The notes under the pieces are model-generated. The model saw only the letters and a program-made list of their open reading frames with translations. It searched no databases and was not told the DNA's origin. DNA of 64,000 bases from Acetobacter estunensis. Its GTDB lineage: Bacteria > Pseudomonadota > Alphaproteobacteria > Acetobacterales > Acetobacteraceae. The translations under genes were made by a program, and so were the position numbers. The stretch is from NCBI RefSeq assembly GCF_011516945.1, contig NZ_WOTH01000013.1, forward strand, positions 1 through 64,000, in the 5' to 3' direction. Below, piece by piece: positions 1-64,000 of the stretch (positions are counted from its first letter, which is position 1; each line of letters begins with the position of its first letter).

Positions 1-61
1 TGCCAAGGCAATGAGGTTCAATCAGCGCCCATTGGGCGTCTGTCAGCACAAAGCGTTCCAT
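1..61 (-). mobile_element. IS5-type transposase, N-terminal fragment cut by the window edge
   Basis: Read on the minus strand, the first 61 bases open with ATG (59-61) and encode MERFVLTDAQWALIEPHCLG, the typical beginning of IS5-group (DUF4096-type) transposases, which start with LTDAQWALIEP. The rest of the element lies to the left of the window. The outer end of the element should fall near 75-90, just before sequence that belongs to the neighbouring helicase gene. I could not fix the terminal inverted repeat or a target duplication, because only one end is visible. Confidence 0.8.
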
Positions 62-90
62 CCGAAGCTTGAATCATAACCCAAGCCTCA

Positions 91-1044
91 TGTGAATCCC
101 CACAAACCCTAGTCCTCGGCGGAGCTGGAACCGGGAAAACGGTGCTGGCAATCGCTCGCGCCCAGCAACTCGCGAAAGACGGGTTCCGGACCATGTTAGT
201 CTGCTACAATGAATTGTTAGGCGCTGAGCTCGCTCGGCGCGTTGGCCAGACACCTAGCCTCACGGCTGGTACGTTTCATGCGCTATGCCTGCGAGAGGTG
301 CAACGCGCCGGGATAGTCGTCTCGAACAAGCGTGATCAAGCATGGTGGGAGGATGAGGCGCCATCAGTTCTCATCGATGCATGCTCGCGCAACGAAACCA
401 TCTACGACGCAATAGTCGTCGACGAAGGCCAGGATTTCTCGCCGAGCTGGCTCGATGCTCTCAAATGCGTGACTCGGAATGTCGAGGAAGCTCCGTTCTT
501 CATGTTCGCGGATTCGCGCCAAGACATTTGGCGCCGCGGGTGGGATCTCGATGCTGATTTCCCGTTTGTGTGGGAGTTGACGCGCAACATGCGTAACACC
601 CACCCGATCGCGAAACGCGTCGCGGCGATCGTGGGTGGCGATGCACAGGATCGTGGCATCCTTGGCCCCAATCCGATCTGGAGGGCGAGCGATGGGCCAG
701 CGAAAGAACGGGACGTCGTCAATGCCGTCGAGCATCTGCTGGATCAGGGATTCGGCCCCACGAGTCTCGTAGTCTTGTGCGGTTCGAGACGCATGGCGGA
801 GCGGTTGAGGGAACGATCAATCGGGCCGTTCTCGTTTGGGCTTTGGGGCAGTCGTGGTATTCCGGTGGAGACCGTATCGCGTTTCAAGGGCCTCGAATCG
901 CAAGCGATAATTCTCGTTCTCGATGGACCCTTCTCGAATGACGCGCCCACCTCAGCGTATGTGGGCATGAGCCGTGCCCGAAGCGTCCTAGTCGTGGTTG
1001 GCGACGGCGCGGATCAGTCACCGCTCAGCTGGGACACGCAGTGA
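91..1044 (+). pseudogene. UvrD/REP-type helicase, 5' end missing next to an IS
   Basis: This is a superfamily 1 ATPase/helicase. The reading frame is open from base 73 and has no plausible start before the Walker A motif GGAGTGKT (118-141), which normally lies well inside such proteins. It also carries motif II (VVDEGQD, about 415-435), a motif V/VI region with SRFKGLES, and YVGMSRAR near the end. Related proteins usually have an N-terminal nuclease-like (NERD) or other domain of 150 or more residues; here that part is absent and an IS5-type element abuts. In-frame TGA at 70-72 closes the frame upstream. The gene converges with drmB and overlaps it by 20 bases. Probably inactive unless translation starts at the GTG at 142, which would lose the Walker A motif. 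Confidence 0.75.
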
Positions 1045-2743
1045 CGTCGAAATAGCCAAGCCCCCCGGCAAGTGCTTTTCGCGACAGCCGCGTATTAAAC
1101 ATACGGCAGGAAGGTTCGCCCAGATGGAGACAGACCGCACAGGCACCTCCAGTGTCCTCGCAACCAGGGTCCAAAGCGCATCGGTGCTCGTCATCAACCA
1201 TCCCGTCCAATAGGTGATGGAGGTCGGATTCGAACAGAGCCTGTAGTCCGCCGAGCACGAAATCGCCGCGGGCTGCAGCATATACGAAGAATGAGAAGGC
1301 TGCTGGCAGGACGACCTCCGACAGGGCGCTTCGCTCGATGCCCGCAAAGACGGCGGCCCGTTTGATGAACGCATGCGAGATTGAATGAACCAGTTCGATC
1401 ACCTGCTCGGTGAGCGGATTGGGCCGGTCCATCGACCTCATCTCGGCCAGGATCGCTTCGGCCGCCTCACGACCTGTCGAAACGTCAGCGAACACGAAGC
1501 CCCGCTTGATCAACCATCGTAGGATCATCGTCGGGTCGAGCTTGACCAAGAGCGCCTCGGTCTGCGCCAAGTCACCATAGACGATGTATTCGCCGGTCTT
1601 CTCGCGATAGGTACGCAGCCTACTGTCACCGGGATTGGATTTGCCACGTGTGTAACCAAACTGAGCGGTAAGGACCGGGAACTTATCGATCAGTTCGATC
1701 CGCTCGATCCCAGCGCGCTTTAACGCGCGTGGGTAGTCCGATTGATATTGATCCCGCAGGACATCCGCAGTTGATCGAGCCAATAAATCGGCGATCTTGA
1801 TGCGGCTCTCGAAGGTCGCCAGCGCCACTTGCTTGGCTTGGCGTTCAGCATCTGCACGCAATTCAAGGTCGAGAACGAGAGACTTCTTCCCCGTCCCGGC
1901 CGCTTCAGGCATCGCAGCGATCATGGCGGAGATAGTCGCCTCGTCGAAGCCGCGGGCCTCAAGCAGCTTCCGGATTGATGTCGGGTTCTGTGCGGCCGCC
2001 GATTCGGTGAGCCGTCGCCCTACCATACCCTCAAGCATCCACTCGAGTGCCCGCTCTCCGCCTCCTGCCTGCTCAATCTGAACAAGAACCTCGCGACGCG
2101 GTGGATTGATCATGCTGATGCCGCGAGGCTTGAACACATTTCCCGATCGATGGACTGTGAATGAGAGCGCACCGCCCAGCGCGCAATCGCAGGATGCGCC
2201 GAAGCCGCGATCAAGATGCGTGCCTGGTGGGCACTCTGGGCAATAGAACACCAGTTCAGCTGCCGAGGCCGTTCCCGGGAAACGCACTGCCCTTTGTCCG
2301 TGCTGGGGACATTTTCGGACATATGGAGTTTTGATCGCGCCACAGGCTTCATGGTAGCCGACGAACGGGAGCTGGCCACGCCGCCCCGTCGCGCCGCATT
2401 TGCATCTTCCCATTGCATCATCATGGAGCCGCTTGCAGCGCTGGCACATGAAGAGCCGCGGAAACGGCTCGCAATAGAGACCTTCTTCCCGGTTCAAAGC
2501 GTGTACGCGCACCGGCTTGTGCGCCAGCAGATCATCGACGAAGCCGCCGTCTTGGCTTGGATTCGCCTCCTTCCAGGGATATGCTGCACGGATTAACTCC
2601 TCGCGCAGAGCCCCGGTGTCGATAGCCGTTACCGTTTTCGGATCATTCCACTTTTTGACCTTCCAGATGCCGCCGTCGGCGTCGACGGTCTGCTCGGGAA
2701 GATGCCCGAACAGTATTTGTGACCCGCTCCGCATCTCCCTCAT
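1025..2743 (-). CDS. drmB: DUF1998 protein, DrmB-like (DISARM-type defence)
   Basis: A protein of 572 residues. An N-terminal third rich in paired cysteines (CQRCKRL, then CKCG, CPQHG, CPECPPG and CDCALG, about residues 98-190) looks like a set of zinc ribbons. The C-terminal part (about 440-565) fits DUF1998: a helical block around HSISHAFIKRAAVFAG, then cysteines in CALDPGC and CAVCLHLGEPSCRMFN. In DISARM systems DrmB works with the helicase DrmA in blocking incoming phage DNA. The ATG overlaps the drmA stop codon (ATGA), so the two are translationally coupled. The reading frame is intact. The assignment rests on domain pattern and neighbour; no comparison was run. Confidence 0.8.
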   Translation of the reverse strand: MREMRSGSQILFGHLPEQTVDADGGIWKVKKWNDPKTVTAIDTGALREELIRAAYPWKEANPSQDGGFVDDLLAHKPVRVHALNREEGLYCEPFPRLFMCQRCKRLHDDAMGRCKCGATGRRGQLPFVGYHEACGAIKTPYVRKCPQHGQRAVRFPGTASAAELVFYCPECPPGTHLDRGFGASCDCALGGALSFTVHRSGNVFKPRGISMINPPRREVLVQIEQAGGGERALEWMLEGMVGRRLTESAAAQNPTSIRKLLEARGFDEATISAMIAAMPEAAGTGKKSLVLDLELRADAERQAKQVALATFESRIKIADLLARSTADVLRDQYQSDYPRALKRAGIERIELIDKFPVLTAQFGYTRGKSNPGDSRLRTYREKTGEYIVYGDLAQTEALLVKLDPTMILRWLIKRGFVFADVSTGREAAEAILAEMRSMDRPNPLTEQVIELVHSISHAFIKRAAVFAGIERSALSEVVLPAAFSFFVYAAARGDFVLGGLQALFESDLHHLLDGMVDDEHRCALDPGCEDTGGACAVCLHLGEPSCRMFNTRLSRKALAGGLGYFDVTACPS

Positions 2744-5700
2744 GACGTGCTGTTTCCCTTCAAGGGTGCCTGTTCCTCCACGTCGCGCAATGATGTCATC
2801 GGCGAACCGGTCGGCGACGCATCGGACGGGAACCGCGCATCAGCCGGAGGCTCCCGTAGATTCCGAGCGAAGCCTTCGAACCATCCCTGCAATTGCGCCC
2901 GCATGAACTCGTCATGCTCGTCGATCCCGATGTCGACTGCGATTGACCGCTCGTCATCGACCAGCATATCTGGATTGGCCTGCAAATATTGATTGAGGTC
3001 GCGGATCATCGTCATCCGGCCGTTTGAGGCTGGTTCATGGATCAGATTGATCCTAGCTAGCTCAAGACCTGATATCGTCCTCTCCAAGACCCTCCTGCTT
3101 TTCCGCGTGATCGGGATCGGCTCGACGAACCGATCGCCATGGGACACGAATTCTGGGAAAGCTCGATAAACGCTCGCGTCTCGCTCCCGGGTCATCTTGG
3201 GGACGACGATCACGAGTGCTGGCCACTTGCGACCGACGCGGGCAGTAGCTTGGATAAATTCCGCGACGCCGAGCGGAAAGGCCAACATGATCATCACATT
3301 GAGCCGATCGATGTCAACGCCGTGCGACATCATCGACGAGGCTGCGACTAGATGCAGTCGATCCTCATACTTCTGCTCGGCCGCCTCCAGTCGATCGAGC
3401 GTCCGCTTCACCTCTTCGAAACCGACTCTTCCGGTCAACGTGGCCACGTTGGGCGGAGGCTCAAGCTCGGCATATTGCGTCTCCGATGACCGAAGCACCG
3501 CGTCGATGTCCTGGAGCGTGTTCCCATAAATCACGTTCGTGCCGTACAGATCGATCAGGAATTGCGCGAAGCCTGCATCGATCGCTAGCTCGTTGCACAT
3601 CTGTTGAGGGTTGGAGACCATTCGACGGATGGCCCGCTGTAGGGTGACGATTAATCGATCCACGACAAACTCGACAGTCAGGCGGCGGGGCGCGAAGGCC
3701 ACGTATCTGCGCATCACCTGGCCAGAGTCAGCAGCCCAGAAACCTTGCCCATCAATCGGCGGAGGCTGCGGGAACACCCTAGCCTTGCGTCGGTAAAGAA
3801 CGTCGACTTGCTTGGCGTAGCCTGAAAGTGTCGCAGAAGAAGCGAGGATTTTCGGCTTGCTTCCGGTGAGCTGCTCCTGGATGCCGTCGAGAGCACACTC
3901 GTAATGCGCGTCGACCGCGCCGAGGCTGTCGCGGAGGAGATGCAACTCATCCTGCAAACGGAAACTCACCGGATAGAGTTCGGCCGCCATCGGCAAAGGA
4001 CCTGGCGCTCCACCGGGGCAGTCGGGGACGAAACAACCATTCGGGAACATGCTTCTGGTCGCATAGGTATATCCGTGGCCGGGCACTTTGCACTTGCCAT
4101 GAGGGCTGCCGACCAAGCCTCGCATTCCGGTCTGACGGGAGATGTTCGCGGCCTTGTCTAACGTCCCGATCACTATGGTCGGCAAGAAGCGCCAAATCTC
4201 ATCGTCGATGACATGGATCGGCAAAGGCGCGCCTGCCGTCGGGCAATCGGCGTTCGAGCAGATATGATCGAGGCGCCACAAGAGCCGGTCGAACTCGGTG
4301 CCAACGGTGCGTTCACGACAGAACGGACAACGGTCCAACAGCATGAAGGGATTCTGCTTCTCCTCCACCGTTTCCGCGTCGATGCCGCGTCGGGAACCGT
4401 CTTTCACGATTCTATTGGGTGTTGCACCCCCGCCGACGAGGAAACCCAGGGAGAATGGATCGCCGGGGAGGTCGACCTCTCGGCGGACCATCTCAGCGGC
4501 TGCAAGGGCATTCGCGAATCGCTGGGTCTGCTGCAACGACAGCAGCCGCAGTGGGAACCTCGACCATGCGGTGATCCCGGAAATCTTACCGCGCTTCCGA
4601 TCCAGGAACGCCGCGGTGAGCAGCAGGCCGAGATAGGTCTCGGTCTTACCTCCGCCCGTTGCGAACCAGACAATATCGACGATCTCCGCTTCGGCTATCG
4701 GGTCGACGAGACACCGCAGGTTCGCAAGTAGGAACGCGAGTTGGAAGGGCCGCCATTCATCGTACTTACCCGCCGCCGAAATCCGCATCGCCCGGTTCAT
4801 CAACTGGAAGGACGTGCGCAAACGCTCATTGGTCTCCAGCGACCGCACACCTGATCTGATCCGCTCTAGCTCCAATCGGAATTCGTCCTGTGCCTCTTGC
4901 GCTTCCTGGCGCATTCCGTCGGACCATTGCTCGGCACTGGCGCAAGCTTCAAGTGCGGCGTCAGACCAGACGCTGGCCGACCACTCCTCGAACGATCGCA
5001 GAAGACGACGGGCGCTTTCGATCGGGTCAGCCGCGAGTCTGGCGAAAGTCAGATCGGGCTTCTGGTCAGTTGACGGCCAGAACGTCGGCCGTTCTTTGGT
5101 GTGGGCTGGACCATCGCTCGTGCGGATTGTCCCCTCTTCGAAGATCGTGAAGCCGCAGTTGATGCCATAGGCCTGGACGTGTCGATCATAGCGGAACGAG
5201 TCGGGCAGCGTTTCCAGTTCGAAAGGCCGGCGCGCAAGGCCGATCACTTCCAGATAAGCTTCGAAGAAGCGTCCATCGGCGAAGTCGGTGATTTCTTGGC
5301 TAGTGTTGACGAACGTGATCTCCAAGGCTCGGGAGGACGGCGTGCGTCCGGTCATCCGGACGCGTATCTCCCCACTGAGACCCTCCGCACCGGTCGCAAC
5401 CAAGGCCTCGGTGATCGGTTCAGATCCGAAGATTTGATCCCCGTGCTTATCCTCGACGACGATCGGCACGGAGACGAGCACTGGATCGGTCTTGTCCCAC
5501 GCCCAACGGAGACCACCACCATCATCGGCCCTTCGTCGCTTCCAGAGGTGACTACCGACACGCACCTCGAATGAAAGGGGGAATTTCGCAGCAGGCCGAA
5601 TCCTCACACCGATCGCACAAGGCTCCAGTCGATCTTGCCGTTCGTCGGGGCGCGTCACGAAATCTTTGGGGCCAAGGCGTCCGAGCCAAAAACGGCCAGT

Positions 5701-5835
5701 TGGATCGACATGGGAACTGACTTCCTCATCTCCTCGCGCCTCGATCATCACCCGTCGCTCGAGCCATGCGACAAAGCGTTCCGCCGCTTGGTAACGAGCG
5801 GTGTCGTCGTTCGGGTTTTCGATCCAAGTGATCAT
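2740..5835 (-). CDS. drmA: SF2 helicase, DrmA-like (DISARM-type defence)
   Basis: A protein of 1031 residues with SF2 helicase motifs. Walker A lies in WFATGGGKTETY (about residue 390), followed by a block with AWSRFPLRLLSLQQTQRFA that resembles DrmA proteins. A DEAH-like motif II reads QDELHLL, an SAT-type motif III reads LASSATLSG, and motif VI reads QATARVGRKW near residue 880. Cysteine pairs between motifs I and II (CPFC and CSNADC, later CPGG) suggest an inserted zinc ribbon. In DISARM, DrmA with DrmB recognises and blocks unmodified entering DNA. I chose ATG 5835 rather than GTG 5841 because GAGGG lies six bases upstream. It follows the methyltransferase gene after about 190 bases and overlaps drmB by four. 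Confidence 0.82.
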   Translation of the reverse strand: MITWIENPNDDTARYQAAERFVAWLERRVMIEARGDEEVSSHVDPTGRFWLGRLGPKDFVTRPDERQDRLEPCAIGVRIRPAAKFPLSFEVRVGSHLWKRRRADDGGGLRWAWDKTDPVLVSVPIVVEDKHGDQIFGSEPITEALVATGAEGLSGEIRVRMTGRTPSSRALEITFVNTSQEITDFADGRFFEAYLEVIGLARRPFELETLPDSFRYDRHVQAYGINCGFTIFEEGTIRTSDGPAHTKERPTFWPSTDQKPDLTFARLAADPIESARRLLRSFEEWSASVWSDAALEACASAEQWSDGMRQEAQEAQDEFRLELERIRSGVRSLETNERLRTSFQLMNRAMRISAAGKYDEWRPFQLAFLLANLRCLVDPIAEAEIVDIVWFATGGGKTETYLGLLLTAAFLDRKRGKISGITAWSRFPLRLLSLQQTQRFANALAAAEMVRREVDLPGDPFSLGFLVGGGATPNRIVKDGSRRGIDAETVEEKQNPFMLLDRCPFCRERTVGTEFDRLLWRLDHICSNADCPTAGAPLPIHVIDDEIWRFLPTIVIGTLDKAANISRQTGMRGLVGSPHGKCKVPGHGYTYATRSMFPNGCFVPDCPGGAPGPLPMAAELYPVSFRLQDELHLLRDSLGAVDAHYECALDGIQEQLTGSKPKILASSATLSGYAKQVDVLYRRKARVFPQPPPIDGQGFWAADSGQVMRRYVAFAPRRLTVEFVVDRLIVTLQRAIRRMVSNPQQMCNELAIDAGFAQFLIDLYGTNVIYGNTLQDIDAVLRSSETQYAELEPPPNVATLTGRVGFEEVKRTLDRLEAAEQKYEDRLHLVAASSMMSHGVDIDRLNVMIMLAFPLGVAEFIQATARVGRKWPALVIVVPKMTRERDASVYRAFPEFVSHGDRFVEPIPITRKSRRVLERTISGLELARINLIHEPASNGRMTMIRDLNQYLQANPDMLVDDERSIAVDIGIDEHDEFMRAQLQGWFEGFARNLREPPADARFPSDASPTGSPMTSLRDVEEQAPLKGNSTS

Positions 5836-5877
5836 TAACACCCTCTATCAATGATGGGCGGAAGCGCACAATACCTA

Positions 5878-6013
5878 TCAGACGCCGGCTCTTGGTGGGC
5901 CGAGTAATTCAACCAGATCATCGATGAGCCCACGCTTGCTTTTCAATCCACATTGCCAGGTCGTCAAGACTTCCAAACTGCGCCGTCTGGGAAACGTGAT
6001 GTTGGTCGCGATT
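5878..6013 (-). pseudogene. Vsr mismatch endonuclease, C-terminal relic
   Basis: Between the methyltransferase and drmA, minus-strand translation gives EVLTTWQCGLKSKRG and then LIDDLVELLGPPRAGV followed by TGA. The segment VLTxWQCxLK plus a trailing amphipathic helix and LGPP is how very-short-patch repair endonucleases end. Just upstream another frame reads FNRDQHHVSQTA, resembling the preceding Vsr helix, so a frameshift lies near 5970. Everything N-terminal, including the catalytic part, is gone. Vsr enzymes repair T:G mismatches caused by deamination of 5-methylcytosine and are normally encoded beside cytosine-5 methyltransferases, as here. Confidence 0.6.
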
Positions 6014-6024
6014 AAACCCACCTC

Positions 6025-7710
6025 TTAATTCGAGATGCTATCTTTCTGTCGATCCCAGCAGAAGACCCGCGCGAGCAGGAGCGGGTTTACCGTCGAGCCG
6101 ATGAGCAGTCCGGCCAAGATCGTCGCCGAGTTCCGCGTTAATTTGGCCACCCCCGACAGGGCTTCTGCGGCGGCGCCATGTTGATGCTGGATAAGTGCTT
6201 CAATCACGCTGGCGGCTTCGTCTGCGTGTTGCGAAAGCGATGCAGACAGCGCTGAACCGATCTCGTCCAGCTTATCGAGGAGCATGAATGGCCGGATGCC
6301 CCCCGGTCTGCGATGCGTCCAGACGGCTTGCATATTGCGGATGTCGGCAGACGCAACAAATTGACGCACTTCCTCGAGATAGGGAGCGGCGGCCTGCTTC
6401 AAAGCTTTCTTGGACCTAGTTTTGAGGTATCTCGCGGTCTCCTCGTCCAGTTGGAGGGAATGGATCGCTTTTGATGTGCCAAAATAGAAGGCCACGCCCC
6501 ATTTAACGATCTCGCCCGAGCAATCATTGTCAAGCTCGAAGCGCACCCCACTCTTCAATTGAAGGCTGGGGATCGCGAACTTGAACGTCCTGTTGGCCGG
6601 GTAGCGCACGCCAGCACGATCTGGAGGGGTCTCGACCGGGATCGGCTCTGGTCGACGAAGGGCAGTCGCGGCTTGAGGAAGCAATGGCACCTCCTTCGCG
6701 TTGCGCCGCTGCAGCACCTGTCCCATAAGGTAGGAAAAAGCCGGAGGGATCGCGTTGCCGATCATACGGAGTTTTTGGCCATAGTTAGCGCCGTAGAATT
6801 GGAAGGTGACCGGAAATCCTTGGAGACAGGCGCGCTCGCGCAGGGTTAACCTCCGGTAGGCGTCATCGCGGCCAGGCACCGCGATGACGATGCTTTCGCG
6901 TGAAACCCTAGTGCATGTCGCCGTGATGGTCCGCACGGTCCTGTCCATCGGATCAGGGAACGGCATCGAATTATAGACCGTGTGCGTCATTTTGTTCGCA
7001 CGGTTGATCCGAACCTCTTCCGGGCTCAGTAAATCCTCTTCGACATGGTCTATCAGGTCGGAGCGATCGATCTCGAAACCATAGATCGGATCGACCACCG
7101 GAGTGGCCGCCAACCCGGAGACAATGTCGCCAAGCGTGCATGGGGCCGACGTAGGCTTGTACGATTTGAGCAACTCCATGTCGAAATTGCCCGCGATGCA
7201 CCGACGCCGGCGTTGCGGAATGCCGAATTCGGCCATGTCGACGACGTGCGTTACACAGCCGAGATGAGAGAAGTCCGCCAAGACGCCGCCAACTTCGAGT
7301 TCCTTTTCGATGATCTTCGCCACCCGTGGGACGTTCTCCATCGCCCACATCCGCGGCTTCAGGTGATCAACGATCGTCAAGAATTGGATGATGTCCTTCA
7401 AGCCATCGACGAGGTCACCACCGCCTCCACGATTACTGAAGGAAAATTGGGTACAAGGTGGACTACCGACGACAATGTCGATATCGGTCGGCAGGTCCTT
7501 GAGGGCCAACCGACGGATATCGACGGTCTGGGCCTGATGCGAGTTGTTCTTGAAATTGGTCTCGTTCGCTGGTCCCCAGAGCTCGTAGGATGCAACCACC
7601 TCCACGCCGGCCAGTTGGAGGCCAAGCGACCATCCTCCGACGCCAGAATAAAGATCGATTGCCCTCGCTGTCCGCACTCTTTTGTCCATGCCGCCCCGAC
7701 TCCGCTTCAT
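6025..7710 (-). CDS. DNA (cytosine-5) methyltransferase, DrmMII-like
   Basis: A protein of 561 residues that transfers a methyl group to C5 of cytosine in DNA, presumably marking host DNA in the adjacent DrmA/DrmB system. Motif I is AIDLYSGVGGWSLG, motif IV holds the catalytic cysteine in GSPPCTQFS, motif VI is ENVP, motif VIII is PQRRRRC, and motif X is GNAIPPAF. The catalytic domain ends near residue 350. About 210 further residues without a recognised fold follow, more than a minimal enzyme needs. TTG 7746, ATG 7710 and ATG 7689 are all possible starts; I prefer 7710. A Vsr relic follows directly. In class 2 DISARM the methyltransferase is of this m5C type. Confidence 0.85.
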   Translation of the reverse strand: MKRSRGGMDKRVRTARAIDLYSGVGGWSLGLQLAGVEVVASYELWGPANETNFKNNSHQAQTVDIRRLALKDLPTDIDIVVGSPPCTQFSFSNRGGGGDLVDGLKDIIQFLTIVDHLKPRMWAMENVPRVAKIIEKELEVGGVLADFSHLGCVTHVVDMAEFGIPQRRRRCIAGNFDMELLKSYKPTSAPCTLGDIVSGLAATPVVDPIYGFEIDRSDLIDHVEEDLLSPEEVRINRANKMTHTVYNSMPFPDPMDRTVRTITATCTRVSRESIVIAVPGRDDAYRRLTLRERACLQGFPVTFQFYGANYGQKLRMIGNAIPPAFSYLMGQVLQRRNAKEVPLLPQAATALRRPEPIPVETPPDRAGVRYPANRTFKFAIPSLQLKSGVRFELDNDCSGEIVKWGVAFYFGTSKAIHSLQLDEETARYLKTRSKKALKQAAAPYLEEVRQFVASADIRNMQAVWTHRRPGGIRPFMLLDKLDEIGSALSASLSQHADEAASVIEALIQHQHGAAAEALSGVAKLTRNSATILAGLLIGSTVNPLLLARVFCWDRQKDSISN

Positions 7711-7862
7711 AGTTCCACTTGAATAGATCTTCTCCGGATTTGGCAAGATTCTTTCTCGCCAGATCGTCAGAAAGCGCCGATTGATCTCTCAATGATCTCG
7801 AACAAATGAAGAAGCGCAAGCCGCGCCCAGAAAACGAAAGGCGACTATTGCGGCAGCGGAGC

Positions 7863-8210
7863 TCAACCAGCCATGAACGGGCGGACATGTTCTTTGCCGC
7901 CATCAAAACAGGGTTGGCACTGTCAAAATTGGCGCGCTGATCGGCAATGCCATAGAACCATTTTGGCCCGTGGATGAGATTATTGCGCGGTCGGTGTACG
8001 ATCAGCAGCGCGGTCAGGACGGCGGCCGGATCGTTATGACCGGCAAGGACCGGTTGGGTCGTCAGGACATACGTCGCCGCCATGTTGAGGCCGCCAAACC
8101 GCTCTGTGAGCCTTCCGTCCTGCCATTACCGGTCACGAAAATAAGCGAACGACTCTGGGACCAATGCTGGATTGAGGCAGTCGGCTGCATCAATTAACGG
8201 CCTCTGGCGA
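7863..8210 (-). pseudogene. Relic of a HEPN-motif protein
   Basis: Minus-strand translation gives LIDAADCLNPALVPESFAY, FRDR, a TAA stop (8126-8128), and then in the same frame WQDGRLTERFGGLN and a longer segment containing RNNLIHG followed by KWFYGIADQRANF. R-N-x-x-x-H is the signature of HEPN RNase domains. The stop falls where an aromatic residue would be expected. Near 7890 a missing base would restore a short C-terminus (KEHVRPFMAG, stop at 7863-7865). The 5' part is missing, and the relic abuts the truncated helicase at about 8210-8250. No function can remain unless the fragment starting at 8083 is made. Confidence 0.5.
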
Positions 8211-8247
8211 ACCGTGAGTCGCCAGAAGCGACGCCTCAAACAGGCCC

Positions 8248-10391
8248 CATATCTGTTTCGATAATCGCGTGCAGGTCGTGGCATCGGCCGGATCTGGCAA
8301 GACTTCAATCATGGTGGCAAAGGCTGCGTACGCCATCCATCGTGGGTTTATGGCTCCGCAGAATATTGTTCTGATGGCTTTCAATAAAAAGGCAGCCGAG
8401 GAACTGAAGGATCGCGCCATTCGTGCTTTTGAACGCCTCGGCATGGATGGCAATGGCGTTGAGGCCACGACGTTTCATGCGTTGGGATTAGGCATTATCG
8501 GCAAGGCGACGGGTAAGAAACCCGATGTTCCAGCTTGGACGACTGATACCGGAGCCTCGTGCGAGAAGATCCTCGAGATTGTGGACTGCCTAAAAGATCA
8601 GTCCGATGAGTTCCGGACGCGGTGGGATATGTTTCGTATGGTCTTTGGTCGTGATCTGTCACCACCAGGTCAGCCCGTCGAGGGCGACGCCTGGGACAGA
8701 ATGGGGACGGCTCTGATTAAGACTCTGGATGGCCAGCGCGTGCGCAGCCAGGAAGAGGCCATTATCTGCAACTGGCTTTTTTATAATGGTGTTCATTACG
8801 AGTACGAGCGCCCTTATGAAACGGACACGGCAGACGTAGCGCATCGACAATACAAGCCTGATTTCTATTATCCCGACATTCTGCTGTATCACGAGCACTT
8901 CGCGTTGGATGCAGAGGGCAAAGCGCCGCCCCAGTTCAAGGACTACGTGGAAGGGGTGAAGTGGAAACGACAGCTCCATCACGACATGGGGACTGCGCTG
9001 ATTGAAACGACTTCACATCAGGTAAGAAACGGCGGTGTTTTTGAGCATCTTGCTCATGAACTGACGTCACGTGGCGTCAAATTGGATCCCAATCCGAACC
9101 GGCCTATTCCTCAGGGTGCGATAAGGCCAATGGAAGCGATGGAGCTTGCTTACCTGGTTCGCAGCTTTATCAGTCATGCGAAAAGCAACTGCCTCAATTC
9201 TACAGATTTGCGACGTCGTCTGGATGCCATGCCAGAAGGCTCATTCAAGTATCGCCATCGCATGTTTCTGGATCTTTTTGAGCCAATCATTGCGAACTGG
9301 GATCGTGCTTTGGCTGAAGACGGCGGGATCGACTTTGAAGACATGCTCAATATGGCAGTAGAACATGTTGAGCAGGGACGCTGCCAGGTTCCGTATGATC
9401 TGGTTATGGCGGATGAGTTCCAGGATGCGTCCCGCGCTCGTGCCCGTCTGTGTCGTGCGATGGTACAGAAACCGGGACGCCACTTCTTCGCCGTTGGCGA
9501 CGATTGGCAGTCGATCAACCGTTTCGCCGGAGCAGACGTGTCGGTCATGACAGACTTCGAACGCTGGTTCGATCATGGCCAGCTTCTGAAGCTGGAGCAG
9601 ACGTTTCGTTGCCCGCAGGCGCTGTGTGATGTCTCTAGTCATTTCGTCACTAAGAATCCGACACAGATCCGTAAGCGGGTGCATTCGGACACGCCAGCCG
9701 TCGGCCCCGTGCTCCAGGCACTCGAGGTAAGCAAAGAGCGTGAACTCGAACGAGCCGTCGGAGAATTTCTGGCCTCTCTCTACCAAGGAATATGTGCCGG
9801 ACACATTCCTTTGGGGCGGCACGGTAACGTATCAGTATTTTTTCTAGGACGTTATAGGGCCGATAACCGGAGCATCTGAGGCGCTGGAAATCTCAGTACG
9901 GCAGCAAGATTGAGCTATCTTTCGTGACGATTCACAGCTCAAAAGGCAGTGAAGCCGACTATGTCATTCTGCCATCAATGATCAGCCGTTTACGCGGCCT
10001 TAGTTTTCCAAGTACGCGGACGGATGATCCTGTACTGCAGATGGCCATGCCCTCGGGTGATAACTTTCCTCAAGGTGAAGAGCGACGGCTGTTTTATGTG
10101 GCACTGACGCGTGCTCGCCGGTCGGTGATCATGTTCACGGTTAAGGGTGAGCGCTCCACCTTTCTCGATGAACTAGTCGCTGACAAAGCGGTCACAGTGA
10201 CGAATCTCCATGGGGAGAAGATTGAGGAGCAGCGATGTCCGGCATGTAAGCGAGGAGTGATTGTCACACGGACAGGACCCTTTGGTGAGTTCCAAAGCTG
10301 CTCCAACTATCCTGCGTGTGAGTATAAACCGTCCTCAAAAGATTATTCTAAAAATAGAAAAAAACTCTCTGAAATCCTCTCTCATCTGTGA
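8248..10391 (+). pseudogene. UvrD/HelD-like helicase with zinc-finger tail, truncated and frameshifted
   Basis: This is an SF1 DNA helicase related to helicase IV. Homologous sequence begins about ICFDNRVQVVASAGSGKTS (Walker A, about 8251-8307) with an in-frame TGA at 8215-8217, so the N-terminal region is missing. Motif II reads MADEFQDASRAR and motif III reads VGDDWQSINRF. The frame breaks near 9867: RYRADN continues one base out of phase as PEHLRRWKSQYGSKIEL and on to TIHSSKGSEADYV and LTRARRSV (9924-10391). One added C in AACCGG would join the frames. The tail has a topoisomerase-type zinc finger (CPACKRG then CSNYPACEY). It may be a genuine mutation or a sequencing error; the missing 5' end argues for a pseudogene. 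Confidence 0.8.
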
Positions 10392-10700
10392 GTGACGAGG
10401 TGGTTCTGGTTCTCTCCGACGCATAGAGAATTAACCGAAAGAAGATGCGGACGTTTCAGTGCGGTAGTTTTAAAATAACGCTTGAAATCTTCCGTATGCT
10501 TCATGGTCTCGTCGGTCTCCTGATACGAACTTAAAACGCTCAGATGACCGGCACAAAACCATTACAAGTGGCGGGTTCGAAGAATCGTTGATTGAAGACC
10601 TTTCTGCCTGATTTTGGGCTTATAGTCTGGTATTGAAGGCTCTGTATGGTGATTTTTACTCTGCGTTTTAAACAGAGAGAGGGTTTCATGCTCTGGATTG
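10392..10700. other. Non-coding stretch between helicase relic and IS remnant
   Basis: No convincing gene is present. The reading frames are short and interrupted, and I recognise no structured RNA or site here. Confidence 0.5.
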
Positions 10701-11400
10701 CTACGCGGCGGCGTTAATCCGCTCCAAGAGGAGAAAGCGGCGCATATTATAGACGATGGTGGCTCGAGCGATGCCTACAGTCCGGACGAACAGCCCCGTC
10801 TGTGATTTCTGATCGGCAAAGACATTCTCGACATGCGGCCGGATGATGAACTTTCCGGCATTGGAGCGTTGGGTGTGCCAGGGCATAGGCTTGAGATGCA
10901 GCTTCTTGCGATGGATTTTTTAGACAAAGCTTTGCTTTTCCATGAAGTCCTCATTGGCTTTTGAACGGGAGACTGTGTTTGCCCAAAGTATTGAGGCTGT
11001 ATTGGTTTTATCAAGCAAGCCTTCTCTCAATCGCGCACCATCACTGGCGGCGGCATCTGTCGTCTTCTATTTGCGGAGCAGACGAAACTTCCGGTCGATG
11101 GAAATATGAGATTTGTAGCCAAAGAACGGGATGGCCACGTCTGTTGCGGGCATACTCCCGTCCTCCTTTCGTTTCGCTTTCGTGAACTTCAACGTCCAGC
11201 GCGCATGACGGTCCTTGTGGGACAGCTTGGAGGCTTGTCCTGCCTGTCCCTGTGGGATCCGTCGGATCCATCCTTCCCGCAGATCCGCCTTTTCATCGTT
11301 GGTATTGCGCTACTTTGGGGCTGCTACCAATGTTGCAGCCAGAATCTGGCCTGACATCGACAGATACGGGCGATGATCATGTTTGTGGAGAAGACGCGTC
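10700..11400 (-). mobile_element. Decayed IS5-family transposase
   Basis: Minus-strand fragments in several frames read like an IS5-family DDE transposase. From N to C they are AGRMDPTDPTGTG, KLSHKDRHARWTLKFTKAK, ATDVAIPFFGYKSHISIDRKF, GARLREGLLDKTNTASI with LWANTVSRSKANEDFMEKQ and a stop, then IRPHVENVFADQKSQTG with LFVRTVGIARA and the terminal ERINAAA. The usual WADTAYRS aspartate is asparagine here, and about six residues are missing after GIARAT. Stops and frameshifts occur throughout, and the N-terminal part is incomplete, so the element cannot encode its own transposase. Confidence 0.7.
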
Positions 11401-11429
11401 CTCTCGATTCGAATCCGATTCGCGCAGAA

Positions 11430-11845
11430 AGTGATTATTTTTACATCATTTGAATTTATGCCTTTTTATTTGAAGTAAATAAATAATTGAAATAAAATTA
11501 GAATATTCATTATCGTATTAGAGTAATATCGTATAACTTCAATTTATTTTATTGTTTATTTGAACATATTGAGTAATTTTTTCTCCTTTTCATATTTATA
11601 TTAAAAATATGAGCGAATGTTATTTTTAAGTTCAAGGGTTGGAAATTGCTAAGCCGCATATATTCACGTGTCAAGTCGATAATATATGAAAATATACATA
11701 TTAATACATAATTTTGGCAACAAACCGAAGAATTAGGCACTATTTTTTGCTGATTATCAGGAGTTTTTTCTATATTTGTACAGATAAAAATATTTTATTG
11801 TTTTAAGTCACGTTTTTTCGAGATATACCATTAGCATCAGAGGCG
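11430..11845. other. AT-rich block without genes
   Basis: About 400 bases have far lower GC content than the flanks, with long A/T runs (for example 11455-11560). No credible coding sequence is present; a 63-codon minus-strand frame (11549-11740) is what random AT-rich DNA gives. Its place, directly before the AlpA-like gene and near the integrase, suggests a regulatory or recombination region. That role is inferred. Confidence 0.6.
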
Positions 11846-11910
11846 ATATGCCTCGATATACTCTAATTTTAAAAGTAATTATTGGAGTATATGTTTTCTC
11901 GGAGGTAATG

Positions 11911-12102
11911 ATGGCAGAAAATCTTCTGACAATTGCTCAGGTGTGCGAACGCGTGTCTATGTCGGCGTCTCACATACGCAAAAGGATTAAGCTGGGAAAA
12001 TTTCCAGCGGCGACGCACAGGTTGAGCACACGTATGGTGAGATGGAGCGAAAGCAGCATTAATGAATGGATTGAAAAGACGCACGAGCAGAAAAAACACT
12101 AA
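11911..12102 (+). CDS. AlpA-like helix-turn-helix regulator/excisionase
   Basis: A protein of 63 residues with a MerR/AlpA-type winged helix: LLTIAQVCERVSMSASHIRK is the helix-turn-helix and is followed by KLGKFPAATHRLSTRMVRWS and a short helix ending in INEWIEKTHEQKK. AlpA proteins activate integrase or excision genes of P4-like islands. I chose ATG 11911 because GGAGG (11901-11905) lies five bases upstream; ATG 11908 is also possible, and the longer frame from 11848 has no such signal. The gene converges on the integrase with an 87-base gap. Confidence 0.8.
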   Translation: MAENLLTIAQVCERVSMSASHIRKRIKLGKFPAATHRLSTRMVRWSESSINEWIEKTHEQKKH

Positions 12103-12189
12103 ACTGTTGAATATAAAACAGAATAACTCATGACTCATGTGTAGAATGAAATGAATGGAAGAATTTACTCGATACGACGATCACCGACC

Positions 12190-13398
12190 TCACCGTTTTC
12201 TGTGTTGTAGAAGTGTCACGGCGTCGGCTGCGTCTGACATCAGAAGATCGGCCCATATCTGAGCCAGCTCCTGCCGACGTTCCATATGCAGAGCCCGGTT
12301 ATACGCGGCTTCAACTCTGTTTTGATTTGAGTGTGCCAGCATAAGATCAATGACAGCTCTGTCCTGCGGATAATGCTCGTTCATGATGGACGAAAACGAA
12401 GCACGAAAACCATGTGGCACCTGTCTGCCAGCGTAGCCTGCCCGCTGCAGAAGATAACCGAGAGCGTTTTCGCTCATCGGGCGATGGGCCCACCGCGCAT
12501 TAGGAAAAACAAGAGGGCCTCTGCCCGTCAGCGTAAAGACCGCATCAAGAATGTCCCGTGCCTGACGCGATAAGGGAACAACGTGCTCACGCCGCATCTT
12601 CATGCGCTCTGCTGGAATGACCCAGGTGGTTCTGTCCGCAGACACCTCATGCCAGGCCATTGCATGTACTTCACCGGGACGCACAGCAGTCAAAGCCAGA
12701 AAACGCATCGCCAGAAGCGTAACCGGATGGGCCGGGATGGCTTCGACGTCCTGGAAGAGCTGTCTTAGCGCATCAAGATCAATGAGGGCAGGTTGCCGTC
12801 CTTTCTTCAGAGGAGCCAGAGCGCCTTTGATAACGGCGGCGGGATCATGAGAACCCAGCCCATGCGCGATACCGAACAGAAAAATTGCACTTAATCTCTG
12901 TCTGATCCGGCGCGCCGTTTCCTTCGCACGCCCAGCTTCAATTTTCCTGATTGCTTCAAGGACCATCGGAGCAGTGATATCGTCCAAGTCGATGTGCCCC
13001 AGATGCGGCCAGATCAGACGCTGAAGACTCGTTCGAACGTCTTCACTGTGTCGGGGTGTCCACCGGGCAGATTGAGTCTGAATCCACATTTCGCCGACAT
13101 GCTGCAGCTGTCTATCAGTGCGCCTGGCTTGCGCTTGTCTCTGACGACGGGTCAGAGATGGATCACGGCCCGCCCGCAGCTCCGCGCGTGCCTGATCACG
13201 GGCGTCACGGGCCGCTGCAAGCGTCACCTCAGGGTAAGCGCCAAAAGCGAGCAGCTTTTCCCGCCCACCAAAGCGATACTTCATGCGCCACAGACGCGAG
13301 CCATTTTTCTGGACCAGAATGAACAGTCCGCCTGTATCGGCAAGCTTGTATGGCTTCTCTCGGGGTGCGAGGCGACGCAGCTGAACGTCTGTCAGCAT
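12190..13398 (-). CDS. P4-type tyrosine integrase
   Basis: A site-specific recombinase of about 402 residues that inserts and excises the island. The N-terminal arm-binding domain (DUF4102) begins MLTDVQLRRLAPREKPYKLA and contains GGLFILVQKNGSRLWRMKYR. The catalytic domain shows TAVRPGEVHAMAW (first Arg), PHGFRASFSS (His-x-x-Arg box), then MLAHSNQNRVEAAYNR with the nucleophilic tyrosine. A longer frame reaches 13449, but homologues start at MLTD (13398). The gene lies about 155 bases from the 3' end of tRNA-Ser, in the same direction, the usual arrangement for islands integrated in tRNA genes. All catalytic residues appear present. Confidence 0.93.
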   Translation of the reverse strand: MLTDVQLRRLAPREKPYKLADTGGLFILVQKNGSRLWRMKYRFGGREKLLAFGAYPEVTLAAARDARDQARAELRAGRDPSLTRRQRQAQARRTDRQLQHVGEMWIQTQSARWTPRHSEDVRTSLQRLIWPHLGHIDLDDITAPMVLEAIRKIEAGRAKETARRIRQRLSAIFLFGIAHGLGSHDPAAVIKGALAPLKKGRQPALIDLDALRQLFQDVEAIPAHPVTLLAMRFLALTAVRPGEVHAMAWHEVSADRTTWVIPAERMKMRREHVVPLSRQARDILDAVFTLTGRGPLVFPNARWAHRPMSENALGYLLQRAGYAGRQVPHGFRASFSSIMNEHYPQDRAVIDLMLAHSNQNRVEAAYNRALHMERRQELAQIWADLLMSDAADAVTLLQHRKR

Positions 13399-13552
13399 TG
13401 ATACCCCAACACCAGAAATGATACCCCCATATCTACCCCCACAATGCATGAGCTTGAAGGAACATCACAGCGCGTCATAGAGCACATAAACGGCAGAAAA
13501 CTGCCAGCCTTTCTGTGCTTGAAACGCTATAGACTGCTATGGGATATATCAA

Positions 13553-13642
<90 letters not shown>

Positions 13643-13880
13643 ACACGCCTTGCGGCGTTGCCAGCGGCTTTTAGGGAAACCCGATGGGAATGACAAGAGC
13701 CATTTTCATCTTCCGGCGTTTCCTGTTGACGGATCGGCATGACGCCGCGTAAAAGCGCCACTCCGCCACCATAAGGCGGGGCAGGCCGCGTATGACGGTC
13801 AACGAGAAGAAGCGACTGGACTGATCGCCTGTGTGAAAGCGCCGCGAGAGGTCGATTGATCGGAAAGAGACAGTTTCAGA

Positions 13881-14195
13881 ATGTTCGCAGTCATCCGCAC
13901 CGGCGGCAAGCAGTATCGCGTTACACCGAACGCCGTTCTCAAGGTCGAGAAGCTTGAGGGTGAGGCCGGTTCGACCATCACCTTCTCCGAAGTCCTCGCA
14001 GTAGGCGGTGAAGCCGGCACAACCATCGGCGCGCCTCTCGTGGCAGGTGCCACGGTGACGGCTACGGTCGTCGCACAGGATCGTCTTCCCAAGGTGATCA
14101 TCTTCAAGAAGCGTCGCCGGCAGAACAGCCGCCGCAAGAACGGTCACCGTCAGCCGGTCACCGTCCTGCGCATCAGCGAGATCAAGGCTGCCTGA
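13881..14195 (+). CDS. rplU: 50S ribosomal protein L21
   Basis: A protein of 104 residues beginning [20 protein letters not shown], the strongly conserved L21 start, with the basic [16 protein letters not shown] segment near the end that contacts 23S rRNA. It is followed 60 bases later by rpmA, the standard L21-L27-Obg order. The 238-base gap between the tRNA and this gene presumably holds the operon promoter; I could not define its elements. Confidence 0.97.
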
Positions 14196-14255
14196 TTTCT
14201 CTCCCTAGTAAGGGATTGAAGATTTCAGGCGGCAAGACACTAAGGAGCAAGACTT

Positions 14256-14525
14256 ATGGCACAAAAAAAGGCAGGCGGTTCATCCCGCAACGGACGCGAC
14301 AGCGCAGGCCGTCGTCTCGGTGTGAAGAAGTTCGGCGGCGAAGCCGTCGTGGCCGGCAACATCATCGTCCGTCAGCGCGGCACGAAGATGCTCGCTGGTG
14401 AGAATGTTGGCGTGGGTCGTGATCACACACTGTTCGCGCTGACTGACGGAAGCGTGCGTTTCCAGCGTCGTGCAAATAGCCGTGTTCATGTTTCGGTCGA
14501 AGCACTGCCGATCGCGGCCGAGTAA
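14256..14525 (+). CDS. rpmA: 50S ribosomal protein L27
   Basis: A protein of 89 residues starting [20 protein letters not shown], typical of L27, whose N-terminal tail reaches the peptidyl-transferase centre of the ribosome. The tail is of the proteobacterial type, without the cleaved N-terminal extension seen in Firmicutes. It lies between rplU and obg; a clear intrinsic terminator follows. Confidence 0.97.
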
Positions 14526-16783
<2,258 letters not shown>

Positions 16784-16791
16784 ATTACTTT

Positions 16792-16819
16792 GTCCGGGCC
16801 ACTAAGAGGTGGCCCGGAC
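16792..16819. terminator. Hairpin between convergent proB and gatB
   Basis: GTCCGGGCCAC, loop TAAGAG, GTGGCCCGGAC is a perfect 11-base-pair stem placed between two converging genes. It lacks a strong T run on either side, so it may be a bidirectional but weak terminator. Confidence 0.65.
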
Positions 16820-16827
16820 AGACGCCA

Positions 16828-18282
16828 TCAGGCGTCCAGCTTTTTGCGAAGGATGTCGTTGACGATGGCCGGGTTGGCTTTGCCTCCGGTTGCCTTCATC
16901 ATCTGGCCGACAAAGAAGCCGAAGAGCTTGTCTTTGCCGCCACGGTATTCCGCCACCTTATCAGCATGTTTCGTGATGATGTCATCGGCTGCGGTTTCAA
17001 GGGCACCCGTATCCGTCACCTGCCGCAGGCCTTTGCGCTCCACGATTTCGAGCGGTGCTTCACCTGTTTCGAACATCGTCTCCAGCACATCCTTGGCGAT
17101 CTTGCCATTGATTGTGCCGTCCGCGATCAGATCCAGCATCGCGCCTAGATTTTCCGAACTAACCGGGCTTTCTTCGATCGACTTTCCCGTGCGGTTGAGG
17201 GCCGCAAAGAAATCCCCTGTTACCCACGCACTAGCGGATTTGCCGTCACGACCTTTGGCCACGCGCTCATAAAAATCCGCTGTGGGTTGCTCAGCCACGA
17301 GAACGCCAGCATCATAAGCCGTGATGCCATACTCCTGCTGAAAGCGTGCGCGTTTCTCGTCAGGTAATTCAGGCAGGGTCTGCTTGAGCTGATCCACCCA
17401 ATCCTGTTCGATCACGAGAGGAAGCAGGTCCGGGTCAGGGAAGTAGCGGTAATCGTGCGCATCTTCCTTGGAACGCAGGGAGCGTGTTTCGCCCTTGTTC
17501 GGATCGAACAGGCGCGTTTCCTGATCCACTTCGCCGCCGGCTTCCCAGATCTCGATCTGGCGTGTGGCTTCGATCTCGATGGCCTGCATGACAAAGCGGA
17601 TCGAGTTGACATTCTTGATCTCGCACCGTGTGCGGAACGGCTCTCCGGCCTTGCGCACAGAGACATTCACGTCGGCACGCATGGAGCCTTCTTCCATGTT
17701 GCCGTCACAGGTGCCGAGATAACGCAGGATCTGACGCAGTTTGCGCAGATAGGCGCCAGCTTCTTCGGGAGAGCGGATATCGGGTTCGCTGACGATTTCC
17801 ATCAGGGCGACACCGGCGCGGTTGAGATCCACGAAAGAGCGTTTCGGATCCTGATCGTGCATCAGTTTGCCCGCATCCTGTTCAAGATGCAGGCGCGTGA
17901 TGCCGATTTCGCGCGTACTGCCATCCGAAAGCTCGATCAAGACGATGCCCGTGCCGATGATCGGATGCTCGAACTGGCTGATCTGATATCCGGTGGGAAG
18001 ATCCGCGTAGAAGTAGTTCTTGCGGTCGAACCGGCTTTCCAGGTTGATGTGCGCCTTCAGGCCAAGACCAGTGCGGACGGCCTGTCGCACACATTCCTGA
18101 TTGATGACCGGCAACATGCCCGGGAAACCGGCGTCAATGAGACTCACATGTGAGTTCGGTTCCCCTCCGAAGAGGGTGGACGCGCCCGAGAACAGCTTGG
18201 ACTGGCTGATGACCTGAGCATGTACCTCAAGTCCAACGACGATTTCCCAAATACCGGTGTTGCCTTCAAGTGTGTAGGTCAT
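16828..18282 (-). CDS. gatB: Asp/Glu-tRNA amidotransferase subunit B
   Basis: A protein of 484 residues, the tRNA-binding and kinase-like subunit of GatCAB, which amidates Glu-tRNA(Gln) or Asp-tRNA(Asn). Signature segments are [50 protein letters not shown] and the C-terminal YqeY-like tail ending [19 protein letters not shown]. It is the last gene of the gatC-gatA-gatB operon and overlaps gatA by four bases. Confidence 0.96.
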
Positions 18283-19763
18283 GCATCCGCTCCCGCCCGC
18301 AAATCCGGACGAGCCGTGAATCCGGCGGCCTTTTCCAAGCCCGAACCCACGGCAATCAGTGTTTCTTCATCAAAGTGGCGACCGATCAATTGAAGCCCGA
18401 GGGGCAGGCCCTGACTGTCGAGACCGATCGGCAATGACATTCCGGGTTGCCCCGCCATGCTGGCCGGAACGGTGAAGACATCATTGAGATACATCTGCAC
18501 CGGGTCGACTGGCTTCTCGTCGCGACGGAAGGCGGCCGTCGGGGCCGTCGGCGTCAGCAATACGTCCACTTTTTCGAAAGCTTCCGTGAAATCACGACGG
18601 ATCAGTGTGCGGACTTTCTGCGCCTTCAGATAGTAGGCATCGTAGTAACCTGCGGACAGAACGTAGGTGCCCACCAGAATACGGCGGCGCACTTCCTCGC
18701 CAAAGCCATCGTGACGCGTCTTTTCATACATCTCGTCGAGGCTTGTGGCACCTTCGGCCCGAACGCCGAAGCGTACGCCGTCATAGCGGGCGAGGTTGGA
18801 CGAGCATTCAGCGGGTGCGATGATATAGTAGGTCGCCAGCCCATATTTCGTGTGGGGCAGGGAGACGTCCACGATCTCACATCCAGCCTCACGCAGCATG
18901 TCGATGCCTTTCTGCCAGACCGCGAGGATTTCCTCGGACATACCGGACGCACGATATTCGGCCGGGATGCCGACACGCAGACCTTTGAGGCTCCGACCAC
19001 AGGCTGCCCTGTAATCCGGCACAGGAAGATTGGCCGAGGTGCTGTCCTTCGGGTCGTGACCCGCCATCGCGCCGAGCATGATGGCAGCGTCTTCCACTGT
19101 GCGGGTCATTGGTCCCGCCTGATCCAGCGAGCTTGCGAAGGCGATCGTGCCCCAGCGGCTGCATCGTCCATAGGTGGGCTTGAGACCGACGATACCGCAA
19201 TAGGCGGCCGGTTGGCGGATGGAGCCGCCGGTGTCGGTGCCCGTCGCACCCATCGCCAGATGTGCGGCTACGGCAGCGGCCGATCCACCGGATGATCCAC
19301 CCGGAACCAACGGGGACGGATCATTCGCACGGTGCCAGGGGTTCTCGACTTCTCCGAAAGCGGACGTGAGATTGGCCGATCCCATGGCGAATTCATCAAG
19401 GTTGGTCTTGCCGAGGAAGATCGCTCCGTTCTTGAGCAATTTCGCCGTCACCGTGCTCTCATAGGGAGGGATGAAATTGGCGAGGATTTTGCTGGCGGCC
19501 GTGGTTTTTACGCCATCGGTGCAGAACAGATCCTTCACCCCAAGCGGGATTCCGGTGAGAACGGGTGCCTCTCCAACTGCGAGTGCTGCGTCAGCTTTTG
19601 TCGCGGCATCGAGAGCCTTGTCGGGCATTGGCGTGATGTAGGCGTTGAGACGTCCATTCAGCGCTTCAATGGCGGTGGTGTGCGCCAGCGTCAGTTCGAC
19701 CGCCGAAAAGTCCTTTTTTCGGAGACCGTCAGCCGCCTGTGCGATCGTGAGATCTGTCAGCAT
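18279..19763 (-). CDS. gatA: Asp/Glu-tRNA amidotransferase subunit A
   Basis: The glutaminase subunit of GatCAB, 494 residues, which releases ammonia for transfer to the charged tRNA. The amidase signature is present: [18 protein letters not shown] with the catalytic lysine, [13 protein letters not shown] with the cis-serine, and [15 protein letters not shown] with the nucleophilic serine. It starts on the last base of the gatC stop codon and overlaps gatB by four bases. Confidence 0.96.
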
Positions 19764-20053
19764 TATTCGACCACCTTGGGAACAGTAAAGAAGGGACCTT
19801 CGCGGTCTGGCGCATTGGACAGCACCTTGTCCTGACAGTTGCCATCCGTCACGGCATCCACGCGGGGGGCAAGGGCTGTATTGACGGCTGTGCCCACCAT
19901 TGGCGGCACGCCTTCCACGTTGACTTCATCCAGAATCTCGATCCAGCCGAGGATTCCTCCGAGCTGCGTGCGCACAGCTTCGATTTCCTGATCGTCAAGC
20001 CCGATGCGGGCGAGCTTGGCTATGCGTCTCGTGGTCGCGGGATCGAGCGACAT
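19763..20053 (-). CDS. gatC: Asp/Glu-tRNA amidotransferase subunit C
   Basis: A 96-residue subunit that stabilises the GatAB complex. It begins [20 protein letters not shown] and ends with FFTVPKVVE, as in other GatC proteins. It is the first gene of the operon; the 72 bases between it and divergent ruvX must hold both promoters. Confidence 0.93.
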
Positions 20054-20125
20054 GAAGTAGAACTCTCAACTCAAGGGAAAAAAAGTGCTGGCGTTGCCAC
20101 CGGCCCGGTAACATACCGTCAAGCC

Positions 20126-20611
20126 ATGGCACTGTTCAACATGGCGCAACTGATGGAAGAGCTGTCACCCGGTCAGCGTCTTCTCGGGATCGATCCCGGC
20201 TCCCGTACGATCGGGTTGGCGCTTTCGGATGTGATGCGCATGGTTGCGTCGCCTTGTGGTGTGGTGAAGCGCGGCAAACTCTCTGTCGTGGCGGACGAAA
20301 TCCAGAAAATCATAAGCCGCGAAGACGTGGGGGGCATGGTTGTGGGGCTGCCACTTTCGCTGGATGGTAGTTTTGGCCCAGCAGCGCAGGCGGCGCGAGA
20401 TTGGGCGTTGGCGCTCTCTGAGCGTCTGGGGATTCGAGCGGCTGTGTGGGATGAGCGCTTCTCGTCTTCTGTGGTGAACCGCCTCCTTGTGGGGGAGGCG
20501 GATCTTTCACGAAAAAGGCGGCAAGAGGTCGTGGATAAACTGGCGGCCGCTTACATGCTGCAAGGTGTTCTGGATCATCACGCCCTGCGTATTGCTCCAG
20601 AACAAGAATGA
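20126..20611 (+). CDS. ruvX: RuvX/YqgF family RNase H-like protein
   Basis: A protein of 161 residues with an RNase H-like fold, LLGIDPGSRTIGLALSD at residues 18-34 giving the first catalytic aspartate, VVGLPLSLDGSFGP in the middle and VWDERFSSS near residue 115. The family is implicated in pre-16S rRNA 5' end processing. It is divergent from gatC. Confidence 0.9.
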   Translation: MALFNMAQLMEELSPGQRLLGIDPGSRTIGLALSDVMRMVASPCGVVKRGKLSVVADEIQKIISREDVGGMVVGLPLSLDGSFGPAAQAARDWALALSERLGIRAAVWDERFSSSVVNRLLVGEADLSRKRRQEVVDKLAAAYMLQGVLDHHALRIAPEQE

Positions 20612-20618
20612 AAGAGTT

Positions 20619-21653
20619 TCAGGCCGCCATGGAGGTGCATTTTTCCTTGAGGAAATCTAACTGCCAATGGAGTTCGCGGGCAGTGAGAGCGTAAGACCCA
20701 TCAGCAGCCGGCTGAATGGCGCGGTGAGGTGGAATGAGTGCAATGTGCATCTCAAGAGCGGCCGCTATTGGAGCGGGCAGATCGGATTTCCAGCACAGCG
20801 CCGTAATGGCTCGGGCATTACGACCGGAAAAAGCATCCTGCACGACCGAAATGTCGATGCCTGTTTTCTCGGAGAGAACTGCGGCAATCGCAGCTAGGTC
20901 ATGGTCGTGCAGGGCGCGCGCGATGACGGTTTCGACGTTGGAAGATATTCCTCCTGTGGAGGGAAGAGACGGAAGGGCTGGCGCGCGCGTAACCTCCGAG
21001 GTGGCGGCCATTTCGAAGGAAAGTTCCTTTTCGATTTTCTGGCGCACAGGTGCGACAAGATGGGCGCAACGTTCACGGATCAGCGCCTTGACCGTGACGA
21101 TGCAGGCATGTTCCAGCGCAGTCGGGGGAGGAGGAAGGCGTTCCATCTTGTCCAGAGCCGGTTCCACATGGGCGATCGACTGACTGGCGGGAGCGTCGAG
21201 AGAGAAAGCTGCTACTGGTTGGCGAATGCTGCTCGGACGGTCCTGCATGTTGGCTTCGAGACGTGTCAGTTCGAGCGATAGGGTGTCTTCGTCAAGCTCT
21301 GCCATCAAACGGTCTGTGGCCTCGGACGATTCGGACAGCGGACCGATGATGGCTATGGCCTGCGCATCCCCTGTCACTTGCGCCAGTATGCGGCGACCTG
21401 CCTGCCAGTTTTCATTCATCAGTTCGGTCAGTGTTTTGCACATGACGGCAATCAGCGCCTCACGTCGGGCCGGCTCCATGTCCATACGCAGACCGTTCAG
21501 ACGCTGTTTCAACCTGTCCAGCAGGGAAGCGTCCGTTGCGACCGGTATCTCGGCTCGGGATTTGCCGCGCAGCGTTCCGGTTGCGGGTGTGGAGCCCGAC
21601 AGTGCGCGGGTTGGCAAAATCTGAAAGAACTTCGGATTGAGAGAAGCGGTCAT
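20619..21653 (-). CDS. DUF2336-like helical protein
   Basis: A 344-residue, mostly helical, alanine- and leucine-rich protein of unknown function. The C-terminal block (HDLAAIAAVLSEKTGIDISV, then AFSGRNARAITALCWKSDLP) resembles the end of DUF2336 proteins found near PAS and GGDEF genes in Alphaproteobacteria; this is a tentative call. Its ATG overlaps the stop of the upstream sensor gene (ATGA), so the two are probably co-expressed. No signal peptide or membrane segment is visible. Confidence 0.55.
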   Translation of the reverse strand: MTASLNPKFFQILPTRALSGSTPATGTLRGKSRAEIPVATDASLLDRLKQRLNGLRMDMEPARREALIAVMCKTLTELMNENWQAGRRILAQVTGDAQAIAIIGPLSESSEATDRLMAELDEDTLSLELTRLEANMQDRPSSIRQPVAAFSLDAPASQSIAHVEPALDKMERLPPPPTALEHACIVTVKALIRERCAHLVAPVRQKIEKELSFEMAATSEVTRAPALPSLPSTGGISSNVETVIARALHDHDLAAIAAVLSEKTGIDISVVQDAFSGRNARAITALCWKSDLPAPIAAALEMHIALIPPHRAIQPAADGSYALTARELHWQLDFLKEKCTSMAA

Positions 21654-23068
21654 GGGGAGGACTCCTCCAGTGAAGTGTGCCAGCGGGCGCCCCCAGCCAG
21701 CTTGACGCTCCGCATTGCAAAGGTGGCGCGATCAATCAGGGATTCGACGCTTTCCCCCGTTTCCCAGTCGCGTGCGGCCAGACCGACAGAAAAAGTCAGG
21801 GTGACGGGTTCGGTCAGAAAGATGGCGGCGCCATGCTGGCAAAAGGCCTCGGCCCGCTCAGCAGCGACGAAATGATCCGCGCCATCCAGCCACAAACCGA
21901 AGATGTCCCCGCCAAGCCTGCCTGCAAGATCGGTTGGACGAATGGCATCGCGCAGATAGGTCGCAACCTGCTGAAGGGCGCTGTCCCCGGCCTCGAACCC
22001 GAAGCGGGCGTTTATTTCTGAAAAGCGATCAAGACCTATGACGAGCAGGGTGCCGGACAAGCGCTCCCGGTCCAGTCTGGGGAAGCGCCGGGCGATTTCT
22101 CCCTGAAAGCCATTGCGGTTCAGGATGCCTGTAAGCGGATCGAACCGGGCATTGCGCGCAAGTGCCTGATTGAGGGCACTCATTTCCAGCGCGGAGGCAA
22201 CGGTGGCGAGTGCGGCGTCAGCTAGATTCGCATCGTCTTGTGACCAGACGCCCAGACTGTTGCGCCACAGTGCCATGGTCACGGGCGCATTGTATCGCAC
22301 GCGGCTGCGGCAGATAATGACATCGTGTCCGTCGATCTGACGGATTTCCGGATTGAATGAACTTTCCCCATCAATTTCGCGCAGAATCTGCTCCATTGCC
22401 GCATCGAAGGCCGGCATGGATGACGGAATGCGATGGACGATGTCCTCTTCCTCAGCAGGTTCCGTGCCTTCTTCCATTGCGTTGGCGGGCGCGAGAAGAA
22501 GCCCACCTGCGGCTCCGAGCATGGTCGCCAGTTCTTCAAATGCCGGGGGAATGCCGAGGCGAGAGAGCGCGCGCGACCGCATCGTCGCGGTGATGCGCCG
22601 AACGATTTCGCTGTGAAGACGCGCGACCGCCAGATCGGCGTTTGCGTTCACCTCGTCCGACACGTCGATGCCAAGTCCGCGTACGCCGCTATGCTGCCCC
22701 GTGGGGGAAAGGAGTGGGGTGGCATAGATGAGCATGCAACTGAAACTTCCGTCGCCCTGCTTGATCCAGCAGCGTCGCCCTCGCATGACAGCGTGCGTCT
22801 GGAATGGGTTGGGGGCGGCGGTTGACGCGACAAATGGCAGAAGGCGGCTGCTGGGTTCGCCGAGCAGATCCTGATCGGCCCAGCCCATGGCGGGCGCGGC
22901 CTCGAAGAAGGTGAACCGGCTTTCCTCATCCGTTTCGAAAATAAAATCAGCTACCAGTTGAGTCAGGCTTTTCCAGCGCCGACGACTGGCCAGAAGCGCA
23001 TTCATCAGTTCGGTGTCCTGATCGGACGGTGACGAATCCGGGACAGGGGAGGAAGGCTGCGTGTTCAT
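21650..23068 (-). CDS. PAS-GAF-GGDEF protein with a degenerate active site
   Basis: A protein of 472 residues. A PAS domain (about 35-145, with FIFETDEESRFTFFE and GLGIDVSDE) is followed by a GAF-like segment (about 165-300) and a GGDEF domain (about 310-460, RFDPLTGILNRNGF). Diguanylate cyclases make c-di-GMP from two GTP. Here the signature reads GGDIF (LAGRLGGDIFGLWL), so the conserved glutamate is isoleucine, and activity is doubtful; the metal aspartate in GLDRFSEIN is kept. It may act as a GTP or partner sensor. It is coupled to the DUF2336-like gene and lies divergent from dapD. Confidence 0.85.
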   Translation of the reverse strand: MNTQPSSPVPDSSPSDQDTELMNALLASRRRWKSLTQLVADFIFETDEESRFTFFEAAPAMGWADQDLLGEPSSRLLPFVASTAAPNPFQTHAVMRGRRCWIKQGDGSFSCMLIYATPLLSPTGQHSGVRGLGIDVSDEVNANADLAVARLHSEIVRRITATMRSRALSRLGIPPAFEELATMLGAAGGLLLAPANAMEEGTEPAEEEDIVHRIPSSMPAFDAAMEQILREIDGESSFNPEIRQIDGHDVIICRSRVRYNAPVTMALWRNSLGVWSQDDANLADAALATVASALEMSALNQALARNARFDPLTGILNRNGFQGEIARRFPRLDRERLSGTLLVIGLDRFSEINARFGFEAGDSALQQVATYLRDAIRPTDLAGRLGGDIFGLWLDGADHFVAAERAEAFCQHGAAIFLTEPVTLTFSVGLAARDWETGESVESLIDRATFAMRSVKLAGGARWHTSLEESSP

Positions 23069-23209
23069 GGGATCATATTTCAGGTGCGAATGGTTTCCTC
23101 CGCGTTAAGGTCTTCGCGTTGACATGCGGGGGCATGAACAGCATGGTCCGGCGCAGGAAAGAGGCCTTCGAGAACAGAAGGCGGCGACCAGCAGGGGATG
23201 TGGAAGACG

Positions 23210-24061
23210 ATGAGCGAAGAGAAACTCAGATCCCGGATCGAAGCGTTGTGGGAAGCGCGTGCGGATGTTTCGCCCGCCACGGGTGGCGAGGATCGTGCCG
23301 CTATCGAGAGCGCGCTCGATGCATTGGATTCCGGTCGCCTGCGTGTCGCGGAGCCCAAGAAAGAAGGCGGTTGGACCGTACATGAATGGCTCAAGAAGGC
23401 CGTTCTTCTGTCTTTCCGTCTGTTCGACAACAGCGTCATGGAAGCAGGCGCGGCTGGGGCTCCGGCCTTCGACAAGGTGCCGCTGAAGTTCGCAGGATGG
23501 GATGCGGCACGCTTTGCCAGTGCCGGGTTCCGCGCCGTGCCGGGGGCGGTCGTGCGCCGTTCGGCTTTCATTGCGCCGGGCGCCGTTTTGATGCCCAGCT
23601 TTGTGAATGTCGGTGCCCGCGTTGATTCCGGTACCATGGTGGACACTTGGGCCACGGTGGGAAGCTGTGCCCAGATCGGCAAGAACTGCCACATCAGTGG
23701 GGGGGCCGGCATTGGTGGCGTGCTGGAGCCGTTGCAGGCAGCTCCTGTCATCATTGAGGACAATTGCTTCATCGGTGCACGCTCGGAAGTGGCGGAAGGC
23801 GTGATCGTCGAGACCGGTGCCGTGCTGTCCATGGGTGTCTTCCTTGGCGCATCCACCAAGATCGTGGATCGCACGACCGGTGAGATCCATATGGGACGTG
23901 TCCCGGCCTATTCCGTGGTCGTGCCTGGCAATCTGCTGCCGAAGACGCCGCTCAATGACAAGGGTCTCCCCAATCCGAGCCTTGCCTGTGCGGTGATCGT
24001 CAAGCGTGTGGATGAGCGCACACGCTCGAAGACATCCATCAACGATCTGCTTCGGGACTGA
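23210..24061 (+). CDS. dapD: Tetrahydrodipicolinate N-succinyltransferase
   Basis: A protein of 283 residues in the succinylase branch of lysine and meso-diaminopimelate synthesis. The left-handed beta-helix region contains hexapeptide repeats around [36 protein letters not shown] and [16 protein letters not shown], which is diagnostic. I favour ATG 23210 (GGAAG four bases upstream) over ATG 23198. dapE follows after seven bases. Confidence 0.95.
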
Positions 24062-24068
24062 TCCCACA

Positions 24069-25220
24069 GTGACGAGCCAGTCTCTCGACGTCACGACACT
24101 GACGGCGGATCTGATCCGTCATCCCTCCGTCAGTCCGGACCCCGGTGAGTCGCAGATTGCGCTGGGGGCGACGCTGGAGGCGATGGGCTTTGTCGTCACG
24201 CATCTTCCCTTCGGGGAAGGTGCTGAACGCACGCCGAATCTGTTTGCCCGTCTGGGCACGGGAAAGCCGCATCTGTGCTTCGCCGGGCATACCGATGTCG
24301 TTCCGCCGGGTGGCAGTGACTGGGCGCATGGCCCATTTGCAGGCACTGTCGAAAATGGACGGCTGTATGGGCGTGGGGCCTGCGACATGAAGGGCGGTAT
24401 TGCGGCTTTCGTGGCGGCGGTTTCGGCTTTTCTTGCGAGAACACCCACGCCACGCGGCTCCATAAGCCTGCTCATCACGGGAGATGAAGAAGGGCCAGCC
24501 CGGTTCGGCACGCGGAAGGTGCTGGAATGGATGAAGCAGCACGACCAGATTCCCGATTTCTGCGTTGTGGGGGAACCGACCAATCCCGTAGCGATGGGAG
24601 AGGTGATCAAGATCGGTCGTCGTGGCAGTCTCAATGCCCATATCATCGTGAACGGACGGCAGGGCCATGTCGCGTATCCGCATCGGGCCGACAACCCTGT
24701 GCATCGGCTGCTTCGTATTCTTGCGGAGTTGACGGCCGAACCACTGGACAACGGTTCGGAGTGGTTCGAGCCTTCCAGTCTTCAGGTGACGAGCGTGGAC
24801 GTGGGTAACACAGCGACTAATGTCATTCCGGCGATGGCTGAGGCGCGGCTCAATATTCGCTTCAATGATCTCCATACGGGAGCGGCACTTCGCGGCTGGA
24901 TCGAGACGATCTGCATGCGGCATGCCCCGGGTGCGACTGTGAATGTCAGCGTCAGCGTCAGTGGAGAATCCTTCCTTACGAAGCCGGGCCCGGATGTGAG
25001 TGCCTTGAGTGCTGCGGTTAAAGCTGTGACAGGGCGGGATCCGAAACTCGACACGGGAGGCGGCACGTCGGACGCACGGTTCATCGCGCAGTATTGCCCC
25101 GTGGCGGAATTCGGCCTTGTTGGAGCTTCGATGCACCAGATCGATGAGCACGTCGCAGTGTCCGATCTGGCGTCCCTTACGGCAATCTATGAAAATCTTC
25201 TGGAAAGGACGGTGGCGTGA
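24069..25220 (+). CDS. dapE: Succinyl-diaminopimelate desuccinylase
   Basis: An M20 zinc hydrolase of 383 residues that removes succinate from N-succinyl-diaminopimelate. Metal-binding motifs are FAGHTDVVPPG and GRGACDMKGG; the catalytic glutamate is in TGDEEGPA, and further ligands lie in GGTSDARFIA and GASMHQIDEH. The GTG start at 24069 follows dapD directly, and homologues begin just before LTADLIRHPSVSP. Its TGA overlaps the GTG of the next gene. Confidence 0.95.
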   Translation: MTSQSLDVTTLTADLIRHPSVSPDPGESQIALGATLEAMGFVVTHLPFGEGAERTPNLFARLGTGKPHLCFAGHTDVVPPGGSDWAHGPFAGTVENGRLYGRGACDMKGGIAAFVAAVSAFLARTPTPRGSISLLITGDEEGPARFGTRKVLEWMKQHDQIPDFCVVGEPTNPVAMGEVIKIGRRGSLNAHIIVNGRQGHVAYPHRADNPVHRLLRILAELTAEPLDNGSEWFEPSSLQVTSVDVGNTATNVIPAMAEARLNIRFNDLHTGAALRGWIETICMRHAPGATVNVSVSVSGESFLTKPGPDVSALSAAVKAVTGRDPKLDTGGGTSDARFIAQYCPVAEFGLVGASMHQIDEHVAVSDLASLTAIYENLLERTVA

Positions 25221-25852
25221 GCGGCTCATCCCGTGGCGGCGAGAGGCCGGGTCCTAAATCCATCGTGGAGGGCATGGCCCTTCTGGCTTGCGGTCGTGCG
25301 GAGGGGATCGAGCGTTTCGGAGGAAGTGTGGACAGCCTCCTGTCAGCGCTCGCTCCGGGTCTGGCTATGTGTCTGGTGGGTTTTCTGACGGTTCCGCTCC
25401 AAAAGCAGCCTTTCATCGGGCTGGTGCGTGTCGAACTCTCTTTTTGTACGCTGTTGGCGCTTCCAGTCATTTCCCACGCACTGGCCCGTCGGTGGGGACG
25501 TGAGAAACTTTGGCTGCGTTACGCAACGGCCGCCGTGTGGTGCGAGTGGGTTACGGTTCTGGTGTCCATAGTGGCGCTGTTGCTGGGCGCCCTGATGTTC
25601 TCACCTCTGGCAAGCAGCCCGGGGTTTGGAACGGCCGTAGTGCTGGCGAGCGATCTTTATGGGCTATGGCTCGGCGTCTTTGTGGCCCGCAAAGGGCTGG
25701 CATTGGGCTGGGGGCGTGCCATCGTGCTGTACGGAGCGACGTTCGTTTTTGCGCTCGTCTGTTATGGCCTCGCGTCTTTTTTGCCACCTCATTACAATTT
25801 TGTGCAGGATCTTCTCCAACCCGGTGTGCTGGGTGGCTCTTCTTCAGAGTGA
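25217..25852 (+). CDS. Small integral membrane protein, unknown
   Basis: A protein of 211 residues with about four or five hydrophobic segments (roughly LLSALAPGLAMCLVGFLTV, LSFCTLLALPVISHAL, VTVLVSIVALLLGALMF, VVLASDLYGLWLGVFVA and AIVLYGATFVFALVCYGLA). I recognise no family. GTG 25217 overlaps the dapE stop, so it is translationally coupled to lysine and cell-wall precursor genes. Its end overlaps the converging glycosyltransferase gene by nine bases. Confidence 0.75.
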   Translation: MSGSSRGGERPGPKSIVEGMALLACGRAEGIERFGGSVDSLLSALAPGLAMCLVGFLTVPLQKQPFIGLVRVELSFCTLLALPVISHALARRWGREKLWLRYATAAVWCEWVTVLVSIVALLLGALMFSPLASSPGFGTAVVLASDLYGLWLGVFVARKGLALGWGRAIVLYGATFVFALVCYGLASFLPPHYNFVQDLLQPGVLGGSSSE

Positions 25853-26956
25853 AGTCAGCAGTTTCACGGTACGACGTAGGATTGTTCGTTCATTGAACAG
25901 ATGTTCGGCGCGAATGCGTCCGGCATGACCCATACGGTGACGTAAATCCGTATCTTGCACGAGGCGTTCAAGGGCGCGGGCGAGGGGCAATATGGTGCCG
26001 GGAGGTACGAGCAGTCCCGTTTTTTCCGCCACCACCTGCTCTCTGGGGCCGCGTATATCGGTTGCGACGACGGGAAGACCCGTAAGCATGGCCTCAATGA
26101 TGGACATGGGTAGTCCTTCGAAGTGGCTTGGTAGCGTGAATATATCGGCGGCTGCGAGAACGGCGGGGACATCTGTGCAATAGCCCAGAAAATGAAGCCG
26201 GCTCCCCAATTGCTCACGGCCACGCTCGAACACTGGTTCAAGCGTGGCTCCATGATCGCTGCTCAGACGATCGCCTACGATCCATAGTTCCGCGTCTGGC
26301 ACGTGCTCTATGGCCGCCAGTAGCTCCGGATAGCCTTTGTGACGCACCAGTCGTGAGACGGCGACGATCACCACCCGCTCATCCGGTACATACATGGCCG
26401 TTCTGATCCGTCGCCGTGCCGCGTCGTCCGGCCTGAACTGCTCGGGATCGCGTCCATTGCCGATGGCTTGCGCGCGCGGATTGATGTGCAGGCGTCGCGC
26501 GTCTGCGGCTTCTTCCTGCGAGACGGTCAGATAGATGTTGGTGATATGTCCGGCCAACCATTCCAGCACCAGCGCGAGTGTGCGCCGCGCCCATGAACCC
26601 GGCTGATTGAAGAGAAAGCCGTGGCAGGTGTAGGCGATTTGCGGCACGCCGCAGAGCCGGGCCGCAAATCGCGCGAGAAGGCCGCTGATGGGCATGTGCG
26701 CGTGAACGATGTCGGGCCGCTCGCGTCGGATAAGCCGGACCAAAGAGATGAAAGCACGAAATTGCGCGAGCGGAGAGAAGGACCGGGCCATCGGTGCGAC
26801 CTCAACACGGAAACCCTCCGCACGCACATCGGCAAGAAGCGGGCCATCCGCGCAGACACCGACAACCTCGTGCCCGCTAGCCCGCAGTTCTCTCATGAGA
26901 GGAAGCAGAAAGTGCCGTAGCGAAAAATCGACGTTGGTGACTTCCAGTATTTTCAT
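25844..26956 (-). CDS. Glycosyltransferase family 4
   Basis: A GT-B fold enzyme of 370 residues that transfers a sugar from an activated donor. The N-terminal domain begins MKILEVTNVDFSLRHFLLPL with HAHMPISGLLARFAARL; the donor domain shows VSRLVRHKGYPELLAAIE and FTLPSHFEGLPMSIIEAML, the E-x(7)-E region typical of GT4. It is likely to build surface polysaccharide, given the heparinase-like and transferase-like neighbours; the acceptor is unknown. Confidence 0.88.
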   Translation of the reverse strand: MKILEVTNVDFSLRHFLLPLMRELRASGHEVVGVCADGPLLADVRAEGFRVEVAPMARSFSPLAQFRAFISLVRLIRRERPDIVHAHMPISGLLARFAARLCGVPQIAYTCHGFLFNQPGSWARRTLALVLEWLAGHITNIYLTVSQEEAADARRLHINPRAQAIGNGRDPEQFRPDDAARRRIRTAMYVPDERVVIVAVSRLVRHKGYPELLAAIEHVPDAELWIVGDRLSSDHGATLEPVFERGREQLGSRLHFLGYCTDVPAVLAAADIFTLPSHFEGLPMSIIEAMLTGLPVVATDIRGPREQVVAEKTGLLVPPGTILPLARALERLVQDTDLRHRMGHAGRIRAEHLFNERTILRRTVKLLTSL

Positions 26957-26981
26957 ACGTGAAACACCGTCCCACCTGCGA

Positions 26982-28808
26982 TCATTCGTCGAGACGTGTG
27001 AAGGCCCAGCGGATGGCGGATGCCAGTCGTGGAGGAGGTGGTAGTTCTGGTTCCCGAACTTCCGCTTCGGTGGAAAGAGGTTCCTCGACGTGCGTTTCTT
27101 CGTCTGATGGAGGCGCGGAGGCGATTGGTTCTTTAGAATCGGAAGACACGCTCTCGGCAGGGGATGAGTCTATTTCTTCTTCCTGAACCGACACGTCCTC
27201 GACGTATGTCTGTTCGGCAGTTGCCTCTTCCGCAGACGACGGCGCCTCGTACGCCGGTTGCTCAGGTTCGATTTCGGCGGGACGCACGACGATCTGCTGG
27301 GTCGCGACAGGGGTGGGACCGCCGAAATACATGCTTTCCTCAATGGAGGAATAACCGTCGCTGCGAAAACGCCAGACTTCATCATGCGTATGCAGGAGAA
27401 TATCGGTTTCTTCCAGTTCCACGCGGATCAGCGGATGCAGATGAAAGCGCAGGACAAACTCGGGAGTATCTCCCTTGCAGTCGAGCCGGTCTTCGCCACG
27501 AAGATCGGCCCCTTCACGGGCAAGGAACAGCCGACGATGATAGGTTTCGACGCCCGCTGGCCGGTAGCAGTCGCTTTCCAATTCAATCAGATGGTCCGTG
27601 TCCGACATCGTGTGACGGTAATTGACCTTCGGACAGGTCTCGATCTGGCCATCATTGCGCCACGTCATTGGAGGAAACGCGGGGATGGACAGCACGGAGT
27701 GAGCGGGTGCATCGCGCAGGGCTTCGTGCCAGCCTTTTTTAGGACTGCTGCCACAATTCACCACAATCTGTGAACGTCCCGATGACAGTTCCATCGACAG
27801 GAAACCGGCATGGGCCAGATCGGGATAGTCTGCTGCGGGCGACCCGCCGTCCACCAGCAGCACGGTGTTGCCGGATGCGGCACGTCCGAAGCGACCGTCC
27901 TTCATGCTGCGCGCCAGAACGTGGCCACGTGGCATGGCGCGTGCGATCACGAGATCGATCAGCGCAGGGCTGTGAAAGCATGTGCCATTGAACAGGGCGA
28001 GACGACCGTCACCATGACGGAAGGCGCGCAGGACAGGCGCCATGCGGTCGAGCGCGGACGCCAGCGATGTGGGCATGGGAATGCGCGTGCTCTGGAGCAT
28101 CAGCCGCATTTCGGCCAGTTCCCGCAGGACACGAAGCTGCGCGCCCGGACTACGGGAGGCATGACAACCATCGGGCAGAATCTGTCGCTCCAGTTCCGGA
28201 TCGATCAGCTTCATGTAACGGGACAGAAAACCCGTTTGTCCCGGTATGGCGATGGCGGCGGCAAGCAGCCCTTTGAGGGCCTGCAACACCGTCCAGTCGT
28301 GTCGGTCGGTCGGCAGGAGCGCCATGAGCGTCCGGGCTTCGAGCACGACGCGATGCATCAGGGCGCGCCGATAGGGCTCGTCGGCTGAGGCGGCGAAGAA
28401 GTCGTAATGCGACAGCCATGACGCGATACGCGCGCCTGTAATCGCGGGATTCTGGAGAGGCGTATCGGCTATGGGCTGCTGAATCCACGATGCCACAAGG
28501 ACACGGGCGCGGGCGCGCGCGGAATCCGACCCAAGTTCGCGCAGGTCGCGCAGCCATTCGAACCCCTGCAGCCAGTCACGAAAATCTTCTGGCCAGTCCG
28601 GTTCGCTCCAATGACCGGCATGAAGGCGCCGGACTTCTCCGTCATGGGAAGCGGTCCCCTGAACCAGTCGCTCTCCCTTTGCCGCGTCGCCGGGCCAAAG
28701 GTCGCGCACCGTCTGTTCCGGAACGACCGGAATGGAACGCATGCCTCCCAGTGGACCAAGGAGTGCCAGGGAAAACCGTAAGTCGCGAAGCCAGCGTCCC
28801 CCTGTCAT
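26982..28808 (-). CDS. Heparinase II/III-like protein with an acidic tail
   Basis: A protein of 608 residues. A helical N-terminal half (to about 300, with NPAITGARIASWLSHYDFF and LPDGCHASRSPGAQLRVL) and a beta-rich C-terminal half (DGGSPAADYPDLAHAGFLSM, VNCGSSPKKGWHEALRDAPA and SDCYRPAGVETYHRRLFL) fit heparinase II/III family lyases that act on acidic polysaccharides. Residues about 500-590 are a Glu/Pro/Ser-rich stretch of low complexity, ending with PRLASAIRWAFTRLDE. No clear signal peptide is visible. Confidence 0.82.
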   Translation of the reverse strand: MTGGRWLRDLRFSLALLGPLGGMRSIPVVPEQTVRDLWPGDAAKGERLVQGTASHDGEVRRLHAGHWSEPDWPEDFRDWLQGFEWLRDLRELGSDSARARARVLVASWIQQPIADTPLQNPAITGARIASWLSHYDFFAASADEPYRRALMHRVVLEARTLMALLPTDRHDWTVLQALKGLLAAAIAIPGQTGFLSRYMKLIDPELERQILPDGCHASRSPGAQLRVLRELAEMRLMLQSTRIPMPTSLASALDRMAPVLRAFRHGDGRLALFNGTCFHSPALIDLVIARAMPRGHVLARSMKDGRFGRAASGNTVLLVDGGSPAADYPDLAHAGFLSMELSSGRSQIVVNCGSSPKKGWHEALRDAPAHSVLSIPAFPPMTWRNDGQIETCPKVNYRHTMSDTDHLIELESDCYRPAGVETYHRRLFLAREGADLRGEDRLDCKGDTPEFVLRFHLHPLIRVELEETDILLHTHDEVWRFRSDGYSSIEESMYFGGPTPVATQQIVVRPAEIEPEQPAYEAPSSAEEATAEQTYVEDVSVQEEEIDSSPAESVSSDSKEPIASAPPSDEETHVEEPLSTEAEVREPELPPPPRLASAIRWAFTRLDE

Positions 28809-28848
28809 TCGTGTCGATCCTTGCCATCACTGTCCGGGTCTTCAGGCA

Positions 28849-29523
28849 TCAGGACGCGGCTCCGGCTGTGCGGAGCGCCCGAATGGCTGCCGCACGATCG
28901 GTCTTGCCATAGACGGCGCTGCCCGCGATCAGCACATCCGCGCCAGCCGCAACTGCCTGCGGTGCGGTTTCGGCGTCGATGCCGCCATCGACCGCTAGTT
29001 TTATGGGGTAGCCGGAATCGTTGATCATCTGGCGAAGAGTGCGGATCTTGTGTGTCTGGCTGCTCAGGAACTTCTGGCCGCCAAAGCCCGGATTGACCGA
29101 CATGACGAGGATCAGATCCACCATGTCCAGCACTTGTGAGAGCATCTCAGGGGGCGTTGCCGGACAGAGCGAGACGCCGGCTTTCACGCCCAGCGCACGG
29201 ATGGCCTGGAGCGAGCGATGGAGATGCGGTCCGGCTTCGGCATGGACCGTGATGTGATCCGCGCCGGCTTTGGCAAAGGCTTCCAGATAGGGATCTACGG
29301 GTTCGATCATCAGATGGACGTCGAACGGCAGTTTCGTGTGCGGTCTCAGTGCCGCGATCACAGCAGGGCCGAAGGAAATGTTGGGCACGAAATGGCCGTC
29401 CATCACGTCCAGATGCAGCCAGTCGGCTCCGGCTTGCTCGATCGCTGCGACTTCCTCACCCAGTCGGGCAAAGTCTGCGGAAAGAAGGCTGGGCGCGATC
29501 AGCAACGGCATGGTCTGGGTCAT
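28849..29523 (-). CDS. rpe: Ribulose-phosphate 3-epimerase
   Basis: A TIM-barrel enzyme of 224 residues interconverting ribulose 5-phosphate and xylulose 5-phosphate in the pentose phosphate pathway, which is central in acetic acid bacteria. Motifs are [54 protein letters not shown] and [13 protein letters not shown]. The frame opens earlier (29580) but homologues start at [12 protein letters not shown], so I use ATG 29523. Confidence 0.95.
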
Positions 29524-29586
29524 GCTTTCGTTATCGGTAATCGTGGCGTTTCGCGCAACCATACAGACGGCAACTTTCACGCCACA

Positions 29587-31008
29587 TCAAAGTGTTCCAA
29601 CACGTAGCTGGCGGTTGAGTTCCCGCAGCGCATGAGTTGCCGCCTCATCGGGTGAAGCGAAGCGGTAATTGCCATTCAGCAACGAAAGCCGCTCCATGCT
29701 TGTGTTTGCCGGATCGACCTCTTCGTCCACCACCAGTTCCGGCGGCAGATAATAAGGAACGGCGACGCCTTCGGCCTGCTCTGCGGCCCATTGTCCGGGC
29801 GTGCGTTCCAGCACCTGTCGATTCGAGTGCACGATGCCCGGCACCCCCACGGTCCACCCGATCTTGTGCTGGATGGTGCCATGATGACACACAGAAAGAC
29901 TCGCATGTTCCGCAAGGGCAATGGAATCCGTGATGGACAGACCGGATGCGTCGATCACCCTCTGCTCCCCATCGGGTGCGGACGGGCACACGGCACGTCG
30001 TATCGCGGCGATTTCGGCCCGGTCACGTTCCACGGCCTGCACCGTTTCATCACGTGGGCGATAGGAATGATTGGCGGGTAGGGAAAAGCCATCGAGCAGG
30101 ATGGCGCTTTCCGGCCAATGACGGAGAATGCCCGAGCACAGGGCGATAAGAAAAGCCCGCTGATTGGTGGCTGTGCGGTTGCCGGTGCGAACGCTGATCC
30201 ACACCACGGGGAAATACCCCCCGATCTGACCGATCAAGCGACGGAGACTGGGGGATGCGGTTTGACGGGCATGTGCGAGTACATCCAGTCGCGTCTGCCG
30301 ATCGATATATGTCGAGCCGAAGCAGAACGTCACCTGTCCCGGCGCATTGGGCATACGATAGGGACCGAACCGTTCGACGGGCCAGTCTTTCAGCGCGGGT
30401 AGTAAGTTGCGCACATCTCCAAGTGGCTCCAGCAGGGAATAGAGCGTCACGGGTCCGCGCCAGTGTGGCAGGCGGGCAGCTTCCTGCAGGGCCGGCAACT
30501 GATTCCATAGCACATGCGCATAATTCTCGTCACCGCATAGCGCGACGGCAGCGTTCGCTGGGCGGAGGGGGTGCCATTCGGGGCGCGCAAAGGCGGTCAG
30601 CGTCTCTGTGGCTTCCTCGGGTGTCAGGCTCCATACTCGCGATCCGAAGGTCAGGCCTGCGCCCAGTTCTGGCAGCAGCGCCGTGCTGATGGGAAAGCCT
30701 TCACCGAGATTGGCGCTGGCCAGAATCAGTTCGGGCGCGTCGGGAAAACGAAAGAGCGTCTTGCGCTCATGGACGGTCCATGAATCGCCTGAGTGAATCA
30801 TACGACCGGTGTGCGGGCAGGGGATGCGGAAGAACCAGCGCTCGAACAGCTCCCGCTGGTACCAGCGCAGATGCCGCTCCGAGGGTCTATCCTGTTGTGC
30901 GGTTACATAATTGAGGGTGCTTTGAAGGCCGGGCATCCGGTCGAGCATCTCTCTCCACAGGGCGCGGCCCTCGGGGGTGTCGATATGCTCGATCCGGATA
31001 GAGGTCAT
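29587..31008 (-). CDS. Possible glycosyltransferase (GT61-like), uncertain
   Basis: A protein of about 473 residues. The C-terminal region (ASGLSITDSIALAEHASLSV, then CHHGTIQHKIGWTVGVPGIV) has the layout of DUF563/GT61 transferases, where a GPHGA-like loop binds the donor. The N-terminal half contains HVLWNQLPALQEAARLPHWR. The call is weak. ATG 31008 fits better than 31080, because the longer version runs into rsmB; eleven bases separate the two genes. Confidence 0.5.
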   Translation of the reverse strand: MTSIRIEHIDTPEGRALWREMLDRMPGLQSTLNYVTAQQDRPSERHLRWYQRELFERWFFRIPCPHTGRMIHSGDSWTVHERKTLFRFPDAPELILASANLGEGFPISTALLPELGAGLTFGSRVWSLTPEEATETLTAFARPEWHPLRPANAAVALCGDENYAHVLWNQLPALQEAARLPHWRGPVTLYSLLEPLGDVRNLLPALKDWPVERFGPYRMPNAPGQVTFCFGSTYIDRQTRLDVLAHARQTASPSLRRLIGQIGGYFPVVWISVRTGNRTATNQRAFLIALCSGILRHWPESAILLDGFSLPANHSYRPRDETVQAVERDRAEIAAIRRAVCPSAPDGEQRVIDASGLSITDSIALAEHASLSVCHHGTIQHKIGWTVGVPGIVHSNRQVLERTPGQWAAEQAEGVAVPYYLPPELVVDEEVDPANTSMERLSLLNGNYRFASPDEAATHALRELNRQLRVGTL

Positions 31009-31019
31009 GATGTCTGTCC

Positions 31020-32375
31020 TCAGTCGGCCTTTACAAAGCGGGCGGCGAAAAATCCGTCCATTCCGCCGCGTTCCGGCCACATGCCGGGATGCGTGCGCAA
31101 CCAGCCTTCAGGGGTGAGAGCTTCCGGCAGATCGGACAGTTCCTCCGGTGTGAAGGGATGTGGCTGTAGCCCAAGCTTGCCCGCGATTTTGCGTGCCTGT
31201 TCGGAACCCTCTTCGGACTGGAGGGAGCACACCGCGTAAACCAGTCGGCCACCGGGTTTGAGCATGCGGGCAGCGGCAGCGAGAAGCAGTTCTTGTGACT
31301 CGACCAACGCCTTCAGATCACGGGGGCGCTTGATCCACAGCGCATCGGGATGGCGCCGCGCCGTGCCGGTGGCGGAACAGGGGGCGTCGAGCAGGATGGC
31401 GTCGAAGAGGTGTTCGGGTTGCCATGCGGCCGCATCGGCGCAGACAGTGTTCACATCCAGCCTGAGGCGCGCGATGTTTTCCTTCAGACGCTCCATGCGC
31501 ACCGGATCGCGCTCCAGAGCCGTGACCTGTGCACCCGCGAGCGCCAACTGGGCGGTTTTGCCGCCGGGAGCGGCGCACAGATCGGCCACGCGCTCGCCCG
31601 GTTGAGCGGCCAGAAGGCGTGCAGGCAGACAGGCGGCGGCGTCCTGCACCCAGAATGTGCCTTCTTCGTAGCCTGCAATGTCCATGACCCGTGTTCCGGC
31701 AGGAAGGCGGACAGAGCCGGTTGGCAACAGTTCCCCACCTTCGGGAACGGGCGTGCCGGGACGCAGCGTCAGGTCGAGTGGCGCTTCATGGGAGAGGCCG
31801 CGCGCAATGGCTCGCACGGTTCCCGGGCCGAACGTCTTCCATGATGTCCACAGCCATGCAGGGATATTGAGGCGTTCCTGATCCAGCCCTTCCAGCAGGG
31901 AGGCTCCTCCTGTCGCGATCTTTCGCAGCACGGCGTTGGCCAGCCCCGCAAAGGGCGCCAGCCCGCGACGGCGCATCAGATCGACCGTGGTGCCCACGGC
32001 GGCGTGCGGCGGCGTTTCGAGAAATAGGAGCTGGCAGGCACCAATAAGGAGCGCTATGCGCACAGGCTCGGGTGGTTCCTTGCGCAGGAAAGGTTCCAGC
32101 ACGGCCATGAGCGTGCCGCGATGGCGCAGTGTGGCGGCGGCAAGACGATGGGCCGCTCCCCGGTCACGCGCTTCGGCGTCCTGTGCCGCAGATGAGCGCG
32201 CAAGCGTGGTTTCCAGCATGCGCCTGTTTTCGATCACGCCACTGACAATGTCGAAAGCGATGTCGCGTGTCGGATCGGCGGTGACAGGCCGTCTCTCTTT
32301 GGCAGGACGGGATTTGCCGCTACGGCCGGCGGGCTTGCGGCGTGCGGATGAGGGCGCGCTTGACGGAATGTTCAT
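31020..32375 (-). CDS. rsmB: 16S rRNA (cytosine-967 C5) methyltransferase-like, RsmB
   Basis: A protein of 451 residues with an N-terminal NusB-like domain (DIAFDIVSGVIENRRMLETT, and LIGACQLLFLETPPHAAVGT) and a C-terminal SAM-dependent RNA m5C methyltransferase domain: AAPGGKTAQLALAG (motif I), LLDAPCSATGTARRHPD (catalytic cysteine) and AVCSLQSEEGSEQ (second cysteine). I chose ATG 32375 at MNIPSSAP; the lysine/arginine-rich N-terminal tail is extra. Confidence 0.88.
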   Translation of the reverse strand: MNIPSSAPSSARRKPAGRSGKSRPAKERRPVTADPTRDIAFDIVSGVIENRRMLETTLARSSAAQDAEARDRGAAHRLAAATLRHRGTLMAVLEPFLRKEPPEPVRIALLIGACQLLFLETPPHAAVGTTVDLMRRRGLAPFAGLANAVLRKIATGGASLLEGLDQERLNIPAWLWTSWKTFGPGTVRAIARGLSHEAPLDLTLRPGTPVPEGGELLPTGSVRLPAGTRVMDIAGYEEGTFWVQDAAACLPARLLAAQPGERVADLCAAPGGKTAQLALAGAQVTALERDPVRMERLKENIARLRLDVNTVCADAAAWQPEHLFDAILLDAPCSATGTARRHPDALWIKRPRDLKALVESQELLLAAAARMLKPGGRLVYAVCSLQSEEGSEQARKIAGKLGLQPHPFTPEELSDLPEALTPEGWLRTHPGMWPERGGMDGFFAARFVKAD

Positions 32376-32490
32376 TGTTCCCGGTCTGAATGTGCTCGGG
32401 CCAGCACATGACACGTCATCGCCGTCGGTGCCAGCCGTTTTCCGTTCGATCCGTCATGATCCCATACCCTCAGGAGAACAGACTTCCTTC

Positions 32491-33495
32491 ATGGAGATGT
32501 TTGCCGGGAACTCGTTTCTCTCTCATGCACCTACAGAACTGCCGCTCTCACCCGGACTGCTGCTGTTTCTTCCCTCCACCAGTCCTGTAACGGGAGGCCT
32601 GCTTCTCAGATCGCATCGGCGACGTGAGTCGGAGCTTCTTCTGCCCAATCCTTTCGGCGCAGGTCTCTTCGTTACACCTGCTGATTCGCTGGAAGATCTC
32701 GGGTTCGTACCGACTGCTTTCGATCGCGTGCTTCTTCGGCAACTCGGAGCGGTCGAGGCGCCCGGCTTCCTCGAAATGAGCGCGCTGACGCTGTCTACGG
32801 CAGTGGCCGGCTTTGCCGGGCGGGAAGCGCAGGTTCTCGCACGAAAAGCCAGAGCCGTGCAGGCCGAGCGTCAAAGTCGGATGCTGGCCTATGTGCAGAC
32901 TCTTTTCGGCCCATGGGAAGCGCGGCCCGATGTGCCGGAGAGATTGGCGGCCATTCTCGTGCAGATGGGATTTTGTCCTTCCGAAGATGCTCGGCGATTG
33001 CACTCAGCCGTTCCGACCATGGAGCTTCTGAGACGTGAACTGGGGAGCGTGGAAGATCGTCTCGCCTGGACAGGTGGTGGCGTCATTTTTGAACGACTTG
33101 TACGTGTTTCACGGCAGGTTCTCGCGCATTACGAAGCTGTCTATGCGGATATGAGGGCGCTTTTGCATGACAGAGCGAGAATGACGCGATTGACTGCCAC
33201 CAACCTTCCCTATGCCGAGGAGTTGGCCTTGCTGCCCGGGTGGATACGGTTCTGTCACCTGCTGGGCGATACGGTACATGCCCACACGGCTTTTCATTTT
33301 CTTTCGGATATGGCGGCTCTGGCGATCATGCTCATGCATCGTCAGACAGCGGCGGCAGAGGGGCGGAGTTGGGCGAGCCGGTGGCAGACGGCTGCGATCG
33401 ACAGACCGGTTTCGGTGGATATGTCCCTGCATCTGGTCGAACGGAACGAACGGCTGCTCCGCATGGCATGCCTTCATGTGCTGGAGGAGATTTGA
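32491..33495 (+). CDS. Uncharacterised protein, first of a gene pair
   Basis: A protein of 334 residues of unknown function. The first part contains LSPGLLLFLPSTSPVTGG, the rest is strongly helical and arginine- and alanine-rich (for example AGREAQVLARKARAVQAERQ). No signal peptide, catalytic motif or known fold is recognised. ATG 32491 follows AGGAGA at a longish distance; the open frame extends upstream over the rsmB region but that part is antisense. The next gene begins two bases after its stop, so the pair is an operon. Confidence 0.7.
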   Translation: MEMFAGNSFLSHAPTELPLSPGLLLFLPSTSPVTGGLLLRSHRRRESELLLPNPFGAGLFVTPADSLEDLGFVPTAFDRVLLRQLGAVEAPGFLEMSALTLSTAVAGFAGREAQVLARKARAVQAERQSRMLAYVQTLFGPWEARPDVPERLAAILVQMGFCPSEDARRLHSAVPTMELLRRELGSVEDRLAWTGGGVIFERLVRVSRQVLAHYEAVYADMRALLHDRARMTRLTATNLPYAEELALLPGWIRFCHLLGDTVHAHTAFHFLSDMAALAIMLMHRQTAAAEGRSWASRWQTAAIDRPVSVDMSLHLVERNERLLRMACLHVLEEI

Positions 33496-33496
33496 C

Positions 33497-34792
33497 ATGC
33501 GAGGCAAGATTGATCTGCCAGTCGTACTGTCTTCGAAAGCCGGCATGACGCCACCGTCGGATGCTGTTGTAACGCCTGTTTTTCTGTTGCTCCATCCGCT
33601 CTGGCCGCTTGTCGTGCCAGTGACGACATGGCGTGCATCGGTTGCGGAATCGGAAAAAGGAGTGCCTGATTCCCTGCTTGAGCCGCTCGCCATATGGGTG
33701 CTGGATTGCTTTCCACAGGCGAGTCTGGTTGAGCGTCTGATTCAGGCGGCAGACGGTCAGCACCTTCCTGAGCGAGATGCTGTCCACGAACCGGAGTGGG
33801 CCGATCCAATCCGCAGGGCTTCGGAATTGTTGTGGGCGCGGGCTGCCGATGTGCTGTCTCGGCCGGTTCCAGAGCCGGTGCTTAACGAGATCGCGGTCTC
33901 ATCAGGGTTACGCACGAACGAAATAGAAGAAATTCTTCCTGCACTCGGGGTGATTTTCGCGAAGGCTGAATTTCTTTTTCCTCATCGGCGGGAAGCCGCT
34001 CCCGTCAGTCCGGATCGTGACGAATTCGAGGAAACATTGCGCGGATTGGCGATGGGAGGCAGTCGGTCATGGATGTACGGGCTGCTCGTGTTGCTGGCTT
34101 CACGCATTACTTGCGACATCGTTTTGCCGATTGCCCGGTCCGTGGCTCGTGAGTGCGGAGTGGGGCGGAGCCTTCTCGATGCGTGTGATACCGCGCTGGC
34201 CAGCATCTTTGGGCGCTTCGAAGGCTTCTGCACGCAGGCGCAAGCGGCCATCGAGCGGGTAAAACCGGTCGAACGGGAAATGCGACGTTGCGTTCCTTGG
34301 CTGGATGTCGCTGAACTGGCGTCTGTTCTGTCTCTGGTGAAATTTGCCAATCGCTGCTCATTGCATGTGCTTCCGGCAGCACGTCTCAAGGCAGCGGCCA
34401 TACAGGCGGCGCGCGCGCAGTTTGCGCTGCTGGTCAGCGAGGATCTTCTCATTCGATGGCCGGTTTCTGTCTGGCCAGATTCGCTGCTGATCGCTTTCGA
34501 AGCCGGGAACAGACGGTTGCGTCATCTGGCGACATTGGGAAGCACATTGTCGCGCTCGGCGGAGTACCGGCCGGGGCTGGAACGGCTCGCGCGTCATTAC
34601 ACGGATGCGTCTCTCATCGGCCTTTCGTTTGTCGAACGGATACGGACTGTCGAAATACTTTCGATGAGCACCACGCCATCAGGGCTTCTGACAGAATATC
34701 TGGCGCTTTTGCCGCCGTCACTGAACGCTGGCCGCAAGAAAAAGCCGGAGGTGCGGATATATCTCGATCCGCGCCCATTGCTCGCGCTCTGA
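33497..34792 (+). CDS. Uncharacterised protein, second of a gene pair
   Basis: A 431-residue, helical, leucine- and alanine-rich protein without a recognised domain. The start is ATG 33497 with GGAGGAG (33483-33489) seven bases upstream, inside the end of the previous gene. A stretch such as YGLLVLLASRITCDIVLPIA is hydrophobic, but it is broken by charged residues, so a membrane span is doubtful. It converges with glnD, from which only 22 bases separate it. I see no family. Confidence 0.7.
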   Translation: MRGKIDLPVVLSSKAGMTPPSDAVVTPVFLLLHPLWPLVVPVTTWRASVAESEKGVPDSLLEPLAIWVLDCFPQASLVERLIQAADGQHLPERDAVHEPEWADPIRRASELLWARAADVLSRPVPEPVLNEIAVSSGLRTNEIEEILPALGVIFAKAEFLFPHRREAAPVSPDRDEFEETLRGLAMGGSRSWMYGLLVLLASRITCDIVLPIARSVARECGVGRSLLDACDTALASIFGRFEGFCTQAQAAIERVKPVEREMRRCVPWLDVAELASVLSLVKFANRCSLHVLPAARLKAAAIQAARAQFALLVSEDLLIRWPVSVWPDSLLIAFEAGNRRLRHLATLGSTLSRSAEYRPGLERLARHYTDASLIGLSFVERIRTVEILSMSTTPSGLLTEYLALLPPSLNAGRKKKPEVRIYLDPRPLLAL

Positions 34793-34814
34793 TGTCTTTG
34801 GAATAAGAAAGAAG

Positions 34815-37760
34815 TTATTCTGGCTGTGCGGCCGTAAGTTCAGGCTCACGATATACGGAGTTCAAGGCCTCTTCCACGCGCTTGAGGCCCGTCATCAGAC
34901 GTTCCCGGATACGCCCCAGCCGTCCTTCGTCCGTAATTTTCATGCCGGAGAGATCTTTGACGTAGAATACGTCCACCGCTCGCACGCCATAAGTGGTGAT
35001 ATGGGCTGAGGAAATCTGCAGGCGCATATCGTTCAAAGCACTTGCGACGTCATGCAGAAGACCGGGGCGATCTCGTCCGTTGATTTCGATGACAGTGTGG
35101 GAATTGGATGCCCGGTTGTCGATCACGACGCGGGGCGGAACATGAATCGCGCGTGTGCGGGAAAGAAGCTGTCCGGGCGAGATCGCTCGGTCGATTTCTT
35201 CCGTGATGTTGATCTTTCCGCGCAGCGCTTTTTCCGCGATGGCGGAAAGACGCGCGAGCCGATGAGGTTCATCGAACGCTTCGCCGGATGCATCCTGCAC
35301 CCACAATGTATCGAGAGCCATGCCGTTCGTGAGCGTATGGATGCGGGCATCCACGATGGACGCGCCCGCCAGTGCCATGGCACCAGCGATGGCGGCAAAG
35401 ACGCCGGGATGATCCTGCGTATAAACCGTTACTTCCGTGACGCCGCGCGCCGGCAGCGGCTGGGTCTCGATCACGATGGGTGCTGACCGTGCTTCCGCCT
35501 CGCGGATCAGGCTGGCGTGACGCAGCAGAGTTTCCTGATCGAAAGACAGCCAGTAGCTGGCGTAACCCAGATCGAGAAAGCGGTCGATGTCAGCTTGTGT
35601 CACGTCTTCTTCGGCCAGAAGCTCGGCCATCATGGACTTGCTGTGAGCGACGCGCGCGTCGCGCTCCGCCGTAGCGAGACCGCCTTCGAGAACTTCAGCC
35701 ACGCGGGTGTAAAGTTCGCGCAGGAGCGTGGCTTTCCACGCATTCCACACACGCGGACTGACGGCGCGCATGTCCACGATGGTGAGCAAAAGCAGCAGGC
35801 GCAGTCGTTCGGGAGACTGCACGACATCGGCCACGTCAAGGATCGTCTTGGGGTCGTCGATATCGCGCTGGAAGGCTGTGTGGCTGAGAAGAAGGTGCTG
35901 CAGCACGAGCCACGACACGGTTTCGGTCTCTTCTCCCGAAAGACCGAGGCGGGGACACAGTTCCAGCGCCAGTTCGGAGCCAAGTTCCGAATGATCGCCA
36001 CCGCGTCCCTTGGCGATGTCATGCATCATGACGGCCATGTAGAGCGCACGACGGGACTGGAGATTTCGAGCCAGTTCGTAGGCGACGGGAATCTCGTCGG
36101 CCATTGTGCCGTCTTCCACACAGCGCAGGATACGCAGCGCCTCGATGGTGTGCTCGTCCACCGTGAAGATGTGGTACGTGTCGAACTGCATCTGTCCGAC
36201 AATGCGGGACCAGTCTGGGATCAACGCGCCCCACAGCCCGGTCTCGTTGAGCACACGCAGCCAGTGGACATAATCGGGGCGACGGTCCGTCTCTTCCACC
36301 CGGGCCAGTTCACCTTTGGGTTCGGTGCGAAGATGCGGCGGGCGGCGCGTCTGGCGTGCAGGACCGGGCCGCTCGTCGCACAAGAGATTGAGGAAAATTT
36401 CGGAGGCGCGGGCATTGGTGCGAAGTGTGGAAGCCCGACGCTCCCAGCGGATGAGCTGCTGACGGGCAAGCGGATGAACCGGCACATGCCGGTTGCGGGA
36501 CCAGTCCAGAAGCTCGAACATCTTGATGGGATCGGCTTCGAAGCTGACGCCACGGTCTGCCAGAATCTGGCCATCGAGCAGGGTAAAGCCTGCTTCGCGC
36601 ATGGCTTCGTCCGCTTTCATGACGTGGGCGGCAGGACCAAGGGCCACGCGCACGATGGTCGGCTCCAGCACATGCGTAAGGCGCATAACCTCCCGCACCG
36701 TCAGGAAATAGTGGCGCATGAAGCGTTCGACGCCATTCTGCCGACCGTGGCGCGTGTACCCCATGCGACCGCCAAGCACGGGCTGCATGTCGAATGTCAG
36801 ACGATCTTCGCCGCGTCCTGCGACGTAATGCAGATGCAGGCGAATGGACCACAGGAAGTCCCACGACCTACGGGCACGGGCGGCTTCCTGTTCCGTGAGG
36901 AACCCCAGACGGGTGAATTCGGGTGCCAGCAGATCCGAGACATGGCGTGTGCCGAACGTATAGCGACACATCCAGTAGAGCGTCTGCATGTCACGCAGAC
37001 CGCCGCGCCCTTCTTTGATGTTCGGCTCCACCAGATAGGGGCTTTCACCGAACCGGCGATGTCGTTCGGCACGCTCGCGGCGTTTGTCGGCAATGAAGCG
37101 CGCGGAGCCGGCCTCCACGCAGGCGACGATAAATCGCGCCTCGAACATGGCAAACAGGGCGAAGCTGCCGCTCAGCAGCCGGGCGTCCAGAAGGGCCGTG
37201 CGAACGGTCGTGTCCTGCTCGGCCTGCGCGATGCAATCATTGATCGAGCGGGTAGCATGGCCGACTTTCAGGCCAAGATCCCACAGGAAATAAAGGATAT
37301 ACTCCACCAGCGTGAGCATGGGGGGAGAGGGTTCCTCGGGGGTGAGGAAGAGCAGATCAATGTCACTGAACGGTGCGAGCAGACCTTTGCCGTAGCCACC
37401 TGTCGCCGCGATGCAGATGCGACCGGCAACAGTGGGAGGACAGGACGTTGCCTGCGTGGCGAACGTGAACAGCGCTTTCACCAGTTCGTCGGCATGAGCG
37501 GCGAGAAGTTTCGCCGCCTGCACGCCACGTAGCTGCCGCGCCTCGAAACGCTGGCGCACATCGGCCTGATAACGCCCAAGATGGCGGCGGAAAATCGCCA
37601 GCGCATCGTCGCGTGTAGGCGGTTGGCCGTCCTTGCCTGCAGCTTGCAGGGCTTCGCCAAGAGATACGCTCAGCATTTCCGGCGTCAAAGCCTCATCTCC
37701 CGACATGAGAGAAGAAACGCCTGCAACTGCGGGACGGGTATCGACGTTGAGACGGGACAT
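34815..37760 (-). CDS. glnD: Protein-PII uridylyltransferase/uridylyl-removing enzyme
   Basis: A 981-residue nitrogen sensor that modifies PII according to glutamine level. The nucleotidyltransferase domain shows GGYGKGLLAPFSDIDLLFL; a GlnD helical domain follows; the HD domain contains VMMHDIAKGRGGDHSELG; two ACT domains (about 780-860 and 890-970) contain VTVYTQDHPGVFAAIAGAMA and EINGRDRPGLLHDVASALND, which bind glutamine. All expected domains are present and in order. Confidence 0.96.
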   Translation of the reverse strand: MSRLNVDTRPAVAGVSSLMSGDEALTPEMLSVSLGEALQAAGKDGQPPTRDDALAIFRRHLGRYQADVRQRFEARQLRGVQAAKLLAAHADELVKALFTFATQATSCPPTVAGRICIAATGGYGKGLLAPFSDIDLLFLTPEEPSPPMLTLVEYILYFLWDLGLKVGHATRSINDCIAQAEQDTTVRTALLDARLLSGSFALFAMFEARFIVACVEAGSARFIADKRRERAERHRRFGESPYLVEPNIKEGRGGLRDMQTLYWMCRYTFGTRHVSDLLAPEFTRLGFLTEQEAARARRSWDFLWSIRLHLHYVAGRGEDRLTFDMQPVLGGRMGYTRHGRQNGVERFMRHYFLTVREVMRLTHVLEPTIVRVALGPAAHVMKADEAMREAGFTLLDGQILADRGVSFEADPIKMFELLDWSRNRHVPVHPLARQQLIRWERRASTLRTNARASEIFLNLLCDERPGPARQTRRPPHLRTEPKGELARVEETDRRPDYVHWLRVLNETGLWGALIPDWSRIVGQMQFDTYHIFTVDEHTIEALRILRCVEDGTMADEIPVAYELARNLQSRRALYMAVMMHDIAKGRGGDHSELGSELALELCPRLGLSGEETETVSWLVLQHLLLSHTAFQRDIDDPKTILDVADVVQSPERLRLLLLLTIVDMRAVSPRVWNAWKATLLRELYTRVAEVLEGGLATAERDARVAHSKSMMAELLAEEDVTQADIDRFLDLGYASYWLSFDQETLLRHASLIREAEARSAPIVIETQPLPARGVTEVTVYTQDHPGVFAAIAGAMALAGASIVDARIHTLTNGMALDTLWVQDASGEAFDEPHRLARLSAIAEKALRGKINITEEIDRAISPGQLLSRTRAIHVPPRVVIDNRASNSHTVIEINGRDRPGLLHDVASALNDMRLQISSAHITTYGVRAVDVFYVKDLSGMKITDEGRLGRIRERLMTGLKRVEEALNSVYREPELTAAQPE

Positions 37761-37827
37761 GCGATCAGGTCTGGCTCGGCAAGAGAGGGATCGGAACTTT
37801 CATTCTCCGACGGAACGCGCCTTCGCT

Positions 37828-40509
37828 TCAAGTGGCGATTTTTTTCAGAGCGTAAAGCGCGGCGAGAGCTTCCCGTGGTGAGAGGTCATCGGGGTCGATA
37901 TCGGCCAGTTTTTCGCGCAGCTCGTCAGGGATCGGAACCTCACCGGACGGTTCGTTGTGTGCCGGTTGAGAGGAAGGCGCCGCATCGAAAAGAGGGAGTG
38001 GTTGCGGGCCCGCTGTGTGCTCACGTTCCAGTTCCTTGAGCAGACGGGAGGCGCGGTCCACCACGGGAGCGGGAACGCCGGCAAGTTTTGCGACATGCAC
38101 GCCCCAACTCCGTTTGGCGCTGCCGGACACGACTTCGTGCAGGAACACGACCTGCCCCTTCCAGTCCCGCACGGCCATGGTGTGGAGAGACAGCCGGGGA
38201 AGGCTTTCGGTCAGCCGGGCAAGTTCGTGGAAATGTGTGGCAAAGATGGCACGGCATCGCAGGTTGGAATGAAGTGCTTCCAGCACGGCCCATGCAATCG
38301 AAAGACCGTCCAGCGTGGAGGTGCCGCGCCCGATCTCATCCACCACCACCAGAGACCGGGGACCGGCCTGATTGAGGATCGCGGCCGTTTCCGTCATTTC
38401 CACCATGAAGGTCGAGCGACCCCGCGCCAGATCGTCCGCAGCCCCTACACGTGAGAAAAGCCGGTCCACCGTCCCAAGATGGGCCGAGGTGGCAGGCACA
38501 GGCAGTCCGGCCTGTGCGAGAATGACGGCCAGCGCGTTCTGTCGCAGGAAGGTGGATTTGCCGGCCATGTTCGGCCCGGTCAGCAGCATCACGCGTTTTT
38601 CAGGGGAGAGGGAGCAACTGTTAGCCGCAAAGCGCACGCCAGAACCAAGGGCCGCTTCCACAACGGGATGGCGGCAGGCGACGAGTTCGAACGCCTCGCT
38701 TTCGTCCACCACCGGTCGGCACCATGTCTCGCCTGCCGCGAGAGAGGCGCAGGAGCGGATGACATCGGTCAGCGCCACCGCGCGGGCGAGCGCTGGCAGC
38801 TTGTCGTCATCCAGAGCGCGGGCGACAAGCGCTGCGAAAACCTGACGTTCACGTGTTGCGGCACATTCCGCAGCGGCGGTAATTTCAGCATCCAGCTCCG
38901 AGAGTTCCTCGGTGGCGAAACGCGCGAGGCTGGCCGTGCCCTGACGGAATTGAAGATCTTCGCGGGAGCGCAGACGGGTGCCCACGGCAGCCGGCACCTC
39001 GATGACATAACCAAGCTGGGCGTGATGCCGGATTTTCAGGCTGGTTATGCCGAACCGCTCACCATAATCGGCCTGTAGAGAGGCGATGATCCGGCGCGAA
39101 TCGTCACGCAGCGTGCGATGTGTGTCGAGTTCTTCATCGTAGCCCGCGGCAATGACGCCGCCATCTTCCAGTCGGGCCGGTAATTCATCGGCAAGCGCGT
39201 CGTTGAGTTCGTCATGCAGGGCGGCGCATTCCTGCAAGTCCTCAAGAACGCGCTCGATCAGGTCCGGTCGTTTTTCCTCACTGCCGTTGATTCGGGCGAG
39301 TTCCGTGTCGGCAAGGTGAGCGGCGGCGATGCCATCGCGCAGTGCGCCGAGATCGCGCGGTTGGCCACGGCCCACGGACAGGCGCCCCAAGGCACGGTCG
39401 ATATCGGGGGCGCTTCGCAGGATCGTGCGAAGATTTTCCGCTCGCACGCTGTCATGGCGCAGCCAGTCCCAACAGGCCTGACGTGCGGCAATCCGCGCTG
39501 GATTTGTGAGCGGAGCCGCAATCCATGAAGCGAGCATCCGCGCGCCAGCGGCCGTGCTGGTGCGGTTCACGGTGGCGAACAGAGTGTGTTCGGTGCCCCC
39601 GTCACGAGCGCGGAGTAGATCGAGGCTCGCGCGGGTTGCCGGGTCGAGACCCAGCGTGTCCTGATCCTCCTGCGGCATGGGCGGCGTAAGCCGCGGCATG
39701 GCGCCCGCCTGTGAGCGCTTTACGTAGTCCACGGCCATGAGAGCGGCGGTGGTTTCGGCATCGCTGAAGGTGCCGAAAGCGTCGAGGCTGGCGACATGAA
39801 AGCTCTCCGCCAGCCGTGCCCGTGCCGTGTCCGGGGAGGAGGGCGGTTCGCCCGGCGTACGGCGAAGATCGTATTCACCCAGATCACGGTCTGGCGGGGC
39901 AAGGATCTCGGCGGGGTCCAGCCGCGCCAGCAGATGCCCCAGTTCCGCATCCGTGCAGCGGGCGGTCTCGAACTGGCCAGTAGAGATGTCGATCCATGCC
40001 GCGCCCCATTCCGGCAAGCCGCGTCGTGACGGTTCGGCCACCAGCGCCAGCAGGAGATTGGAGCGACCGGGTTCCAGAAGTTCATCTTCGGTCAGGGTGC
40101 CGGGCGTGATCAGGCGGACGACGGCGCGCGGTAGCGGACCCTTCTGAGCGGCAACCTTGCCCTTTCCCTTCATTTTGGAGGGTGGAGTGGCGGTCTGTTC
40201 CGCGACAGCGACCCGAAAGCCACGCCGGATGAGGCGGGAGAGATAGGCCTGCGCCGCACCAACCGGCACGCCGCACATGGGGATCGGCTCTCCACCATGC
40301 GAACCGCGTGCCGTCAGGGCGATGTCGAGCGCCGAGGCCGCAGCCGTCGCGTCATCAAAGAACAGTTCGTAGAAATCGCCCATTCGAAAGAAGAGGAGAA
40401 ATTCAGGGTTTTCGTTTTTCAGCGCAAACCATTGCGCCATGGCGGGCGAGGCACCTTCGGGAGAGGGGCGCTTGCTGGCGCCGGTCCGGGTGGGTTGCTC
40501 GTCAGTCAT
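37828..40509 (-). CDS. mutS: DNA mismatch repair ATPase MutS
   Basis: A protein of 893 residues that binds mismatches and starts repair. The N-terminal mismatch-recognition domain holds FFRMGDFYELFFDDA with the Phe-x-Glu motif; the ATPase domain holds LLTGPNMAGKSTFLRQNALA (Walker A) and VDEIGRGTSTLDGLS (Walker B), followed by CRAIFATHFHELARL. The length is normal. A Vsr relic elsewhere in the window does not affect this gene. Confidence 0.97.
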   Translation of the reverse strand: MTDEQPTRTGASKRPSPEGASPAMAQWFALKNENPEFLLFFRMGDFYELFFDDATAAASALDIALTARGSHGGEPIPMCGVPVGAAQAYLSRLIRRGFRVAVAEQTATPPSKMKGKGKVAAQKGPLPRAVVRLITPGTLTEDELLEPGRSNLLLALVAEPSRRGLPEWGAAWIDISTGQFETARCTDAELGHLLARLDPAEILAPPDRDLGEYDLRRTPGEPPSSPDTARARLAESFHVASLDAFGTFSDAETTAALMAVDYVKRSQAGAMPRLTPPMPQEDQDTLGLDPATRASLDLLRARDGGTEHTLFATVNRTSTAAGARMLASWIAAPLTNPARIAARQACWDWLRHDSVRAENLRTILRSAPDIDRALGRLSVGRGQPRDLGALRDGIAAAHLADTELARINGSEEKRPDLIERVLEDLQECAALHDELNDALADELPARLEDGGVIAAGYDEELDTHRTLRDDSRRIIASLQADYGERFGITSLKIRHHAQLGYVIEVPAAVGTRLRSREDLQFRQGTASLARFATEELSELDAEITAAAECAATRERQVFAALVARALDDDKLPALARAVALTDVIRSCASLAAGETWCRPVVDESEAFELVACRHPVVEAALGSGVRFAANSCSLSPEKRVMLLTGPNMAGKSTFLRQNALAVILAQAGLPVPATSAHLGTVDRLFSRVGAADDLARGRSTFMVEMTETAAILNQAGPRSLVVVDEIGRGTSTLDGLSIAWAVLEALHSNLRCRAIFATHFHELARLTESLPRLSLHTMAVRDWKGQVVFLHEVVSGSAKRSWGVHVAKLAGVPAPVVDRASRLLKELEREHTAGPQPLPLFDAAPSSQPAHNEPSGEVPIPDELREKLADIDPDDLSPREALAALYALKKIAT

Positions 40510-40554
40510 GTTGGCGATGATGTCCTGTTCGGTTATGGGGCAGAAGGAGCGGGG

Positions 40555-42513
40555 TCAGCCTTTCGGGCGGCTGGCGTAGACGGCGATGCCTTCCCACACA
40601 CGCTTGACGTAGTTGCGTGTCTCCTCGGTGGGGATCTGTTCGATCCAGTCGATCAGAGTATCCTGATCCGCGCCGGTCCGAGCCGGATCGCCTCGCTCTT
40701 CCAGCCATTGGGAGACGCGGTGCGGTCCTGCGTTATAGCCTGCCGCAGCGTAAGGCACGACACCATCGAATCGGGTCGCGACCTTCGAGAGATAGGCCGT
40801 GCCGAGTTGCATGTTGAGGCCGGGATCGTGCAACGCGGCAATACTGACCGGCCCCAGTCCTATACTGTGCGCCGTTTCCTGTGCCGTAGCCGGTAGAAGC
40901 TGCATGAGACCGATGGCATTGGACGGACTGACGGCATCCGGATCGAAATTGCTTTCCTGCCGCATGAGCGAGGGCACCAACCCATCGGGCAGCGTGCTGC
41001 CGGGAGGCCGATAGGGCGCGGGCCAGCCATAATCGGGCAAAGCCGTACCGGTGCGGCTCGCGGCGCGGGCGACACTCACGCCGATGTCGGGCAGGCCGAC
41101 ACGCTGGGCGAGTACAGCCAGAGCTTCCCGATCTTGCGGGTCGGTGTCCTGCACGAACAATACGCGTAGAAAGTCGCGAGCGTGCGTGCGGTCGTTCCAT
41201 GACACGAGAATCTGGGCCGCACGGGCGAGGTCGCTGCCATCCAGCCGCACGGATACGGCTGTGGGATCGTGCTCGTTATGGGCTTCTGCGGCGAACCACT
41301 GGCGAATGGCAGATTGCAGCGCGTCCGGCACCCGGGCGGGTGCGAGCAGGGCGTTGCCGCTGTCCGACAGACGGGCGAGCGCCATCTGGCCGTAAAATGT
41401 CTGGGGCTGGAGGGCGGCCTGCTGCCAGTCGGCACGGGCCGCTGCCATATCGTTGGCTTCTAAGCGTGCCCGACCCAGCCAGTAAAAGCCGCCAGCATGA
41501 GTGTTCAGAGAAGGCGAGGCCGCTAGCTCGCGGAAAAAGCTGTCCGCCTGTTGCGGGTCATGCAGCGCCCGCAAGGCGATCCATCCGCTGAGAAAAGCCG
41601 AATCCGAGCGTTGGCGTCCTTCGATGTGCGTTGGGTCATTCGCCATTGTGAGCGCATCGCCGGGACGATTTTGCGCCAGAAGTGCACGCGCCAGCGCGTC
41701 CCGCTCGCGCCAGAAATGCCCCTGTTCCGCAGGGGCAGCGCGGCTCTCGGCATCGAAACCCCGCTGTTTCCACAGCGCGAGCGCATCGTCGAGGCGCTGG
41801 TTTTTCGCCAACCAACGCGCATGGGCAAGGATGAGGGAGGAATCGTCCGCGTAACGCTCAGGCACAGCAGCGAGAAGGGATTCGGCGGTGGAATCGTTGC
41901 GCCGAAAGGCCAGTTCGGCCTGAGCCAATGCGGCTCTGTCCGGGTCCAGCGAGGACATTGTGGCTGCGGCCGCTGTCAAATGGCCGTTGCGGATCTCTCG
42001 TTGAAAACGTGCCCAGTTGTCGTCTGCTGTGAGCGCGGGCCCAAAGGTGTCTTTGACAGCGGCCGCGTCCTGTGGACCGTCATTACCATTGCGCCACGCC
42101 GCGCGCCCGGCCTCGCGAAAGGCGTCCATGCCACCGGCAATGGAAACGCAGCGCAGCAGGGCAGGGGCTGTCTTTGGTGGTTCGGCCCGGCAGAGATCGG
42201 CTGCCACACTGTCGTCTGGCTCGTTGACAAGCGCATGTTCATAGCGGGCGCGTATGACAGCCCAGCGCGGCCACACCGGGCGGGTGGTGAGAAAGTTGGC
42301 GTAATCACGGGCGGGAATGGTGGACGCATTCGGCCCAACAAGACGCAGCCACGTGGTCAGGCGGGCCGCCACGTCATCGACCGGCCCCTTTGCTGCCGCC
42401 TGTTGAGGCTGCGGCCACGTTTGCGGAGGCGCGGTACTGGTTGCGCTCGATGGGGCACACGCGGAGAGTGTGAGAACGCAGGTGAGGGCGAGGCTGCGAC
42501 GGCTGGGCTTCAT
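40555..42513 (-). CDS. slt: Soluble-type lytic transglycosylase, lipoprotein
   Basis: A protein of 652 residues. The N-terminus MKPSRRSLALTCVLTLSACA is a lipoprotein signal with LSAC as the lipobox. A long superhelical domain with TPR-like repeats (about 100-490) precedes the catalytic domain, where SLMRQESNFDPDAVSPSNAI carries the catalytic glutamate and GLMQLLPATAQE follows. It cleaves peptidoglycan, forming 1,6-anhydro ends, in the periplasm. Confidence 0.93.
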   Translation of the reverse strand: MKPSRRSLALTCVLTLSACAPSSATSTAPPQTWPQPQQAAAKGPVDDVAARLTTWLRLVGPNASTIPARDYANFLTTRPVWPRWAVIRARYEHALVNEPDDSVAADLCRAEPPKTAPALLRCVSIAGGMDAFREAGRAAWRNGNDGPQDAAAVKDTFGPALTADDNWARFQREIRNGHLTAAAATMSSLDPDRAALAQAELAFRRNDSTAESLLAAVPERYADDSSLILAHARWLAKNQRLDDALALWKQRGFDAESRAAPAEQGHFWRERDALARALLAQNRPGDALTMANDPTHIEGRQRSDSAFLSGWIALRALHDPQQADSFFRELAASPSLNTHAGGFYWLGRARLEANDMAAARADWQQAALQPQTFYGQMALARLSDSGNALLAPARVPDALQSAIRQWFAAEAHNEHDPTAVSVRLDGSDLARAAQILVSWNDRTHARDFLRVLFVQDTDPQDREALAVLAQRVGLPDIGVSVARAASRTGTALPDYGWPAPYRPPGSTLPDGLVPSLMRQESNFDPDAVSPSNAIGLMQLLPATAQETAHSIGLGPVSIAALHDPGLNMQLGTAYLSKVATRFDGVVPYAAAGYNAGPHRVSQWLEERGDPARTGADQDTLIDWIEQIPTEETRNYVKRVWEGIAVYASRPKG

Positions 42514-42522
42514 TCCGTGGTA

Positions 42523-43113
42523 TTATCCCACATGAGAAAGAACTTCGCTGCCGCCATTGAAGATCAGTTCGATGGCCACGCCGAACACCACGAGCAGACC
42601 GATCCACGCAATCCAGCGATAGCGATCGAGCAGTCGGGCGATGATCGTGGCGGCAAAGGCCATGAGCAGGATGGAAATGGCAAGCCCCGCGACCAGAACC
42701 TCCATGTGCTCACCCGCCGCACCGGCAACGGCCAGCACATTGTCGAGGCTCATGGAAAGATCGGCCACGATAATCCGTCCGATGGCGGGCCACAGACCGC
42801 CGGGGGCCGTGCCGCCATCTTCGGCATGCGTATCGGGAGTGCGCAGTTCCCGGTACATCTTCCAGCAGACCCAGAGCAGCAGCAATCCACCCGCCAGTCG
42901 CAGGCCGATGATGCCGAGCAATTGGGTCGCCACCAGCGCCAGTCCGAGACGGATGAGGGCGGCGGCCGCGACACCGACGAAAACCGCGATGCGTCTCTGT
43001 TTTCCCTCCAGACGCCGGACAGCCAGACCGACAACGACGGCGTTGTCTCCGGCAAGGGTTATGTCGATCAGGACGACCTGCAGAAGAGCGCCAAGGAAGG
43101 AAAGTGAAAGCAT
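42523..43113 (-). CDS. TerC family membrane protein (YjbE-like)
   Basis: A protein of 196 residues with about six hydrophobic segments. Family features are ITLAGDNAVVVGLAVRRLEG near the N-terminus and SMSLDNVLAVAGAAGEHMEV in the middle, each with the conserved acidic residue and Asn in a membrane helix. TerC-type proteins are linked to manganese or other metal export. Only nine bases separate it from the downstream slt. Confidence 0.88.
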   Translation of the reverse strand: MLSLSFLGALLQVVLIDITLAGDNAVVVGLAVRRLEGKQRRIAVFVGVAAAALIRLGLALVATQLLGIIGLRLAGGLLLLWVCWKMYRELRTPDTHAEDGGTAPGGLWPAIGRIIVADLSMSLDNVLAVAGAAGEHMEVLVAGLAISILLMAFAATIIARLLDRYRWIAWIGLLVVFGVAIELIFNGGSEVLSHVG

Positions 43114-43182
43114 GGCCTCGCTATACCGCGAGATGTCGTGATCGGACCAGTGGCAAGATGATGATGCGCACTGCTCTTTTCG

Positions 43183-44613
43183 TCATGCCTCGGGAGAATT
43201 GGATGAAATGACCCGGTGCTTCACCACCTCGCCCACAATAATGAGCGCGGGACTGCGGAAGTTCTCTTCCGTAACCTTTGCGGTCAGTGTGGCGAGATCC
43301 GCCGTGATGACCCGTTGATCCGGTCGTGTGCCGTGTTCGACCATGGCTGCGGGCCATTCGGGGGGAAGGCCGTGTTCGACCAGGCGTGAGCACAGACTCT
43401 CCACGCCACCGAGGCCCATATAGATCACGACGGTCTGTCCGCGCTGGGCAATGGTGTGCCATGGCAGGTCCAGTGTGCCGTCCGCTCGGGCGTGGCCTGT
43501 CAGAAACAGGCAGGACTGGGCGCAGTCGCGGTGCGTCAGCGGAATCCCCGCCGCCGCCGCGCAGCCATTGGCGGCTGAAATGCCGGGTATGACGCGAAAC
43601 GGCACGCCTGCTTCCATCAGAGCTTCGATTTCCTCGCCACCACGTCCGAAGATGAACGGATCGCCCCCCTTAAGACGCAGCACCCGCTCGCCCGCCTTGG
43701 CGCGGCGGATCAGTTCGTCATTGATGGAAGGCTGGGGCAGGGCGTGATTGTTGCGCTGCTTGCCTACGAAGATACGCTCGGCATCGCGGCGCACGCGGTC
43801 GAGGATGTCAGCGGGAAGCAGGTGGTCATACAGCACGCTGTCGGCGTTCTGCATTAGCCTGAGTGCGCCAAGGGTGAGAAGATCCGGGTTGCCCGGTCCC
43901 GCACCCACGATCCAGACTTCGCCGCCGCCCGTATCCTCGCCCGCCAGTCGCTCCAGCGTGGCGCGCGCGGCGTCGTCTTCACCCGCCAGCGCCTGTTCCG
44001 CGCCCTTACCGTCGAGAAAGCGCTCCCAGACGCGGCGGCGGGTGTCAGGGGTGGGGTGGCGCGCGCCCACCATCTCGCGAGCGCCCTGCATGAATCGGGC
44101 GAGCCGATCCAACCCGGCAGGCAGGAGCGCTTCTATCTGTTCACGCAGACGGCGGGCCAGAACCGGGGCTGCTCCCGACGTGGAAATGGCGACCTGCACG
44201 GAACCACGTCGCACGATGGCGGGAGTGATGAAGGTGGAGGGCTCCGGATCGTCCACCGCGCAGACTGGCACATTCAGTTCGCAGGCCGTGGCCGCGACCA
44301 TGCGGTTGATTGCCCGATCGTCCGTGGCGGCGAAGACTACGCGGCAATGACGTGCGTGTTCGGCCACCAGTTCCGGTGTTGCGCCCTTCGCAACATGATG
44401 GATGCGTCCATTGAGGGCATGCTGGGTCAGTTCTGGGCACAGCGTGGGGGAAAGGACGGTCAGCCGGGCGTCGGTGGCCAGCAGCAGGGCGGCCTTGTTG
44501 GCGGCCACGGTACCGCCGCCTACGACCAGTGCGCAAGCCGCCTCATCCATCCGCATGACGAGAGGGAACCAGGGGCTGTGTGACGAAGGCGTCAGGCTGT
44601 TGTGTTCGACCAT
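43183..44613 (-). CDS. cysG: Siroheme synthase (fused CysG)
   Basis: A fused enzyme of 476 residues making siroheme for sulfite reductase. The N-terminal dehydrogenase/ferrochelatase part (1-210) has LVVGGGTVAANKAALLLA and ISTSGAAPVLARRLREQIEA. The C-terminal uroporphyrinogen-III methyltransferase (about 225-470) has EVWIVGAGPGNPDLLTLGAL, LKGGDPFIFGRGGEEIEAL and VIPGISAANGCAAAAGIPLT. The start MVEHNSL is plausible. It is followed upstream by the UPF0262 gene. Confidence 0.95.
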   Translation of the reverse strand: MVEHNSLTPSSHSPWFPLVMRMDEAACALVVGGGTVAANKAALLLATDARLTVLSPTLCPELTQHALNGRIHHVAKGATPELVAEHARHCRVVFAATDDRAINRMVAATACELNVPVCAVDDPEPSTFITPAIVRRGSVQVAISTSGAAPVLARRLREQIEALLPAGLDRLARFMQGAREMVGARHPTPDTRRRVWERFLDGKGAEQALAGEDDAARATLERLAGEDTGGGEVWIVGAGPGNPDLLTLGALRLMQNADSVLYDHLLPADILDRVRRDAERIFVGKQRNNHALPQPSINDELIRRAKAGERVLRLKGGDPFIFGRGGEEIEALMEAGVPFRVIPGISAANGCAAAAGIPLTHRDCAQSCLFLTGHARADGTLDLPWHTIAQRGQTVVIYMGLGGVESLCSRLVEHGLPPEWPAAMVEHGTRPDQRVITADLATLTAKVTEENFRSPALIIVGEVVKHRVISSNSPEA

Positions 44614-44639
44614 GATGCGGTCAGTCGTCTCCGAATGGG

Positions 44640-45170
44640 TCAGTTGCGGCTGGCCAGCAGGCAGACCAGCGTGAAGATGCGCCGTGCAGTGGGGCGGTCC
44701 AGAGCGATCTTACCGGACAGTCGTTCGATCAGAAGATCGGCGGCTTCGTCATGGATGCCCCGGCGCCCCATGTCGATGGCCTGCACTTTTGCCCGGTTGC
44801 CTTCCTCCATGGCTGCCTCGAAGCTCTCGATCATCAGGGCATAGTCCTTGATGAGGCTTCGAAACGGTGTGAGGGAAATCCCCTGCGCATGCAGTGCTAC
44901 GTCTTCCTCGGTGCGGATGTCGAACACAAGCCCGGAATTGCCGCTGACGGCGATGTGCAGAATGAAGGGGCCGGTCAGGCCATGGGGACGGAAATGCGCG
45001 GTCTGGCACAGATCGAGGATCGCTTGTTCGCGATCCTTTCTGCGTTCGGGGTGCGCATCTGTCGCGGGGTCGAGGGCACAGTCGAGCACGACGGCGAGCA
45101 ATGCGTCGGGCCGGTCGGAAGGGAGGGTGGGTTCGTCCCGCCGATTCCTGTGATGATGCAGAAGGGTCAC
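44640..45170 (-). CDS. UPF0262 family protein
   Basis: A protein of about 176 residues of an alphaproteobacterial family without a known function. Conserved segments are ERRKDREQAILDLCQTAHF, GPFILHIAVSGNSGLVFDIR, ISLTPFRSLIKDYALMIESF and VQAIDMGRRGIHDEAADLLI. GTG 45170 has GGAG about nine bases upstream; GTG 45227 is the longer alternative. It is probably co-transcribed with cysG. Confidence 0.85.
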   Translation of the reverse strand: MTLLHHHRNRRDEPTLPSDRPDALLAVVLDCALDPATDAHPERRKDREQAILDLCQTAHFRPHGLTGPFILHIAVSGNSGLVFDIRTEEDVALHAQGISLTPFRSLIKDYALMIESFEAAMEEGNRAKVQAIDMGRRGIHDEAADLLIERLSGKIALDRPTARRIFTLVCLLASRN

Positions 45171-47012
<1,842 letters not shown>

Positions 47013-47020
47013 GGTGAGAA

Positions 47021-47043
47021 GGCAGAGGCGCGTAGCCTCTGCC
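47021..47043 (+). terminator. Hairpin after guaB
   Basis: GGCAGAGGC, loop GCGTA, GCCTCTGCC is a perfect nine-base-pair stem nine bases after the guaB stop. There is little T after it, so it may be a weak terminator before the next gene. Confidence 0.55.
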
Positions 47044-47081
47044 TGTTGCGCTCATCGGCCCCACAGAATCCGGAATATTTC

Positions 47082-48374
47082 ATGACGCCGTCTGCCCGGC
47101 TTGCTGCCGCGATCGATCTTTTGGCGGAAATGGACGCAGCGCCGCGTCGACCCGCCGACGCCACTGCCAACAGTTTCTTTCGTGAACGCCGTTATATCGG
47201 CGGGGGAGACCGTCGCGCCATCTCCGCCATCGTGTGGGACGTGTTGCGCCACTGGCGGCGAACGGAGTGGTGGATTGCGCAGGCAGGTGGAGACGCGACG
47301 CCGCGCCTTCGTGTTGCAGCGCGGCAGATTGCGGGAGGTATGACAGCGGGCGATGTCGCGCAGGCCTTCGTGGAGGGACGTTTCGCACCCGGGGCATTGG
47401 ACCGGGACGAACGGCACACGGTGGACGTGCTGGCACGGGATATCCCCGATGAGCAAACCCTTCCACGTGCCGTAAGGCTGGAGATTCCCGACTGGCTGCT
47501 TCCGCATCTGGAAGCAACATTCGGGGAGCATGTGGAAGAGGAACTTGCCGCCATGAGCGGTGAGGCGTCGCTGGATCTTCGGATCAACACGCTGCGGACC
47601 GACAGAGCGGCGGCGTGCAAGGCGCTGGCACGCGATGGACTGCATCCAGAACCGACCGCGTTGTCGCCTTGGGGGCTACGTCTGCCTTCCCGGCTGCCGG
47701 TAACGTCAAGTGTGGCGTTCCGCGATGGGCTTGTGGAAATTCAGGACGAAGGATCGCAGCTTGTCGTGGCCATGCTGGGGGCTGCGCCTGAAATGCGTGT
47801 TCTGGACTATTGTGCTGGAGCAGGAGGCAAGACGCTCGCCATTGCCATGACCATGCAGAATCGGGGGCATATCGTGGCGTGCGATGTGTCCGCGCCACGT
47901 CTGGATGGGGCGGTGAAGCGTCTGCGTCGGGCAGGCGTGCACAATGTTGAGCGGCATCTGTTTATTGCAGGCGATAAATGGGCCAAGCGTCGTGCGGGAT
48001 CCTTCGATCGTGTGCTGGTCGATGCACCGTGTTCGGGCACGGGAACGTGGCGGCGCAATCCGGACGCGCGGGTGCGGTTGCGTGAGACGGACCTTTCGGA
48101 ACTGGTGGTGAAGCAGGCGGAGATTCTCGATCGAGCCAGTGCGCTCGTGCGGCCGGGTGGGCGAATGGTCTATGCGACCTGTTCGATTCTGGACGCTGAG
48201 AATCGTTCCCAGATCACGGCGTTCCTCGAACGACACCCTGAATTCGAGGCTGTGTTGCCCGAAAGCGAGGAACTGCCGGAAACCCTGCGCGGTGCACCGA
48301 TGTTCTCACTCACGCCGGCGGTCAACGGAACGGACGGGTTCTTTGCCGCTGTCCTCAAAAAGAAGGAGGCGTAA
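47082..48374 (+). CDS. RNA (cytosine-C5) methyltransferase, RsmB/NOP family
   Basis: A protein of 430 residues, the second member of this family in the window. The N-terminal domain contains SFFRERRYIGGGDRRAISAI; the catalytic domain shows CAGAGGKTLAIAMTMQNRGH (motif I), RVLVDAPCSGTGTWRRNPDA (catalytic cysteine) and YATCSILDAENRSQI (second cysteine). It lacks the NusB-like domain of rsmB, so its substrate, rRNA or tRNA, is not clear. ATG 47082 follows the guaB hairpin. Confidence 0.88.
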   Translation: MTPSARLAAAIDLLAEMDAAPRRPADATANSFFRERRYIGGGDRRAISAIVWDVLRHWRRTEWWIAQAGGDATPRLRVAARQIAGGMTAGDVAQAFVEGRFAPGALDRDERHTVDVLARDIPDEQTLPRAVRLEIPDWLLPHLEATFGEHVEEELAAMSGEASLDLRINTLRTDRAAACKALARDGLHPEPTALSPWGLRLPSRLPVTSSVAFRDGLVEIQDEGSQLVVAMLGAAPEMRVLDYCAGAGGKTLAIAMTMQNRGHIVACDVSAPRLDGAVKRLRRAGVHNVERHLFIAGDKWAKRRAGSFDRVLVDAPCSGTGTWRRNPDARVRLRETDLSELVVKQAEILDRASALVRPGGRMVYATCSILDAENRSQITAFLERHPEFEAVLPESEELPETLRGAPMFSLTPAVNGTDGFFAAVLKKKEA

Positions 48375-48441
48375 GCGGCGGTTTTTCGTGCCTTTCTCGC
48401 GAAGGTTTGACCGAAACCCGTTGCAGCGTCATCATGCTGCC

Positions 48442-49038
48442 ATGATCCTTCTGATCGACAACTACGACAGCTTCACCTTCAACCTCGTGCATTATTTCGG
48501 GGAGTTGGGCGAAGAGTGCGAGGTTCACCGCAACGACGCGCTGAGCGTGAATGACGTTGTTGCGCGCGCGCCTGAAGCCATCGTGCTCTCACCCGGTCCA
48601 TGCTCCCCGGATGAAGCGGGGATCTGCTGCGATGTGATACGTGCTCTTGGATCGACCACCCCGATTTTTGGTGTGTGTCTTGGACATCAGGCCATCGGGC
48701 AGGTCTATGGCGGCAAAGTGGGCCGTGCGCCCATGCCGGTGCACGGCAAGGTCAGCGCCATTCACCACACGAACACCGGAGTGTTCTCGGGTCTGCCGGA
48801 CCCGCTGATGGCCACGCGGTATCACAGTCTGATTGTGGAAGCGGACACCCTGCCGGATGTGTTGCACCGTACGGCATGGACGGATGATGGCCTGATCATG
48901 GGTCTCCAGCATCGGCAGTTTCCGGTTCATGGGGTGCAGTTTCATCCCGAGAGCATTGCGTCCGAATGTGGTCACGAAATCCTGAAGAATTTCCTGACGC
49001 TTGCGCGCGAGTGGAATGAGGGTCGTCGTGCGGCCTGA
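48442..49038 (+). CDS. trpG: Anthranilate/aminodeoxychorismate synthase glutaminase
   Basis: A class I glutamine amidotransferase of 198 residues that supplies ammonia to anthranilate (and possibly aminodeoxychorismate) synthase. It starts MILLIDNYDSFTFNLVHYFG; the catalytic cysteine lies in GVCLGHQAIGQ and the His-Glu pair in VQFHPESIAS. It overlaps trpD by 23 bases. trpE is not nearby. Confidence 0.95.
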   Translation: MILLIDNYDSFTFNLVHYFGELGEECEVHRNDALSVNDVVARAPEAIVLSPGPCSPDEAGICCDVIRALGSTTPIFGVCLGHQAIGQVYGGKVGRAPMPVHGKVSAIHHTNTGVFSGLPDPLMATRYHSLIVEADTLPDVLHRTAWTDDGLIMGLQHRQFPVHGVQFHPESIASECGHEILKNFLTLAREWNEGRRAA

Positions 49039-50113
49039 GGGAACGGAAGACACGTCCTTCCGCGCGGTTCTTGCGCGCGTCGTCACGGGCGCTCCGCTGA
49101 CGGCGGATGAAGCTGAAGCGGCTTTCGGTCTCATCATGGATGGGCATGTCAGTGAGTCGCAGATTGCGGGTTTTCTCATGGCGCTGCGGATGCGTGGCGA
49201 AAGTCCGGATGAACTTCTCGGCGCGGTGAAAGCTGTACGCGCCCGCATGAAGGCGCTGGAGAATCCGCCCGCCGATGCGATCGATGTGTGCGGCACCGGG
49301 GGCGACGGGCACGGAACCCTCAATGTCTCCACGGCGGTCTCGTTCGTTCTGGCCGCTCTGGATGTGCCGGTGGCCAAGCATGGCAATCGTGCGTTGTCCT
49401 CGAAATCCGGGGCGTCCGATGTGCTCGGTGCGCTGGGAGTGCCGTTGAAAGACGATGTGGCCACGCTGGGCGCGGATCTACGCGACCGACGGCTGGCCTT
49501 TCTTGCCGCTCCCAACCACCATCCCGCCATGCGTCACGCAGCGGCCGTGCGGCGTGCGCTCGGGGTGCGGACCCTGTTCAACCTGATCGGTCCGCTCGCC
49601 AATCCCGCGCGCGTGACGCATCAGCTTGTCGGCGTGCCGGATGTGCGCTGGCTGGCGCCTATCGTGGATACGCTGGCGAAACTGGGCTCTCAACGGGTCT
49701 GGGCGGTATGCGGTGAACTCGACGAAGAAGCGGATGGTTTCGTGGACGAGGTGACGCTGGCCGGTCCGACACGGATCGAAGCTCTGGAAAACGGTCAGCG
49801 CTACCAGCTTGTTCTGGAGCCTGAGATGGCGGGTTTCCAGCGTGCGCCGATCTCAGCCATTGCGGGCGGTGGGCCGGTTGAGAATGCCGCGGCCCTCAAT
49901 GCGCTTCTTCGTGGTTCACGGGGAGCGTATCGTGATACAGTGCTCCTCAATGCTGCGTGCGCCATGCATGTAGCGGGGCGAGGTGAAGCGGTTCAGGCTG
50001 GAGCCATTCACCCGACAGCTTTGCTGGAACTGGTCGGTATGGCCGCGCAGGCCATCGACGGAGGTGACGCTCTTGCCGTGCTCGAAAGGGCACGCGAGGG
50101 CAGCGTGCAATGA
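49016..50113 (+). CDS. trpD: Anthranilate phosphoribosyltransferase
   Basis: A protein of 365 residues that transfers phosphoribosyl to anthranilate. Motifs are DVCGTGGDGHGTLNVSTAVS (PRPP-binding), AKHGNRALSSKSGASDVLGAL, and FNLIGPLANPARVTHQLVGV. ATG 49016 lies inside the trpG end; the alternative at 49001 adds five residues. Between trpD and trpC, 88 bases contain no gene. Confidence 0.95.
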   Translation: MRVVVRPEGTEDTSFRAVLARVVTGAPLTADEAEAAFGLIMDGHVSESQIAGFLMALRMRGESPDELLGAVKAVRARMKALENPPADAIDVCGTGGDGHGTLNVSTAVSFVLAALDVPVAKHGNRALSSKSGASDVLGALGVPLKDDVATLGADLRDRRLAFLAAPNHHPAMRHAAAVRRALGVRTLFNLIGPLANPARVTHQLVGVPDVRWLAPIVDTLAKLGSQRVWAVCGELDEEADGFVDEVTLAGPTRIEALENGQRYQLVLEPEMAGFQRAPISAIAGGGPVENAAALNALLRGSRGAYRDTVLLNAACAMHVAGRGEAVQAGAIHPTALLELVGMAAQAIDGGDALAVLERAREGSVQ

Positions 50114-50201
50114 ACTTCGCGGGGTCGGTGGGTGCGTGTCGTCCGAAATGGGCGGAATGTGGGCAGGCTGCTTCATTCAATCGAATTTGCGAGACGGAGA
50201 C

Positions 50202-51119
50202 ATGATGAACGAGACATCGGATCAGACGTCCACCGAAGCGCCGGTTGCGGCTCCGGCGGCAGAAACTGGTGAAACCCAGCGTGATGTCCTTGACCGGATC
50301 GTGGCGCGCACGCGGGTGGAGGTCGGACATCGTTCGACGTTGCTCAGTCTGCGTGACATCACCGCCAAGGCCCGCGAAGCCGAGTTTACGCCACGTGGTT
50401 TCGGACGTGCGCTGAAGGAAAAGACGGCCGATCTCGTGCCGGGGTTGATTGCCGAGATCAAGAAGGCCTCGCCTTCGGCCGGTCTGCTGCGCGATCCCTA
50501 CGATCCTGTGGCGATTGCCAAATCCTATGAAGCGGCGGGGGCGGCCTGCCTGTCCGTGCTGACGGAAAGCTCCTGCTTTCATGGCACGAATGAGGATTTG
50601 GTGGCGGCGCGCAATGCCTGCTCATTGCCGGTTCTGCGCAAGGATTTCATCATCGATCCATGGCAGGTTTATGAGAGCCGTCTGATCGGCGCGGACTGCA
50701 TCCTGCTCATCATGGCGATCCTGAGCGATGAGGAAGCGGCTTCGCTTGTCGACCACGCCAAGGGTCTCGATATGGATGTGCTGGTGGAGGTTCACTCGGA
50801 AGAGGAGTTGAACCGGGCGCTGGTGCTGGATGCCTCGCTGATTGGCATCAACAATCGCGATCTCAAGACGTTGAAGACCGATCTGGAGACGACGGTGAAG
50901 CTTGCGCCACTGGTTCCCCCTGACCGGATCATCGTTTCCGAGAGCGGAATCAAGACGCATCAGGACATTGTGCGTCTCTCCGAAGTGGGTGCGAGCGGTT
51001 TCCTTGTGGGTGAATCGCTGCTGCGCAATGCCGATCCGGGGGAAGGATTGAAAATCCTTCTGGGCAAGGAAACCGCTCCTCAACCGGCAACGGGCAATGA
51101 GGCCACCAGCGCGGGATGA
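50202..51119 (+). CDS. trpC: Indole-3-glycerol phosphate synthase
   Basis: A TIM-barrel enzyme of 305 residues that closes the indole ring. Motifs are LIAEIKKASPSAGLLRDPYD, AGAACLSVLTESSCFHGTN, LRKDFIIDPWQVYESRLIGA and VSESGIKTHQDIVRL. An extra N-terminal tail of about 25 residues (DQTSTEAPVAAPAAETGETQ) is not part of the core. The stop overlaps the moaC ATG (ATGA). Confidence 0.95.
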   Translation: MMNETSDQTSTEAPVAAPAAETGETQRDVLDRIVARTRVEVGHRSTLLSLRDITAKAREAEFTPRGFGRALKEKTADLVPGLIAEIKKASPSAGLLRDPYDPVAIAKSYEAAGAACLSVLTESSCFHGTNEDLVAARNACSLPVLRKDFIIDPWQVYESRLIGADCILLIMAILSDEEAASLVDHAKGLDMDVLVEVHSEEELNRALVLDASLIGINNRDLKTLKTDLETTVKLAPLVPPDRIIVSESGIKTHQDIVRLSEVGASGFLVGESLLRNADPGEGLKILLGKETAPQPATGNEATSAG

Positions 51120-51634
51120 CCGCAGTGCAGACCGGGCAGCCCATCGAAAACGCCGATGGCTTTACGCATCTCGACGCGCAGGGGCGTGCGGTAATGGTCG
51201 ATGTGTCGGCCAAGGCTGACACTGCGCGTGTCGCGGTGGCGCGCGGGCGCATCGACATGGCGGCCTTTGTGATCGAACGCATCACGCGCGGCGACATGCC
51301 GAAGGGCGATGTTCTGGCCACGGCCCGGATTGCCGGGATCATGGCTGGCAAGAAAACCTCCGACCTGATCCCGCTCTGTCACCCGATTGCCCTTACATCT
51401 CTTGTGGTTACGATCGAATCTGATACGGAAGGTTTCGTGATCGAAGCGACCGCGAAGACGACGGGGCCGACTGGGGTGGAGATGGAAGCGCTCACGGCTG
51501 TAAGTGTCTGCGCCCTGACGCTTTACGACATGTGCAAGGCACTCGATCGTGAAATGCGGATTGGGGGCATCTGTCTCGTTTCGAAAACCGGAGGTCGCTC
51601 GGGAGCGTTCGAAGCTCCGGCGGCCCACAAGTGA
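51116..51634 (+). CDS. moaC: Cyclic pyranopterin monophosphate synthase MoaC
   Basis: A protein of 172 residues acting in molybdenum cofactor synthesis. Characteristic are MVDVSAKADTARVAVARGRI, LIPLCHPIALTSLVVTIESD, TGPTGVEMEALTAVSVCALT and YDMCKALDREMRIGGICLVS with KTGGRSG. It is translationally coupled to trpC; the pairing of tryptophan and molybdopterin genes is also seen elsewhere in Alphaproteobacteria. Confidence 0.95.
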   Translation: MTAVQTGQPIENADGFTHLDAQGRAVMVDVSAKADTARVAVARGRIDMAAFVIERITRGDMPKGDVLATARIAGIMAGKKTSDLIPLCHPIALTSLVVTIESDTEGFVIEATAKTTGPTGVEMEALTAVSVCALTLYDMCKALDREMRIGGICLVSKTGGRSGAFEAPAAHK

Positions 51635-51646
51635 GAATTCTGGCGA

Positions 51647-51680
51647 AAGGGCTGCACGATCCGGGATGGATGCAGCCCTT
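51647..51680 (+). terminator. Hairpin between moaC and pdhA
   Basis: AAGGGCTGCA pairs perfectly with TGCAGCCCTT across a 14-base loop, 13 bases after moaC. The following sequence has only few T, so termination strength is uncertain. It marks the boundary between the trp-moaC and pdh units. Confidence 0.55.
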
Positions 51681-51714
51681 CGTGTTGATGTGTGTTTGAA
51701 TGGAGCGCGGTCTC

Positions 51715-52719
51715 ATGGACGAAAGCAAGGTGCCTGGCGCAGGCCGGAACGATCCGGGGCTGACGACGGATCAGTTGAAGCAGGCGTATTACGACATGCT
51801 TCTGATCCGCCGTTTCGAGGAAAAGGCAGGCCAGCTTTACGGCATGGGACTGATCGGTGGGTTCTGCCACCTCTATATCGGTCAGGAAGCCGTGGTTGTG
51901 GGCATTGAGTTGGCCCAGAAACCCGGCGACAAAGTCATCACCTCCTACCGCGATCATGGCCAGATGCTGGCTGCCGGCATGGACCCGCGCGGCGTGATGG
52001 CCGAACTCACAGGGCGCGAGACGGGCTATTCCCACGGTAAGGGTGGCTCGATGCACATGTTCTCGCGTGAGAAGAACTTCTACGGCGGCCATGGCATCGT
52101 CGGAGCGCAGGTAGCACTTGGCCTCGGACTGGCATTCGCCAACTGGTATCGCGGGACGGACGAAGTCTCCCTGACCTATTTTGGTGAGGGCGCCTCCAAT
52201 CAGGGGCAGGTGTACGAGAGCTTCAACATCGCGGCTCTGCACAAGCTACCGTGTGTGTTCATCATTGAGAACAACCGTTACGGCATGGGCACGAGCGTCG
52301 AACGCGCGTCCGCTTCCAAGGAACTGTGGCGCAACGGAGAGCCATGGGGCATCCCGGGCAAGCAGGTGGATGGCATGGATGTTGAGGCGGTGTATGCCGC
52401 AGCGCAGGAAGCCATCACGCATTGCCGGGAAGGCAAGGGACCGTATCTGCTGGAAATGTCCACGTATCGGTACCGCGGACATTCGATGTCCGATCCGGCG
52501 AAATATCGTCAGCGTAGCGAAGTGGATGAAATCCGCCAGACGCGCGATCCGATTGAGCACGTTCGCAAGTTGCTGACAGAAGCGGGTGTGGACGAGGCGG
52601 CCTTCAAGGCGGTTGAGGACAAGGTGAAAGCCGTGGTGGCCGACGCCACAGAGTTCGCCAAGACCTCGCCGGAGCCTGATCCGTCCGAACTGTATACTGA
52701 CGTCCTGGTGGGAGAATAA
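51715..52719 (+). CDS. pdhA: Pyruvate dehydrogenase E1 alpha subunit
   Basis: A protein of about 334 residues binding thiamine diphosphate and decarboxylating pyruvate. Signatures are [40 protein letters not shown], and [20 protein letters not shown] with [18 protein letters not shown] (TPP motif and phosphorylation-loop region). I prefer ATG 51715 (GGAGCG upstream) to ATG 51700. pdhB begins five bases after the stop. Confidence 0.95.
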
Positions 52720-52724
52720 CTCGG

Positions 52725-54089
52725 ATGGCTACCGAAATCCTGATGCCGGCCCTCTCGCCCACCATGACGGAAGGCAAGCTTGCCCGCTGGCTCAAGAAGG
52801 ATGGGGACAAGGTGTCCTCCGGTGACGTGATTGCCGAAATCGAAACGGACAAGGCCACGATGGAAGTCGAGGCTGTGGACGAGGGCATTATCGGTCGCAT
52901 CCTTGTGCCGGAAGGCACCGAGGGTGTGGCGGTGAACACGCCGATTGCCGTGCTGGTGGAAGAAGGTGAGGCTGTGCCGGAGGGAAACATTTCTCCAAGC
53001 GCACCTGCCGCAGAGGGAGCGCGTGAAGAAGCCTCCGCAGGTGCCGCAAGAACGGCGGTTCCCACGGCACCGGCCCCACTGTCTGCTCCCGAGCCGGAGA
53101 AAGACTGGGGGGAGACGTCCGAGATCACCGTGCGCGAGGCGCTGCGTGACGCCATGGCGGCGGAACTGCGGCGCGATCAGGATGTGTTCCTGATTGGTGA
53201 GGAAGTCGGTCAGTATCAGGGCGCTTATAAGGTCTCTCAGGGCCTGCTGGACGAGTTCGGTGAGAAGCGTGTGATGGACATGCCCATCACGGAGCATGGT
53301 TTCACTGGTATGGCCGTGGGTGCGGCGCTGACAGGTCTCAAACCCATCGTTGAGTTCATGACCATGAACTTTTCGATGCAGGCGATCGACCACATCATCA
53401 ACTCGGCCGCCAAGACGCTTTACATGTCCGGTGGCCAGATGGGCTGCCCCATCGTGTTCCGTGGCCCCAACGGTCCGGCTTCGCGCGTGGGTGCCCAGCA
53501 TTCGCAGTGTTATGGTAGCTGGTACGCGCATGTGCCGGGTCTGAAGGTTGTCGCGCCATGGTCATCTGCGGATGCGAAGGGTCTTCTTCGGGCGGCCATC
53601 CGCGATCCGAACCCCGTGGTCTTCCTTGAGAACGAGATTCTCTACGGTCAGAAGTTCTCCTGTCCCGTGGATGAGGAGTTTATCCTTCCCATCGGCAAGG
53701 CGAAGATCGAGCGGGCGGGCAAGGATGTGACCATTGTGGCGTTCTCGATCAGCGTTGGCACGGCGTTGGCGGCGGCCGATCTTCTGGCGCAGAAGGGGAT
53801 CGAGGCGGAAGTCATCAATCTGCGCACTCTGCGTCCGCTGGACACCGCGACCATTGTGGAAAGCGTGAAGAAGACAAGCCGTCTGGTGACGGTCGAAGAA
53901 GGCTGGCCGTTTGCCGGCATTGGCGCGGAAGTGGCGATGCAGGTGATTGAGCACGCCTTTGACTGGCTGGATGCGCCTCCTGTGCGCGTGACGGGTGTGG
54001 ACGTACCGATGCCGTTCGCGGCCAATCTGGAAAAGCTGGCGCTGCCGCAGCCCGAATGGGTTGTTGAGGCCGTGGCCAAGATCGTCTGA
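52725..54089 (+). CDS. pdhB: Pyruvate dehydrogenase E1 beta subunit with lipoyl domain
   Basis: A protein of 454 residues. A lipoyl domain (1-80) with the modified lysine in [15 protein letters not shown] is joined by an Ala/Pro-rich linker (about 85-125) to the E1-beta core: [40 protein letters not shown] and [18 protein letters not shown]. Lipoyl-bearing E1 beta is known in several Alphaproteobacteria; it can shuttle acyl groups like E2. The lipoyl part is nearly identical to that of pdhC. Confidence 0.96.
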
Positions 54090-54102
54090 GGAGCAGGCAG
54101 CA

Positions 54103-55341
54103 ATGGCTATCGAAATCCTGATGCCCGCCCTGTCTCCGACGATGACGGAAGGCAAACTGGCGCGTTGGCTCAAGAAAGAAGGCGAAAAGATTGCGTCGGG
54201 TGACGTGATCGCCGAGATCGAAACGGACAAGGCCACGATGGAAGTCGAGGCCGTGGACGAGGGCGTTCTTGGCCGCATCTTTGTCCCTGAAGGCACCGAA
54301 GGTGTGGCGGTGAATACGCCGATTGCGGTGCTGGTGGAGGAAGGTGAGGCGGTGCCGGAGGCATCTTCGGCGCAACCTAATGAGGCGCCATCTTCGTCCA
54401 AAGCCGCGGCTCCCGTCACAGCCATGCCAGCTCCTTTGGCGGCCCAAACTTCCGCGCCTGCCGTTAACAAAGGCACGCGAGTCTTCGCGTCTCCGTTGGC
54501 AAAGCGTATCGCGAAGGACGCTGGTCTGGACCTGACCACCATAAAGGGGACCGGTCCGCATGGGCGCATCGTAAAAAAGGATGTAGAGGCCGCGAAATCG
54601 GCTGGGCCTGCGCAGGCGATGGCCAGTGCGGCCCCTGTGGGCGGCACGACGGCGCATCCACTGTCCACGATGCGCAAGGTCATCGCGCGGCGTCTGTCGG
54701 AATCCAAGAGCACGATTCCGCATTTCTATGTGTCGGTGGACGTGCAGCTTGATGCGTTGCTGGCGCTGAGGACACAGCTTAATGCGGCGTCTCCAGAAGA
54801 AGGGCCGGACGCTTTCAAGCTGTCGGTCAACGACATGCTGATCAAAGCCGCTGCGGTCACGCTGCGTCGTGTAAAGGGCGTGAACGTCTCCTTCACCGAT
54901 GACGCGATCCTTGAATACAACGACGTGGACATCTCGGTGGCTGTGTCGATCCCCGATGGGCTCATTACCCCGATCATCCGACAGGCGGACCGGAAATCCC
55001 TGCGCGAGATCAGTGTGGAGATGAAGGATCTGGCCAAGCGGGCGCGTGCGGGCAAGCTCAAGCCGGAAGAGTTTCAGGGTGGATCGTTCTCGGTCTCCAA
55101 CATGGGGATGTTCGGCGTGAGTTCGTTCTCGGCCATCATCAATCCGCCGCAGGCCGCCATTCTGGCCATCGCGGCGGGTGAGAAACGTCCTGTCGTGAAG
55201 GCCGATGGTTCTCTGGGTGTTGGCACGGTGATGACGACCACGTTGTCGGTCGATCATCGCGCGATTGACGGCGCTCTGGCCGCCCAGTGGACGAAAGCGT
55301 TCCGCGACGTGGTGGAAAATCCGATCACTCTCGTCATCTGA
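54103..55341 (+). CDS. pdhC: Dihydrolipoamide acetyltransferase (pyruvate dehydrogenase E2)
   Basis: A protein of 412 residues. The lipoyl domain (1-80, lysine in [15 protein letters not shown]), a linker, a peripheral subunit-binding domain (VFASPLAKRIAKDAGLDLTT) and the acetyltransferase core (from about 180, with FSVSNMGMFGVSSFSAIINP and TTTLSVDHRAIDGALAAQW, catalytic histidine) are in the usual order. It transfers acetyl to CoA. ATG 54103 gives the family start [14 protein letters not shown]. Confidence 0.96.
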   Translation: MAIEILMPALSPTMTEGKLARWLKKEGEKIASGDVIAEIETDKATMEVEAVDEGVLGRIFVPEGTEGVAVNTPIAVLVEEGEAVPEASSAQPNEAPSSSKAAAPVTAMPAPLAAQTSAPAVNKGTRVFASPLAKRIAKDAGLDLTTIKGTGPHGRIVKKDVEAAKSAGPAQAMASAAPVGGTTAHPLSTMRKVIARRLSESKSTIPHFYVSVDVQLDALLALRTQLNAASPEEGPDAFKLSVNDMLIKAAAVTLRRVKGVNVSFTDDAILEYNDVDISVAVSIPDGLITPIIRQADRKSLREISVEMKDLAKRARAGKLKPEEFQGGSFSVSNMGMFGVSSFSAIINPPQAAILAIAAGEKRPVVKADGSLGVGTVMTTTLSVDHRAIDGALAAQWTKAFRDVVENPITLVI

Positions 55342-55404
55342 CCTCTCCTGCGCGGACTGTCATGCGGCAGTCCGCGTCCGAAGCCATCGATCAGGACATT
55401 GAAT

Positions 55405-56814
55405 ATGAGCACCACCGATTTTGATCTGATTGTTGTGGGAGGCGGTCCCGGCGGCTACGTGGCGGCGTTGCGCGCAGCCCAACTCAAGCTTTCGGTGGCG
55501 GTCGTGGAGGCCAACCATCTGGGTGGCATCTGTCTGAACTGGGGCTGCATTCCGACGAAGGCTTTGCTGCGGGCTTCCGAGATCAACCACCTGCTGCACG
55601 ATCTGGGCCAGTTCGGGTTTACTGTAGACAACCCGCGTTTCGATTTTGGCAAAGTGATCGGACGGTCGCGGGCTGTCTCCAAGCAGCTTTCCAGTGGTGT
55701 GGCTCATCTGCTCAAGAAGGCCAAGGTGCCGGTGTTCGACGGTTTCGGCAAACTGGCCGGCGTTGAGGGCAAGAAGCGCAAGGTTGAGGTGGCGCTTAAG
55801 GATGGAAAGTCCGTCACGCTGAAAGCGCCGCACGTCATTCTCGCGACCGGCGCGCGTGCGCGTGTGCTGCCGGGACTGGAGCCTGACGGCAAGTTCGTGT
55901 GGTCCTACCGTGAGGCGTTGGTGCCCGATGAGTTGCCCAAGCGCCTGCTGGTGATTGGTTCTGGTGCCATCGGCACGGAGTTTGCGTCATTCTACCGCAA
56001 CATGGGGTCCGAGGTGACGCTGGTTGAGGTGGCCGATCGCGTGCTTCCAGTTGAAGATGAGGACATCAGCAAGCTCGCACGCACGGCGTTCGAGAAGCAG
56101 GGGATGAAAATCCTCACCGGTGCGAAGCTTGGCCCGCTGAAAAAGTCCGACAAGGATGTGACGGTTGAGATCGAGGTAGGCGGCAAGAAAGAAACCATCA
56201 CGATCGACCGCGTGATTTCGGCGGTTGGCATTGTCGGCAACGTCGAAAAGCTTGGGCTTGAAGGCACCAAGATCGTCGTGGACCGCACGCATGTTGTCAC
56301 GGACGAATTGTGCCGCACGGGGGAGGCCGGGGTGTATGCCATCGGCGATCTGGCCGGTGCGCCGTGGCTGGCGCACAAGGCAAGTCATGAAGCGGTCATG
56401 TGCGTGGAAGCGATTGCGGGACTGCACGTTCATCCCATCGACGTGACGAAGATTCCGGGCTGCACTTACTGCCGTCCGCAGGTGGCGTCCGTGGGTTACA
56501 CGGAAGCGAAGGCCAAGGCCGCCGGGTATGAGGTGCGTGTGGGACGCTTCCCGTTCATTGGTAATGGCAAGGCAATTGCCATGGGTGAGCCTGAAGGCTT
56601 GGTAAAGGTCGTCTTTGACGCCAAAACGGGTGAATTGCTTGGCGCGCATATGATCGGCGCGGAAGTGACCGAAATGATCCAGGGGTATGTCATTGCGCGG
56701 ACGGGCGAACTGACAGAAGCGGAATTGAAAGAGACAATCTTCCCGCATCCGACCATCTCGGAATCTATGCATGAAGCGGTGCTGGCGGCCTATGGCGGGG
56801 CGCTGCATTTCTAG
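55405..56814 (+). CDS. lpd: Dihydrolipoamide dehydrogenase (E3)
   Basis: A flavoprotein disulfide reductase of 469 residues that reoxidises the lipoyl groups. Motifs are DLIVVGGGPGGYVAALRAAQ (FAD), GGICLNWGCIPTKALLR (redox cysteines), VIGSGAIGTEFASFYRNMGS (NAD) and the C-terminal FPHPTISESMHEAV with the catalytic His. ATG 55405 is preferred over an upstream TTG. It is the fourth gene of the pyruvate dehydrogenase cluster. Confidence 0.97.
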   Translation: MSTTDFDLIVVGGGPGGYVAALRAAQLKLSVAVVEANHLGGICLNWGCIPTKALLRASEINHLLHDLGQFGFTVDNPRFDFGKVIGRSRAVSKQLSSGVAHLLKKAKVPVFDGFGKLAGVEGKKRKVEVALKDGKSVTLKAPHVILATGARARVLPGLEPDGKFVWSYREALVPDELPKRLLVIGSGAIGTEFASFYRNMGSEVTLVEVADRVLPVEDEDISKLARTAFEKQGMKILTGAKLGPLKKSDKDVTVEIEVGGKKETITIDRVISAVGIVGNVEKLGLEGTKIVVDRTHVVTDELCRTGEAGVYAIGDLAGAPWLAHKASHEAVMCVEAIAGLHVHPIDVTKIPGCTYCRPQVASVGYTEAKAKAAGYEVRVGRFPFIGNGKAIAMGEPEGLVKVVFDAKTGELLGAHMIGAEVTEMIQGYVIARTGELTEAELKETIFPHPTISESMHEAVLAAYGGALHF

Positions 56815-56831
56815 TTGAATAGCTTCGTTGA

Positions 56832-56866
56832 CGTATGTTGCGGGGGACATGCTTTCGCAACATACG
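56832..56866. terminator. Hairpin between convergent lpd and purN
   Basis: CGTATGTTGCG pairs perfectly with CGCAACATACG over a loop of 13 bases, between two converging genes. On the plus side a T-rich stretch follows (TCTCTTTTTCC) after some bases. It probably ends transcripts from both sides. Confidence 0.65.
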
Positions 56867-56892
56867 CGCGATGGCGGCTCTCTTTTTCCGGC

Positions 56893-57519
56893 TCAGCAGA
56901 CGAGAAGGGAGGCCGCTTTGTTCGTGTTGTTTTCCGTCTTCTCAAGAACTTTTCGAAGTGCCGCCGGATAGAGCAGATGTTCCTGCACAAGCACTCGTGC
57001 AGCCAGATCATCGGGCGTGTCGGCATCCGGGAACACAGGCACGGCGGCTTGAGCGATGATCGGGCCTTCGTCCATTCCCGCCGTCACATGATGCACCGTG
57101 CAGCCATGGATACGCACGCCCGCCTCCAGCACCCGCTCATGTGTGTGTGTGCCCGGAAACAGTGGCAACAGGCTGGGATGGATGTTGATCATTCGCTCTG
57201 CCCATGCGTCCGTGAGAAAAGGCGTGAGCAGACGCATATAGCCAGCCAGACAGATGAACTCGACACCTGCTTCGCGTAGGCGCGCGTCAACGGCGCGTTC
57301 ATGCGCCTCACGATCCTTGCCGAATGCTTTGTGAGGGATGGCGTCTGCGGTAATGCCACATTCACGTGCATAATCCAGTCCGGCGGCATCGTCTTTGTTG
57401 CTCAGCACCAATGCCACGCGCGCCGGAAAATCCGGCGCAGCACAGGCCGCGATCAGCGAGCGCATATTACTGCCGCGGCCACTGATGAGGATGGCGATCG
57501 GGGTCTTGTGGATCGTCAC
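56893..57519 (-). CDS. purN: Phosphoribosylglycinamide formyltransferase
   Basis: A protein of 208 residues that formylates GAR in purine synthesis. Motifs are IAILISGRGSNMRSLIAACA, FICLAGYMRLLTPFLTDAWA, INIHPSLLPLFPGTHTHERV and GCTVHHVTAGMDEGPIIAQA. It starts with GTG (57519), 12 bases after purM. Both purine genes form an operon on the minus strand. Confidence 0.95.
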   Translation of the reverse strand: MTIHKTPIAILISGRGSNMRSLIAACAAPDFPARVALVLSNKDDAAGLDYARECGITADAIPHKAFGKDREAHERAVDARLREAGVEFICLAGYMRLLTPFLTDAWAERMINIHPSLLPLFPGTHTHERVLEAGVRIHGCTVHHVTAGMDEGPIIAQAAVPVFPDADTPDDLAARVLVQEHLLYPAALRKVLEKTENNTNKAASLLVC

Positions 57520-57531
57520 GACGCTCTGTCC

Positions 57532-58617
57532 TCAGGCGTGCGCGAAGTCAGGAGATACGACCATCTCCAGCGTAGGTGCGGCATCCGATGTTGCGGCAGC
57601 TTCGATCTGACCCAGCACGACAGGTGTTTCGCCAAGTTCGCTCAGACGTTGCATCACGAGGTTGGGCTTGGGTGTAATCAGCACCATGCCGATGCCGCAG
57701 TTGAACACGCGCAGCATCTCGTCCGTGGCAACGTTGCCAGCCTTAGCCAGCCATCCAAAGACGGGATTGGGCACCCATGGTCCGTCGATCACGGCTTTCG
57801 TGCCCTTGGGCAGCACGCGGGGCAGGTTGCCGGGAAGACCACCGCCGGTGATATGGGCTGCACCGCTCAGCAGGCCATCGCGGTGCAGAGCCAGCACCTG
57901 CTCGACATAAAGGCGCGTGGGCGTCATCAGCGCTTGCGCGATGGTCTGGCCGGGAGCGAAAGGGGCCGCGTCGTTCAGCGCAAGGCCGCTTTTTTCCAGA
58001 ATGCGGCGTACCAGCGAGAAGCCGTTGGAATGAACGCCACTGGCCGTAAGGCCGATCAACGCGTCTCCGGGCCGGATCGTGCCGGGCAGGAGTTTGCCGC
58101 GCTCGGCCGCACCGACCGAGAAGCCGGCGAGGTCATAATGACCGGCAGCGTACATGCCGGGCATCTCGGCGGTTTCACCTCCCACCAGCGCACAACCGGA
58201 CAGACGGCAGCCTTCGGCAATGCCGCGCACGACCTTGGCCGCGTCTTCCACGGCCAGTTTGCCTGTGGCGAAGTAATCGAGGAAGAACAGCGGTTCCGCA
58301 CCCTGCACAACCAGATCGTTGACGCACATGGCGACAAGGTCGATGCCAACCGTCTCGTGCAGCCCGCTGTCGATGGCGAGATTGAGCTTCGTGCCCACGC
58401 CGTCCGTGCAGGAGACAAGCACCGGATCGGTGAAACCTGCGGCCTTGAGATCGAACAGCGCGCCAAAACCGCCAAGGCCGCCCATGACGCCGCTGCGGGT
58501 CGTGGCTTTCGCGGCGGGCTTGATCGCTTCGACCAGCGCATCGCCTGCTTCAATGTCCACGCCGGCCTCGCGATAGGTGAGGCCGTTGCTGGCGGCGTCC
58601 GGGGTGGGTGTGCTCAT
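57532..58617 (-). CDS. purM: Phosphoribosylformylglycinamidine cyclo-ligase
   Basis: A protein of 361 residues that forms AIR in purine synthesis. It begins [20 protein letters not shown]; motifs are [58 protein letters not shown] and [19 protein letters not shown]. The open frame extends to 59007 but that part lies antisense to hdaA; 58617 matches the family N-terminus. Confidence 0.96.
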
Positions 58618-58731
58618 GGTGCGGCTCGTCTCGGCTGCGGGAGGTCCGACATCGCGGGTCGAACATCCCCGACGTTTCGGGTAATCAGGTTCAGGGTTTC
58701 CTTTAGGACAGGTAGGGCGGCGCGCATAGCG

Positions 58732-59493
58732 GTGACAGAGCAGGAAGGGCCGCCGGTCCCGCGCGACGATGGGTCGCCAACCGCCACATCGCTTCAGAAG
58801 GACGGGCGCGCGCAGATGGCGCTTCCGTTTGTGCATCGGCGGAAATTCGATGTGGGCAGCTTTGTGCCCGCTCCCTCCAACGCGCACGCCCGTACCCTTG
58901 TCATGTCCGGCACCGATCCTCACGCATGGCCGGAAGGTCGCCTGCTTCTGTGGGGAGGGGCCGGGTGCGGCAAGACGCATATGCTGAGCTTGTGGGCTAC
59001 GTGTCACAATGCCTTGCTAGTGGATATGGCGCAGGGGCAGATGCCCGACATCATGGAGATTGTGGAGCGCCAGCCTCCAGCCCTAGCGCTCGATTCCGTG
59101 GTGGTGAGTGAGCGCGATGAACTGCCGTTGCTGCGGCTCATCAATCTTTCACGTGAGCGTAGGATGCCTCTGCTGATGGCATCCCGGTTGCCGGCAAGTC
59201 GGTGGCAGGTGTCTCTGCCGGATTTGAACAGTCGCCTGCGGGCTACCATGGCGGTTGAGATCATGGCTGCCGAGGATGTGCTGCTGGAGCGGCTGATGTT
59301 TCGTCTCTTGGCCGAGAGACAGTTAACCGTGTCGCATCGGTTGACGGAGTGGCTGTTGCAGCGCCTGCCGCGTGAGGCGGCGGCGGTTCTGGAATTGGTG
59401 GAACGCATTGATGCTCTGACACTGGCCTCCGGTGTGGCGCTGGATCGCCGACAGGCGGAAGGTCTTCTGCGGGACATGCGCATCGAAATTTGA
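58732..59493 (+). CDS. hdaA: DnaA-related ATPase HdaA (Hda type)
   Basis: A protein of 253 residues like the regulator that, with the sliding clamp, inactivates DnaA after initiation. QMALPF at about residues 28-33 resembles the clamp-binding hexapeptide of Hda, which supports a start upstream of ATG 58816, such as GTG 58732. The AAA+ domain shows [19 protein letters not shown] (Walker A) and [16 protein letters not shown] (sensor/box VII region). The Walker B-like region reads [16 protein letters not shown], with D-S in place of the usual D-D. It lies between purM and ppk1. Confidence 0.82.
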
Positions 59494-59519
59494 AAAATGT
59501 CTGGTCGCAAGCAGGGATC

Positions 59520-59556
59520 TCACCGCAATATTAAGTTTTGAAGAATTTTGCGGTGA
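59520..59556. repeat. Inverted repeat between hdaA and ppk1
   Basis: TCACCGCAA pairs perfectly with TTGCGGTGA across 19 AT-rich bases. It lies 27 bases after hdaA and could be a terminator without T run or an operator before ppk1. Confidence 0.5.
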
Positions 59557-59671
59557 GAGGGGTGTCCCCGGTTTGGCGCTGCCGAGTGTTGCCGTAAGAC
59601 AGTGATTGAGAACAGCAATCAGAATCACAAGGGCTGCCCGCAGGGGCGGTCGGGTAAGCGGGGAACGGTTC

Positions 59672-61975
59672 GTGGCGCAAGACGGTGACAAGACACAGGC
59701 GACGACAAGACGTCGGACACGCTCGACGGCAAAAACACCCTCCCGGACCACGCGAAGCTCTACGGCGCAGAAAACCACGAAAACTGTGACCCGCGCGCCC
59801 GCTCGACGCACGACAAAGCCAGCCCCGCCCGCGATCCGTTGCGATTCGCCGGATCGGTTCATCAACCGCGAATTGTCATGGCTTGCGTTCAATCAGCGCG
59901 TCGTGGACGAGGCGGAGAACCCCAATAATCCTCTGCTGGAACGGCTTCGCTTCCTCTCGATAAGCGCGAGCAATCTGGACGAGTTCTATTCCGTGCGCGT
60001 CGCCGGTCTTGTGGGGCAGGTGAGGGAAGGTCTGGTTTCCCTTTCTCCCGATGGTCTGACCCCCGCTCTCCAGCTTGCCGCCGTGCGTGAGCGCTGCGTG
60101 CTTCTTCTGCGGGACCAGCAGCGGGTATGGCGAGACTTGCGGGGTTTGCTGGCAACGGCAGGGGTCACGCTGTGTGGTCTCGATCAGCTTGATGAGGACG
60201 ATCAGCACTGGCTGACCGATCTCTTCATGGAACGGGTGTTCCCTGTTCTGACGCCTTTGGCATTCGACCCCGCGCATCCTCTGCCGTTCATTCCCAATAT
60301 GGGGCTGGCGCTCGGACTGCGGCTTGTTTCTGCGGAGACGGGGCTATTCGTGATGAATGGTCTTATCCTTCTGCCGGCACAGGTGGATCGTTTCGTGCGT
60401 CTGCCGTCTCCGCCCGGCAAACCGACATCCGTGCGGTTCGTGCTGCTCGAAGACCTGATCACGCTGTGCATCGACCGGCTCTATCCGGGGCTGTCGGTTG
60501 TCGAAAGTGGCATGGTGCGCGTGGTGCGCGACACGGATGTGGAGTTCGAAGACGAAGCCGAGGATCTGGTTCGTTCCTATGAAACCGCGCTCAAGCAGCG
60601 GCGACGGGGCGTGGTCATCCATGTGGACATGGAAGAAAAAGTGCCCGCTGAACTGGCGGCCGCCATCGTGGACGAGCTGGACCTGCCGCCTGAAGAGGTT
60701 TCGGTTCATTCGGGCATGATCGGCGTGGTCGATCTCAAGCAGATGATCGTCGATGATCGTCCCGATCTGCTGTTTCCTCCCTATACCCCGCGTTTTCCTG
60801 AGCGGATCGTGGATTTTGGTGGCGACTGTTTTGCCGCCATCCGCGCAAAGGATCTGATCGTACATCACCCGTTCGAAAGCTTCGATGTGGTGGTGCAGTT
60901 CCTGCGACAGGCAGCACTTGATCCGAACGTGATCGCCATCAAACAGACGCTCTACCGCACATCGCGCGACAGCCCAATCGTCAAGGCGCTGATCGAGGCC
61001 GCAGAGGCCGGCAAATCCGTGACCGCAATGGTGGAACTGCGCGCCCGTTTCGATGAAGAGGCCAACATTCGTCTGTCCCGTGCCCTGGAGGCGGCGGGTG
61101 TGCAGGTTGTGTTCGGTTTCTCGGACCTCAAGACGCATGCGAAGCTCAGCCTCGTCGTCCGCCGCGAAGGCAACACCGTGCGTTCCTACGCACATTTTGG
61201 AACGGGCAACTATCATCCCATCACGGCGAAGATTTACACGGATCTGTCCTTCTTCACCTGCAATCCTGAGCTTGCCCGGGATTCTGCGCGTCTGTTCAAT
61301 TACATCACCGGCTACGCCATGCCGGCGAAAATGGAAGCCATCGCCTTCTCGCCGCTGACATGCCGCAAGACTCTGGTGGATCTGATCGATCGCGAGATTG
61401 CCCATGTTCGCGCGGGACGGCCGGGCAACATCTGGCTGAAGATGAACGCGCTGGTGGACCCGGAGCTGATCGACAAGCTCTATGAGGCGTCCTGTGCCGG
61501 TGTGAAGATCATGGGCGTGGTGCGCGGCATGTGCTGCCTACGTCCAGGCGTGCCGGGACTGTCGGAAAACATCCACATCAAGTCGATCGTGGGCCGGTTC
61601 CTTGAACATGCCCGTATCTATGTTTTTGGCGATGGACACCGCCTACCATCCCGCGCGGCCAAGGTGTTCATCTCGTCGGCCGACTGGATGACGCGCAACA
61701 TGGACTGGCGCGTGGAAAGTCTTGTGCCGATCACCAATCCAACGGTGCACGCGCAGGTGCTGGATCAGATCATGGTGACAGATCTCAAGGACAACCTTCA
61801 GTCGTGGATACTGGAGCGTAATGCTGTCTGGCGTCGTCTCGATCCGGGATCGAAGCCGTTCTCGGCTCATGAGTGGTTCATGACGCATCCTTCGCTGTCG
61901 GGAAGAGGGTCCGCCGCCAGTGAAATTCCGGTTCGTCCAGCACCTCCACCGCAGGAAAGATTGCTGGACGATTGA
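59672..61975 (+). CDS. ppk1: Polyphosphate kinase 1
   Basis: A protein of about 767 residues that makes polyphosphate from ATP. The first about 50 residues are Arg/Thr/Lys-rich and not part of the enzyme. The enzyme begins near [20 protein letters not shown]; the phospholipase D-like catalytic core shows [40 protein letters not shown] with the catalytic His, [20 protein letters not shown], and [21 protein letters not shown] use GTG 59672; TTG 59606 is possible. Confidence 0.95.
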
Positions 61976-62044
61976 GGTTTGGCGTTTTGCGGAGTTCGGA
62001 GAGTTTTTCTATGGTGTGTGGGAAAACTCTCCAGAGGAGCCGTC

Positions 62045-62920
62045 ATGGAAACGCAGACACACACGTTCGGCGACACCCGCATGCGGGCCACCGTCGCAGC
62101 GCAGGGAGCGGAACTTGTCGCGTTGAGTGCGGACGGGGAAGATGTGCTGTGGGACGCAGGCAAGGCATGGCGACGTCACTCGCCCGTGCTTTTTCCCATT
62201 GTTGGGCGTCTGCCTGACGACACGGCTCTTATTGATGGCAAGTCTTATCGTCTGACCCAGCATGGTTTTGCGCGGGATCGGCGTTTTCGGTGGGTGGAAA
62301 TGCGCGATGACGGATGTGTGCTGGAACTGGAAAGCGACGAGAAAACGCTGGCGGTTTTCCCGTTCCGCTTTCGGTTGTGGTTGGATTATCGCGTGCAAGA
62401 TGGTCGCCTGACCGTCACATACACTCTCCGCAACATGGAAGAAGGACGTGAACTTTTTGCCTCTCTCGGTGCCCATCCGGCTTTTCGCTGGCCATTGCGG
62501 AAGGGCGAGGACCGAGAGGCTTATCGTTTGACGTTCGAGGAGGCGGAACCGGAGCCCATCCGTCGTCTTGAGGGTGGATTGCTGGCTCCAGATGCGCGTC
62601 CGACCCCGATCAAGGGGCGTGAACTGGCGTTGCAGGATGCCTTGTTCGAAGACGATGCGATCATCATGGACCGTGTGCGTAGCCGATCCGTCGTCTTCGG
62701 CAAGCCCGGTTCCCGAGGGCTGCGTGTGGCATGGAATGGCTTCCCGCAGCTTGGAATATGGACCAAACCCGGCGCACATTTTTTGTGCATTGAGCCATGG
62801 CACGGCTTTGCTTCCCCTCATGGTTTCCGTGGTGAGTTTCGTGACAAGCCGGGGCAGCTTTGTCTTCAGCCTCAGCAGGAATGGTCGGCGTTCTGGTCGG
62901 TGGAGGCCGTTGACGCTTGA
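62045..62920 (+). CDS. Aldose 1-epimerase family protein
   Basis: A protein of 291 residues with a galactose mutarotase-like beta-sandwich. Visible features are RATVAAQGAELVALSADGED near the start, SPVLFPIVGRLPDD, LTQHGFARDRRFRWVEM (conserved His), GAHPAFRWPL (second His) and CIEPWHGFASPHG (Glu region). The LacX-like subgroup acts on sugars of unclear identity. ATG 62045 has AGAGGAG six bases before. Confidence 0.88.
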   Translation: METQTHTFGDTRMRATVAAQGAELVALSADGEDVLWDAGKAWRRHSPVLFPIVGRLPDDTALIDGKSYRLTQHGFARDRRFRWVEMRDDGCVLELESDEKTLAVFPFRFRLWLDYRVQDGRLTVTYTLRNMEEGRELFASLGAHPAFRWPLRKGEDREAYRLTFEEAEPEPIRRLEGGLLAPDARPTPIKGRELALQDALFEDDAIIMDRVRSRSVVFGKPGSRGLRVAWNGFPQLGIWTKPGAHFLCIEPWHGFASPHGFRGEFRDKPGQLCLQPQQEWSAFWSVEAVDA

Positions 62921-63993
62921 GCCGGGTGACAGGAGGGCAAAAGCGCAGGAAACCTGAAAAGGCTTCCCGTCGCAGTCGGCCGTGGTTGAGAGTGGCGGCT
63001 TGGGCGCTGGGTGGCATGATGCTGGTTGCGGGGACGACGGCCGGGATTGGCTGGTGGCGTTACACGATGCCCGGTCCCCTGTTGGAGAGCCGTGCCATTG
63101 TCATTCCACATGGCGGTTACGCTTCGACAGTAGCGGTGCTTCAGCAGGCGGACGCTCTGCGAAGCACACAACTAGACCGAACTGTTTTTCTCGCTGCTTT
63201 GCGTCTGACGCGACATGACGGACAGATTCATGCGGCGGAACTGGCTTTTCCGGCGCATGCGTCCATACGGACGCTGCTGGACGTTCTTCGTCATGGCAAA
63301 CCCGTGCTGCATCCTCTCACCATTCCTGAGGGACTGACAGCGTCTCAGATTCTGACGATTGTGAACGCAGCTCCCTTTCTGACCGGTCATGTTGAGGCTC
63401 TGGAAGAAGGTACGGTTCTCCCCGAGACCTATCGGTCTCTTCGCGAGACGGACCGGACAGCGCTCATTGCACGGATGCAGCAGGCAATGCAGCGTGAGGT
63501 GGAACGGGTATGGCAGGGCCGGGATACCGCTCTCATTCTGACCACTCCCCAGCAACTGGTGATTCTCGCATCCGTCGTGGAAAAGGAGACTGGCGTCGCC
63601 AGCGAACGCCCACGGATCGCCCGGGTTTTTCTCAATCGTCTGGCGCGTGGGATGAAGCTTCAGTCCGATCCAACGACCATTTATGCGCTGACAAAAGGTG
63701 TAACGCCTCTCGGACGCCCGCTGACGCATGCCGATCTGGCCGTGGCCAGTCCTTACAACACCTATGTTAGCACTGGTCTTCCGCCCACGCCCATCTGCGT
63801 ACCCGGCACGGCGGCACTGGAAGCGGTGGCGCATCCGGCAACGGGGGACGACCTTTACTTCGTGGCGTCCGGTAATGGCGAGCACCGCTTTGCGGTGTCG
63901 CTCGACGATCATAATCGCAATGTCAGGGCGCTGCGGACACTCCGTGGAACGAACGGGGAGCGCCATCCCACGGATCAGAAGCCCGCTCAGTAG
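62917..63993 (+). CDS. mltG: Endolytic murein transglycosylase MltG
   Basis: A protein of 358 residues, anchored in the inner membrane by the segment VAAWALGGMMLVAGTTAGIG after a basic N-terminus. The YceG-like catalytic region shows VILASVVEKETGVASERPRI (catalytic glutamate), FLNRLARGMKLQSDPTTIYAL and SPYNTYVSTGLPPTPICVPG. It cuts nascent glycan strands and ends their growth. The TTG start overlaps the upstream stop, so coupling is likely. Confidence 0.92.
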   Translation: MSRVTGGQKRRKPEKASRRSRPWLRVAAWALGGMMLVAGTTAGIGWWRYTMPGPLLESRAIVIPHGGYASTVAVLQQADALRSTQLDRTVFLAALRLTRHDGQIHAAELAFPAHASIRTLLDVLRHGKPVLHPLTIPEGLTASQILTIVNAAPFLTGHVEALEEGTVLPETYRSLRETDRTALIARMQQAMQREVERVWQGRDTALILTTPQQLVILASVVEKETGVASERPRIARVFLNRLARGMKLQSDPTTIYALTKGVTPLGRPLTHADLAVASPYNTYVSTGLPPTPICVPGTAALEAVAHPATGDDLYFVASGNGEHRFAVSLDDHNRNVRALRTLRGTNGERHPTDQKPAQ

Positions 63994-64000
63994 CTCCGGG

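Follow-up and report, generated by a model that had tools for sequence, protein, structure and literature searches.

Do three adjoining genes at the end of an Acetobacter estunensis contig form a reduced defence system that works on its own, or do they belong to a larger unit? The window, by which we mean the whole stretch of 64,000 nucleotides that was analysed (G000:C13:1-64000), starts at the contig end, inside an insertion sequence (IS). Close to this end, the minus strand carries the genes of an m5C DNA methyltransferase (MTase), a DrmA-like helicase and a DrmB-like protein. DISARM class 2 comprises DrmA, DrmB, DrmC, DrmE and DrmMII in the available part of its description (PMC9252829), and a first-pass annotation had taken the three genes for the core of that class, in a functional and selected version without drmC and drmE. 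The features on which the argument turns are the following.

1..108, no strand: end of the IS5-family element inserted in the NERD-UvrD helicase gene, with CTAG at both junctions
109..1044, plus: NERD-UvrD helicase, C-terminal part from just before Walker A (first part at G000:C80:2411-3085)
1025..2743, minus: DrmB-like protein with an MZB/DUF1998-type C-terminal part, 572 residues
2740..5841, minus: DrmA-like SF2 (YprA family) helicase, 1033 residues, with PADLOC, NCBIfam and PDB profile matches
5899..6012, minus: probable relic of a vsr gene between the MTase gene and drmA (tblastn E 0.004)
6025..7746, minus: m5C DNA methyltransferase, open reading frame with a C-terminal extension of ~235 residues, likelier start at 7689
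7738..7750, minus: short conserved element AATCTTGCCAAAT ahead of the MTase gene, 12 of 13 bases identical to Sphingopyxis sp. Root154
8269-10391: helicase IV-like gene, split over two frames
11848-12102: AlpA-like reading frame, open
12190..13449, minus: the island's tyrosine integrase (context; PF22022, PF13356, PF00589)
13554..13642, minus: tRNA-Ser(CGA), likely integration site (context)

The three reading frames of the trio are long, open and on one strand, as the first-pass annotation had it; those of the drmA-like and drmB-like genes overlap (2740 versus 2743), and chance is ruled out for frames this long with the E-values found. The DrmA-like protein matches the PADLOC DrmA profile (E 7.7e-100), has a helicase C-terminal domain above the Pfam cut-off and reaches 361 bits with the NCBIfam profile DrmAS (cut-off 950). 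Its family profile finds the DrmA chain 7s9v_A in the PDB (9.7e-73), in a match that starts at chain residue 456, past the trigger loop placed at 176-232 in the published text available (PMC9142583). For the DrmB-like protein the likeness is confined to the C-terminal part, and the N-terminal half is unmatched: PADLOC DrmB is found at residues 336-561 (1.1e-34), NCBIfam DrmB at 58 bits (cut-off 240) and the DrmB chain 7s9v_B at 6.1e-6, again in the C-terminal part, while an MZB domain below threshold is the sole Pfam signal and the AlphaFold model, built from 2 sequences, has a pLDDT of 31. The profile searches that had been proposed for the helicase and the DUF1998 protein place them with DrmA and DrmB; judged by these profiles the first is a true DISARM relative and the second a probable one, though both fall below the NCBI DISARM cut-offs.

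The MTase matches PF00145 (E 3.6e-40) over residues 28-338 of 573, and alignment with its relatives makes 7689 a likelier start than 7746. Its last ~235 residues (about 210 in the earlier reading) have no Pfam match up to E 0.1, and a model of this C-terminal part (pLDDT 64.7) has no PDB match at E up to 0.001. In PADLOC, MTase_II (1.2e-45) comes ahead of DrmMII (1.1e-25). The description of the trio as a class 2 core is apt for the kinship of DrmA and DrmB and for the presence of a C5 methyltransferase, and doubtful for the kind of methyltransferase. As had been noticed, drmC, drmD and drmE are not nearby: none appears among the PADLOC matches listed for eight window proteins (for two of them, the best 25 of 60 and the best 25 of 46). 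The cassette holds no phospholipase D. The genome has four PF13091 matches (two on contig C4, one on C35 and one at C13:61427); the one on C35 is weakly DrmC-like (1.4e-9), but conjugation genes lie nearby and we rejected it as a missing DrmC.

The state of the surrounding island had been used to argue that the trio is selected, on the grounds that all its other genes are damaged. The analysis did not confirm this: the integrase has three Pfam domains above cut-off and the AlpA-like frame is open, next to a helicase IV-like gene that does lie in two frames. Because the integrase adjoins tRNA-Ser(CGA), this tRNA gene is the likely integration site. The IS5 remnant at 10640-11400 has matches in 50 plasmid records, every one from Acetobacter, Gluconobacter, Komagataeibacter, Kozakia or Neokomagataea, which points to an acetic acid bacterium as the most likely host.

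The helicase that converges on drmB is real, but the window holds only the C-terminal part of a gene split by the IS, from just before Walker A. The end of C80, a contig of 3193 bases from the same genome, matches residues 1-241 of the Burkholderia homologue, and C13 matches residues 224-532. The two parts are 58% and 59% identical to that homologue (P0002) and 82-84% identical to the intact genes of the two sphingomonad loci described below. CTAG stands at each junction, and one IS end repeats the other in inverted orientation, with agreement at 16 of the first 17 bases and at 16 of 26 overall. All 110 bases of the C80-side end match positions 23358-23467 of a Komagataeibacter xylinus E25 plasmid, and the inner 44 of the 105 bases on the C13 side match 24065-24108 of that plasmid in the opposite sense, which would be expected of the two ends of one element of ~0.8 kb. 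The whole C13-side end also matches, at 92%, a Kozakia plasmid region annotated as IS5 family transposase. The assembly breaks here because the IS end is multi-copy, with four further places in the genome. We strongly infer that C80 and C13 are adjacent, joined through this multi-copy IS and not by contiguous sequence.

Because neither half of the cut helicase has lost its open frame, the insertion looks recent, and the open trio beside it gives no sign of selection for a trio. Since the gene that was split encodes the putative executor of the system, the cassette of this genome is probably impaired and its nuclease step lost. Thus the probable system is itself what has been damaged, and the open frames of the trio are no proof that the trio is what selection maintains. 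The intact NERD-UvrD protein of Sphingopyxis sp. Root154 has a NERD domain (PF08378, 1.7e-16) and a UvrD/AAA_19 motor (PF00580, 8.6e-10). In PADLOC, NERD-UvrD matches RTasNERD-Hel (9.4e-51).

Directly before the first helicase part, C80 carries an open sigma-70 gene, 54% identical to its Burkholderia homologue; the genome's two other sigma-type matches are on C14 (RpoD, 668 residues) and C12. The Root154 copy has regions 2, 3 and 4 (PF04542, 2.3e-17; PF04539, 5.6e-6; PF04545, 2.7e-16) and is 47% identical over 255 residues to the RpoD of the window genome; a stretch resembling region 1.1 at the N-terminus gives only a weak alignment (4.2 bits) and no Pfam match. In the stretch that we take to be region 4.2, the helix is nearly identical to that of RpoD. 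The presumed region 2.4 reads WWIEQRI(Q/R)RA in four of five copies (WWIEQRMRRA in Burkholderia) where RpoD has WWIRQAITRS, and is unaltered (WWIRQAITRA) in the Roseomonas copy, which is only 34-37% identical to the others. Read from these motifs, the factor suggests a normal -35 and an unusual -10 preference. Its best NCBIfam match is MzaA at 256 bits (cut-off 800), barely above RpoD at 248, and its best PADLOC match is also MzaA (189 bits). In the limited literature collection searched, we found no description of a sigma factor with DISARM or DUF1998. The nearest cases are MzaA itself, the sigma factor of the mzaABCDE (MZA) defence system in the available text of PMC9523054, and the BrxL protein of BREX, for which the available text of PMC12839542 reports a sigma-like helix-turn-helix domain.

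In a plasmid collection, 84 records match DrmA; of the best 30, two are close, a Burkholderia aenigmatica plasmid (64% identity) and one of Roseomonas sp. OT10 (54%). A scan of genome contigs with DrmB, a single protein query without a profile that reaches close relatives only, gave three loci, in Sphingopyxis sp. Root154 (L043), Sphingomonadales UBA7473 (L044) and Sphingomonas sp. SRS2 (L045, a fragment). In Root154 and UBA7473, the MTase, DrmA and DrmB genes follow each other in this order and converge on sigma and NERD-UvrD, all of them open, with a run of N in the UBA7473 drmB. The Burkholderia plasmid (L032) has the same order; sigma and NERD-UvrD are open and the trio is in pieces, with an IS3 transposase gene inside drmB. 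The Roseomonas plasmid (L033) reads sigma, DrmA, DrmB and then a different methyltransferase (MTase_II 1.9e-84, followed by DrmMII 2.5e-82), with no NERD-UvrD annotated beside the unit. In the window genome the same five genes are spread over two contigs, each with the same IS at its end. With this genome counted, sigma is found in five of six loci and NERD-UvrD in four, the sixth locus being the SRS2 fragment; all five genes are present in only four loci, three of them fairly close (74-93% protein identity). The MTase is 79% identical to that of Root154 and 74% to that of UBA7473. The vsr relic is probably present in UBA7473 too (tblastn E 3.6e-4, in a search of four short stretches). None of DrmD, the adenine methyltransferase DrmMI and DrmE is among the PADLOC matches listed, in some cases the best 25, for nine flanking proteins of the Root154, UBA7473 and Roseomonas loci; DrmMI is likewise missing from the matches listed for the eight window proteins. 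To judge by their coordinates, none of the eight PF13091 matches in Root154 and UBA7473 falls within the two stretches.

What the loci share ends with the unit. We compared stop-to-stop frames of at least 90 residues (E 1e-8) from the Root154, UBA7473 and Burkholderia loci with each other, with Roseomonas and with our own contigs (C80 and the window's first 14 kb): sharing between the three loci stops at the five genes and their antisense shadows, and the one extra match is between the UBA7473 integrase and that of the window (47%). Wherever omega can be computed among the window genome, Root154 and UBA7473, it lies at 0.03-0.10 for every one of the five genes; the values are rough, with dS of at least 1.3 and near saturation, and the helicase C-terminal part is saturated between the window genome and UBA7473 and gives no value. 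Against Roseomonas or Burkholderia, omega is 0.15-0.54 or saturated. In this comparison between genomes, the five genes are under purifying selection.

The unit is seldom met. Genome samples were drawn, they overlap, and in most genomes at most two candidates were scored. The family sample has matches in 22 of 299 genomes at E 1e-20, all except the own one 30-42% identical; the order sample (395 genomes, E 1e-100) has two, the own genome and one other; and the class (385 genomes, E 1e-60) and phylum (398 genomes, E 1e-110) samples have a match in the own genome only. Three protein-based scans of viral contigs, a DNA pattern of the altered sigma region and tblastn against phages brought up no viral relatives. 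We read the unit as rare and mobile.

A maximum-likelihood tree of 31 DrmA-type rows puts the DrmA proteins of the window genome, Root154, UBA7473 and Roseomonas in one clade, which has full support (100/100) and a long stem. NERD-linked rows of Rhizobium and Azospirillum and rows labelled class 2-like or drmA lie elsewhere in the tree, whose root is arbitrary; several rows are long or partial, and the labels come from neighbours or annotation. In Azospirillum, R. rhizogenes and R. ruizarguesonis, NERD-UvrD lies directly after drmB, in the slot of DrmC, and another UvrD gene lies before drmA. Since these NERD-linked rows fall in another DrmA clade, there are two separate DISARM-like lineages with NERD-UvrD in the place of DrmC, and its recruitment to such systems looks recurrent.

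A 13-base element ahead of the MTase gene, GATCTTGCCAAAT in Root154, recurs with 12 of 13 bases in the window and in UBA7473 and 11 in Burkholderia. Such scores were reached by 6, 2 and 26 of 20,000 random sequences (window, UBA7473 and Burkholderia), numbers that flatter the motif, as it was picked after alignment. In six sequences scanned, seven matches have at least 11 of 13 bases, five before an MTase gene and two elsewhere. The further 60 upstream bases are unlike (14-19 of 60). Before the sigma gene the element is not present (best match 7-9 of 13), and a promoter common to both arms was sought and not found. The element fits a -35/-10 pair poorly, and the same bases give a similar peptide in Root154, UBA7473 and the window. 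It may be a promoter, an operator or the relic of an upstream reading frame.

Taking these comparisons together, we hold with moderate confidence that a DISARM-like restriction unit of five genes moves horizontally and has the trio as one of its two arms; the other arm, convergent with it, consists of sigma-70 and NERD-UvrD. In this unit NERD-UvrD would fill the role of DrmC, and sigma may control expression. The Roseomonas locus touches this account on both sides: sigma stands directly before drmA in a different arrangement, and the methyltransferase differs, with NERD-UvrD not annotated beside it. Sphingomonas naphthae, Leisingera, Miltoncostaea and Thermomicrobium also have relatives of sigma or of NERD-UvrD, there in other contexts. 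We advance more tentatively a stronger claim, namely that this is a DISARM-derived restriction system in which a sigma factor of its own is a regular part, for self-governing transcription or for sensing the takeover of RNA polymerase by a phage, and in which a NERD-UvrD executor has replaced DrmC.

The reading from which we started, a reduced and self-sufficient DISARM of MTase, DrmA and DrmB with the other genes incidental, draws on the fact that the trio is open here despite the cut helicase, and purifying selection on the three genes agrees with it. It nevertheless seems unlikely, since the survey proposed for the trio alone found no such locus among the relatives: sigma and NERD-UvrD are attached in all three other loci that have the trio, the Roseomonas unit, with another methyltransferase, has sigma, the SRS2 locus is a fragment, and the recent-looking insertion is uninformative on the point. 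The opposite strand of sigma and NERD-UvrD might instead mark them as a module of their own, for defence or regulation, which just happens to adjoin the trio in a defence island. The likeness of NERD-UvrD to reverse-transcriptase-associated and other defence helicases, its absence from the Roseomonas annotation and the relatives of both genes in other contexts would fit. Against this stand a block common to Acetobacteraceae, Sphingomonadales and Burkholderia, beyond which only an integrase matches, a sigma gene beside drmA in another order in Roseomonas, and the NERD-UvrD genes that follow drmB immediately in other alphaproteobacteria; we think the separate module improbable. To the idea that sigma is an active part of the response, e.g. 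a sensor or competitor at RNA polymerase during phage transcription takeover, and not the regulator of the cassette, we give little credence: an RpoD-like protein whose region 2.4 is altered in four of five copies would suit it, as would the place of MzaA within mzaABCDE in the available text (PMC9523054), but a sigma factor is most simply taken for a regulator.

The five-gene unit resembles several known systems and coincides with none of those compared. Like DISARM class 2, it encodes a cytosine-5 methyltransferase and, in two neighbouring but separate genes, proteins that resemble DrmA and DrmB; unlike it, no drmC or drmE was found in the unit, NERD-UvrD and sigma are there instead, its scores fall below the NCBI cut-offs, and its DrmA belongs to the separate long-stemmed clade. 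Three alphaproteobacterial rows (L047, L048 and L050), which read UvrD-DrmA-DrmB-NERD-UvrD, also have NERD-UvrD after drmB in place of DrmC, but they differ in their DrmA clade and in the extra UvrD that comes first, and neither sigma nor a cytosine methyltransferase is annotated in the stretches compared, where the plasmid gene tables are incomplete. With MZA it shares a sigma-70 family factor, which is far below the MzaA cut-off (256 versus 800 bits) and has no other Mza protein among the PADLOC matches listed for the cassette and flanking proteins. A YprA-family helicase core is common to the unit and to ARMADA, TALON and BRIGADE, and TALON has a NERD nuclease of its own; these systems typically have the DUF1998 part in one protein with the helicase, and PglX/BrxHII or TOTE-type proteins as partners, whereas DrmA and DrmB are here separate genes, as in DISARM. 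The source of this comparison also mentions, in its available part, many uncharacterized DISARM-like classes (PMC12458937), of which the unit may be one.

How such a unit would work can be sketched from the families of its proteins. The MTase would mark host DNA with 5-methylcytosine and thereby protect it. By analogy, DrmAB would load on single-stranded or 5'-overhang DNA of an incoming phage or plasmid and translocate, and the motor and nuclease-related (NERD) domain of NERD-UvrD would unwind and cut, supplying the nuclease that DrmC provides elsewhere; that DrmAB is coupled to NERD-UvrD, we infer. The sigma factor might, with less assurance, steer RNA polymerase to the cassette's own promoters and make the defence arm a private regulon. 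In the window genome, where the IS split NERD-UvrD, this would leave MTase, DrmAB and sigma, with the nuclease step probably lost.

In the available part of the published work, DrmAB loads on single-stranded or 5'-overhang DNA. DrmC can be dispensed with and is frequently absent, and for this reason the work calls it a mystery how activated DrmAB brings about the destruction of DNA (PMC9142583). A NERD-UvrD protein tied to DrmAB in a natural variant would be a testable candidate for the executor. A dedicated sigma factor, if true, would give a further defence system, beside that of MzaA, with its own specificity subunit of RNA polymerase, and could explain how the cassette is expressed in distant hosts.

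A stretch lying between the methyltransferase gene and drmA, in the window and in the Sphingomonadales UBA7473 locus (L044), is probably what is left of a vsr gene, and its state of decay differs between the two loci. An annotated vsr gene adjoins the unit on the Roseomonas sp. OT10 plasmid (L033 10360-10743).

Window 5899-6012, minus strand: probable vsr (very short patch repair) gene remnant, between methyltransferase and drmA
L044 about 6590-6810, plus strand: probable vsr gene remnant, between methyltransferase and drmA
Window 6028-6711, minus strand: methyltransferase C-terminal part

This C-terminal part is conserved (62-67% identity to relatives), and neither a Pfam search nor a PDB search with its low-confidence predicted model gave a match.

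The neighbourhoods of these units hold further genes.

Window 8269-10391, plus strand: UvrD gene resembling helicase IV, with topoisomerase-type zinc ribbon
Window 10640-11400: degraded copy of an IS5-family element
Window 11848-13642: AlpA-like regulator and open P4-type integrase, adjoining tRNA-Ser(CGA)
L043 (Sphingopyxis sp. Root154) 14912-20474: KAP-family NTPase, DUF4238 protein and unknown protein, adjoining the unit

The helicase IV-like gene is split over two frames, with the break near 9880-9924, and apparently lacks its start. The IS5 remnant matches 50 plasmid records, all from Acetobacteraceae genera, and the best 10 of them show 79-84% identity. An AT-rich stretch lies at about 11420-11840, beside the regulator and integrase region. 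The three genes adjoining the Root154 unit, whose KAP-family NTPase weakly resembles PifA/QatA, perhaps constitute a second defence system.

Other arrangements occur on plasmids. In two from Alphaproteobacteria, a NERD-UvrD helicase comes directly after a DEAD/DEAH or DUF3883 protein of very large size (L051 2683-10710; L049 4124-10686). The row on a Tsukamurella plasmid (L057 3051-18043), which comprises a cytosine methyltransferase, a UvrD protein, a DrmA-like protein, a DUF1998 protein, a DEAD/DEAH helicase and a restriction subunit, is a further DISARM-like arrangement.
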